Part shown: positions 1 through 40,326 of the stretch, piece by piece | Position numbering within the stretch: the stretch's first letter is position 1 | Layout of the letters: every line of letters starts with the position of its first letter | NCBI GenBank assembly: GCA_016787925.1 | Contig: JAEUSK010000117.1 | Location: 1-40,326, forward strand | Length of the DNA: 40,326 nucleotides | DNA from: a bacterium | GTDB lineage: Bacteria; CLD3; SB21 | Direction of reading: 5' to 3' | The notes under the pieces: model-generated | The model's database searches: none | Told to the model about the DNA's origin: nothing | Seen by the model: only the letters and a program-made list of their open reading frames with translations | Translations under genes and position numbers: made by a program

Positions 1-396
1 AAAGGAAAAAACTGGATAGCCGGCGTCATGTTAAAATGGGAAATATTCAAGGGATGGGATAACTTGGGTGCAATACAAAAAAGTTCCGCTCAATTACGAA
101 ATGCAAAAATTAACTATGACAAGACGCTGCAAAATAACCGGGCCGAAACGGCGGCGGCTTTACGTAAAGTGGTTGTGATGCAAAAAAAGGAGCAACTGAC
201 AAAAGAATCTGTACAACAGGCCGGCGAAAGTCTGCGTATCATCTCGGATCGTTATGCCAAAGGATTGGAGAAGACATCCGATCTTCTTATGGCCGAAGCA
301 ACCTTATCCAACGCACGGCTCAACCATCTGCAGGCATTGTTTGGATACAACGTCAGCATCTTTTTCCTGGATTTTCTATTGAAAGACGAGAAGTAA
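1..396 (+). CDS. TolC-family outer membrane efflux protein, C-terminal part (5' end outside window)
   Basis: The reading frame is open from base 1, so only the last 131 codons of a longer protein are present; the first ATG (base 28) is internal. The fragment contains the TolC-type core phrase LKWEIFKGWDN followed by long, charged amphipathic helices that repeat Ala/Lys/Glu, as in the second structural repeat of TolC/OEP proteins. TolC trimers form the outer membrane duct of tripartite pumps. The gene lies 72 bases before an RND adaptor and permease on the same strand, the usual TolC-MFP-RND order, so it is very probably the exit duct of that pump. The substrate cannot be read from the sequence. 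Confidence 0.85.
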   Translation, partial: KGKNWIAGVMLKWEIFKGWDNLGAIQKSSAQLRNAKINYDKTLQNNRAETAAALRKVVVMQKKEQLTKESVQQAGESLRIISDRYAKGLEKTSDLLMAEATLSNARLNHLQALFGYNVSIFFLDFLLKDEK

Positions 397-468
397 ATTA
401 AAACATATATAAGTTTTTAAATAAAAAGATTAGCTATAAACCTTAATTTAAAGGACATACAGGACTCT

Positions 469-1551
469 ATGAAAACAACATTGTTAATTACTCTTTTTGC
501 GATCACAGCTTTATTGGCATCTTGCGGCGGATCGAATACAGACACCAGCCGCCAACCTACTCTTCCAAAAGTAGGTGTTCATACCATTACTGCCAGTGAA
601 ATACCGGCGGACTTTGTTTATACCGGTAATATTGAGGGCGATCGACGCGTCAGCCTAAGCACAAAGATCATGGGCCAGATTATAAGTATGCCTTTTGAGG
701 AGGGCTCGCTTGTTTCCTCCGGCCAGTCCGTAGTGAAAATCAAAAGCGATGACATTACCGCAAAACGGGGCCAAGTCAAAGCTAATCTGACCGAGGCTCA
801 GGCCGCACTGAAAAACGTCGAAATAAATTATCGCAGAATAAAATCTCTGTATGAATCTAAAAGCGCGACAAAAAAAGAAATGGATGACGTTGAAATGGCC
901 TATCACATGGCAAAGGCGCGCGTTTCTTCTGTAGAAGAAATGGAAAAAGAAGTCACCGACGTTATGGAATACGGCGACATCGTCACACCCATTAATGGTT
1001 ATGTTATAAAGAAGACAGCGCAGGAAGGCGACATGGCCGTTCCGGGTATGCCGTTACTTATAATTGAGGATATGACCACTCTGAAAATTAATACCCGAGT
1101 TCCTGAGACCGAAGTTCATCTTTTCAAAAAAGGTGACCGAGTAAGAGTTCATATTGACGCATTACCTGAAACTGAATTGAAGGGCACCGTCGATCAGATC
1201 AATCCCGCCGGTAATTCTGCCAGCCGTCAATTTGAAGTTAAAGTCTTGTTGGTTGACTTAAAAGAAACTCAACGCAATGCAATTAAGTCCGGAATGTATG
1301 CCCGGGTCACACTGGAAAAAGGTCTTACTAAAACCATTCTTATTCCTCAAGATGCCATAATGAGACGCGGCCAATTGGAAGGCGTATTCATTATGTCGGA
1401 CAATAACACGGCAACGCTTCGGTGGATCAGAACAGGCAATCACAACGGAGACCGGATCGAAATTCTATCCGGATTACAAGAAGGTGAAAAGATAGTCATA
1501 ACCAGCGATGTCAAACTTTTGGATGGACATAAAGTTGAGGTGGCACCATGA
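469..1551 (+). CDS. RND efflux periplasmic adaptor (membrane fusion protein), lipoprotein
   Basis: A 360-residue protein of normal length for the MFP/HlyD family. It opens with a signal peptide and lipobox (LLASC, acylated Cys about residue 19), so it should be anchored to the inner membrane facing the periplasm. A first half of a barrel-sandwich (lipoyl-like) domain around residues 60-90 is followed by a short coiled-coil hairpin (about 90-155), then the second half (ITPINGYVIKK region), a beta-barrel and a membrane-proximal domain. The start has an AAAGGAC Shine-Dalgarno site a little upstream. Its stop overlaps the permease start by four bases (ATGA), which indicates translational coupling. 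It bridges the TolC duct and the RND pump; the substrate is not evident. Confidence 0.92.
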   Translation: MKTTLLITLFAITALLASCGGSNTDTSRQPTLPKVGVHTITASEIPADFVYTGNIEGDRRVSLSTKIMGQIISMPFEEGSLVSSGQSVVKIKSDDITAKRGQVKANLTEAQAALKNVEINYRRIKSLYESKSATKKEMDDVEMAYHMAKARVSSVEEMEKEVTDVMEYGDIVTPINGYVIKKTAQEGDMAVPGMPLLIIEDMTTLKINTRVPETEVHLFKKGDRVRVHIDALPETELKGTVDQINPAGNSASRQFEVKVLLVDLKETQRNAIKSGMYARVTLEKGLTKTILIPQDAIMRRGQLEGVFIMSDNNTATLRWIRTGNHNGDRIEILSGLQEGEKIVITSDVKLLDGHKVEVAP

Positions 1552-4500
1552 ATCGAGGATTAGCAGGTAAAATCGCATACGCGTTTATCAATTCAAAACT
1601 TACGCCTCTACTTATGGCAGCCTTTCTTGCCATTGGGCTCTATAGCGCGTATCTGACGCCCAGCGAGGAGGAACCGCAGATCAGTGTTCCAATTGCGGAT
1701 GTATTTGTTCAATACGCCGGCGCAAGCCCGGAGGAAATTGAAAGCCGCGTGACCAAGCCGCTTGAAAAACTGATTTCCAATATTCACGGCGTTGAATACG
1801 TTTATTCAATCTCAAACCCAGGTATGGCCATGTTGGTCGTGAGATATTACGTAGGTGAAGATGTGGAGAGAAGTCTGGTCAAACTGTATAATGAAATTGC
1901 CAAAAACATGGACAAGATTCCTCAAGGCGCCTCCATGCCATTAATCAAGTCAAAATCTATCGACGACGTTCCTGTAATAGCCCTGACGGTGTGGAGTAAG
2001 ACGTATGATGATTATCAATTACGACGAGTGGCGATGGAACTCGCATCAGAAATAAAACAAATTGATCACGTTGCTGAAACTCAATTGATCGGCGGGCGTT
2101 CTCGTCAGATTCGCGTGGTATTAGACAAATCAAGAATGGCGGCGCATCACGTAGATCCTCTGATGATCTCGGGTCAAATACAACATGCCAATCAACAATC
2201 TGCGGTCGGTAAATTTAATTCGCAGGATCGCGAGTTCCTTGTTGAAGCAGGAAATTTTCTCGAATCGGTAGAAGACGTCGGCAAGATCGTCATTGGCGTA
2301 AATAATGGGAGTCCGGTCTACTTGAAAAATGTTGCGGAAATCGTAGACGGCCCCGAAGAACCCAAGGATTATGTCAGTTTCGGATTTGGTGATGTTGCGC
2401 TTCCGGACAACTTCAAAAATGACGATAAAGAATTTACTGCCATTACCCTTTCTGTTTCAAAATCCAAAGGTTCCGATGCGATGAAAATCGCTGAAAAAGT
2501 GATTAGTAAAGTTGACGCTCTGAAGGGCAGCCTCATTCCGTCTGATATTATGGTGACAACCACACGTAACTACGGGGAAACGGCATCGGAAAAGGTTGGC
2601 GAACTGCTCAAACATCTCTCGGTGGCAATTCTTGCCGTAACGCTTCTGGTCGCTTTGGCCATGGGCTGGCGCAGCGGGCTCGTGATTTTCATGACTGTTC
2701 CGGTTACGTTTGCTCTTACGTTGTTCGTGTACTATATGTTCGGTTATACGCTTAATCGTATCACGCTCTTTGCACTTGTTTTTGTGACGGGACTCGTGGT
2801 AGATGATGCGATCATTGTCGTAGAAAACATGCATCGTCATTTTAAAATGAAGCAGCTTCCGTTTCTACAGGCTGCCATTGCAGCCATCGATGAGGTTGGG
2901 AACCCAACGATTCTTGCAACGTTCACCGTTATCGCGGCCGTTCTGCCGATGGCTTTTGTATCCGGGTTGATGGGCCCTTATATGAGTCCGATGCCGATCG
3001 GTGCGTCTCTGGCCATGTTATTTTCATTGCTTATTGCATTGGTCATCACGCCGTGGCTGGTACTTCGATTGTTTAAGAACGAGGAGCATGGAAACGCCGA
3101 AAAACACTATCAATTGGACGAAACCAAAATATATAAATGGTATGCCGCGACGATCACACCGTTGATCGAAAGCAAAAAGAAACGTTGGCTATTTCTAGGC
3201 GGCACCATGTTCCTTCTTCTTGCTTCGATGTCATTAATGTATTTCAAATTGGTCGCGGTCAAAATGCTGCCCTTTGACAATAAAAATGAAATTCAGGTGA
3301 TCATTGATATGCCGGAAGGAACAACGCTGGAGCGCACCGCCGCTGTGACTAAAGAAATAGCCGCTTACATCCGTACTCAACCTGAAGTAGTAAACTACCA
3401 GAGCTATGTTGGCACGTCTGCGCCTATCAACTTTAACGGGCTTGTCCGCCATTATGACCTTCGCCGCGGTTCCAACATTTCAGACATTCAGGTGAATCTT
3501 CTGTCGAAACACGACCGTGATGCCCAAAGTCATGATATAGCAAAACGAATTCGTCCTGACATTCAAGCCATTGCACTTAAATATAATGCGAATGTCAAAA
3601 TTGCTGAAGTGCCGCCCGGCCCGCCCGTTCTTTCAACTATGGTTGCAGAAATATACGGCCCGGATTATCAACGGCAGATCGATATTGCAAAACAGATTCG
3701 TTCGATATTTGAGACCACGGAAAGCGTTGTCGACGTCGATTGGTTCGTCGAAGACGATCAGACAGAATACAAATTTGAGATCAACAAAGAAAAAGCTATG
3801 CTTGCGGGCGTCAATTCTCAACAGATCGTTCAAGCGCTCGGTATCGGCTTGAACGGGATGAATGCGGCGACGCTATACAAACCGAAGGAGCAGGAGCCGG
3901 TTGCCATTCACTTAAAACTGGCAGAGAAGGAACGTTCAAGCGTAAGTGACTTGAAAGATATCCAGATCCAGTCTATGGCCGGCGCGATGGTACCCATTTC
4001 AGAACTTGTAACCGTTACGCAGCGTATGCAGGATAAAACTATCTACAGGAAAAACCAGCAACGTGTCGTTTACGTTACAGCCGACGTTGCGGGTAAATTG
4101 GAAAGCCCGGTGTATGCAATCTTAGATATGGAAAAACGTATTGCAGATTTAAAACTTCCTGCGGGCTATGCGATAGACCAATTATTTACCAAACAGCCTT
4201 TTATGGAGGAGCGCATCTCTATGAAGTGGGATGGTGAGTGGCATATTACTTTTGAAGTGTTCAGAGATCTTGGAGCTGCCTTCGCTGTCGTTTTGGCTAT
4301 CATTTACCTGTTGATCATTGGTTGGTTTCAGTCTTTTAAAGTTCCACTCGTCATGATGGTGGCGATTCCGCTGTCTTTGATCGGGATTTTGATCGGTCAT
4401 TGGATCTTCGGCGCGTTTTTCACGGCGACGTCTATGATCGGTATGATCGCCTTAGCTGGAATTATGGTTCGCAATTCGGTTTTACTGATCGATTTTATAG

Positions 4501-4811
4501 ATATACGATTAGCGGAAGGTATTCCTCTGAAATATGCGATCATTGAATCCGGCGCTGTACGGACAACCCCGATTCTATTAACGTCCGGAGCAGTGGTGAT
4601 TGGCGCTTTTGTTATCCTGTTCGATCCGATCTTTCAAGGGCTGGCTATCTCTTTGGTGGGAGGGTCCATTGCTTCAACCGCATTGACACTGGTCATTGTT
4701 CCTTTGATCTATTACATGACCGAACGTAAAAAATACGAACTTACTTCTGCAGCTCCAAGAGAACCACAACCAGATAAAAACGGCAAGGTCGTCTCAGCAG
4801 AATTAAACTAA
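1548..4811 (+). CDS. RND-family efflux permease (AcrB/CzcA-like superfamily)
   Basis: A 1087-residue inner membrane proton antiporter, full length for RND pumps. It shows TM1 after residue 18, a large periplasmic loop, a TM2-TM6 bundle (about 345-510), a second loop and a TM8-TM12 bundle (about 890-1060). The proton-relay acidic pair of TM4 is present in the motif GLVVDDAIIVVEN (Asp419 and Asp420). The early EEEPQI phrase is shared with many RND permeases of epsilonproteobacterial and FCB genomes. CzcA-type metal pumps and HAE1-type drug pumps are hard to tell apart by eye. The accompanying rhodaneses and DUF2892 protein hint at sulfur or redox stress rather than antibiotics, but that is inference. 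The start overlaps the adaptor stop. Confidence 0.93.
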   Translation: MNRGLAGKIAYAFINSKLTPLLMAAFLAIGLYSAYLTPSEEEPQISVPIADVFVQYAGASPEEIESRVTKPLEKLISNIHGVEYVYSISNPGMAMLVVRYYVGEDVERSLVKLYNEIAKNMDKIPQGASMPLIKSKSIDDVPVIALTVWSKTYDDYQLRRVAMELASEIKQIDHVAETQLIGGRSRQIRVVLDKSRMAAHHVDPLMISGQIQHANQQSAVGKFNSQDREFLVEAGNFLESVEDVGKIVIGVNNGSPVYLKNVAEIVDGPEEPKDYVSFGFGDVALPDNFKNDDKEFTAITLSVSKSKGSDAMKIAEKVISKVDALKGSLIPSDIMVTTTRNYGETASEKVGELLKHLSVAILAVTLLVALAMGWRSGLVIFMTVPVTFALTLFVYYMFGYTLNRITLFALVFVTGLVVDDAIIVVENMHRHFKMKQLPFLQAAIAAIDEVGNPTILATFTVIAAVLPMAFVSGLMGPYMSPMPIGASLAMLFSLLIALVITPWLVLRLFKNEEHGNAEKHYQLDETKIYKWYAATITPLIESKKKRWLFLGGTMFLLLASMSLMYFKLVAVKMLPFDNKNEIQVIIDMPEGTTLERTAAVTKEIAAYIRTQPEVVNYQSYVGTSAPINFNGLVRHYDLRRGSNISDIQVNLLSKHDRDAQSHDIAKRIRPDIQAIALKYNANVKIAEVPPGPPVLSTMVAEIYGPDYQRQIDIAKQIRSIFETTESVVDVDWFVEDDQTEYKFEINKEKAMLAGVNSQQIVQALGIGLNGMNAATLYKPKEQEPVAIHLKLAEKERSSVSDLKDIQIQSMAGAMVPISELVTVTQRMQDKTIYRKNQQRVVYVTADVAGKLESPVYAILDMEKRIADLKLPAGYAIDQLFTKQPFMEERISMKWDGEWHITFEVFRDLGAAFAVVLAIIYLLIIGWFQSFKVPLVMMVAIPLSLIGILIGHWIFGAFFTATSMIGMIALAGIMVRNSVLLIDFIDIRLAEGIPLKYAIIESGAVRTTPILLTSGAVVIGAFVILFDPIFQGLAISLVGGSIASTALTLVIVPLIYYMTERKKYELTSAAPREPQPDKNGKVVSAELN

Positions 4812-4840
4812 ATAATACTTCTTTTTAATAAAGGTGACTT

Positions 4841-5146
4841 ATGAAATTAATTGTTGTCATGAGTATTGAAGAATACGCAGACCATTTGCGGAAACTATTT
4901 ATTACTCACAAAGTGCCGGTTTATAGCGAGGCACCTATTCAGGGTTTCAAGCTGCATCAGGAACAGCACGAACAGGATGATTGGTTTGTGCATCGACATC
5001 TTACTATCTATTCTCACCTGATATTTGCATTTGTGGATGCGGATAAAGCCCAAGAATTAATGTCTGCCATCGACAATTATTCAAGGGAGAATAAATTACA
5101 GAATCCAATCCGCGCTTTCCAATTGGCTGTGGAAAACGCAGTATAA
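4841..5146 (+). CDS. Small PII-like/DUF3240-like protein downstream of RND pump
   Basis: A 101-residue soluble protein with no signal peptide or membrane segment. Its beta-alpha-beta pattern (KLIVVMS..EEYADHLRKLF..VPVYSEAPIQGF...HLIFAFVDADKAQELMSAI) looks like a ferredoxin-fold protein of the PII/CutA/DUF3240 kind. DUF3240 genes commonly follow heavy-metal RND operons, and this one starts 29 bases after the permease stop with an AAAGGTG ribosome site. No PII T-loop or nucleotide-binding motif can be recognised. Several histidines cluster in the middle (HQEQHEQ and HRHL), which could bind metal. The family assignment is from pattern and position, so it is tentative; a real gene is much surer. 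Confidence 0.6.
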   Translation: MKLIVVMSIEEYADHLRKLFITHKVPVYSEAPIQGFKLHQEQHEQDDWFVHRHLTIYSHLIFAFVDADKAQELMSAIDNYSRENKLQNPIRAFQLAVENAV

Positions 5147-5182
5147 AAAGATCAAACACTCAAGACTATGAAAGGACGAAGT

Positions 5183-5380
5183 ATGTTAGAGAGAACCATC
5201 CGCGCAATAGCCGGAGCTTTTATTTTAATAAGCCTGTTATTGGGTTACTATGTGAATATAAACTGGTACTGGTTTACGGCCTTTGTGGGCCTGAATTTAC
5301 TCCAATCCTCATTCACTAAATGGTGCTTAATGGAGGATATTTTGAATAAATTTGTTTTCAAGAGAGAAAAGGCTGTTTAA
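5183..5380 (+). CDS. DUF2892 (YgaP-like) inner membrane protein
   Basis: A protein of 65 residues beginning MLERTIRAIAG. Two hydrophobic segments (IAGAFILISLLLGYYV and WYWFTAFVGLNLLQSSF) and the closing phrase typical of DUF2892 (GLNLLQSSFT.WC) identify the family, which is found alone or fused to rhodanese domains as in E. coli YgaP. An alternative upstream ATG at 5168 would add five residues, but the sequence AAAGGACGAAGT lies directly before the ATG at 5183 with good spacing, so that start is chosen. It sits in a run with two rhodaneses, matching the YgaP link between rhodanese activity and this membrane domain. The exact role of DUF2892 is not established. Confidence 0.85.
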   Translation: MLERTIRAIAGAFILISLLLGYYVNINWYWFTAFVGLNLLQSSFTKWCLMEDILNKFVFKREKAV

Positions 5381-5496
5381 GATAATCCATATCACGTCTA
5401 TGGCATTTCCCGGTATAATTAATTATTTTGTTTGTAAATATCATAGACTTCCACATGTTGAATATCTAAGTCTTTTATACTGTAATCTTTAATCAA

Positions 5497-6117
5497 ATGT
5501 ATGTCATGAGACATTTAGCTTTTTATTCCATCGCCGCAATGCTGGTACTTACCGGATGTACCACTCAAGGCAATAAAAAACCATTAACGGAAGCAGAATC
5601 CCGGCAATATGCTGAAAGTGGAAAACTGATCGTTAAGACTACTTTTGAAGTTTTATCGGGGCACCTGTCGCAGGCGTTAGCACGCGGTGGCGTTTCTGAA
5701 GCTGTCACTTATTGCAACCTCCGCGCGTATCCGCTGGTTGATTCGCTGTCCGGCGAATATAATGCACGAATAAAACGGGCAACCATTTGGGTCAGAAACG
5801 CAGACAACAAAGCAGACGCCGATGAGGAAATGGTTTTAAAAGAATATGCCGCGCTAAAATCCGGCCAAAAACCGATGAAGCCGATTGTGCGTCGTAAAGA
5901 CAATGGCGACGTCGCTTTCTACATGCCGATTCAAATTACGACTCCGCTATGTTTAAATTGCCATGGAGACGTTGGAACAGATATTACAGCGGCCGATTAT
6001 AATATAATCAAGAAACTATATCCCAACGATAATGCAACCGGACACTCCATGGAAGATCTGCGCGGAATCTGGAGTATAACTTTTTTTGAAAAACAACCGA
6101 TTGGAAAGGAATTCTGA
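5497..6117 (+). CDS. DUF3365 (Tll0287-like) c-heme lipoprotein
   Basis: 206 residues with a signal peptide and lipobox (LVLTGC, Cys21). The body matches the Tll0287-like/DUF3365 sensory fold: a helix with AVTYCN (about 69-74), the RNADNKADADE stretch (about 100-110) that corresponds to the conserved RNP.N.P..E element, and a C-terminal CLNCHG heme c attachment motif (Cys152, Cys155, His156). Such domains bind a single c-type heme in the periplasm and are thought to act as redox or gas sensors, often fused to signalling modules; here the domain stands alone and lipid-anchored. An in-frame ATG at 5506 is an alternative start. The first rhodanese begins three bases after the stop, so they are probably co-transcribed. 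Confidence 0.85.
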   Translation: MYVMRHLAFYSIAAMLVLTGCTTQGNKKPLTEAESRQYAESGKLIVKTTFEVLSGHLSQALARGGVSEAVTYCNLRAYPLVDSLSGEYNARIKRATIWVRNADNKADADEEMVLKEYAALKSGQKPMKPIVRRKDNGDVAFYMPIQITTPLCLNCHGDVGTDITAADYNIIKKLYPNDNATGHSMEDLRGIWSITFFEKQPIGKEF

Positions 6118-6120
6118 CCC

Positions 6121-6438
6121 ATGAGTCTTTTTGGACTATTCAGCTCACCAACGATCCCTCAAGTGGATGCCGAACAATTACGTTTACGCATTAAGAACGA
6201 AAAACCAATTTTACTCGACGTGCGTGAAGTGTTTGAACATAAATCACAGAATATTCCGGGTTCCACGTTAATTCCGTTGGGTGAACTACAGCGCAGAATG
6301 GCGGAACTTGAAAAGTATCGTGCAAAGGAAATTGTAGTATACTGCCGCAGCGGCGGCCGAAGCATGAGCGCTTGTAAATTTTTACAAGCACAAGGATTTA
6401 ATGTTGTCAATCTATCCGGAGGAATCCTTCGATGGTAA
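6121..6438 (+). CDS. Cytoplasmic rhodanese-like sulfurtransferase
   Basis: A single rhodanese domain of 105 residues without a signal peptide. The active-site loop is CRSGGRS, with the catalytic Cys preceded by VVY and followed by the typical SGG..RW end of the domain. Such proteins accept and donate sulfane sulfur as a cysteine persulfide. It follows the heme lipoprotein by three bases and overlaps the next rhodanese by seven bases, so a cytoplasmic and an exported rhodanese are made together. With the DUF2892 gene upstream this reproduces, as separate genes, the parts of YgaP. Confidence 0.9.
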   Translation: MSLFGLFSSPTIPQVDAEQLRLRIKNEKPILLDVREVFEHKSQNIPGSTLIPLGELQRRMAELEKYRAKEIVVYCRSGGRSMSACKFLQAQGFNVVNLSGGILRW

Positions 6439-6869
6439 TATTAATCCCTTACTCTATACAAACCGTGATTAGCCTCTACAAACATGCCCTATGGATAAGC
6501 GCCGGATTTCTAATTTTTTCCTCGCTCGGCTGCGCTCAACAGCCGCCGGGATACAGTACCATTAGTGCCGGAGAATTTGCAGAGATGTTACCAAAAGATT
6601 CCGGAATTGTATTAGACGTTCGGACGCCGGGTGAATACAAAAACGGTCATGTGGCTCAGTCAGTTTTGATCGACATCATGCAGGCTGATTTTGAAGATAA
6701 GATAAAAAAATTAGATAAAGAGAAATCATACTACATCTATTGCCGCTCCGGTAACCGAAGTTCCAAAGCCTCGTCGATGATGATCAAGCTCGGATTCAAA
6801 AGAGTGTTTAATGTGAAGGACGGTATAGACAATATTCTCAGGAGCGGCGTGCCGGTTTCAAAAGATTAA
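6432..6869 (+). CDS. Exported rhodanese lipoprotein
   Basis: 145 residues; the only in-frame ATG available near the front is at 6432, inside the end of the previous gene. A hydrophobic signal (ALWISAGFLIFSSLGC) ends in a lipobox Cys, so the rhodanese domain should lie in the periplasm on a lipid anchor. The catalytic loop is CRSGNRS, and the domain carries the LDVRTPGEY substrate-side motif. It is the last plus-strand gene of this block; the next genes converge on it from the minus strand after only 18 bases. No clear hairpin terminator was seen between them. A role in handling periplasmic sulfide or polysulfide is inferred only. Confidence 0.88.
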   Translation: MVILIPYSIQTVISLYKHALWISAGFLIFSSLGCAQQPPGYSTISAGEFAEMLPKDSGIVLDVRTPGEYKNGHVAQSVLIDIMQADFEDKIKKLDKEKSYYIYCRSGNRSSKASSMMIKLGFKRVFNVKDGIDNILRSGVPVSKD

Positions 6870-6887
6870 GACCACAATTGAGACTGT

Positions 6888-7295
6888 CTAATACTTACCA
6901 AATGCATAGACGCGCGGCCAGAGATTGAGGATAAAAAGGATCACTGCTGCTGTTTGACATATGCGTCCAGTCAAAAGAATGTAAGAAATCGAAATAAACG
7001 GAGCGATTGAACACACCCAGATACCTGCATTGAGAAGCACAAAGGCCAAGGCCGCCTTCCTCTCATCCCCCCGATCTGTCATAGTCTGAAGCCTCGGAAA
7101 TATCCAAAACGCGACCCCCATCGTCAACTGCAGAATAAACCCGAGTAACAAGAATTCAATATGCATCTGCAATAAATTCCAAACGGATGGAATGACCGGT
7201 ACAGCCTTGTTGAATAATATCAAAGCTCCAATCGTAAATCCCAGTCCCAAATAGGCCAGTGAACATCGTATCAACCACACGCTAAGAGTCGGCAT
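6888..7295 (-). CDS. 4-TM membrane protein, NorB/CcoN helix-II-like (paralogue 1)
   Basis: 135 residues, almost wholly four hydrophobic helices. The second helix reads HIEFLLLGFILQLTMGVAF followed by WIFPR, which resembles helix II of heme-copper oxidases and NO reductases, where the His ligates low-spin heme b and the helix ends in MGA..Y..P. The protein is far too short to be a catalytic subunit and lacks the CuB/FeB histidines. The preceding gene (7307-7759) is a divergent paralogue with the same motif. It is the last gene of the nitrous oxide island, 11 bases after its paralogue. A heme-b membrane subunit is a reasonable guess; no function is established from the sequence. Confidence 0.75.
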   Translation of the reverse strand: MPTLSVWLIRCSLAYLGLGFTIGALILFNKAVPVIPSVWNLLQMHIEFLLLGFILQLTMGVAFWIFPRLQTMTDRGDERKAALAFVLLNAGIWVCSIAPFISISYILLTGRICQTAAVILFILNLWPRVYAFGKY

Positions 7296-7306
7296 AACTT
7301 ACAACC

Positions 7307-7759
7307 TTATAAAACTCGAATCACATTTGTTGACGGCAATTGTTTTCCTTTCACGCGCTGCCAAATGTGAACAACGTATAACATGCCCCCGATCCACTGC
7401 AACAGAGCCGAAACGATCAGCAGCCAACGCCACTCATTTACGGGATCTAAAAAAACTACGGGCTCACCCACCACCCGCAAAATCAATCCGACATTAATGC
7501 TGACAAATGAAATCCACCCTAGAATTTCAAGACCTCGCGGCCGATCCTTATTTACGGGCGGGAACATCCAGAATGAAACACCCATGATGATCTGAGTGAT
7601 CCAGCCAACCAGGAACAAATGAAAGTATACCGGATTCATCGCGACAATAAATTCCGGCAATGGAATGACAGATGATAGTTGAATTATAACGGCCAGCAAT
7701 AGTGCTGCTGCAAAATTTACGAAGCCTGCTTTAATCCAATAACGTGTAAGTGGAGGCAT
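7307..7759 (-). CDS. 4-TM membrane protein, NorB/CcoN helix-II-like (paralogue 2)
   Basis: About 150 residues starting MPPLTRYWIKAGF at an ATG; a longer reading frame begins with TTG at 7771 but has no better ribosome site. Four transmembrane helices are visible. The second carries VYFHLFLVGWITQIIMGVSF then WMFP, matching the paralogue downstream in the His position, the Q..MGV element and the terminal W.FP. This again resembles the heme-binding helix II of the heme-copper oxidase/NO reductase superfamily but without the rest of the catalytic core. The two genes are adjacent (11 bases apart) and follow a CopD-like gene, so the three products may form one membrane complex. The function is unknown. 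Confidence 0.75.
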   Translation of the reverse strand: MPPLTRYWIKAGFVNFAAALLLAVIIQLSSVIPLPEFIVAMNPVYFHLFLVGWITQIIMGVSFWMFPPVNKDRPRGLEILGWISFVSINVGLILRVVGEPVVFLDPVNEWRWLLIVSALLQWIGGMLYVVHIWQRVKGKQLPSTNVIRVL

Positions 7760-7797
7760 ATGGTTAAACAACCCCTATATAGATGAACTGATGCAAC

Positions 7798-8313
7798 TTA
7801 CCAAGGCCTTCCGCGAACCAGCATAACTGCGCAGAATAGTATGCAAAACCCCAATACCAGGTTTAATCTAAGGAGTAAAAACGATTTCTTATTTAATCGA
7901 ATAGTTTCTTCAGACTGAATATACGGTTTCCCGGTATTCAGATTCCTTAATAGAAAGTCGTTTACAGCAGCACAAGCGAGAACCCCTGTAAACAGCAGCA
8001 GCTTCACCATCAATGTTTCTCCAAAATATCCAAGCCAGAATTCTGAACCGAAAAGATCATACCAGTTGTACCCGCGAACAAAAAGATTGTATAGACCCGT
8101 AACAAATAGAATAAAAAAACAAATCCAGCTTAACCTACGAAACGTTTGAATCTTTAAGTAGTGATTAGACAAATCGCTGCTGCCATGATTTCCATTTTTG
8201 ATCTCTCTTTGATACAACAAAATAACCAGAACGGATCCGCCAAGCCAAATCGTTGCCATAAGAATATGAACAAAAACAGAGATGAAATAAAGTGCTAGCA
8301 ATTGAAAGTCCAA
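7798..8313 (-). CDS. CopD-like/DUF2214-like 4-TM membrane protein
   Basis: About 171 residues with four or five transmembrane helices. The N-terminal helix has HILMATIWLGGSV, the H...A..WLGG signature of CopD-domain and related putative heme- or copper-handling membrane proteins; later helices carry TGLYNL and LMVKLLLF phrases common in the same families. The start is uncertain: the frame opens with TTG at 8313 immediately after a TGA, has no clear ribosome site, and the next ATG would remove 18 residues. It follows the copper TonB receptor by 32 bases, which favours a role in copper passage across the inner membrane, although a heme protein partner of the two NorB-like products is equally possible. 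Confidence 0.7.
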   Translation of the reverse strand: MDFQLLALYFISVFVHILMATIWLGGSVLVILLYQREIKNGNHGSSDLSNHYLKIQTFRRLSWICFFILFVTGLYNLFVRGYNWYDLFGSEFWLGYFGETLMVKLLLFTGVLACAAVNDFLLRNLNTGKPYIQSEETIRLNKKSFLLLRLNLVLGFCILFCAVMLVRGRPW

Positions 8314-8345
8314 TCAAGTTAAAAATGAAAACCTGAACTGCTAAA

Positions 8346-10565
8346 TTAATACGTTACGATAATGCCGGTATAAATATTTCTACCGCGTCCAGGAAGATTA
8401 TTGATGCTCAAATGTTCGTGATACAATTTATCAAAAATATTCTCAACTCCAAATTTCCATTCTAAATGAGAATTCCATTTTATAGAGCCGCGCATGTTTA
8501 ATACCGCAAAACTTTTTGTTTCATCTTCGAGTGAAGTTTTTCCGGCAATACGTTTCTGTGCGCCGGCCACTCGAGCATCTAAGCCGAGCCAAATTATTTC
8601 ATTCTGATAAACAAGAGCAGCCGAACCCTGAATCGGGGGTATCAGAGGCAAAGGCTCATTCAATTCATCATTTACACCATACAAATAACTCACCGATGCT
8701 GCAACGCTCCATCTCGCAGCCAGGTTCAATGTTCCGCTGCCTTCGACACCTGCAATTCTCGCTCTATTAATGTTTGCATAAGTTTTAAATTCGCTGTCTG
8801 TTAACACGCCGATCACGTAATGGTTTATAATATTATAAAACACATTTAATTGAAACCGACTGGCCGTATGCTCTGAAATCAATCGGCATTCAATCTGTCT
8901 GCTTTGCTCCGGTTTCAAATTCGGGTTTCCCATATAGAAATACCCATCCTGAATATTATACAGATAAAAACCGTAATTTTCGAGATGCGTCGGCATGCGT
9001 TCACTTTGCGCCAATGCGACCGACATAGTGTAAGCCGGGCTGAAATGATATTCCATAACGGAGCTAATCGCCGCCGTAATATAAGTTTGATGCAACGGCG
9101 CACTGCTGATGCTTCCTTCAAGCAATCGCCTTCCGGTTTTGTCATGCAGGCTTCTGTCCGAATAATCCGTGCGCGCATTCAATTTCCAATAAAGCCGATT
9201 GTTTAGCGCGCGGTCATAATTGATTGCCAATGAAATATTATTCACGTCAATACCGCCGAGATTTACCAGGTACATGGGTGAAACGTTATTAGCAATACTT
9301 TCCATGGTCATATCGGCAAAGGCATTAAGATAGTAGTATTCGCCAATAATTCTGAACGCCTGTTTTTTATCAACAATTAGCGCTTGTTCCGTTACGCCCA
9401 CCGTTGTTGTTTTCCCAAACATCGGCATGTACATATCTTTCATGACTGTTCGCGCAGTTACGTCGCGATCATAATCGTCCATCCAGTGTTCGATGCGGTT
9501 TGCATAGACTTTGCTTTCGATAAGCCGAATGCGTGAAGAAGTGCGTTCCCAGCGGTGTTCGATACTATAAATCTGCGACTTCGTTTTACGCGTATCCATA
9601 AGCATAGATGGATAGCCAATATCCCAGGCATTATCGCCTATAAACGAAACATTCACCTTGTGTGCGGCGCCGATCTTCTTTGAAAGATCGACTTTGTAAT
9701 TATTTTTCTCAAAGCCTGAGCGCTGGACACGGTTGTTTTTACCGGCATAAAAATCACCGGCACGTTTATATGAAAAAGTTGCGCGCACGGCGATATTATC
9801 ACGACTTACGTTAACCACCGACCGGACGCGTTTCAGACGCGATACCGATTCATATCCTGCCTCATTTTCTGTGAATAACCGTTTCTCAAAATCAGGTTTT
9901 TCTGTAACCATGTTTATCGTCCCGCCTATGTTCTGGGACAGGCTCAGATCAAATGACCCTTTGCTGATTTCAAGTTTTTCCAAATTTTCAACTTCCACAT
10001 AAGCTGATACCGGGTCCATATGATCTACGCAGGCGCTGAATATCTTCATGCCGTCAACAACCGTGGCGATCTGGCCGGAAGTCATGCCGCGGACAGAAGG
10101 CTCCGACGCGAAATTGGCCCGCTGAATCAGAGTAACGCCATCTATTTTACTACTCAGGTCATCGACTGTATTAAACTTTTGGTCATAAAGAGATCGTAGA
10201 TCCCTTGCCGACTCCCGATTCGCGACGACCACTTCCTCCGTCAGCACAATCGTCCGTGTAAAAAGTGAGACTTCTATTTCACTCGCTTGTATATCCTGCG
10301 ATCGAATCAACATCCTCTTTTCCTGATAGCCCATGGCGGAGATACGGATTTCATACTCGCCTTGCGGCAGCGATAAAGTGAAACGCCCGTCCTTATCGCA
10401 GGCGCATCCACGTTTTGTTTCTAAAATGCTCACATGGGCATATGAAATTGGCTGGTTTGTTGTAGCATCTTTTACGACGCCGCGAAGTTCCATACTTTGA
10501 ATTTGAGCGCGGATTGTAAGCGGAATAATGAGCGCGAGAATCGCCGTAAGTATGAATGTTCTCAT
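8346..10565 (-). CDS. TonB-dependent copper receptor, OprC/NosA type
   Basis: 739 residues. A signal peptide (about 1-20) is followed by a carboxypeptidase-regulatory-like beta-sandwich (about 25-105), a plug domain (about 120-225, with VRG and GGTINMV phrases) and a 22-strand barrel ending in an aromatic residue (Tyr). The plug contains SACVDHMDPVSAY, giving CxxxM at Cys179 and Met183, and the barrel contains HWM at His360 and Met362. OprC of Pseudomonas is known for a CxxxM-HxM copper site, and NosA, of the same family, is needed for NosZ maturation in Pseudomonas stutzeri. All four ligands are present here with about the same spacing. The gene is within the nos island, so supplying copper for NosZ is the likely job. 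A terminator lies just upstream. Confidence 0.9.
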   Translation of the reverse strand: MRTFILTAILALIIPLTIRAQIQSMELRGVVKDATTNQPISYAHVSILETKRGCACDKDGRFTLSLPQGEYEIRISAMGYQEKRMLIRSQDIQASEIEVSLFTRTIVLTEEVVVANRESARDLRSLYDQKFNTVDDLSSKIDGVTLIQRANFASEPSVRGMTSGQIATVVDGMKIFSACVDHMDPVSAYVEVENLEKLEISKGSFDLSLSQNIGGTINMVTEKPDFEKRLFTENEAGYESVSRLKRVRSVVNVSRDNIAVRATFSYKRAGDFYAGKNNRVQRSGFEKNNYKVDLSKKIGAAHKVNVSFIGDNAWDIGYPSMLMDTRKTKSQIYSIEHRWERTSSRIRLIESKVYANRIEHWMDDYDRDVTARTVMKDMYMPMFGKTTTVGVTEQALIVDKKQAFRIIGEYYYLNAFADMTMESIANNVSPMYLVNLGGIDVNNISLAINYDRALNNRLYWKLNARTDYSDRSLHDKTGRRLLEGSISSAPLHQTYITAAISSVMEYHFSPAYTMSVALAQSERMPTHLENYGFYLYNIQDGYFYMGNPNLKPEQSRQIECRLISEHTASRFQLNVFYNIINHYVIGVLTDSEFKTYANINRARIAGVEGSGTLNLAARWSVAASVSYLYGVNDELNEPLPLIPPIQGSAALVYQNEIIWLGLDARVAGAQKRIAGKTSLEDETKSFAVLNMRGSIKWNSHLEWKFGVENIFDKLYHEHLSINNLPGRGRNIYTGIIVTY

Positions 10566-10585
10566 ATAGTAATTCCTATAATTAG

Positions 10586-10612
10586 AAAAAAAGGGCGGAG
10601 TATCCGCCCTTT
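10586..10612 (-). terminator. Intrinsic terminator upstream of the copper receptor
   Basis: A 10-bp perfect stem (AAAGGGCGGA with TCCGCCCTTT, loop of three) followed on the minus strand by a run of seven T. It sits after the stop of the Met/His-rich lipoprotein and only about 20 bases before the receptor start codon, so it would end or attenuate transcription arriving from the nos genes. Confidence 0.85.
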
Positions 10613-10615
10613 ACT

Positions 10616-11422
10616 CTATTCAACCGTAAGATCATAATGTGTAGAAAGCAAAGTTGTATCGTTAATGGTTGCATTTACATCAACCTGCCAATCTCCGGTC
10701 ATCGTGAAGTTAACTTTTCCATGGTATCGTCCCATACTTGTGTGAACCGGGTTTACGTTATTTGAAGAGCCATGACCCATCGACGGCATGGTCGGTGCAA
10801 TGTTCACCATCGCATTGGTGACAGGAGGAAAACTCATCGTCGTTTGTTTCTTATAGAGGCCTATTTCGAAATCGTTTAGACCAACATGCGGTTCTTTATG
10901 GTCAATAAGTGTCATGATATACTTATCGGCGCCTATGGTCAAAGCCTTCACATCAGATGAGTTCTTTATTATGAGGTTAAAAACGGCCGAACCTTGCATA
11001 TGGTTATGATGATTGAGGAAATTGACCCTAACAGTCCAATGGCCCATATCGTAACTTGGCATGGTGAATACGACAGCGCCTTGAAAATATCCATTTTCAT
11101 AGCCGGAAGGCTCTTCAAATGGACTGGAGTGCATCATACCCATATCCGTCATGTCCATCATAGGTATCAGTTCTACCTGCGCATTATCGACCTCGTGTCC
11201 GTCGTCTGTAGTTTTCATGCCGATGTATAGGCGGTTAAATCCGACCTGAAGGGAATCTTCAGCATACAAGCTTACGATCGTGGATGCAGAATCAACCGTT
11301 ATGCTCGCAATTGGAAACAACTGTAGTTTTGAATTATGGGTATCCTTATCTGTACAGCCGGAAACATGCGCGATCATAGAGAAAAGAAATGCAGATAACA
11401 TTATTTCGATCTTCTTAGACAT
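10616..11422 (-). CDS. Met/His-rich exported lipoprotein with two YtkA/FixH-like domains
   Basis: 268 residues from the ATG at 11422 (MSKKIEIMLS), chosen because GGGAGAATTTT precedes it; the longer frame to 11506 adds 28 residues without signal features. A signal peptide ends at the lipobox HVSGC. Two Ig-like repeats follow, each with a P.M..M..G motif: MMDMTDMGMMHSS about 95 residues in and MPSMGHGS nearer the C terminus, each then a Y..G.V.F.M.G.W.V element typical of YtkA-like/FixH-like domains. Methionine and histidine clusters (LNHHNHM) suggest Cu(I)/Cu(II) binding in the periplasm. It lies between the nosDFY/Cys-rich genes and the copper receptor, consistent with a copper-handling role. 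That function is inferred. Confidence 0.75.
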   Translation of the reverse strand: MSKKIEIMLSAFLFSMIAHVSGCTDKDTHNSKLQLFPIASITVDSASTIVSLYAEDSLQVGFNRLYIGMKTTDDGHEVDNAQVELIPMMDMTDMGMMHSSPFEEPSGYENGYFQGAVVFTMPSYDMGHWTVRVNFLNHHNHMQGSAVFNLIIKNSSDVKALTIGADKYIMTLIDHKEPHVGLNDFEIGLYKKQTTMSFPPVTNAMVNIAPTMPSMGHGSSNNVNPVHTSMGRYHGKVNFTMTGDWQVDVNATINDTTLLSTHYDLTVE

Positions 11423-11544
11423 AAAATTCTCCCGTTTGAACTTATTCAAACGTACTTTTCCCGTAGTAAAGTGTATTACACCATACCAAGACGAAAAATC
11501 GTTCAATTCTTTTTTAAAGTTACAATTATTTTGTATGGAGAATA

Positions 11545-11916
11545 TTACGCGTTGGGCGGGTGGAATACTTCAAAAACCATTAACGAACTGGGGCAAGAAA
11601 AGCTGTCTTCTAATATAGAAGTAAAATCAGTAATTTGGGCTGATGAACTAAATGCGCTAATAAAACCATCAAATACAAATGTGAACAATTGATTTTTTCC
11701 AATCAGAGCGCAATCGTCAGAACTAACGGTGCACTGATCTACATCATACCGATGGATTTCTTCATCCTTGCAGGTACACTCGGAAGCTTTACAACTACAG
11801 TTTTCATGTCGCCGGCATAGATCATCTTCATGTATAGCCATTGGCGGTACATAACTTCCCAGCAGTACGAGCAGCAATAAAAAGGATACACATTCATGTA
11901 GCAATAACCGTATCAC
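11545..11916 (-). CDS. Cys-rich exported small protein of unknown function
   Basis: 123 residues. An N-terminal hydrophobic segment (FLLLLVLLGSYV) looks like a signal peptide. After it come clustered cysteines in the order CX5CXCX4CXC (DLC...ENCSCKASECTCKDEE), two further Cys about ten residues apart, and one late Cys; the C terminus is FHPPNA. The start lies three bases after the nosY stop and the gene has the same orientation, so it is likely a genuine operon member and not a random frame. The Cys cluster resembles thiolate metal-binding peptides and the ending recalls small exported Bacteroidota proteins found beside TonB receptors, but no known family can be named with confidence. Confidence 0.65.
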   Translation of the reverse strand: MIRLLLHECVSFLLLLVLLGSYVPPMAIHEDDLCRRHENCSCKASECTCKDEEIHRYDVDQCTVSSDDCALIGKNQLFTFVFDGFISAFSSSAQITDFTSILEDSFSCPSSLMVFEVFHPPNA

Positions 11917-11919
11917 AAT

Positions 11920-12711
11920 TCAAAAATCTTTTCTGTTAAAAATACGCTGTCCCGAAAAGAGCGGAATGCCTACCCACAACATCAAGAAGACTACTGAGAT
12001 AATCATACCGGTCCAGCCTGCAAAAAATTTATGAAAAACGGCGCCCGTATATCCCATCAATGCCGAAATATCAAACTGCAACAGTAGTAAAGTCCGTGCA
12101 ATGTCAATCGGATTCAAAAGGCTGACGCCGATCATTGCCTTTTCCAACGGGTAATCGCCGAAAGTGTAGATCAAAATTAAAACGATCCCGTCGTACATAA
12201 TCGCAAAAAAGAACCACAATAAAATAGAAAGCCCAAGGCCTTTCAAGCGGTCTTCATAACGGATGGAAATTGAAAAGGATAATGCGACAAAAATAAACGT
12301 CAGAAAAACTCCCGCTACTATCAGCATGCCCATCATGCCCGCTTCCTGCGATGTATGAATACCATACATCAGGCTGGGAATACTGACACCAAGCACGAAT
12401 CCGGCCGACAACGGAATGGCCAAACCGCTGTACACGCCCCAAAAGATCTTCTTCCTTTCGATCGGCTGCGATAACAGAAGTTCAATAAATTCTCTGGAAT
12501 GATACAGATACATAGTTCCGAAAACAATGCTGACCAGAGGAATAATAATGAGTACGATATTCATCAGACTCAAAATTACCTTGCTTTGATTTCCACCAAA
12601 CCGAAAGAGCCCTTCAGTCAACAAAAGAAAAAATAATGCGTATAGAATCATCCATTTGCTGCGCAGTACATCCTGAAGCTCAAATTTTAATATTTTTGCG
12701 GTACCGTCCAC
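11920..12711 (-). CDS. nosY: NosY-like ABC transporter permease
   Basis: 263 residues with about six transmembrane helices, the organisation of ABC-2 permeases such as NosY. Members work with the NosF ATPase and periplasmic NosD to deliver a sulfur or copper-related component needed for the CuZ cluster of nitrous oxide reductase. The start is GTG and overlaps the nosF stop by one base (TAGTG), so translation is coupled. The N-terminal stretch RSKWMILYALFFLLLTEGLF is typical of this permease class. The Cys-rich exported protein gene starts three bases downstream. Confidence 0.88.
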   Translation of the reverse strand: MDGTAKILKFELQDVLRSKWMILYALFFLLLTEGLFRFGGNQSKVILSLMNIVLIIIPLVSIVFGTMYLYHSREFIELLLSQPIERKKIFWGVYSGLAIPLSAGFVLGVSIPSLMYGIHTSQEAGMMGMLIVAGVFLTFIFVALSFSISIRYEDRLKGLGLSILLWFFFAIMYDGIVLILIYTFGDYPLEKAMIGVSLLNPIDIARTLLLLQFDISALMGYTGAVFHKFFAGWTGMIISVVFLMLWVGIPLFSGQRIFNRKDF

Positions 12712-13418
12712 TACGCGTGCCCTTTCATAATCTGTGCAATCGACCGTTCTAATTTATCTTCGCCGGTATTGATTCTGAGTAAATCGGCGCTGCCTTCAAA
12801 ACAAATCTTTCCATCAAGAAGAAATACGATTTTTTCAGAAAGCTCCTCCAACTCGCTCATAATATGCGATGTCAGGATAATGGTCTTGCCATTTTCCTTC
12901 TCCTGCAAAATCTTGTCTTTCAAAAAACTGCTTGAGATGGGGTCCAGGCCCGCGGTAGGCTCGTCCAGAATAAGGATGTCGGGATTAAACATGAATGCGA
13001 TGTAAGCATTTACCTTCTGTCGCGTGCCGCCGGACAGAGTGCGTACAGGCTTTAGAAATTCTTTTTCGAGTTCGAATTGAGTAAAAAGCTCCTCGTCACA
13101 ATCCGCCGGATTATGACGCAAGTCTTTTATCATGCCAATGAGTTCGTCTAGTTTTAAATTTTCAGGAAACCGAGCCGATTGCGGCATGTACCCGATGGCT
13201 TTCTTATAGGACGAACCGCCATTTAATTTTTGTTCCTTAACAAATATTTCACCTTTATCCGGTTTGACCAATCCCAGAATTGTCTTGATAATCGTCGATT
13301 TTCCCGACCCATTGGGCCCGATTATCGCTGTGATCGTGCCAGGCTTAATCTCAAAATGCACGCCTTTGAGAACTTCCAATTTCTTGAAACTCTTTTCTAA
13401 ACCAACGATTCTTATCAC
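12711..13418 (-). CDS. nosF: NosF-like ABC transporter ATPase
   Basis: 235 residues with all ABC ATPase motifs: Walker A GPNGSGKST, signature LSGGTRQKV, Walker B ILILDEPTAGLDP and the switch His in LTSHIMSE. The gene lies between nosD and nosY with overlaps of four bases (ATGA with nosD) and one base (with nosY), the canonical nosDFY order. It powers the NosDFY complex that takes part in assembling the copper-sulfide CuZ centre of NosZ in the periplasm. Confidence 0.93.
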   Translation of the reverse strand: MIRIVGLEKSFKKLEVLKGVHFEIKPGTITAIIGPNGSGKSTIIKTILGLVKPDKGEIFVKEQKLNGGSSYKKAIGYMPQSARFPENLKLDELIGMIKDLRHNPADCDEELFTQFELEKEFLKPVRTLSGGTRQKVNAYIAFMFNPDILILDEPTAGLDPISSSFLKDKILQEKENGKTIILTSHIMSELEELSEKIVFLLDGKICFEGSADLLRINTGEDKLERSIAQIMKGHA

Positions 13419-14671
13419 AAAATTCTCCTCATCATTGGTTTTGTATCCATCAAAGTTTCCGGCGTCAATACCGGAATCATTTTTTCTGCCACATCAAGAA
13501 TGGAGATAAAAAAACTCCGTAATAAGATCAGCGAGGCCGGTTGCTGCTGAGTAATGATAGAAAAGAGAGTGACCGGGCGAAACGGGACATCCCCGACTCC
13601 GTCGCGGTCCAGATCATATCCGGAATATGCGCTCCAGTAATTACCTTGAAAAGTGCTGAAATTACTCCGGCTGTTCGTCGCTACGTCAAATGAATTACCG
13701 ATAAAATTATTTTCCGAAAAGATATTAGCATACGAATTGGCCATTAATTTGATCGCCCATCCGTTTCGTATGAATTCATTGTTTTTGATTTTCATACGAA
13801 TTGAACCTTCAATATACAAACCGGTACTGTTTCCAATAAAAACATTTTTTGTAATTTCGCTATCCGATATATCCTTTAGTAAGATGCCATAGGAAGACGG
13901 GCCCCAGTTATGTTCAAATGTATTACCTGTCATGGTCACGCTTTTCGTGTACATTACGGCCACACCGGCGCTATTGTCGCGAAAAATGTTCTTAGAATAC
14001 ATACAACTGTCTGAGAACATAAAATGCAATCCGTAACGCAGATTGTGTTCACTGACATTTCCAATGATATTACCTTCTTTTACAAATTCAAAATATATCC
14101 CGTCCCGATGACCGGTGATTGTATTGTCTTTAATCGTGATCTTCCTGCATGACCATAAATGGATGCCATTTCCCGAAGACGATTCCGTTGTACCCGCAGA
14201 TTGTATCTCGTTATTTTCGATCAAACAGTCAGAGGATTTAGCGAGATAAATTGCAAAGAAGTTCCTAATCAGCTTATTATTCCGAATGATGCAGCGTTCT
14301 ATCTCTTTTAATCTTATACCTGCGTTTTCCTGTACGTAACTAATTCCGGCATTTTGGATTATTAGTCCGTCAATAATGACGTCATTCGCCGTGACCGTAA
14401 ATATTTCTCCTTTTCCTTCGCCGTCAATAACCGGATTATCTTTACCGATGAGCGAAACCGATTTATCAACGATTATATTACCTTCTGTATATCGGCCCGC
14501 GTAAATAATGATCCGGTCGCCGTTATTTGATAAGAGCAAGGCTTGCTTAATCGAACGCATAGTACCGTCGGGCTTCACATGCAAATCTTTCGAATAGCCT
14601 TGTGAAACTCCAAAGCAAAAAATTAGCAATAGAACAAACCCTGTTAAACGTATGCCAAAATTATCTTTCAT
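13415..14671 (-). CDS. nosD: NosD, periplasmic right-handed beta-helix copper-maturation protein
   Basis: 418 residues. A Sec signal peptide (FVLLLIFCFGVSQGYS) precedes a domain made of short repeated strands with I.NN.....GI...S..N.I..N patterns over about residues 90-340: the CASH/parallel beta-helix fold of NosD. The C-terminal phrase NYWSAYSGYDLDRDGVGD (about 345-360) is a hallmark of NosD proteins. It acts in the periplasm with NosF and NosY in NosZ cofactor assembly. Its ATG overlaps the stop of the tryptophanase gene (ATGA), and its own stop overlaps nosF. Confidence 0.93.
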   Translation of the reverse strand: MKDNFGIRLTGFVLLLIFCFGVSQGYSKDLHVKPDGTMRSIKQALLLSNNGDRIIIYAGRYTEGNIIVDKSVSLIGKDNPVIDGEGKGEIFTVTANDVIIDGLIIQNAGISYVQENAGIRLKEIERCIIRNNKLIRNFFAIYLAKSSDCLIENNEIQSAGTTESSSGNGIHLWSCRKITIKDNTITGHRDGIYFEFVKEGNIIGNVSEHNLRYGLHFMFSDSCMYSKNIFRDNSAGVAVMYTKSVTMTGNTFEHNWGPSSYGILLKDISDSEITKNVFIGNSTGLYIEGSIRMKIKNNEFIRNGWAIKLMANSYANIFSENNFIGNSFDVATNSRSNFSTFQGNYWSAYSGYDLDRDGVGDVPFRPVTLFSIITQQQPASLILLRSFFISILDVAEKMIPVLTPETLMDTKPMMRRIL

Positions 14672-16047
14672 CCTAGTCTTTCAAAATGAGCGGTGAAATG
14701 ACGCAGGAATTTGGGTTCATGCGTAATTCGCAAGCCGCGTACGGATTTTTTCGTGTCGATGATCTCTTGGAACACTTCCACAACGTAATCTACATGGCTC
14801 TGCGTATAGACGCGCCTCGGAATGGCGAGGCGCACGAGTTCCATCAACGCCGGAATAAGTTTTCCTTTATCATCGTATTTACCGAACATGACGGATCCTA
14901 TTTCAACGCACCGGATACCGCCTTTGAGATAGAGTTCGCATACCAGCGCCTGTCCGGGATACTGCTCTACCGGAATGTGCGGATACAATGCTTTGGAATC
15001 CACGTAAACTGCATGCCCTCCAACGGGCAGCATGATCGGAATACCCATCTGACTTATCTTTTCACCCAAGTACTGCGTGCTGCGGATTCGATATTTCAAA
15101 TAGTCTTCTTCAAATACTTCTTCTAATCCTACAGCAATAGCCTCCATGTCCCGTCCTGCAAGGCCTCCGTAGGTAGTAAATCCTTCGGTGATAATCAGCA
15201 TATTAGTACAGGCATCGGAAATTTCATTATCCCGCAGCGCTAAAAAACCGCCTATATTAACGAGGCCGTCTTTTTTGGCACTCATCACGCATCCGTCAGC
15301 TAGAGCGAACATCTCCTGCGCTATTTCCCGGTAAGTTCTATTCTCATACTCCTTTTCACGATGCCGGATGAAATAAGCATTTTCGGCCACACGGCATGCA
15401 TCGATAATAAAAAGCACCCCGTATTTTTTACAAACCTTGCTGATCGCTTTGGTGTTTTCCATACTGACAGGTTGTCCGCCACCGGAGTTATTCGTAACGG
15501 TGAGTATAACCGCGGATACATTCTTTGAGCCGTGCTGTTTTATCAATGCTTCTAATTTAACAACATCCAAATTACCTTTGAACGGATAATCCATAGAAGG
15601 ATGGTGCGCCTCTTCTATCGGGCAGTCTATTGCCGTCGCTCCGCTGAATTCGATATTAGCTCGGGTGGTATCGAAATGCGTATTGCTTAAAAACACTTTC
15701 CCTTTTCCGCCCAGATAACCGTATAGAATGCGTTCCGCCGCGCGTCCCTGATGCGTAGGTAAAATATGAGGATATCCGGTAAGGTCTTTGACCACCTTTT
15801 CAAATTTCAACCAGCTTTTCGCCCCGGCATAAGATTCGTCGCCGGACATCATTGCCGACCATTGGCGTGAACTCATCGCAGAAGTTCCGCTGTCAGTCAA
15901 TAAATCAATCAACACCTGATCTGAATGGAGAAGAAAGGGATTATAATGAGCCTTTTGTAGGAACTCAGTTCTCTCTTTTTCTGTCGTCATGTAAATAGGT
16001 TCTACCGTCTTGATTTTAAACGGTTCAATAATGACTTTGTGGTGCAT
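14668..16047 (-). CDS. tnaA: Tryptophanase (tryptophan indole-lyase)
   Basis: 459 residues, normal for the beta-eliminating lyase family. The PLP lysine is in SAKKDGLVNIGG (second Lys, Lys259), and IDLLTDSGT, THQGR and TYGGLAGRDMEA are family-wide. Several positions point to tryptophanase and not tyrosine phenol-lyase: FDTT near residue 125, IRCVEIGS where tyrosine phenol-lyase has the substrate-binding Arg (RSMERG), and LRHFTA near the C terminus, where the His replaces the Phe of tyrosine phenol-lyase. The enzyme would convert tryptophan to indole, pyruvate and ammonia in the cytoplasm. Unusually, the gene lies inside the nos operon and its stop overlaps the nosD start. There is no TnaC-like leader evident and no TnaB permease beside it. 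Confidence 0.88.
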   Translation of the reverse strand: MHHKVIIEPFKIKTVEPIYMTTEKERTEFLQKAHYNPFLLHSDQVLIDLLTDSGTSAMSSRQWSAMMSGDESYAGAKSWLKFEKVVKDLTGYPHILPTHQGRAAERILYGYLGGKGKVFLSNTHFDTTRANIEFSGATAIDCPIEEAHHPSMDYPFKGNLDVVKLEALIKQHGSKNVSAVILTVTNNSGGGQPVSMENTKAISKVCKKYGVLFIIDACRVAENAYFIRHREKEYENRTYREIAQEMFALADGCVMSAKKDGLVNIGGFLALRDNEISDACTNMLIITEGFTTYGGLAGRDMEAIAVGLEEVFEEDYLKYRIRSTQYLGEKISQMGIPIMLPVGGHAVYVDSKALYPHIPVEQYPGQALVCELYLKGGIRCVEIGSVMFGKYDDKGKLIPALMELVRLAIPRRVYTQSHVDYVVEVFQEIIDTKKSVRGLRITHEPKFLRHFTAHFERLG

Positions 16048-16089
16048 AATTATATTTCCTTTTTCTATGGTTGTGCCGCCTTTACAATT

Positions 16090-16866
16090 TTAATACGCTA
16101 TCAGCAGCACGGTAACTAAAACAAAACAGTATCCGAATTCCATGAATCCGATCGTGGCTATCGGCAGCCGTTTGTACCAATCGATAGCCAAGACCACGAA
16201 CAACAATTTTGCAATTATCAGTAATAAGACGCTTATCAGGGCAATTGAAATATCCATCAAAGAAACCGTCAGCAGCAGGCAAAATACTAAATAAGACAGC
16301 GCCTCTTTGAACGACACTTTGTCAAATCGCGCCTTTACCAAAAAAACACTCGTGCCGAAATAACAGAATAATAATACCCATAATTTCAGGAACTCTAATC
16401 CGGGTGCTTGATCAGGGTTGAATGCAATAAGCCCTGCCAATGCTATCGAAGCGAATGCCAGAAGTTCAGACAGAACATGTTTGTGTTCTCTTTTCAAACT
16501 TAAATACATATAAACAAAACTAACTGCAACCAGAACCGGAAAGACAAAACTGAACGTAATGGCTTCCTTTAACAAATTAAATCCTGAAACCGCCGCGAGA
16601 AATCCGTATACTATGATCCATACTTTCTTACGCAGGGCCACGGCGAACTGTTTTTTCAGATATTCCTGCACCAACTCGCCGAGGTTTAACCCGGCAAGCA
16701 AAAAAATGACCACGGCAGCATGAGTCCGGCTCATAGATTCGCTTAGCAGCGTGCCGACCAGCCAACTCGTGATCAACGATATGTATGCGCCGTGTTGACG
16801 GGACCAGACAGGAATCAGTAGGCTGGAGAAACTTATTTTATCATCTTCTATATTAAATTGATTCAT
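16090..16866 (-). CDS. YwiC-like membrane protein
   Basis: 258 residues with about eight hydrophobic helices. Near the N terminus it carries PVWSRQHGAYISLI, the P....HGAY signature of the YwiC-like family; Bacillus subtilis ywiC lies near anaerobic nitrate respiration genes. The function of the family is unknown. It starts 20 bases after ctaA and is followed by tnaA after 42 bases, so it is embedded in the nos island. It may belong to the UbiA-like prenyltransferase-related group or be a transporter, but no catalytic DxxxD motif was recognised. Confidence 0.75.
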   Translation of the reverse strand: MNQFNIEDDKISFSSLLIPVWSRQHGAYISLITSWLVGTLLSESMSRTHAAVVIFLLAGLNLGELVQEYLKKQFAVALRKKVWIIVYGFLAAVSGFNLLKEAITFSFVFPVLVAVSFVYMYLSLKREHKHVLSELLAFASIALAGLIAFNPDQAPGLEFLKLWVLLFCYFGTSVFLVKARFDKVSFKEALSYLVFCLLLTVSLMDISIALISVLLLIIAKLLFVVLAIDWYKRLPIATIGFMEFGYCFVLVTVLLIAY

Positions 16867-16886
16867 TTTTTTCTAATTGGTCAAAT

Positions 16887-17951
16887 TCAATTGCCGATCT
16901 GGCTAACTGAAAATCGTATTCTAACAGCCAGGCTAAACAGTACCAATGCACCTGCCTGATGTGCCACACCCAAAAGCACAGGCACTGAAAATAAAATAGT
17001 GACAATGCCCAACGCGACCTGGGCAATCGCCATGATTACCAAAAGCCGGATATCCATCCTCACACGTGACGATAATTCCAACACCCGTGTCTTGAGCCAA
17101 AATACAAAAATGGCTGCCAATACGGCTAAAGCCATCGTTCTGTGGATAAATTGAATCATAACGCCATTTTCCAGAAAATTAATCCATCGCGGCTCCATCA
17201 TCCATGCGGCTTCCGGCAGCCAGTCAACTCCCATTTTCGGATAGGTGTTGAACATGTACCCTGCCTTAAGTCCCGCAACCAAACCGCCAAGCATGGTTTG
17301 AATAAGAATGAGAATTACAACAGTCGTCGAAAATTTCCTCACAAAAGTATTTGCAAAAATGGTCTTTCTAAAGTCGTTTTCAGACAGCCATTCTGTTGCA
17401 AACCAAAGAAGAAGTCCGCAAATAGAGAATGCAAGAAATAAATGTAAAGTCAGCCGATAATGGCTGACGTGCGGATTATCAATCAATCCGCTTTTTACCA
17501 TGTACCATCCTACAAAACCCTGAAATGCACCGATCAGGAAAACACCGGCAAGCCGCCTGACCCAATGAGCATTTAATTTCTTTTGAAGAAAAAAAATCGT
17601 GAACGGGATAATAAAAACCAAACCTATCAGGCGCCCCCATATTCGATGAACATACTCCCACCAGAAAATTTCCTTAAAATCTTCCACGGTCATCGTTTTG
17701 TTCAGAATATTATATTCAGGAAATTGTTTATATTTTTCAAACGCGCTGTTCCAGTCACTGTCGTCTAATGGAGGAACAATGCCCATTATGACATTCCATT
17801 CAACAATAGATAAACCGGACTGCGTCAACCGCGTCGTGCCTCCGAGGATTAGCATGATAAACACCATACTATAGCCAATTAAGAGCCATGTACCTATTTG
17901 GCGCCTGACCCTTTGATCTGAATGGGTCTCATATTTGAAGTTATTATCCAT
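16887..17951 (-). CDS. ctaA: Heme A synthase (COX15/CtaA family)
   Basis: 354 residues and eight hydrophobic helices. The family signatures GGTTRLTQSGLSIVEWN and WWEYVHRIWGRLIG are present, with further His residues in LTLHLFLAF, IQFIHRTMA and VAHQAGA that serve as heme ligands, as in the longer (type 2, Cys-loop-less) COX15 class. The enzyme oxidises the C8 methyl of heme O to make heme A in the membrane. No aa3 oxidase or heme O synthase gene is in this window, so its presence among nos genes is notable; the partner genes may be elsewhere. Confidence 0.9.
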   Translation of the reverse strand: MDNNFKYETHSDQRVRRQIGTWLLIGYSMVFIMLILGGTTRLTQSGLSIVEWNVIMGIVPPLDDSDWNSAFEKYKQFPEYNILNKTMTVEDFKEIFWWEYVHRIWGRLIGLVFIIPFTIFFLQKKLNAHWVRRLAGVFLIGAFQGFVGWYMVKSGLIDNPHVSHYRLTLHLFLAFSICGLLLWFATEWLSENDFRKTIFANTFVRKFSTTVVILILIQTMLGGLVAGLKAGYMFNTYPKMGVDWLPEAAWMMEPRWINFLENGVMIQFIHRTMALAVLAAIFVFWLKTRVLELSSRVRMDIRLLVIMAIAQVALGIVTILFSVPVLLGVAHQAGALVLFSLAVRIRFSVSQIGN

Positions 17952-17972
17952 ACAGTAATTTCTGTTTCCGGC

Positions 17973-18050
17973 TCATTTACTTTCTTTACCGCGGATCAGC
18001 CTGTATCCGAGGCCGAAAATATACGATAAAATACCATTCAGTAAAATCAT
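17973..18050 (-). CDS. 25-codon mini-ORF overlapping the nosL stop
   Basis: A short frame beginning with an ATG that overlaps the nosL stop codon (ATGA) and encoding a 25-residue, mostly hydrophobic peptide (MILLNGILSYIFGLGYRLIR then GKESK). It fills most of the 95-base gap between nosL and ctaA and has a positively charged tail typical of a single-pass membrane peptide. The four-base overlap is the same coupling used by nosD-nosF and other genes here. It may be a real microprotein or chance; no family was recognised. Confidence 0.35.
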   Translation of the reverse strand: MILLNGILSYIFGLGYRLIRGKESK

Positions 18051-18493
18051 TTCTTCACGACCAAACTCATCACTTCCTGCCAATTCAGTAGATTCCCTTC
18101 CATCTGTGATCTCATAGCTTCTGCTGCCTCGCGGTTGGCAAATGATGAGAGGAACATGCCCATCGGGCTTGGAAGATTTTTGCTTTGCAAATAATAAGCG
18201 CCGTCTGCTTTAACCCACATTCCTGGATTTGAAAAGTCAATGGTCCACAAAGACTGCACATCAGCAAATTCACTATGACGGTAATAAAACGCCATACATT
18301 CTATCGAGTCAAATTTATATATTTTTCCTTTTTGTGTGATCAATTCAGCGCCAAATTTCTGGTCGCTGATCACCATCCGGCAGTGCGCGCAATCGTCATA
18401 ACCATAATCGATCGCTTCCGGGTTATTTTGACATGATGCGATTGACGTCATGAGAAATACGAAAACCAATAAGTTACTATGCTTGTTTGACAT
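18047..18493 (-). CDS. nosL: NosL copper-binding lipoprotein
   Basis: 148 residues from the ATG at 18493 (MSNKHSNLL), selected because AAGGA lies eight bases before it; a longer frame to 18532 has no ribosome site. The signal peptide ends at SIASC, giving a lipid anchor. The mature protein has DDCAHCRMVISDQKFGAE, the NosL C..C.M motif, and a later DSIECMAFYY element. NosL is a periplasmic copper chaperone that supplies Cu to apo-NosZ. It overlaps the end of the NosB-like gene by 17 bases and is followed by the mini-ORF. Confidence 0.93.
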   Translation of the reverse strand: MSNKHSNLLVFVFLMTSIASCQNNPEAIDYGYDDCAHCRMVISDQKFGAELITQKGKIYKFDSIECMAFYYRHSEFADVQSLWTIDFSNPGMWVKADGAYYLQSKNLPSPMGMFLSSFANREAAEAMRSQMEGNLLNWQEVMSLVVKK

Positions 18494-19085
18494 GTTCCGG
18501 TTCCTTATTTTTTCTGGAGTGACGGGCCTCAACGGTCATGACAAATACTCCCAACATGAACGAAATTCCGGCAACGATTGCGCCGATATGTGGCAGCGAG
18601 GTCGTCTTCATATTCAATAGCTGTTTAGTTCCGATCAACGGAGGCTGATACGTCATGCCTGGAACTTTGATCGCGGCATGCGGATCCAAATTATGCCCGT
18701 AATCATATTCCCACATATAGAAGTCAAAGAGCCCTGCAGCCAACACTAAAAAGAATATAATAACCCAGGTATTAAGTAAAAACCTTTTCCCGGCAAAAGC
18801 CACTATTAATCCCGTAAAAATCAGAAACGCCACAATATAGGGCATGAGTTTTAATTCCGGAATATCCTCCGGCGTTATTATTTTCATTCCGATATAATGG
18901 TTGAGGCCGTTGATCGTATTAAGATCATTGGGTTTTTGACCGCTTATTTTGTTGATCCAGATGTGCAGTCCGATGCCCTCGGGATATTGCGGCGCATCAA
19001 GATCAATGATCCACATTGGAAAAAAATACAAAACGACCAACATCATCGATGCCGATGCAATGATAATTTTCGACTTTTTTTTCAT
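18477..19085 (-). CDS. nos-cluster membrane protein (possible NosB-like)
   Basis: 202 residues with four predicted transmembrane helices (about 7-25, 80-98, 104-124 and 165-187). The periplasmic loop holds PMWIIDLDAPQYPEGIGLHI and NGLNHYIGM, phrases I associate with a membrane protein conserved next to nosZ and nosL in clade II nos clusters. NosB of Wolinella occupies an equivalent position, but equivalence is not proven here. The C-terminal phrase SLPHIGA carries another His. It lies between nosZ (66 bases, with a terminator) and nosL (overlap of 17 bases). A role in NosZ maturation or electron supply is inferred from position only. Confidence 0.75.
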   Translation of the reverse strand: MKKKSKIIIASASMMLVVLYFFPMWIIDLDAPQYPEGIGLHIWINKISGQKPNDLNTINGLNHYIGMKIITPEDIPELKLMPYIVAFLIFTGLIVAFAGKRFLLNTWVIIFFLVLAAGLFDFYMWEYDYGHNLDPHAAIKVPGMTYQPPLIGTKQLLNMKTTSLPHIGAIVAGISFMLGVFVMTVEARHSRKNKEPEHVKQA

Positions 19086-19103
19086 TCTAGACTCCTAAGA
19101 CTG

Positions 19104-19132
19104 AAAAAAAGAGGGAGACTTGCGTCTCCCTC
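19104..19132 (-). terminator. Intrinsic terminator after nosZ
   Basis: A nine-bp perfect stem (GAGGGAGAC with GTCTCCCTC) with a four-base loop, followed on the minus strand by seven T. It is 19 bases after the nosZ stop codon and about 19 bases before the start of the NosB-like gene, so it would reduce expression of the downstream maturation genes relative to nosZ. Confidence 0.85.
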
Positions 19133-19151
19133 ATTCGGTTCCACCGTAAAA

Positions 19152-21113
19152 TCAGTCCTTATTAAATGAGATAGGCACATTTGAATTTGCTTCGGATACG
19201 CGGGCATAACCCTGCATTTCCTGATGAAGAGCGGAGCAGAAGTCTGTACAGTAGAACGGGTAAATGCCCGCTTTTTTAGGTTCCCACTTCATGGTGCAGG
19301 TTTCACCCGGCATAATAAGCAATTCGGAATTCTGCGTTCCTTTGATAGCAAATCCGTGCGGAACGTCCCAATCTTGTTCTATGTTGGTCACATGGAAGTA
19401 CACCACATCACCAACTTTAAATCCTTCGATATTATCAGGCGTAAAGTGCGAACGTGATGCGGTCATCCAAACGTGAACCTCTTTACCTGTGCGCACGACT
19501 TTAGCTTCTCTCGGACCTTTGGTCACATATTTGTGTTCGTTCTTATTAATATCAAAGAATTTCACTTCCCGTTTTCTCACAAGCTCGGCTGGAATGCCTT
19601 GCGCATAATGCGGTTCACCGATTGTCGGAAAGTCCGATAGCATTTTCATTTTATCACCGCTGATATCAAATAATTGAGCGGATTGTGTGAGTTCCGGTCC
19701 TGTCGGCAGGTAACGGTCTTTGGTAATCTTGTTCATCGCCAAAAGATATTTACCCCACGGTTTTTTGCTGTCCCCGCCGGGAATCATGAGATGGCCGACG
19801 GAATAATACGTAGGCGCTCTGTCTACTACTTCCCATGTACCGATCTTCCATTTTACTATTTCCGACGTAATAAAGTGTGAAGTATAACCATATCCTTTGT
19901 CGTCGAATTCGGTATGCAGTGGCCCGAGTCCGGACTCCTGCACTTCACCGGCTAATACCGCATCATATTTCAGAACGGGTATGCCATCTCTGTCTCCATC
20001 AAACGCTTTTTCTTCGATAGCTTTGATCATCTTCGAAAATGAAAATACGGGTACCATGCCGGCCAATTTACCGCCGCCCGCAATGTATTCACCCGACGGA
20101 TCCACATCCGCGCCATGCGGGGATTTGGGACACGGCATCAAATACAACATATCGGGGCATTCTTTCGGATCGAGCATTTTAACTTTGTTTAACTTCTCTA
20201 CAATGGTCGTCTGCGTTCTTTCGTCCCATCGGTTGCGCTGATACTCGCTCGCCCATTCTTTAAATTTACCTTGCGCAATATATTCTTCCGCTTTTTTCCA
20301 GTTCACAGCCATAATAAAATCTTTGTCATTCTGACTCGCATTGACTTCAAGCAGAGTATGGGCTTGTTCCGTATTGTAGCAAGAGAAAAAGAACCATCCG
20401 TTTGATGGTCCTTTACCCGCATGGCTCAGGTCAAAATTATATCCGGGTACCAGAATTTGAAAAGCAATATTCATATCGCCTTCTTTAGGGTCAACTTTGA
20501 TAAACGTGACTGTGCCTCTGAAATTTTCTTTGTAGCTTGCAATAGGCACATCTTTGTCAGGAATAGGAACGCTGAAACGCGTCGCGGAAACGACATATTC
20601 CGTATTAATGGTTGTGAACGGCGAAGCGTGGCTTCCGCCGCTGTTCGGAATTTCGAGGATCTCATCGGTCCTGAATGTGCCAAGGTTAATGCGGGCGATG
20701 CGCGGAGTATTATTCGCATTAATGAAAAGCCAGCGTCCGTCCGGAACGCCGTCGGTCATGGATAATTCAGGGTGATGACTATCATCCCACGGAATGAAAC
20801 CATGCACGCTGGTTAACATCGGTTTGGTTTCTTCGGTGTAGCCCCATCCGTTCTCCGGGTTAACAGCAAAAACGGGTATCACTTTTAACAAACGTCCGCT
20901 CGGTAATCCATACACGGAAACTTGTCCGCTAAATCCACCGGACAAGAAGGCATAGAAGTCATCATAACTTCCGGGCGGCACGAACACCTTAGAGGCGGCA
21001 TCATCCGTTCCCATGGTATCTTTCTTCGGGGAACACACAATAAAAATTAATCCTCCGATTAACAAAGCGAGAGCCAGATAGCTCAGCTTACTGAGTTTAA
21101 TTCTACTCCACAT
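19152..21113 (-). CDS. nosZ: Nitrous oxide reductase, clade II (Sec-dependent)
   Basis: 653 residues. The N terminus (MWSRIKLSKLSYLALALLIGG) has no twin-arginine motif, so export is by Sec, as in clade II (atypical) NosZ; a Cys at about 27 is a poor lipobox. The seven-bladed propeller shows the CuZ histidine sites DDSHHPEL (His113, His114), GGSHASPF, KSPHGADVDPSG, GLGPLHTEFDD and following ones. The C-terminal cupredoxin domain has the CuA site CTDFCSALHQEM (Cys622, Cys626, His630, Met633) plus VPHGF. It reduces N2O to N2 in the periplasm. The ribosome site AAAAGGAGAATAAG is strong. The lipoprotein cytochrome c and fasciclin genes are upstream and the maturation genes downstream. Confidence 0.97.
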   Translation of the reverse strand: MWSRIKLSKLSYLALALLIGGLIFIVCSPKKDTMGTDDAASKVFVPPGSYDDFYAFLSGGFSGQVSVYGLPSGRLLKVIPVFAVNPENGWGYTEETKPMLTSVHGFIPWDDSHHPELSMTDGVPDGRWLFINANNTPRIARINLGTFRTDEILEIPNSGGSHASPFTTINTEYVVSATRFSVPIPDKDVPIASYKENFRGTVTFIKVDPKEGDMNIAFQILVPGYNFDLSHAGKGPSNGWFFFSCYNTEQAHTLLEVNASQNDKDFIMAVNWKKAEEYIAQGKFKEWASEYQRNRWDERTQTTIVEKLNKVKMLDPKECPDMLYLMPCPKSPHGADVDPSGEYIAGGGKLAGMVPVFSFSKMIKAIEEKAFDGDRDGIPVLKYDAVLAGEVQESGLGPLHTEFDDKGYGYTSHFITSEIVKWKIGTWEVVDRAPTYYSVGHLMIPGGDSKKPWGKYLLAMNKITKDRYLPTGPELTQSAQLFDISGDKMKMLSDFPTIGEPHYAQGIPAELVRKREVKFFDINKNEHKYVTKGPREAKVVRTGKEVHVWMTASRSHFTPDNIEGFKVGDVVYFHVTNIEQDWDVPHGFAIKGTQNSELLIMPGETCTMKWEPKKAGIYPFYCTDFCSALHQEMQGYARVSEANSNVPISFNKD

Positions 21114-21220
21114 CTTATTCTCCTTTTAAATGAATGAATTATTAGCAACCTATTTAATCTCTCATGCTGTACTATCAAATAATGTAATGCGCACAGCTGT
21201 TTCATTCTGTTTTTTCACGG

Positions 21221-21787
21221 CTATTTTTTCGCCGGAGGTAATAAAACGCCATCAATAACATGGACAATCCCGTTGGAGCCCTGGACAGTTCCAATAATAG
21301 CGGCATCGCCGATCTTTACTTGGCCGTCCTTCACGGATAATGTAATCTTCGAACCGCCGGCCATTTCCAAAATCTGTCCGTCTTTGAAGGATTCCGTTTT
21401 ATACATGCTTACAGTTACATGATGTTGAAGAATGTTTTTTAAATCTCTTTTTTTCTCAGGCTTCAAAAGTTCATCCACAGTGCCTTTGGGTAACTTATCA
21501 AAGGCGGCGTTCGTCGGCGCAAACACGGTAAAGGGTCCCGGATTCGCCAATACATCTACTAAGCCCGCCGCTTGTAATGCCGCCACCAGAGTAGTATGGT
21601 CCGGCGATCCTACGGCGATTTGAACTACGGTCTTTTGGGAAACATCGTCCTTGATAGCCGACATGCCGGCGGGTGTACCCGTAGATCCGGTCGAATCGGT
21701 TTTTTGTTTGTCTTTCGACTGACATGCGCTCATCAGCAAGCCGCAAGTCAGGAACAGACATGCCCATGAAATAGCACTTTTTTTCAT
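21221..21787 (-). CDS. Fasciclin (FAS1)-domain lipoprotein
   Basis: 188 residues from the ATG at 21787, which has GGTGGAGGAAAGAGA directly upstream; the longer frame to 21853 is rejected. A lipobox (LMSAC) follows the signal peptide. One FAS1 domain fills the rest, with its two conserved boxes FTVFAPTNAAFDKLP and GIVHVIDGVLLPP. FAS1 domains mediate adhesion or protein-protein contacts; FAS1 lipoproteins have been seen near respiratory genes but their role there is unclear. The gene lies between the cytochrome c gene and nosZ, with a 107-base gap before nosZ. Confidence 0.9.
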   Translation of the reverse strand: MKKSAISWACLFLTCGLLMSACQSKDKQKTDSTGSTGTPAGMSAIKDDVSQKTVVQIAVGSPDHTTLVAALQAAGLVDVLANPGPFTVFAPTNAAFDKLPKGTVDELLKPEKKRDLKNILQHHVTVSMYKTESFKDGQILEMAGGSKITLSVKDGQVKIGDAAIIGTVQGSNGIVHVIDGVLLPPAKK

Positions 21788-21868
21788 TCTCTTTCCTCCA
21801 CCTGGTAAGTTGTTGTGTAAATGAAAATCAACGAACATTGAGTTCGTCAACAAAACGAGCGAGATTAA

Positions 21869-22363
21869 TCACGAACCTTTTTTAACTTCTTTACCTTCTT
21901 TTCTAAGGTATTCCAATATAGACATGGCCTCGTCTTTGGTAAGATTCTGATTGGCCATTGGGGTAAGGAATTGCGCAAAGAGCTTTTTTGCTTCCGGATG
22001 TTTCTGAATCATGCCTTCCGGATTCAACATCATGTTCACTATATACTCCGGTGTTCTGCGCTGCGTTACGTCATGCAGCTGCGGACCAACAAGTTTCGAG
22101 TCCACACGGTGGCATTGAAAACACTTTAACTCAAACGTTTTCTCACCTTTTTTGGCGAGCGCCACGTCAATGGTTTCGCTTAGTTTGAGCGCTTCTTTGA
22201 TCGGGCCAATACCGTGGAGCATTTCAAAATCAGTCAACCCATTTGGGTTAGCAGCTTTTGCCGCCTTAGTTGGTGTTGCTTTAACTTTCTCACCGCTATC
22301 GCCGCAAGCCAATACCATAACGCTGACGGCGAATAAAATAAGAACTGTTTTCAGGATTTTCAT
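21869..22363 (-). CDS. Lipoprotein c-type cytochrome, likely NosZ electron donor
   Basis: 164 residues. The signal peptide ends in a lipobox (VMVLAC, Cys20), so the cytochrome is membrane-anchored on the periplasmic side. One heme c site is present, CFQCH (Cys81 to His85), with the probable axial Met136 in LTPMANQNLT, an arrangement of class I cytochromes c. No NosR or NosGH/NosC genes are seen in the window, so this cytochrome is the best candidate to carry electrons to the CuA site of NosZ. It starts 23 bases after the RIC gene and is followed by the fasciclin gene. Confidence 0.9.
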   Translation of the reverse strand: MKILKTVLILFAVSVMVLACGDSGEKVKATPTKAAKAANPNGLTDFEMLHGIGPIKEALKLSETIDVALAKKGEKTFELKCFQCHRVDSKLVGPQLHDVTQRRTPEYIVNMMLNPEGMIQKHPEAKKLFAQFLTPMANQNLTKDEAMSILEYLRKEGKEVKKGS

Positions 22364-22386
22364 TTTCTTTCTCCATTAGTTGGTTA

Positions 22387-23124
22387 TTAGACTACTTGAA
22401 TTAATTCATTTTCAATTTTGACGGCCTTTGGGAACAAAATATTATTTTCGAGATGAACGTGTTTATGCAGATCGCGTTCAAATTCATCCAGCTCGGTCAG
22501 GCATAATCGAAACGTCGTGCACGCATCGGCCGGCGGTTCGTAGTTTCGGCTAATAGTTCGAATTCTATCCATGGCACGGCCTGCGCGGTCATGCTCGAAT
22601 TCCATGACACTGATCGGATTGCGAACGGTTTTAAACGCAGGCGGTACAACTGCATCCCGCTTTTTGTGTGATTCGGCCATTTGGCGGATATATGGAAACA
22701 GCATTTGCTCCTCTTTTCTCATATGCATGGTCATTTCGTCGGCCACTTCATCAAAATGTTCGTTGATTTCTTTCATCTCAGGATGATTTCTTCCATGAGC
22801 GTTTACTACTTTTTGCAGATGAGCCTGAATAACCGGTATAGCATTTCTCACATACGCATGATGATTGCTTTCGATATAATCGATCAACAAACCAATTTCC
22901 ATTTCGCTGAATTCAATTCTCCCAGATCGGTACGCCGTCTTCTTGTCCGCTATTTGCAGTTCGCTGCAGACACCGGCAACATCAATACCGTTTTCTGCGC
23001 ATGCAGCTGATAAAGTCTTCTTCCCTCCGCAGCAAAAATCTAACCGATGCTTTTCAAATACGTTAGCCGAGAACGGGTATTTGATTACAATTTCAGAAAG
23101 TGTAAGATGATCGATACTTTCCAT
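22387..23124 (-). CDS. ric: RIC family (ScdA/YtfE) di-iron protein, repair of iron clusters
   Basis: 245 residues. The N-terminal ScdA_N domain (residues 1-60) has the signature HRLDFCCGGKKTL. The C-terminal hemerythrin-like four-helix domain shows His/Glu ligand positions in ESNHHAYVR, HGRNHPEM, DEMTMHMRKEEQMLFPY, EFEHDRAG and HKHVHLENNILFP. RIC/YtfE proteins protect and repair [Fe-S] clusters after nitric oxide stress. The gene follows an Rrf2 regulator by 64 bases and shares an upstream 20-base motif with it, so it is probably an NO-inducible target. It opens the nos run. Confidence 0.93.
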   Translation of the reverse strand: MESIDHLTLSEIVIKYPFSANVFEKHRLDFCCGGKKTLSAACAENGIDVAGVCSELQIADKKTAYRSGRIEFSEMEIGLLIDYIESNHHAYVRNAIPVIQAHLQKVVNAHGRNHPEMKEINEHFDEVADEMTMHMRKEEQMLFPYIRQMAESHKKRDAVVPPAFKTVRNPISVMEFEHDRAGRAMDRIRTISRNYEPPADACTTFRLCLTELDEFERDLHKHVHLENNILFPKAVKIENELIQVV

Positions 23125-23148
23125 ATAAAATTCCTTAATAGTTATTTA

Positions 23149-23168
23149 AGATTTAAGACTTTTTTATC
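23149..23168 (-). promoter_or_regulatory. Candidate Rrf2 operator before ric
   Basis: On the minus strand this reads GATAAAAAAGTCTTAAATCT, ending 24 bases before the ric start codon. It differs at only four positions from the motif before the Rrf2 gene (23709-23728), in a non-coding stretch where such similarity is unexpected. It is probably a binding site for the Rrf2 regulator encoded upstream. No experimental support is implied. Confidence 0.5.
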
Positions 23169-23188
23169 CTAATTAATTTCAAAAAATT

Positions 23189-23695
23189 TTATTTTCTTTT
23201 ACGATGTGTGATGGTCAATGATTTCAGCAACTTTGCATTGATCGGTGCACTATCGGTATCAGAAATGCGTAAATTAAACACGTTAATTTTATCAGCGAGC
23301 ATGGCTAATGTGGTGTCGCTGAACATGCGTCGAATTTTTTCCCTTTCCCGTTCCCATTCACCATGTAACGGGCACGGCGTCATGTTACCGCAGCCGGGTA
23401 AACCAAAGATACATTCAGAAAAAATATGCGTCCCGTCAATTGCGTCCACGATTTCAATCAGGCGGATGTCTTTTGATGGCTTTGCCAACGCAACTCCGCC
23501 TTTTGGACCGCGGTAAGAAACCATAATATTATTCTCAGTTAAAGTCTGAAGTATTTTCGTCAGAAAATGAAATGAGATATTGAGTTTTTCGGATATCTGC
23601 TGAATGGTGACGTACTCTGACTGTTCCAATGTGGCCATGTACATCGCTGCCCGAACTCCGTATAAACAACTCTTAGACAATAACATGTTCTTCAA
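23189..23695 (-). CDS. Rrf2-family regulator, NsrR/IscR-like
   Basis: 168 residues. The N-terminal winged helix (SKSCLYGVRAAMYMATLE, then YVTIQQISEKLNISFHFLTK) and the RGPKGGVAL wing are standard Rrf2 features. Three cysteines in SECIFGLPGCGNMTPCPLH (Cys95, Cys102, Cys108; spacing CX6CX5C) can hold an Fe-S cluster. Such regulators (for example NsrR) sense NO or cluster status and usually repress. The gene stands directly before ric and the nos genes, so it probably controls them. A near-copy of the site before ric overlaps its own promoter, suggesting autoregulation. An alternative start is Met4 (23686). Confidence 0.9.
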   Translation of the reverse strand: MKNMLLSKSCLYGVRAAMYMATLEQSEYVTIQQISEKLNISFHFLTKILQTLTENNIMVSYRGPKGGVALAKPSKDIRLIEIVDAIDGTHIFSECIFGLPGCGNMTPCPLHGEWEREREKIRRMFSDTTLAMLADKINVFNLRISDTDSAPINAKLLKSLTITHRKRK

Positions 23696-23708
23696 TTCCG
23701 CTATTAAA

Positions 23709-23728
23709 GCATTTCAGACTCTTTTATC
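23709..23728 (-). promoter_or_regulatory. Candidate Rrf2 operator before the Rrf2 gene
   Basis: The minus strand reads GATAAAAGAGTCTGAAATGC and matches the motif before ric at 16 of 20 positions, including the core GATAAAA.AGTCT.AAAT. It sits just downstream of a -35/-10 pair (23731-23759), at the predicted transcription start, where a bound repressor would block transcription. Together with the bases beside it, it forms an imperfect inverted repeat with CTCTT and AAGAG arms. Confidence 0.5.
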
Positions 23729-23730
23729 TT

Positions 23731-23759
23731 AAAATAAGAGGAATTTCTTTATTTGTCAA
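23731..23759 (-). promoter_or_regulatory. Candidate sigma-70 promoter of the Rrf2 gene
   Basis: The minus strand has TTGACA (23754-23759), a 17-base spacer and TATTTT (23731-23736). The -35 hexamer is perfect and the -10 box is four of six. The predicted start lies about 30 bases before the Rrf2 start codon, inside the shared operator motif. Confidence 0.5.
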
Positions 23760-23845
23760 GTACTTTTATTCACACGATTGTAAAATTTTTTTAATGTAAT
23801 GGTAAATTAGCGGCAATTGATGCGGTTAAATTCAATTAAAACAAT

Positions 23846-23879
23846 AAAACCCCGAATGCTCAGTGCAATCGGGGTTTTT
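23846..23879 (-). terminator. Intrinsic terminator after the DM9 protein gene
   Basis: A ten-bp stem (AAAACCCCGA with TCGGGGTTTT) flanked by T-rich sequence on either strand lies 28 bases after the stop of the DM9 gene. It separates that gene from the Rrf2 promoter and could work in both directions. Confidence 0.85.
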
Positions 23880-23907
23880 ACTGGGACTCATATTTTTTTG
23901 CTGAACT

Positions 23908-25233
23908 CTAATTACCGCCGCTTTCGATTTTAAAAGAATAACGCGCTTGAACCTTATAATCAAAAGAATCAAAGTAGCCGCGCACTTCATATTCGCCGGG
24001 ACTAATGAACGGTATATCATATTCCAATTTACCCGATTTTTCTCGCGCGTACTGACTTTCTCCCCATTCGCTGTCGGCTTTCCCTTTGGTAACAATCGTA
24101 ATCCATGCGGAACTGGTGCCGGGAAATCCGCTGTATTCTACGGTAATAGTTTGGCCTACGAAGTATGACTTAGAGGTTGTTCGAACTGTAGCTCCGGTGG
24201 TTTTGGCAGTATTAATTACAGCGGGTTGAGTCGCGCCTGTTGCCGCCTGTGCAACAAGAATATAAATTTTCTCCGTGAGAACAACTTCAGCACCGCCCCA
24301 ACCGATATTGCACGCATTCGCCCAGAGTTTGCCGCAATGCTCTCCACCTTTGTATGCGTGTTTGGCAACATATAGCGGCTCACGCTTCATAGCATCATTA
24401 TAGCCGCCCAGGACCGCATTGGCCGGCACAGAACCTTTGTATTCAACCCATGAAACGGAATTCGCAGGAGCAGTCAATATTTCAAATCCCTGATTGAAGG
24501 AATACTCCTTGCCGCCCCAGCCGATGTTGCACAATCCACCACCACCGGGTAAAACCTTTCCGGGATGCATACCGCCCTGAAATAACACTCGTCCCACATA
24601 CATAGGCTGTCCATTTTCAGATCCGCCGACAACCGCGTTAGCGGGTATCGACCCGGCGTAGGGAATCCACTGCGCTTGACTTTGTGAAGTTACTTTACCA
24701 AGCCCAACATTTGTCTTTGCTGACTCCACCGCTGCTAAAATGTATATTTTCTGATTGAGGACAATTTCCGCACCGCCCCATCCGATATTACACGCATTGG
24801 CCCATAGTTTTCCGCAATGTTCACCACCCTTGTAGGCATGTTTAGCAATATACAACGGCTCGACCCGGTTTGGATCATTGTAACCGCCCAAGACCGCATT
24901 AGCCAACACAGATCCTTTGTATTCCACCCACGTAACGGAATTCGCAGGCGCGGTCAGGATTTCAAATCCCTCATTAAAAGAATATTCCTTGCCGCCCCAG
25001 CCAATATTACAGAAGCCGCCGGATATAATTTTGCCGGGATGCGTTCCGCCCTCAAACGACACGCGCCCAACATACATGGGCTGTCCGTTTTCAGAACCGC
25101 CGACCACCGCGTTAGCCGGGATCGATCCGGTGTATGGGACCCACCGGGCTTCACTTTGCTGCGCACAGATATTAGTGCCAGCAATCAATAGAAACATACC
25201 TACCACTACTGCACGAATTTGATTCAAATTCAT
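23908..25233 (-). CDS. Secreted protein with duplicated DM9/DUF3421 units and Ig-like C-terminal domain
   Basis: 441 residues. A signal peptide (AVVVGMFLLIAGTNICA) is followed by two copies of a unit of about 140 residues (about 30-170 and 188-328). Each unit holds two DM9 motifs: G.IPANAVVGGSENGQPMYVG and a HCGKLW..CNIGWGGAE type ending. DM9 repeats, known from insect and mollusc proteins, act as mannose-binding lectins in oyster. A linker of Thr/Ala leads to a beta-sandwich domain (about 355-436) with SAWITIV and GEYEVRGYF phrases. It has its own promoter and terminator, so it is not part of the nos operon. Carbohydrate binding outside the cell is inferred. The ribosome site is TGGAG. Confidence 0.85.
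   Translation of the reverse strand: MNLNQIRAVVVGMFLLIAGTNICAQQSEARWVPYTGSIPANAVVGGSENGQPMYVGRVSFEGGTHPGKIISGGFCNIGWGGKEYSFNEGFEILTAPANSVTWVEYKGSVLANAVLGGYNDPNRVEPLYIAKHAYKGGEHCGKLWANACNIGWGGAEIVLNQKIYILAAVESAKTNVGLGKVTSQSQAQWIPYAGSIPANAVVGGSENGQPMYVGRVLFQGGMHPGKVLPGGGGLCNIGWGGKEYSFNQGFEILTAPANSVSWVEYKGSVPANAVLGGYNDAMKREPLYVAKHAYKGGEHCGKLWANACNIGWGGAEVVLTEKIYILVAQAATGATQPAVINTAKTTGATVRTTSKSYFVGQTITVEYSGFPGTSSAWITIVTKGKADSEWGESQYAREKSGKLEYDIPFISPGEYEVRGYFDSFDYKVQARYSFKIESGGN
24250..24672 (-). repeat. Second DM9 double unit
   Basis: This segment encodes residues about 188-328 of the DM9 protein and corresponds, at an offset of 474 bases, to 24724-25146. The two segments are nearly identical as protein but differ at many third codon positions. 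Confidence 0.8.
24724..25146 (-). repeat. First DM9 double unit
   Basis: This segment encodes residues about 30-170 of the DM9 protein, the first copy of an internal duplication. Its partner is 24250-24672; the 51-base spacer between them encodes a variable linker. Confidence 0.8.
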
Positions 25234-25407
25234 GTTAACTCCATTTTGGTGAACGTTATGAGAACAATTAGTGATTTTAAATTAGTTATTAAAAAGCCAT
25301 CAATCTGGATGCCCGATTTGCGGTTCGAACAATCAAGATATGCATTTGGAAGTCACTTTAAAAAGTGCGCCCTGATATCGATGTGATGATAGGGAAAAAT
25401 GAGGTTA

Positions 25408-25436
25408 ATAATAAGGCAAAGAATAACATCAGTCAA
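25408..25436 (-). promoter_or_regulatory. Candidate sigma-70 promoter of the DM9 protein gene
   Basis: The minus strand shows TTGACT (25431-25436), a 17-base spacer and TATTAT (25408-25413), each five of six to consensus. Transcription would start near 25400, leaving an untranslated leader of about 165 bases before the start codon at 25233. The leader contains a small CACTTT/AAAGTG hairpin near 25363-25376 but no riboswitch I recognise. This accounts for the 262-base gap between the DM9 gene and thiH. Confidence 0.6.
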
Positions 25437-25495
25437 GCAAAATCTCAACAACACTGAACAACCTGTTCAAACGAAACACCGCCATAAAATGTTAG

Positions 25496-26617
25496 TTATT
25501 TTATTTCCCCCAATGCTGAAATGTCATCACACCAAACCGGCTCGTACCCGTTCTCATGAAGCATCGCGCAGAATTCATCGACACTCCGGTGATCAGCTAT
25601 TTCGAACTGTTCAAGTCCGTCCTGACGATAGGTGGCATATCCGCCTGGATTCGTTTTCGATCCGGCGCTCATGCCCGTGATGCCGTAATGCAAAGCCTGA
25701 TCCCTGAAGGAGGCGCTTTCTCTGGTCGAAAGTGAAAGGTCGATTTTGCTGGAAAATAAACGGTAAGCGCAAATCATCTGCATTAACTGGTTATCGGTGA
25801 TCGTGACCCGCGGCGGCATGATACCGACGGCCGGACGCAGACGGGGAAATGAGATCGAGCATTGCGTGCCGTACGTTTCGTTTAGATATTTCACGTGCAT
25901 CGCCGTAAAACAGGCATCCGTTCGCCAGTCTTCCAGGCCGATCAGAATTCCGAGCCCGATCTTCCCAATTCCTGCACGGGCGATGCGGTCCGGCGTCTCG
26001 AGGCGGTAATAGAAATGAGTCTTCATTCCCTTCGGATGATAGTCCCGGTAATGATCGCGATGATAAGTTTCCTGATAAACATATATTCTATTCAGCCCTT
26101 CACAGGCCAGCCGTCGATATTCTTCTTCACGTAAGGGTTGAACCTCCATCGATATGTCTGCAAAATAGGGCTTCAGCAAATTCATAGCATGCATCAAATA
26201 GTCTATACCGGCCATTTTATTCGATTCACCCGTAACCAGCAATATATGATCCAGTCCCATGGAATTTAGCACAGTAATTTCACTCATAATTTCCAGATCG
26301 CTAAGGCGGACGCGTTCCAGCGCATTTTCGTAACGGAAGCCGCAGTAAAGGCAGTTATTATAGCAATAGTTAGAAAGATAAAGCGGAGCATATATCCGGA
26401 CTTTTTTGCCGAATCTTTTTTGAGTGAGGTCACGGCTCTGTTCCATCATTTCCGGGAGAAATTTTTCGGCTGCGGGAGAAATCAAGGCGAGAAAATCAAG
26501 ACGGTCACGTTCACCGCTTTTATTCAAAACGCGTTTTACATCCTCTTCCGTTTGTTCATAAATGCGGGTATGAATGTCATACCAATTGAACGTGTCATAA
26601 ATTTGTCGAAAGGACAT
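25496..26617 (-). CDS. thiH: ThiH-like radical SAM 2-iminoacetate synthase
   Basis: 373 residues. The radical SAM cluster motif is CYNNCLYC (Cys85, Cys89, Cys92; CX3CX2C), preceded by APLYLSNY and followed by GFRYEN, exactly as in ThiH. The C-terminal biotin/thiamin-synthesis-associated domain ends with the Trp-rich PVWCDDISA segment. ThiH cleaves tyrosine to dehydroglycine and p-cresol for the thiazole of thiamin; related HydG makes CO and cyanide, but HydG's extra C-terminal cluster motif is absent. No other thiamin genes are nearby. It lies 15 bases after a Crp/Fnr gene at the end of the cbb3 run, an unexpected place for it. Confidence 0.88.
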   Translation of the reverse strand: MSFRQIYDTFNWYDIHTRIYEQTEEDVKRVLNKSGERDRLDFLALISPAAEKFLPEMMEQSRDLTQKRFGKKVRIYAPLYLSNYCYNNCLYCGFRYENALERVRLSDLEIMSEITVLNSMGLDHILLVTGESNKMAGIDYLMHAMNLLKPYFADISMEVQPLREEEYRRLACEGLNRIYVYQETYHRDHYRDYHPKGMKTHFYYRLETPDRIARAGIGKIGLGILIGLEDWRTDACFTAMHVKYLNETYGTQCSISFPRLRPAVGIMPPRVTITDNQLMQMICAYRLFSSKIDLSLSTRESASFRDQALHYGITGMSAGSKTNPGGYATYRQDGLEQFEIADHRSVDEFCAMLHENGYEPVWCDDISALGEIK

Positions 26618-26632
26618 TCTTTCACTTTCCGT

Positions 26633-27352
26633 TTAGATAGGATGCGCGATATTCTCTAACTCTTTCTCAGAAAGTACCTGTATCCGGTTATCCTGAATTT
26701 CAATCAGATGCGATCGCTTGAAATCGCTTAGCAGACTGTAGACCGAACTTTTTGTAGTTCCCAAAAAACTAGCCAGCTCGTCCATGGATAATGCCATGTT
26801 CAACGTGTCGTCACTTTGCACTCCATAATCGGCTTTGATTTTGAGAAGCATGTCCGCCATCCGCTCTTTTGTCGACTTACCCATCAAGTCGGTCATTTTA
26901 TTTTCCATCCCGTCGAGTTGTGTGCACAACAGCTTCATCGTCTCAACAAAAAATGTCGGATGACTCTGTATGAACTTTACAAAACAATCCTTCGGGACGA
27001 AACAAGCTTCCACTGCATCCACTGCAACGACGGAATTGGTATATTTATTATGAGTTACCACGGAATCAATGCCTAACACGTCCCCCGGCTTGCCAAGACG
27101 GATAATATGTTCCATAAGACGATGGTCTTTTTTCACCACTTTCAGCATGCCTGAATATATACAATAAACGCCGTCTGCCGCTTCATTTTCGCTGAACAGA
27201 ACTTCATTCTTGCGGAAGCGGATAAATTCTTTACACTTGAAACTTTTTTGCAGTTCCTTTGCGCTGCCATCCTGAAATATGGTCTTTGCAAAAACAGTGC
27301 AGACAGAACAAACAGGAACTTTCTTGCTGATGGATTTAACTGATTTTTTCAT
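26633..27352 (-). CDS. Crp/Fnr-family regulator at the end of the cbb3 operon
   Basis: 239 residues from the ATG at 27352 (MKKSVKSISK); the frame could also begin with GTG at 27400, which would overlap the preceding gene. A cyclic-nucleotide-type beta-roll (about 40-150) is followed by a dimer helix and a winged helix (MSMDELASFLGTTKSSVYSLL). Cysteines are at positions 15, 18, 40 and 117, so the CX2C pair is present but the third closely spaced Fnr cysteine is missing. The recognition helix TTKSSVYSLL lacks the Glu and Arg used by Fnr, so its DNA target must differ. It lies between a SafE-like gene and thiH. Confidence 0.88.
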   Translation of the reverse strand: MKKSVKSISKKVPVCSVCTVFAKTIFQDGSAKELQKSFKCKEFIRFRKNEVLFSENEAADGVYCIYSGMLKVVKKDHRLMEHIIRLGKPGDVLGIDSVVTHNKYTNSVVAVDAVEACFVPKDCFVKFIQSHPTFFVETMKLLCTQLDGMENKMTDLMGKSTKERMADMLLKIKADYGVQSDDTLNMALSMDELASFLGTTKSSVYSLLSDFKRSHLIEIQDNRIQVLSEKELENIAHPI

Positions 27353-27387
27353 ATTTACCGACTTTCTACCCTTACTAAAATGCGATT

Positions 27388-28095
27388 CTAATGGCAACAC
27401 TCAATGTGTTGGATCCCTTGATTATTGTCTATTCTTGGACTTACATACGGTATACCAAGCGCCAGTCCGCGGAGAATCAATAAGAACGATATAACAGCAA
27501 CGCCAACCGGCATGATATGAACCAGTTTCTGCCGAAAATTCAATGTCATCAGCCGGCCGGCAAACGAAATAAACAGCATCATCGGCAATGTTCCTACGCC
27601 AAATAAACCCATATATACAGCTCCGTAAAAAATATCCGACGTTACAATGGCGCCGGCCAAAGCAATATATACCAAACCGCATGGCAGTAACCCGTTAACC
27701 AATCCGATGCTGAATAATGACGTATAAGAATGTCTTGACAAAAATTTCTTAAAAAATCCTTTCATCGCAGAAAAACCCAAGTTCAGTGGCGAAGAAAAAA
27801 ATATTTTGTTCTTGATATGCGCGGGAAGCAGTACGGACATCAGCAGGATCAGGCCCGTCCCAACTGAAAGCGCCTGCTGATAGCCTGCAAATTTTGCCGT
27901 CGCGCCCAGTGCGCCCATAAGCACCCCCATCAATGCATACGTTACCGTGCGGCCGGCATTGTAGAGGAGTGATCCGGAAATCATTTCTATCCTAGATGAC
28001 CCGGCGTGCGGCAGTGCCAGCGCTAAAGGCCCGCACATTCCGACGCAGTGAAAACTGCCGAATATGCCTAGTGCAAACCCCGTAAAAATATCCAT
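27388..28095 (-). CDS. SafE/DsbD_2-like membrane protein of the cbb3 cluster
   Basis: 235 residues with about six transmembrane helices. The N-terminal helix holds GSFHCVGMCGPLALALP, the HC.GMCGP signature of the TauE/SafE-related (DsbD_2) family found beside ccoG-ccoH in many Bacteroidota-like genomes. The Cys pair suggests metal (copper) or thiol chemistry linked to oxidase assembly. It starts eight bases after ccoH and ends 35 bases before the Crp/Fnr start. The precise function is unknown. Confidence 0.82.
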   Translation of the reverse strand: MDIFTGFALGIFGSFHCVGMCGPLALALPHAGSSRIEMISGSLLYNAGRTVTYALMGVLMGALGATAKFAGYQQALSVGTGLILLMSVLLPAHIKNKIFFSSPLNLGFSAMKGFFKKFLSRHSYTSLFSIGLVNGLLPCGLVYIALAGAIVTSDIFYGAVYMGLFGVGTLPMMLFISFAGRLMTLNFRQKLVHIMPVGVAVISFLLILRGLALGIPYVSPRIDNNQGIQHIECCH

Positions 28096-28103
28096 AACTT
28101 CCC

Positions 28104-28547
28104 TTATTCTATAAAGAGTATATCCTCATTATAATATCCGGTGCTGTCGGACTGCCAATTAAACTTTACGCGCCAGAGTCCTTTTTCCATGTCACTCAAC
28201 GGGACATACTGCACATTTTCATCGTCCGGATGAATCAAAATGGTCCTATCGTTTTTGGAATCTGAAGGTCGGTAGAGGTTAATCGATCCCCTGATTTTAG
28301 TCAGATTTTTTGGAAATTGTAATACCAGCTGATTCGCCTGACGTTTCCAACCGAGCGGACTTACTAAAGCTTCGGCCCGTTTTACCTTGTCAATATGCTG
28401 TTGATATGCAATTTCTTTGTCGTAATAGTTTTCCTCTACCAGATCGACTTTATTAAATGTGGAAACAACAAAAAAGCCGATTATGAACAGTGCAAAACTA
28501 CCGTACAGAGCTGTTACTCCTAACGCCCAGTTTCCGTAAATTTTCAT
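28104..28547 (-). CDS. ccoH: CcoH/FixH cbb3 oxidase assembly protein
   Basis: 147 residues with one N-terminal transmembrane helix (LGVTALYGSFALFIIGFFVVS) followed by VEENYYDKEIAYQQHIDK, a characteristic FixH element, and a periplasmic Ig-like domain. FixH/CcoH is a single-pass protein needed for stable assembly of cbb3 oxidase. Its start overlaps the ccoG stop by four bases (ATGA). Confidence 0.92.
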   Translation of the reverse strand: MKIYGNWALGVTALYGSFALFIIGFFVVSTFNKVDLVEENYYDKEIAYQQHIDKVKRAEALVSPLGWKRQANQLVLQFPKNLTKIRGSINLYRPSDSKNDRTILIHPDDENVQYVPLSDMEKGLWRVKFNWQSDSTGYYNEDILFIE

Positions 28548-29977
28548 TTCCTGGCTCCTTTCGCCGGCGCAATAAAGGATGTTTCCTCCGAAGAAATCAA
28601 AGTATTTCCCCGATACACACCAATGTTGATCTTAATATGGTTTTGTTTAATTGCTTCCTGCGGAATGTCAACTAGGAAAGTGGACTCAACCAGTTCGTCC
28701 GGTCTAATTAATAATTGGTCCACACCGGCAACCGTGATGGTGCCCGGCACATCTTCGAGTTCAAAATGAACCGTCATAGCGTCGAACGTCTTATTCACAA
28801 TTTTTGCCGTGTACATATTCCGTATTTTGCCGTCTTCCAGCACCTGATACATGGATCCTTTTGCCCGAAGAATCGTCGTCTCTATATCTTTACGCGTCAG
28901 CATAAAGGCCGTGGTAACCGCCATCAGCAGGAGGAGTACTGCTGAATAACCAACGATCCTCGGCGTTACTGTAAACGTAATCCCTTTGGTTATCAGATCA
29001 AAAGACGCATATCGGATCAGTTTTTTTGAACGCCCGATCTTATCCATGATGCCGTCGCACGCGTCCATACATGCCGTGCAATTTACACACTCCAATTGTG
29101 TCCCGTTTCGAATATCAATTCCCGTCGGACATACCTGCACGCACAGGCCGCAGTCAATGCAGTCACCTGATTGATTTTCTGCGCCGTGCTTTAATTTACC
29201 GCGCGGTTCCCCGCGTTTAAAATCATACGCGACGACGATCGAGTTTTTGTCCAGCATCACGGATTGCAGGCGTCCGTATGGGCAGACATAAATGCAGGCC
29301 TGCTCGCGGAAACTCGCAAAAATAAAATAGAAAAGGCCGCTGAACCCGATCATAAATGAAAAACCGACGATGTGCTCCTGCACGGGTTCCGTGATGATCT
29401 TAAATAATTCGTCAATACCGATAATATATGCCAGGAAAGTGTTGCCGATGACAAACGAGATCGAAAAAAAGATCACGTGCTTAGATGTCTTCTTAAGAAT
29501 TTTGTCCGGTGACATTTCTGCGCGATTTAATTTATATTGTTCGGCGCCGTCCCCTTCGATCCAGTATTCGATCTTCCGAAATACCATTTCCATGAATATG
29601 GTCTGTGGACATGCCCAGCCGCACCAGATTCGGCCAAACACTGTCGTAAAAAGAAAAATGAAGATAACCAGACTCAGGAATACCAGCGCAAATATATAGA
29701 AATCCTGCGGCCAGAAAGCCAAACCGAAAATAATAAATTTACGCTCAACAATATTGAGCAGAAAAAAGGGATGACCGTCTATTTTTATGAACGGAACACC
29801 AAAAAGTACGGCGAGAAGAATGACGCTTACTACGATGCGCCAATTATGATATTTTCCTTTTGGTTTTTTTGGGTATACCCAAACTCTTTTCCCTGACTTG
29901 TCGATGATGGAAATGCTGTCCCGAAAACTTTCCTGATCTTTTTCACCGTTCTGAATTTTCTTTTCGTCAGCAATCAT
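28544..29977 (-). CDS. ccoG: CcoG/FixG (RdxA) cbb3 oxidase accessory ferredoxin
   Basis: 477 residues. Transmembrane helices flank WCGWACPQTIFMEMVFRKIE and QACIYVCPYGR, and two cluster motifs follow, CIDCGLCVQVCP and CVNCTACMDACD. The C-terminal part is an Ig-like FixG_C domain (about 360-470). CcoG is a membrane-bound polyferredoxin proposed to reduce Cu(II) for cbb3 oxidase assembly. It is placed 33 bases after ccoP and overlaps ccoH. Confidence 0.94.
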   Translation of the reverse strand: MIADEKKIQNGEKDQESFRDSISIIDKSGKRVWVYPKKPKGKYHNWRIVVSVILLAVLFGVPFIKIDGHPFFLLNIVERKFIIFGLAFWPQDFYIFALVFLSLVIFIFLFTTVFGRIWCGWACPQTIFMEMVFRKIEYWIEGDGAEQYKLNRAEMSPDKILKKTSKHVIFFSISFVIGNTFLAYIIGIDELFKIITEPVQEHIVGFSFMIGFSGLFYFIFASFREQACIYVCPYGRLQSVMLDKNSIVVAYDFKRGEPRGKLKHGAENQSGDCIDCGLCVQVCPTGIDIRNGTQLECVNCTACMDACDGIMDKIGRSKKLIRYASFDLITKGITFTVTPRIVGYSAVLLLLMAVTTAFMLTRKDIETTILRAKGSMYQVLEDGKIRNMYTAKIVNKTFDAMTVHFELEDVPGTITVAGVDQLLIRPDELVESTFLVDIPQEAIKQNHIKINIGVYRGNTLISSEETSFIAPAKGARK

Positions 29978-30010
29978 AACGTTCTGTATTATCCAATCTA
30001 TCCTGTTAGC

Positions 30011-30673
30011 TTATTTGACCAAACTACCCTGCGGCGGTTTTGGATTTGGCGGATTCGTCCCATGTATTGTCAGTACATAACTCGATATTTTTAGAATATC
30101 TTCTTCACCGAAAATTTTGCCCCAGGCCAACATGCCTTTTTCCGGAACGCCCCTCGTGACCGTGCGCACCACATCATTGATAGTTGACCCGTGAATCCAA
30201 TAATCGTCCGTAAGGTTGGGTCCGATGCCGCCCTCACCCAGCATACCATGACAGGCAACGCACGTTTTAAGGTACATTTCCTTTCCCTTTGAAATGCTCC
30301 CCGCGTCTGTCAGAGCCACGTAGTCTTTGATAATTTCAACTTCTTTCGGCGCTTCCGGTTTTCCCATTTTTTCAGCTATCATTTTCGGAGTGATATCGGC
30401 TTTCATACTATAGTATGGCGCATGATAACCGACGACGAACTTGGGCGCTGAGTAATTAGGATCTTTATCTTTGGACCACGTTTGATCATACTCTTTCTTA
30501 TATTCGTCTATCGATCGGTCGCCCCATTCCGTAACGTGAAAGTACAGCAAATACAACACAGCCCAGACTATGGTTATATAAAACATGTTGATCCACCAGG
30601 GCGGCAACGGATTATCATATTCACGAATTCCGTCGTAATCATGATCTAAGAGTTCATCTTTTACTTCTGACAT
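30011..30673 (-). CDS. ccoP: CcoP, cbb3 oxidase cytochrome c subunit (single heme)
   Basis: 220 residues from the ATG at 30673, chosen because AATGGAGGAAAAGTTC lies before it; a frame starting five codons earlier is possible. The N-terminal YDGIREYDNPLPPWWI leads into one transmembrane helix, a FixP hallmark. Only one heme c motif is visible, CVACH (Cys138 to His142), with a GMLAWG Met as likely axial ligand, while classical proteobacterial CcoP has two. It overlaps ccoQ by 20 bases. Confidence 0.92.
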   Translation of the reverse strand: MSEVKDELLDHDYDGIREYDNPLPPWWINMFYITIVWAVLYLLYFHVTEWGDRSIDEYKKEYDQTWSKDKDPNYSAPKFVVGYHAPYYSMKADITPKMIAEKMGKPEAPKEVEIIKDYVALTDAGSISKGKEMYLKTCVACHGMLGEGGIGPNLTDDYWIHGSTINDVVRTVTRGVPEKGMLAWGKIFGEEDILKISSYVLTIHGTNPPNPKPPQGSLVK

Positions 30674-30863
30674 GAACTTTTCCTCCATTATTTGAATGGG
30701 TATAATTTTTTTCTAATGGTAATTCTTCCATATACCGGATGTGCTTTTTATCCATTCGGACGAGATGGTATATGATCGCCATAAAAACAGTAAAAAACAG
30801 GATCAACGCGATCACCGGAAGAATCTCAATACCTTGGACATTTTCTAGAATATTTCTAAACAT
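30654..30863 (-). CDS. ccoQ: CcoQ/FixQ small cbb3 subunit
   Basis: 69 residues with one transmembrane helix (LPVIALILFFTVFMAIIYHL) followed by a charged tail with RMDKKHIRYMEELPLE, which matches small CcoQ-type subunits. CcoQ stabilises the cbb3 complex. It starts 13 bases after ccoNO and its end overlaps ccoP. Confidence 0.85.
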   Translation of the reverse strand: MFRNILENVQGIEILPVIALILFFTVFMAIIYHLVRMDKKHIRYMEELPLEKNYTHSNNGGKVHVRSKR

Positions 30864-30876
30864 ATGCTACTCCGAA

Positions 30877-33042
30877 CTATTTGACTTTGATATCCGTTCC
30901 CAATCGCTGTAAATACGCAATAAGCGCATTAAGCTCCTTATCGGCCGTTGTTTCAAATCCGGCGTCATTCAGATCTTTCGCGATTCTCTCGGCCTGTTCC
31001 TGTAGATCGGCCAGCGCCTGGTCTTCATACCCTTCGGGATACGGCACGCCGAGCTTCATCATGGCTTTAATCTTTGCTGACGTTGTGCTTGCATCGAGAG
31101 TTTTAACAGCCAGCCAAACATAACTCGGCATGACCGTGCCCGGCGAAAGAACGCTCGGATCTATCATGTGACTGTAGTGCCATGAATTTGGATATTTTCC
31201 GCCGATTCGATGTAAATCCGGCCCGGTTCGTTTCGATCCCCATTGGAATGGATGATCATACACATACTCGCCTGCTTTGGAATATTCGCCGTACCGTTCT
31301 GTTTCAGAGCGGAACGGACGAATCAACTGCGAATGACAGGTGTAACACCCTTCACGAACATAAATATCACGCCCCTGCAGTTCCAGCGGCGTATAGGGTT
31401 TCACGCTCGCAATGGTCGGAACGTTGGATTCGATGGCAAACGTGGGAATAATTTCCAAGGCGCCGCCGATCAGGATCGCGATCAGTGTAGCAACATAGAA
31501 CTGTACCGGCTTGCGTTCCAGCCAACGATGATACTGTCCTTTCTGCGTCGCGTGATATACCTTGGCGAGGGCCGGCGCCTGCGCTTCCTCGTCGGCCAGG
31601 AATTTACCTTGTTTTGCTGTTTTGTAGATATTGTAGAACATAATGCTGGTTCCCGTTAGGAATAGCGTACCGCCGATAGAACGCAAAATATACATCGGAA
31701 TAATCTGCGTCACAGTTTCAAGAAAATTGAAATACTGAAGCATGCCGTCGGGAGTAAATTGTTTCCACATAAGCCCTTGCGTAATGCCGGCCCAGTAAAG
31801 CGGAACCGCGTAGAACACTATACCCAAAAAACTTATCCAGAAGTGCGCATTGGCCATTTTTTTGGAATACAACGATGTGTTGTATAATTTCGGAATCAAC
31901 CAGTAAATAATTCCGAATGTGAGAAATCCATTCCAGCCGAGCGCGCCAATATGAACATGCGCAATAGTCCAATCGGTAAAATGGGACAATGCATTGACGC
32001 TTTTGATTGACAGCATCGGCCCTTCAAAGGTCGCCATGCCATACGCCGTAACGGCTACAACCATAAACTTTAAAACAGGATCTTCTCTCACACGGTCCCA
32101 GGCGCCTCTCAGCGTAAGTAAACCGTTAAGCAGGCCGCCCCAGGACGGGGCAATCAGCATGATCGAGAACACCGTTCCCAGCGACTGCGCCCAGTCCGGC
32201 AGCGCCGAGTAAAGCAGGTGATGCGGACCTGCCCAGATATATAAAAATATCAATGCCCAAAAGTGAATGATGGATAAACGATAGGAATATACCGGACGAT
32301 CCGCCGCTTTCGGCATGAAATAATACATTAACCCGAGATAGGGCGTAGTCAGAAAGAATGCGACGGCATTGTGCCCGTACCACCATTGCACCAGCGCGTC
32401 CTGAACGCCGGCATAAATCGAATAGCTTTTGAAAAGCGAAATTGGGATGGCCAGCGAATTGACCACGTGCAGCACAGTAACGGTGACCCACGTCGCAATA
32501 TAGAACCAAATCGCAACATACATATGACGCTCGCGACGTTTCAGTATCGTGCCCAACAGGTTAATTCCAAATAGAATCCAAATTACGGCTATTAATACAT
32601 CAATCGGCCACTCCAGTTCCGCATATTCTTTGCCGGTTGTCATCCCCAGGGGCAGCGTGACCGCAGCAAGAACGATGATTAATTGCCATCCCCAAAAATG
32701 TATTGAACTCAGCAAATCGCTGAACATGCGCGCTTTACATAATCGTTGAAGAGAATAATAGACGCCCAAAAAAATGCCGTTGCCGACAAACGCAAAAATC
32801 ACAGCGTTGGTGTGCAGAGGACGGAGGCGGCTGAACGTCAAATATGGAATTCCGAAATTCAGCGACGGAGCATACAGCTGAATGGCGATGATGAGACCAA
32901 CCAACATTCCGACTCCGCCCCAAACGAGCGTTGCAATTGTAAAATCGCGGACAATCGTATTATCGTAGTGAAACGTTTCAAGATTCCCATCCGCTTTTGA
33001 ATCCTGAACTTTGGATGCGTGCTCCATAGACTGCCTCTCCAT
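30877..33042 (-). CDS. ccoNO: Fused CcoN-CcoO cbb3 oxidase catalytic and cytochrome c subunit
   Basis: 721 residues joining two subunits. CcoN (about 1-490) has the low-spin heme His in RPLHTNAVIF, CuB ligands in WWYGHNAVAFF and GPHHLLYSALPDW, the helix-VII Tyr in LIFLYIWAG, and the heme pair in DWTIAHVHIGALG. A linker and a new transmembrane helix (about 515-540) precede CcoO, with heme c motif CYTCH (Cys566 to His570) and axial Met638 in TVMPSY. The enzyme reduces O2 with high affinity in the inner membrane. The ccoN-ccoO fusion is common in Bacteroidota-like lineages. Confidence 0.96.
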   Translation of the reverse strand: MERQSMEHASKVQDSKADGNLETFHYDNTIVRDFTIATLVWGGVGMLVGLIIAIQLYAPSLNFGIPYLTFSRLRPLHTNAVIFAFVGNGIFLGVYYSLQRLCKARMFSDLLSSIHFWGWQLIIVLAAVTLPLGMTTGKEYAELEWPIDVLIAVIWILFGINLLGTILKRRERHMYVAIWFYIATWVTVTVLHVVNSLAIPISLFKSYSIYAGVQDALVQWWYGHNAVAFFLTTPYLGLMYYFMPKAADRPVYSYRLSIIHFWALIFLYIWAGPHHLLYSALPDWAQSLGTVFSIMLIAPSWGGLLNGLLTLRGAWDRVREDPVLKFMVVAVTAYGMATFEGPMLSIKSVNALSHFTDWTIAHVHIGALGWNGFLTFGIIYWLIPKLYNTSLYSKKMANAHFWISFLGIVFYAVPLYWAGITQGLMWKQFTPDGMLQYFNFLETVTQIIPMYILRSIGGTLFLTGTSIMFYNIYKTAKQGKFLADEEAQAPALAKVYHATQKGQYHRWLERKPVQFYVATLIAILIGGALEIIPTFAIESNVPTIASVKPYTPLELQGRDIYVREGCYTCHSQLIRPFRSETERYGEYSKAGEYVYDHPFQWGSKRTGPDLHRIGGKYPNSWHYSHMIDPSVLSPGTVMPSYVWLAVKTLDASTTSAKIKAMMKLGVPYPEGYEDQALADLQEQAERIAKDLNDAGFETTADKELNALIAYLQRLGTDIKVK

Positions 33043-33061
33043 AATTCGTTGTAATAATGGC

Positions 33062-33238
33062 TTAATTTACAGATTTATTATTTTGAATCTTTTCGGTGCT
33101 TTTCCCGTCGAGCAGAATGCGAACTGACGGGGTATACGTATCGTCAAATTGTCCGGACTTGACGGCCCATAAAAACGCGATCAGAAATCCGACAGCCAGC
33201 GTCAAGCTCGTAATTACCAAAACAATTAAAATAGTCAT
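33062..33238 (-). CDS. ccoS: CcoS cbb3 oxidase maturation protein
   Basis: 58 residues, starting at the ATG immediately after the ccoI stop. It has one transmembrane helix (TILIVLVITSLTLAVGFLIA) followed by FLWAVKSGQFDD, the conserved CcoS signature. CcoS is required for heme and copper insertion into CcoN. It stands between ccoI and ccoNO, 19 bases before the latter. Confidence 0.93.
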   Translation of the reverse strand: MTILIVLVITSLTLAVGFLIAFLWAVKSGQFDDTYTPSVRILLDGKSTEKIQNNKSVN

Positions 33239-35707
33239 TTAGATGTCCATCTTTCTTTTTTCTGTATTGCCATTAACAGAAAACCCTAATTTCTTTGCCT
33301 TATATGTAGTCATTAATACGGCAAACAAAACCGTGCTGACGGAGCTTACCGGCATGATGATCGCGGCCACTAGCGGAGTCAGTTTGCCATACACGGCAAA
33401 GCTTAATGCGACAACATTATATAAAAAAATCAAAGTGAAACACATGTATACTACGTTCATACTCTGCCGCGACAATGCAATAAAAAACGGTAAATAGCCA
33501 AAGCCCTCTGCTTTCAGAATGGCGTCAGAGCTCGGCGTAAATGAACTTGTAGTTTCGGTAATCGCTATTCCGACGTCACTTTGTTTTAATGCCCCGGCGT
33601 CATTCAGTCCGTCGCCAATCATCATAACTCTTTTCAGATTTTCTTGAAGTGATCTGATGTAATTAAGCTTATCTATCGGCAGCTGTTTGAAGAGCATTTC
33701 TGTTTTTGCGCTGAATAATTTACGCAATGTCGGTTTTTCTCCCGCATGGTCTCCCGACAAAACCTTCAAGGCATATTGCTCATCCAAATCACTTAACACG
33801 GCTGACAAGCCTTCCCGATATTCCGACCGAATCTTGTAAACCCCTTTCAGTGTGCGGTTGATAGCAATGTATACTCTGGAAAAATGCGCCTGCATGGCAT
33901 TTTCAGGCGCCTTCTTAAATCCATTGCCGGTAACCCATGCGTGCGATCCGATGCTGATCTCTTGCGCATCGATGTTGGCGCGGATGCCGCGTCCGGGAAC
34001 TTCTTCGAATCGCATGACTTCCGGTGAAATCGAGGCTGGAATGGATTCATAAATGTAACGGCTCATCGGATGCGTAGACTGGCGAACTAATGCGCGAATC
34101 CAGCTTTTTTCTTCCGGACTCAACGCAATACCCTCATATGATACGGCGCCGGCCCGAGGAATCGTCAACGTTCCGGTTTTATCAAATACGATTGTGTTGA
34201 TTCCGGCCATTCTTTCAACGACAAGATCGTTCTTCAAAAATAAATGATGACGTTCAAAAATTCGCAGAACCGTACCGAAAGTGAACGGAATTGACAGAGG
34301 CAATCCGCATCCGCACGCGACGATAAGGACCGACGTAAAAACAGTAACAGCTTTACTCGCGTCGTACACAAACCAGAATAATAGAGAAGACACGGCAATG
34401 GCGAGAATAGCGAACGTAAAATATCTGGCGATTGTTTGACTAAGCTGAGAAAGGCCGCTCGTATCTTTGTTCTTAAAAACTTCCTGATTCCACAATTCGG
34501 TCAGATAGCTTCTTGAAACCTCTTTTGTGACATGGATGTCAATGGCACCGCCCATCTGCTTTCCGCCTGCAAATACCCGCTCGCCTTGCACAACATGCAC
34601 CGGCTGGGATTCGCCGGTTACAAAACTGTAGTCGATCAACGCCTCATCGCTTCGAAGGACGCCATCCGCGGGAATTAACTCCAAATGACGAATGATGAGA
34701 CAGTCTCCAACGGCTATATCTTCAATGGGAATGCTCTTTTCGCACTGCGCCTCTCTGCGCAATGCGGCAATAGGAAAATACGATCTAAAATCGCGGTCAA
34801 ATGATAATTGGTAAAATGTCTTTTTCTGAAATATCTTGCCAATAATCAGAAAAAAAGCGAGGCCTGCCAGTGTGTCAAAATATCCCGGCCCGCCTTGATA
34901 AAAAAGTTCATACACGCTGCGGGTGAAAATGGCCACGACGCCGATTGAGATAGGCACGTCCATATTAATGGTTTGTTGCCGCAAACTAACCCAGGCCGAC
35001 TTGAAATAATCGCTCAGACTGTACAACAGAGGTAGGCTCAACATAAAACTGAGGTATGCAAAAAACTTAAGAAATCCGTATTCCAGAGGCGCCGTAGACA
35101 AGTAGCCCGGCATAGAAAGCAGCATAATATTCCCGAAACAAAAACCGGCAATGCCCAACTTTATGTAAAGAGCTTTTTCAACGACGGAAAATACAGATCC
35201 CTTATTCTTGTCATAAGCAAAGTTGGGCTCGTATCCGATCGAAGAAAGCAGTTCAGCGATCTTACGCAAAGATGTTTTCTTTTCGTCAAAAGTCAGCGAC
35301 GCTTCTTTTTTCAGAAAGTGTACATTAGAATGGATGATCCCTGAGTCCAGCTTGTGGATATTCTCCAGCAGCCAAATACAAGCCGTACAGTGAATCTGCG
35401 GCAGGAACAGGGTAACCTTACAAATTCCGCCCTGCGTAAAATGGACGATCTTATCTCGCAAGCTGGGAATATCGAGATACTCATAATCGGTCACATTGAT
35501 CTTTTTCGGAGTAACGCGAACTTGTTCGTCAAAGTGATAGTACCCGGTCAGTTGTTTTTGTGTGAGTAATTGATAGACGAAAAGACACCCCTGACAGCAG
35601 AATATCTTTTCACCATCGTGAATCAGGCTCCCATCGCAGGTATCACCGCAGTGGAAACACGTGTACGACACATTTACAGTTTGATTCGGAGGGTAGACGG
35701 ATGCCAT
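33239..35707 (-). CDS. ccoI: CcoI copper-transporting P-type ATPase (CGC variant)
   Basis: 822 residues. An N-terminal zinc-ribbon-like segment (CFHCGDTC...FCCQGC) and a metal-binding domain with HCTAC precede the membrane domain. GESQPV (actuator), VFDKTGTLT (phosphorylation), the HP motif in QSTHPMS and GDGLNDAGAL are all present, so the pump appears catalytically intact. The membrane metal-site motif, normally CPC, reads CGC (Cys465, Gly466, Cys467, then GLPLSIP); GGA to a Pro codon needs two base changes. CcoI supplies copper to the cbb3 CuB centre from the cytoplasm. The gene follows usp by 28 bases. Confidence 0.93.
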   Translation of the reverse strand: MASVYPPNQTVNVSYTCFHCGDTCDGSLIHDGEKIFCCQGCLFVYQLLTQKQLTGYYHFDEQVRVTPKKINVTDYEYLDIPSLRDKIVHFTQGGICKVTLFLPQIHCTACIWLLENIHKLDSGIIHSNVHFLKKEASLTFDEKKTSLRKIAELLSSIGYEPNFAYDKNKGSVFSVVEKALYIKLGIAGFCFGNIMLLSMPGYLSTAPLEYGFLKFFAYLSFMLSLPLLYSLSDYFKSAWVSLRQQTINMDVPISIGVVAIFTRSVYELFYQGGPGYFDTLAGLAFFLIIGKIFQKKTFYQLSFDRDFRSYFPIAALRREAQCEKSIPIEDIAVGDCLIIRHLELIPADGVLRSDEALIDYSFVTGESQPVHVVQGERVFAGGKQMGGAIDIHVTKEVSRSYLTELWNQEVFKNKDTSGLSQLSQTIARYFTFAILAIAVSSLLFWFVYDASKAVTVFTSVLIVACGCGLPLSIPFTFGTVLRIFERHHLFLKNDLVVERMAGINTIVFDKTGTLTIPRAGAVSYEGIALSPEEKSWIRALVRQSTHPMSRYIYESIPASISPEVMRFEEVPGRGIRANIDAQEISIGSHAWVTGNGFKKAPENAMQAHFSRVYIAINRTLKGVYKIRSEYREGLSAVLSDLDEQYALKVLSGDHAGEKPTLRKLFSAKTEMLFKQLPIDKLNYIRSLQENLKRVMMIGDGLNDAGALKQSDVGIAITETTSSFTPSSDAILKAEGFGYLPFFIALSRQSMNVVYMCFTLIFLYNVVALSFAVYGKLTPLVAAIIMPVSSVSTVLFAVLMTTYKAKKLGFSVNGNTEKRKMDI

Positions 35708-35735
35708 TAACTTAGGTTGTTGTCCTCAAAACAAA

Positions 35736-36590
35736 TTAATTGATTTGTGTGTTGAATGAGCGCAGCGTAAGCACGGGGATGAAAGACGTATTAACAACTT
35801 CTTCTGTCACGCTGCCCATGATCAGCCTTTTGATGCCTGTGCGGCCATGAGTGCCTATCGCAATCAAATCGATATCCTGAATATGTGCATATTCGTTGAT
35901 GCCTGTGTTTTCAACAAAAGCCTCATAACTATCGGTAAAATACGTAATGCCGGACAAATCCAGATCCAAAAGAAATTTCTTGAATGCATCGTTAACGAAC
36001 GCGCGCGTTTCGTGCGTGAACGATATGCTCACGTGAAGAAAATGAAGTTCTGCACCAAATTCACGCGCCAACGCAATCACCTGCGGACAAACCCGTTTGC
36101 ACAAGTCAGAAAAATCAACCGGAAAAAGAATTTTCTTAACCGTTTCCTTTTTTCTTGCCTCTCTGACCGTGATTACCGGACAGGGTGAAAGGCGCACTAC
36201 CCTTTCGGCATTACTCCCAAGAAAATAGTTGCTGCTGCCTCGTCCATGCGTCCCCATAAGGATCAAGTCTACCCCGTGTTTCTTGGCAATTTCGACGATC
36301 TCGAGATGCGGTTTACCCATTTCAATTGCCACGCGAACCGGTATCTCTTTCGGAAACAGCCTTACCCAATCGCGCAGCTTGTCCTCAACGACTTTTCTTA
36401 TTTCGTCGGTGACAAACGAAACGTCCGCTTGCAAATCAATATTAACCGGATTCATCAAATAACTTGCCTCGTCGACATACAGAAGGTCAAGCGATGCCTG
36501 GAATTTTCTTGCCATCATGATCGCATAGTCAACGGCGTGACGAGCGCAATCTGAAAAATCAGTTGGGAAAAGTATTTTTTTGACTCTCAT
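35736..36590 (-). CDS. Tandem universal stress protein
   Basis: 284 residues from the ATG at 36590 (MRVKKILFPTDFS); a TTG four codons earlier could also start it, and neither has a strong ribosome site. Two Usp domains are arranged in tandem, each with the ATP-binding motif: GTHGRGSSNYFLGSNAERV and GTHGRTGIKRLIMGSVTEEV. Usp proteins respond to stress, including low oxygen. Its gene is first in the cbb3 run, 28 bases before ccoI, and a Fnr-type palindrome lies upstream, suggesting oxygen-linked expression of the whole operon. Confidence 0.92.
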   Translation of the reverse strand: MRVKKILFPTDFSDCARHAVDYAIMMARKFQASLDLLYVDEASYLMNPVNIDLQADVSFVTDEIRKVVEDKLRDWVRLFPKEIPVRVAIEMGKPHLEIVEIAKKHGVDLILMGTHGRGSSNYFLGSNAERVVRLSPCPVITVREARKKETVKKILFPVDFSDLCKRVCPQVIALAREFGAELHFLHVSISFTHETRAFVNDAFKKFLLDLDLSGITYFTDSYEAFVENTGINEYAHIQDIDLIAIGTHGRTGIKRLIMGSVTEEVVNTSFIPVLTLRSFNTQIN

Positions 36591-36685
36591 AACTTTAACC
36601 AAAACAAGCTGAAACGATTAGTTCTCACCGGTAGTTTAATGTAACTGATAAGCTATGTATTTCCAATGACCTTGTTCATAGCATT

Positions 36686-36703
36686 ACATGACTTTTGTCA
36701 TGT
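36686..36703 (-). promoter_or_regulatory. Candidate Fnr-type palindromic operator before usp-cco
   Basis: A perfect inverted repeat ACATGAC-N4-GTCATGT (centre between 36694 and 36695). The TGAC-N4-GTCA core has the arm length and spacing of Fnr-family sites (TTGAT-N4-ATCAA). It lies 95 bases before the usp start codon; a promoter with its -10 near 36654-36659 would place it roughly at the class II position. The rest of the 228-base gap 36591-36818 holds the fnr terminator and nothing else I recognise. Confidence 0.6.
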
Positions 36704-36763
36704 TTTTTGCACTCTAAGTTTTTGTAAAATAGGGATCTTATAGTGAAAAATTTCTCAACAATT

Positions 36764-36797
36764 AAAAAAATAAAACTCAACCCAAGAGGTTGAGTTT
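36764..36797 (-). terminator. Intrinsic terminator after fnr
   Basis: A ten-bp stem (AAACTCAACC with GGTTGAGTTT) with a five-base loop, followed on the minus strand by a T-rich run. It is 22 bases after the stop of the Fnr gene and isolates it from the usp-cco operon. Confidence 0.85.
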
Positions 36798-36818
36798 GTA
36801 TACACAGCGAATGATTTT

Positions 36819-37535
36819 CTAATCGTAAAGGTGGGCCGTCTTGACCAGGGCGGGTTGGTTGATAATGCGGATCTTTCGCCCCGTGAGGTCGATCATTTTT
36901 TCATCTTTAAATTCGGATAACAGTCGAATGATCGTCTCCGTCGCCGTTCCGACCAGATTTGCCAAGTCTTCCCGGCTCAATGCAACCGTGATTAGGCCAT
37001 GGTCGTTCTCAAACCCGTAATTTTCTTTCAACATCAACAATGTTTCGGCTAATCTCTCCCGCACATTCTTTTGCGCCATCTCAGCGATTTTGTTTTCAGC
37101 TGATTTCAGATCGTGCGATAGAAGATGTACCATCTTCATCGACAGATCTGCATTGGTATTCATGATCGCAAAAAAAATATTCTTCGGAACAAAGCAAATA
37201 TAGGCGTCTTCAAGCGCCGTGGCAGAAGCGGTGTAATTTTCCCCGCTCAAAAGCGACCGGTATCCCAGTATGTCCCCCTCCTTGCCGATGCGCACTATCT
37301 GTTCTTTTCCTCCGTAACCCAGCTTGTATACTTTGACCTTTCCCTTATTCAAACAGTACAATCCGGACGGACGATTACCTTCAAAAAAAACGTTCTGTCC
37401 CTTCTTGTACACATTTCCCGCTTTATTCAGCGATAAACTGTCAAGATCATCTGCACTCAAACTTTTGAAAATTGAACAGTCCCTCGTTTCACACGTCTCA
37501 CACGTAGGCACTTCAATTTTTTTGTTAATATTCAT
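36819..37535 (-). CDS. Fnr-like oxygen-sensing transcription regulator
   Basis: 238 residues with a beta-roll sensor domain, a dimerisation helix and a winged helix. The N terminus has Cys12, Cys15 and Cys20 (CETCETRDC, CX2CX4C) and Cys114 lies in EDAYICFVPK at the place of the fourth Fnr ligand, so a [4Fe-4S] oxygen sensor is likely. The recognition helix ATETIIRLLSEF keeps the Glu and Arg of Fnr (ETISR) but has Ile in place of the Ser. That predicts a half-site related to, but different from, TTGAT. It probably controls the cco and possibly nos genes. Confidence 0.9.
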   Translation of the reverse strand: MNINKKIEVPTCETCETRDCSIFKSLSADDLDSLSLNKAGNVYKKGQNVFFEGNRPSGLYCLNKGKVKVYKLGYGGKEQIVRIGKEGDILGYRSLLSGENYTASATALEDAYICFVPKNIFFAIMNTNADLSMKMVHLLSHDLKSAENKIAEMAQKNVRERLAETLLMLKENYGFENDHGLITVALSREDLANLVGTATETIIRLLSEFKDEKMIDLTGRKIRIINQPALVKTAHLYD

Positions 37536-37702
37536 AGACTATGTTTTCCAAAGAATCCCGTAAATATTGAAAAAAAAGGTGAATACTACAAGATTTTTCT
37601 GAAAAAACCGCCGCCGTCACATGAAAAATTAAACACCAAATAATTGAAATTATTTCAGTATTTTTTGGCCAAACAAGAAGCGACTGTAAGATCACAAATG
37701 AT

Positions 37703-37778
37703 TGGTGTCCCCTAGGGGATTTGAACCCCTGTTTCTGCCGTGAAAGGGCAGTGTCCTAAGCCACTAGACGAAAGGGAC
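37703..37778 (-). tRNA. tRNA-Glu (anticodon UUC), CCA encoded
   Basis: The minus strand folds as a cloverleaf: acceptor GTCCCTT paired with AGGGGAC, anticodon stem CTGCC/GGCAG closing the loop CTTTCAC (anticodon TTC), and T arm AGGGG-TTCAAAT-CCCCT. It is 76 bases with the terminal CCA encoded (73 without). It begins 25 bases after hemL, in the same direction. Glutamyl-tRNA is the starting substrate of C5 heme synthesis. Confidence 0.95.
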
Positions 37779-37803
37779 GTATATGAAGAAGGCTTCTATT
37801 GTC

Positions 37804-39108
37804 TTACTTATCGAATGCTAATCGCAGTGAACTTTCAGCAGAATTCAGAGTTTGATCTATATCATCCTCAGTATGCGCGACGGACATAAAGGCCGCTTCG
37901 AATTGCGATGGCGCGAGATAAATTCCTCGCTGCAACATGGCGTTGAAATACAAAGTAAAACGTTCCTTGTCGGCTTTAATAGCCGAATCGTAATCTTCCA
38001 CCAATTCGCCCGTAAAAAACAGTGTAAACATTGAACCAACGCGGTTCTGTCGTAATGGCAGCCGATTTCGTTGGATGATTCCGTTTAATCCGTTCTCCAA
38101 TCGTGCGGATAATCGTTCAAGCGTTTCATATATTTCAGGTCTTTCCTGAAGGGTCTTGAGCGCGACCAGGCCTGCGGCCATGGCGAGAGGGTTTCCCGAA
38201 AGGGTTCCAGCCTGATACATCGGGCCGAGCGGCGCAACCATGCTCATGATATCATTTCGACCTCCGTATGCGCCCACGGGCAATCCGCCGCCGATGATTT
38301 TTCCAAATGTTGTCAAATCGGGCTTGATGCCGTACAATTCCTGCGCGCCACCTGGGGACACACGAAATCCCGTCATGACTTCGTCAAAAATGAGAACTGC
38401 ACCGTGCTTGTTGCACAGGTCACGAAGTGCATTTAAGAATCCGCCTTTGGGCGGAATACAGCCCATGTTACCTACCACGGGTTCGACGATGACGGCCGCA
38501 ATTTGTCCTTGATGTGATTCCATTAACTGTTGTACCGATTCTGCGTGATTGAACTGCGCAGTAAGAGTGCCTGCCGCAACGGACGATGTGACGCCCGGGC
38601 TATCCGGAACACCTAATGTGAGAGCGCCTGATCCGGCCTTGATCAAAAACGAATCTGCATGCCCGTGATAACAACCTGCAAACTTAACAATTTTTTCCCT
38701 GCTTGTGAAGGCGCGTGCCAGCCGGATCGCGCTCATGGTTGCTTCAGTTCCTGAATTTACCATCCGCACCATTTCTACCGACGGCACCATCTTTATAATC
38801 TGTTCCGCCATCTCGATCTCAAGTTTAGTTGCCGCGCCGTAACTGGTTCCGTCAGTCGCAGCCTTCTTGACCGCCTCAATAATTGGCCCGTGCGCATGAC
38901 CTAAAATCATCGGGCCCCACGAACCGACGTAATCAATGTAGGAATGGCCGTCTTCGTCCCAGAGTTTGGAACCGTTTGCCTTCTTGATAAATAATGGTGA
39001 GCGGCCTACGGATTTGAATGCACGAACGGGCGAATTGACTCCGCCCGGAATCACTTTACAGGCACGTTGATACAAGGCTTCGGATCTTGGCGTTTCAAAC
39101 ATATACAT
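37804..39108 (-). CDS. hemL: Glutamate-1-semialdehyde 2,1-aminomutase
   Basis: 434 residues, normal for HemL. Motifs include VNSPVRAF at the front, [33 protein letters not shown] and [16 protein letters not shown] with the PLP lysine. The enzyme converts glutamate-1-semialdehyde to 5-aminolevulinate, so this organism uses the C5 route from glutamyl-tRNA. A second Met two codons later (39102) could be the start. It follows hemB by 11 bases and precedes tRNA-Glu by 25. Confidence 0.96.
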
Positions 39109-39119
39109 AATCCTGTTGT

Positions 39120-40097
39120 TTAAGAATGGAGTAGTTTCGCGGCGTCTTTGGCAAAATAAGTCAGTATAATATCCGCGCCGGCTCGTTTAATGCTTATCAG
39201 CGTTTCCATCATCACGCGTTCTTCATCGATCCAGCCGTTTTGCGCGGCCGCTTTGACCATCGCGTATTCCCCGCTCACATTATAAGCGGCTGTCGGAACA
39301 TGAAACGTGTCTTTCACGCGGCGAACTATATCGAGATAAGGCAAGGCCGGTTTCACCATCACGATGTCTGCGCCTTCGGCCAGGTCTTCGGCAACTTCCC
39401 GGATCGCTTCATCGCCATTGGCCGGGTCCATTTGATGGGAACGGCGGTCGCCAAATTGCGGCGTGCTCTGCGCGGCTTCGCGAAACGGGCCGTAAAAGCC
39501 GGACGCAAATTTAGCCGCATAAGACATGATAGGAACATGTACAAAATCATTTTCATCCAGAATCGTTCGAATAGCGGCCACGCGCCCGTCGAACATGTCC
39601 GACGGCGCCACCATGTCGGCACCCGCCCGTGCATGTGACAATGCTTCCTGAGCCAGCAGTTTTATGGATGCATCGTTGACGATCTCATCGCCTTTAACGA
39701 TCCCGCAATGGCCGTGCGACGTGTATTCACAAAGGCAAACGTCGGTAATGACCACCAGCTCCGGAATTTCTTTTTTTAATAATCGAACAGCCTGCTGAAC
39801 GATGCCGTCGTCTTGATACGCGCCGGATCCCACTTCGTCCTTATGCTCCGGTATGCCAAAAAGAATCACGGCAGGAATTCCCAGCGCGAATACTTCCGCA
39901 CATTCCTTAAGTAATTCGTCGATAGACAATTGGTACACGCCGGGCATAGAAGATACCGGCCGTTTTAGTCCTTTGCCGGGAATCACAAACAGCGGATAGA
40001 TGAGATCGTTCTTTGACAGGCTGGTCTCCCGAACCATGGCGCGAATTGGAGCTTTCATGCGCAGCCGGCGCTGGCGGATAATAGGAAATTGACTCAT
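39120..40097 (-). CDS. hemB: 5-Aminolevulinate (delta-aminolevulinate) dehydratase
   Basis: 325 residues from the ATG at 40097 ([13 protein letters not shown]), preceded by CCAGGGAATAAAT; the longer frame to 40193 overlaps hemG and is rejected. The zinc-binding cysteine cluster [14 protein letters not shown] is present, together with the Schiff-base lysines in [15 protein letters not shown] and [10 protein letters not shown]. HemB condenses two 5-aminolevulinate molecules to porphobilinogen in the cytoplasm. It lies 13 bases after the hemG stop and 11 before hemL. Confidence 0.96.
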
Positions 40098-40110
40098 ATT
40101 TATTCCCTGG

Positions 40111-40326
40111 TTAGTTATTTTCTTGTGTTCTGAATTTTTTATCTTGAATAATTCGTTTGGCCAATTGGTCAGATTGCATGAGGCAATCTCCAACAGAAAT
40201 GCCGCCCCGATAGTTTCCCGTAAAATACAAACCCGAAAAGGCTTTTTCAGTTTGTGCTAACTTACAAATAATTTGTCCGTGGCCGATACGGTACTGCGGA
40301 ATGGCTTTGTTCCATTTGTGAACTCT
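40111..40326 (-). CDS. hemG: Protoporphyrinogen oxidase (HemG/HemY), C-terminal part
   Basis: The frame is open to the edge of the window, so only the last 71 residues are seen. They contain [14 protein letters not shown] and [17 protein letters not shown], the terminal FAD-binding signature of the HemY-type oxygen-dependent or related protoporphyrinogen oxidase. The enzyme oxidises protoporphyrinogen IX near the end of heme synthesis. It is the first visible gene of a hemG-hemB-hemL-tRNA-Glu run. Confidence 0.88.

Follow-up and report, generated by a model that had tools for sequence, protein, structure and literature searches.

Two small membrane proteins encoded at the end of a bacterial nos gene run, here called A and B, are single-repeat, four-transmembrane (4-TM) members of the heme-copper oxidase/NnrS fold, and they divide between them the two histidines of a motif that the cbb3 oxidase subunit CcoN carries in a single helix. 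Based on their sequences and those of their neighbors, A and B probably constitute an undescribed heme protein of nitric oxide (NO) metabolism. The heme-copper oxidase fold comprises twelve helices in a pseudo-threefold arrangement, and it is attractive to suppose that it arose by triplication of a smaller unit. To our knowledge this idea has been without well-described single-unit relatives, and a search of the open-access literature found no description of such proteins.

The window (the whole stretch of DNA analyzed, 40,326 nucleotides) contains a co-directional run of 19 genes on the minus strand, extending from rrf2 (23695) to B (6888) with gaps of at most 107 bases and several overlaps. 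The run reads rrf2, RIC, lipoprotein cytochrome c, fasciclin lipoprotein, nosZ, NosB-like, nosL, ctaA, YwiC-like, tryptophanase-like, nosD, nosF, nosY, a small ORF, YtkA, a copper-receptor-type TonB protein, CopD, A and B, the final three genes occupying positions 6888-8313 at its 3' end. The principal features are listed below, with functions of neighboring genes assigned from family matches:

6888-7295, minus strand: B subunit, 135 residues, 4 TM, His45 kept, Glu47 (ORF; AF2 and Foldseek)
7161-7163, minus strand: B His45 codon, first His of the CcoN HxH motif (alignment; 31/31 B sequences)
7307-7759, minus strand: A subunit, 150 residues, 4 TM, His47 kept (ORF; AF2 and Foldseek)
7619-7621, minus strand: A His47 codon, second His of the HxH motif (alignment; 33/33 A sequences)
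7798-8313, minus strand: CopD-family membrane protein, 171 residues (PF05425, E 4e-11)
8346-10565, minus strand: TonB-dependent receptor of the copper-receptor type, probably OprC/NosA-like (TIGR01778, E 1e-51, below cut-off)
10616-11506, minus strand: YtkA-domain lipoprotein (PF13115, 5e-15)
11920-14671, minus strand: nosY, nosF and nosD, NosZ maturation (named from deduced protein sequences; kept in relatives)
16090-16866, minus strand: YwiC-like membrane protein (PF14256, 4e-13)
18047-19085, minus strand: nosL and NosB-like membrane protein (named by sequence and position; order kept in relatives)
19152-21113, minus strand: nosZ, clade II type by operon order (named from sequence)
21869-22363, minus strand: lipoprotein cytochrome c (ORF list)
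22387-23124, minus strand: RIC/YtfE-type di-iron repair protein (PF04405 and PF01814)
23189-23695, minus strand: Rrf2-family regulator, NsrR-like candidate (PF02082, 5e-30)

The length of A is counted from an ATG, the listed ORF start being a TTG 12 bases upstream. A preliminary description of this locus had placed a CopD-like gene ahead of the pair, and this gene indeed scores 43.6 bits against PF05425 (cut-off 32.1) and retains the conserved H, W.GG and KL. The same description held that the nos island lacks NosR and NosGH, and we likewise saw neither in the nos run; CcoG (28544-29977) is part of a neighboring cbb3 cluster outside it, and a domain search of A, B and CopD found no FMN-binding or polyferredoxin domains of the kind present in NosR/NosGH-type NosZ donors. 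Within the operon, the tryptophanase/beta-eliminating-lyase-like gene (14668-16047, between YwiC and nosD) is kept in three related genomes (G001-G003) and absent from the nos operon of another (G005). Convergent with B, positions 5497-6869 encode a Tll0287-like heme lipoprotein and two rhodanese genes, an arrangement kept in G001 and G002.

A and B were described as adjacent paralogs of about 150 and 135 residues, and their alignment bears this out, with 24% identity over 136 residues (pairwise E 2e-13) marking them as diverged. No named Pfam or NCBIfam family covers either protein, in line with the earlier view that no named system fits: NCBIfam models gave no match above cut-off for A or B, and PF05940 (NnrS), a 12-TM family, matched neither these 4-TM proteins nor the other members scanned. 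Their best Pfam match is COX1 (PF00115), at 20.6 bits for A and 20.3 for B against a cut-off of 34.8, a value that the best listed relative also falls short of (32.8 bits). COX1 was nonetheless matched by 15 of 17 family members scanned (best E 1e-8), on the first or last third of the model. Rather than twelve TM helices in one chain, the AF2 models of A and B each show four long helices, and in place of the six invariant histidines of COX1 (helices II, VI, VII and X) each protein has one, consistent with the initial remark that the other catalytic residues are missing.

Profile and structure comparisons place A and B as one third of the oxidase fold. The 4-TM family profile matches every cbb3 CcoN sequence tested at helices IX-XII, including the window's own CcoN (E 1e-8 on the last third, with the other thirds weak). 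In hhalign the last third ranked first in 9/9 comparisons, usually followed by the first third, and single relatives aligned to helices IX-XII of cbb3 with 97% probability. Because a bona fide NnrS (L028) is matched three times along its length by this same profile, the unit represents one third of the NnrS/oxidase fold, and the term "half proteins" used previously does not apply. The AF2 models, which are monomers without cofactors, agree: for A (pLDDT 91.5) the best PDB matches in Foldseek are CcoN structures (prob 1.00/0.99, TM 0.67), as they are for B (pLDDT 89.9; prob 0.93-0.95, TM 0.64), whose model also matches NorB with TM 0.75. At 0.3-1.0 the Foldseek E-values are weak, which a four-helix bundle would lead one to expect, yet CcoN still ranks first for both proteins, upholding the original suggestion of heme-copper oxidase likeness. 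A PDB sequence search with the family profile returned only spurious Ktr matches.

The single histidine of each protein is followed by G(W/F)..Q..MGV.FW.FP, as first noticed, but the assignment of this motif to helix II does not hold, since in cbb3 subunits the last third, which contains helix X, scores far better and is the top hhalign match in each of the nine comparisons. The window's CcoN helix X and the corresponding stretch of A, HLFLVGWITQIIMGVSFWMFP, share G, W, G, W and P at identical spacing from the second histidine of HxH, and G, G, W and P follow this position at the same distances in CcoN, A and B. Nor do A and B carry the same histidine, as had been thought. Their registers differ (helix 2 of A, VYFHLFLVGWITQIIMGVSFWMFP; helix 2 of B, MHIEFLLLGFILQLTMGVAFWIFP), so that A has His47 (7621-7619) and B has His45 (7163-7161) with Glu47: the two different histidines of the HxH motif. 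This partition is strict. Position 47 is His in 33/33 A sequences and position 45 in none of the 33; position 45 is His in 31/31 B sequences, whereas position 47 is His in only 1/31, being Glu in most and Tyr, Ala, Leu or Asp in others. Stand-alone relatives keep HxH in 14 of 15 cases. In a tree calculated without the two His columns, and with few columns overall, B forms one clade (90% bootstrap) and A nearly does. The simplest reading of this pattern is an old duplication followed by complementary His loss. A and B could instead be heme-free remnants of a decayed oxidase or NnrS that persist in a structural or assembly role, given that each has just one strictly conserved histidine and scores below the COX1 cut-off. 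Strict complementary conservation of the histidines and long preservation of the tandem in many lineages argue against decay, and we give this explanation very little weight.

Within the genus the pair shares 85-90% identity, a value that falls to about 37-52% across the family; the pair is therefore coding and under selection rather than a chance reading frame. A and B lie side by side in six further genomes of the family, in all but one of them inside nos genes with CopD upstream. CopD immediately precedes A in the family's nos operons seen, apart from G006, where the YtkA and TonB genes fall between CopD and A. When GTDB genomes were scanned with a profile built from A alone, the tandem turned up in Chloroflexota, in Balneolota/Rhodothermia (including the cultured Gracilimonas mengyeensis) and in Calditrichota. 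Surveying 386 genomes, most of them from other families and some of them MAGs, added further A-B lineages and many single copies, while a plasmid search with A-type queries returned only Thermus singles or nothing.

That the two histidines are divided between A and B suggests that the proteins act together. In cbb3 structures, the high-spin heme is ligated by the first histidine of HxH and the low-spin heme by the second. With helix 2 of each unit matching helix X of subunit I, A-His47 is the counterpart of the low-spin heme ligand and B-His45 that of the high-spin heme ligand. We tentatively propose, at slightly less than an even chance, that A and B probably assemble as a membrane b-type heme protein of NO metabolism, NnrS-like in role, with heme held between A-His47 and B-His45. 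In the likeliest geometry, one heme b would span the A-B interface near the periplasmic side of the membrane, in the way that the low-spin heme of oxidases is held between histidines of two different thirds. Charges and helix positions, with a clear charge bias in A and a modest one in B, suggest that both termini of each protein are inside and that the histidine sits near the outer end of helix 2, as in oxidases. A third partner is probable, CopD in this locus and an NnrS-like 12-TM protein in other phyla. Expression would probably respond to NO through the Rrf2 regulator, whose gene opens the operon together with RIC, and the complex may bind or buffer NO, or protect the N2O-reducing operon under nitrosative stress. 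The conserved histidines could instead bind copper or be structural.

Genomic context points in the same direction. At loci found by similarity to A or B alone, nirK adjoins the pair in several arrangements (nirK-SUMF1-SCO-A-B in L111, A-B-nirK in L038 and L050, divergent in L116) and adjoins single relatives in L124 and L135. A norCBQD cluster adjoins NnrS-CopD-A-B in L119/L120, and norCB accompanies singles in L141 and L143. Beyond the window's family, nosZ loci include L033 and L043 (nos genes-cupin-12TM-A-B), L049, and a single in L134. NO-stress genes also recur, with Rrf2-RIC-(12TM)-A-B in L047, L049 and L050, ScdA_N in L116 and RIC in L142; the window's Rrf2 protein is about 50% identical to the one encoded beside RIC-(12TM)-A-B in Balneolota/Rhodothermia. 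One further locus (L127) combines narG-narK with DUF2249, protoglobin and an NnrS-like protein. No N-oxide genes occur in the stretch examined at the A-B loci L024, L051, L112/L113 and L115. NirK is encoded in 27 of the 386 genomes, seven of which also hold a stand-alone unit, within about 3 kb of nirK in four of the seven; we estimate the chance expectation for such proximity, from genome size, at about 0.02. Like NnrS, then, A and B occur in NO-responsive neighborhoods marked by Rrf2, RIC, norCB and nirK, and an NO-responsive, protective or NO-binding role is favored because it best fits these regulators, RIC and the NnrS neighbors.

The grouping of CopD, A and B as a unit, proposed from this locus, recurs elsewhere: NnrS lies directly upstream in NnrS-CopD-A-B (G135/G271), and CopD adjoins a single relative in G339. 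The gene upstream of A nevertheless varies by lineage, being CopD, a 12-TM protein, SCO, RIC or none of these, and no NnrS gene that could serve as an unlinked partner was found in genomes of the window's own family. Immediately upstream of the pair, Chloroflexota and Balneolota encode two families of multi-TM proteins of about 360-420 residues without Pfam matches (L032:3219-4313, L031:2132-3205, L033:8332-9399, L049:8690-9958, L047:8699-9955); those of Chloroflexota show a weak 4-TM profile match in their last third, and these proteins look like undescribed NnrS/heme-copper oxidase relatives. YwiC-like proteins also occur near 4-TM units and NO genes in unrelated lineages (window 16090-16866; L035:1142-1963; L132:690-1787; L027:15122-15886).

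The preliminary description raised the possibility that the complex feeds NosZ and called for a survey of nosZ linkage. Genomes with the unit carry nosZ more often than others do (p 2e-6, a figure that ignores relatedness), and outside the window's family nosZ occurs in 7/23 genomes with the unit versus 30/356 others (Fisher p 0.004, likewise ignoring relatedness). An exclusive link to nosZ was rejected: the enrichment outside the family is moderate, and other N-oxide genes are as common. In a broader form of the donor idea, A-B with CopD or a 12-TM partner would be a quinol-oxidizing membrane cytochrome b that passes electrons to a periplasmic cytochrome c and on to NosZ, NirK or NorC, replacing NosR/NosGH or NapC-type donors. 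Such a role would suit an operon that lacks NosR/NosGH and encodes a lipoprotein cytochrome c; it would also suit the several lineages in which A-B adjoins nirK, norCB or nosZ, and the gene for a multiheme c-type cytochrome that follows A-B in L034 (with a similar gene in L037). We consider it unlikely, however: the Rrf2, RIC, ScdA_N and cupin neighbors speak for NO stress, no further donor is needed where a norCB operon has its own cytochrome c (L120 and L143), the pair lies far from nosZ in one family member (G004), and no quinol-site signature was identified. A dedicated NosZ donor is a weaker proposal than an NnrS-like NO role because many A-B loci lack nosZ, their links extending to nirK, norCB, nar, NsrR-type genes and RIC.

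The genes immediately upstream in the window raise another alternative, in which CopD-A-B would be an inner-membrane copper import or delivery unit for NosZ, NirK or cbb3 oxidase, with the histidines as copper ligands. The copper-receptor-type TonB protein, YtkA and CopD all lie upstream, A-B follows nirK-SUMF1-SCO in L111, and NosZ and NirK are copper enzymes. Yet relatives lie beside the copper-free norCB and RIC, A-B persists without TonB/YtkA in G001 and G005, there is no Cys/Met copper motif, and the conserved histidines occupy heme-ligand positions of oxidases; we regard a copper role as improbable.

Single relatives in Thermus bear on a further possibility. On plasmid pTTJL1801 of Thermus thermophilus JL-18, one HxH single follows nar genes and a second (L132) has DUF542 and cupin genes before it and YwiC after it, in the cluster that has been described as NsrR-NsrS-NsrT, opposite norC (PMC5748679). 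The position of a stand-alone relative within this cluster, and the two-component and Crp genes beside several copies, could indicate that A-B is neither an enzyme nor a sink but a minimal NO-binding sensor signaling to Rrf2 or some other partner. But A and B have no signaling domain, and NsrR-type proteins sense NO directly by their own Fe-S cluster, leaving a sensor role with a very low probability in our view. Adjoining another Crp-type regulator gene, L118:4099-5073 encodes a 325-residue protein with an N-terminal HxH 4-TM unit and an unrelated C-terminal part.

If A and B bind heme as we propose, heme-copper chemistry could be studied in a minimal and tractable system, and a gap in the N-oxide metabolism of Chloroflexota, Balneolota and other little-studied lineages would be filled. 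The family supplies single units in NO/N2O loci, some with both heme-ligand histidines and some as pairs that divide them, and offers a functional hypothesis for hypothetical proteins of the culturable T. thermophilus. A bolder proposal, which we consider a long shot, is that the stand-alone units are living relatives of the unit triplicated into NnrS and heme-copper oxidases, and that A-B is a minimal NO-binding, NO-converting heme enzyme with the ancestral HxH histidines split over two polypeptides.

Several known families share features with A and B. The CopD family (PF05425) includes the upstream gene, not A or B. NorH of Thermus is, like A and B, a small membrane protein, encoded in the nor operon, but at 98 residues it is unmatched by the family profile (E 0.08) and was rejected as a named member. 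DUF2871 (PF11070) and DUF7321 (PF24007) are 4-TM proteins of about 135-155 residues with weak profile similarity to some members, below cut-off, so that a relation is only suggested; DUF2871 may belong to the same superfamily, and one DUF2871 protein with an HTH motif (L144:1456-1896) shows weak 4-TM profile similarity. CcoN of cbb3 and NorB (COX1) contain the same four-helix arc, their helix X motif H.H....GW......G...W..P corresponding to helix 2 of A and B, but have 12 TM helices and six histidines where A and B each have four helices and one conserved histidine, without CuB/FeB ligands. NnrS (PF05940), a heme- and copper-binding protein, shares NO-related neighborhoods with A and B and, in L028, holds three copies of the 4-TM unit, whereas A and B are separately encoded single units without a Pfam NnrS match. 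The stand-alone HxH proteins, such as Thermus WP_014630618 and WP_014630587 (annotated as hypothetical), belong to the same family by profile and lie in NO/denitrification clusters, but carry both histidines in a single gene rather than in a split pair.
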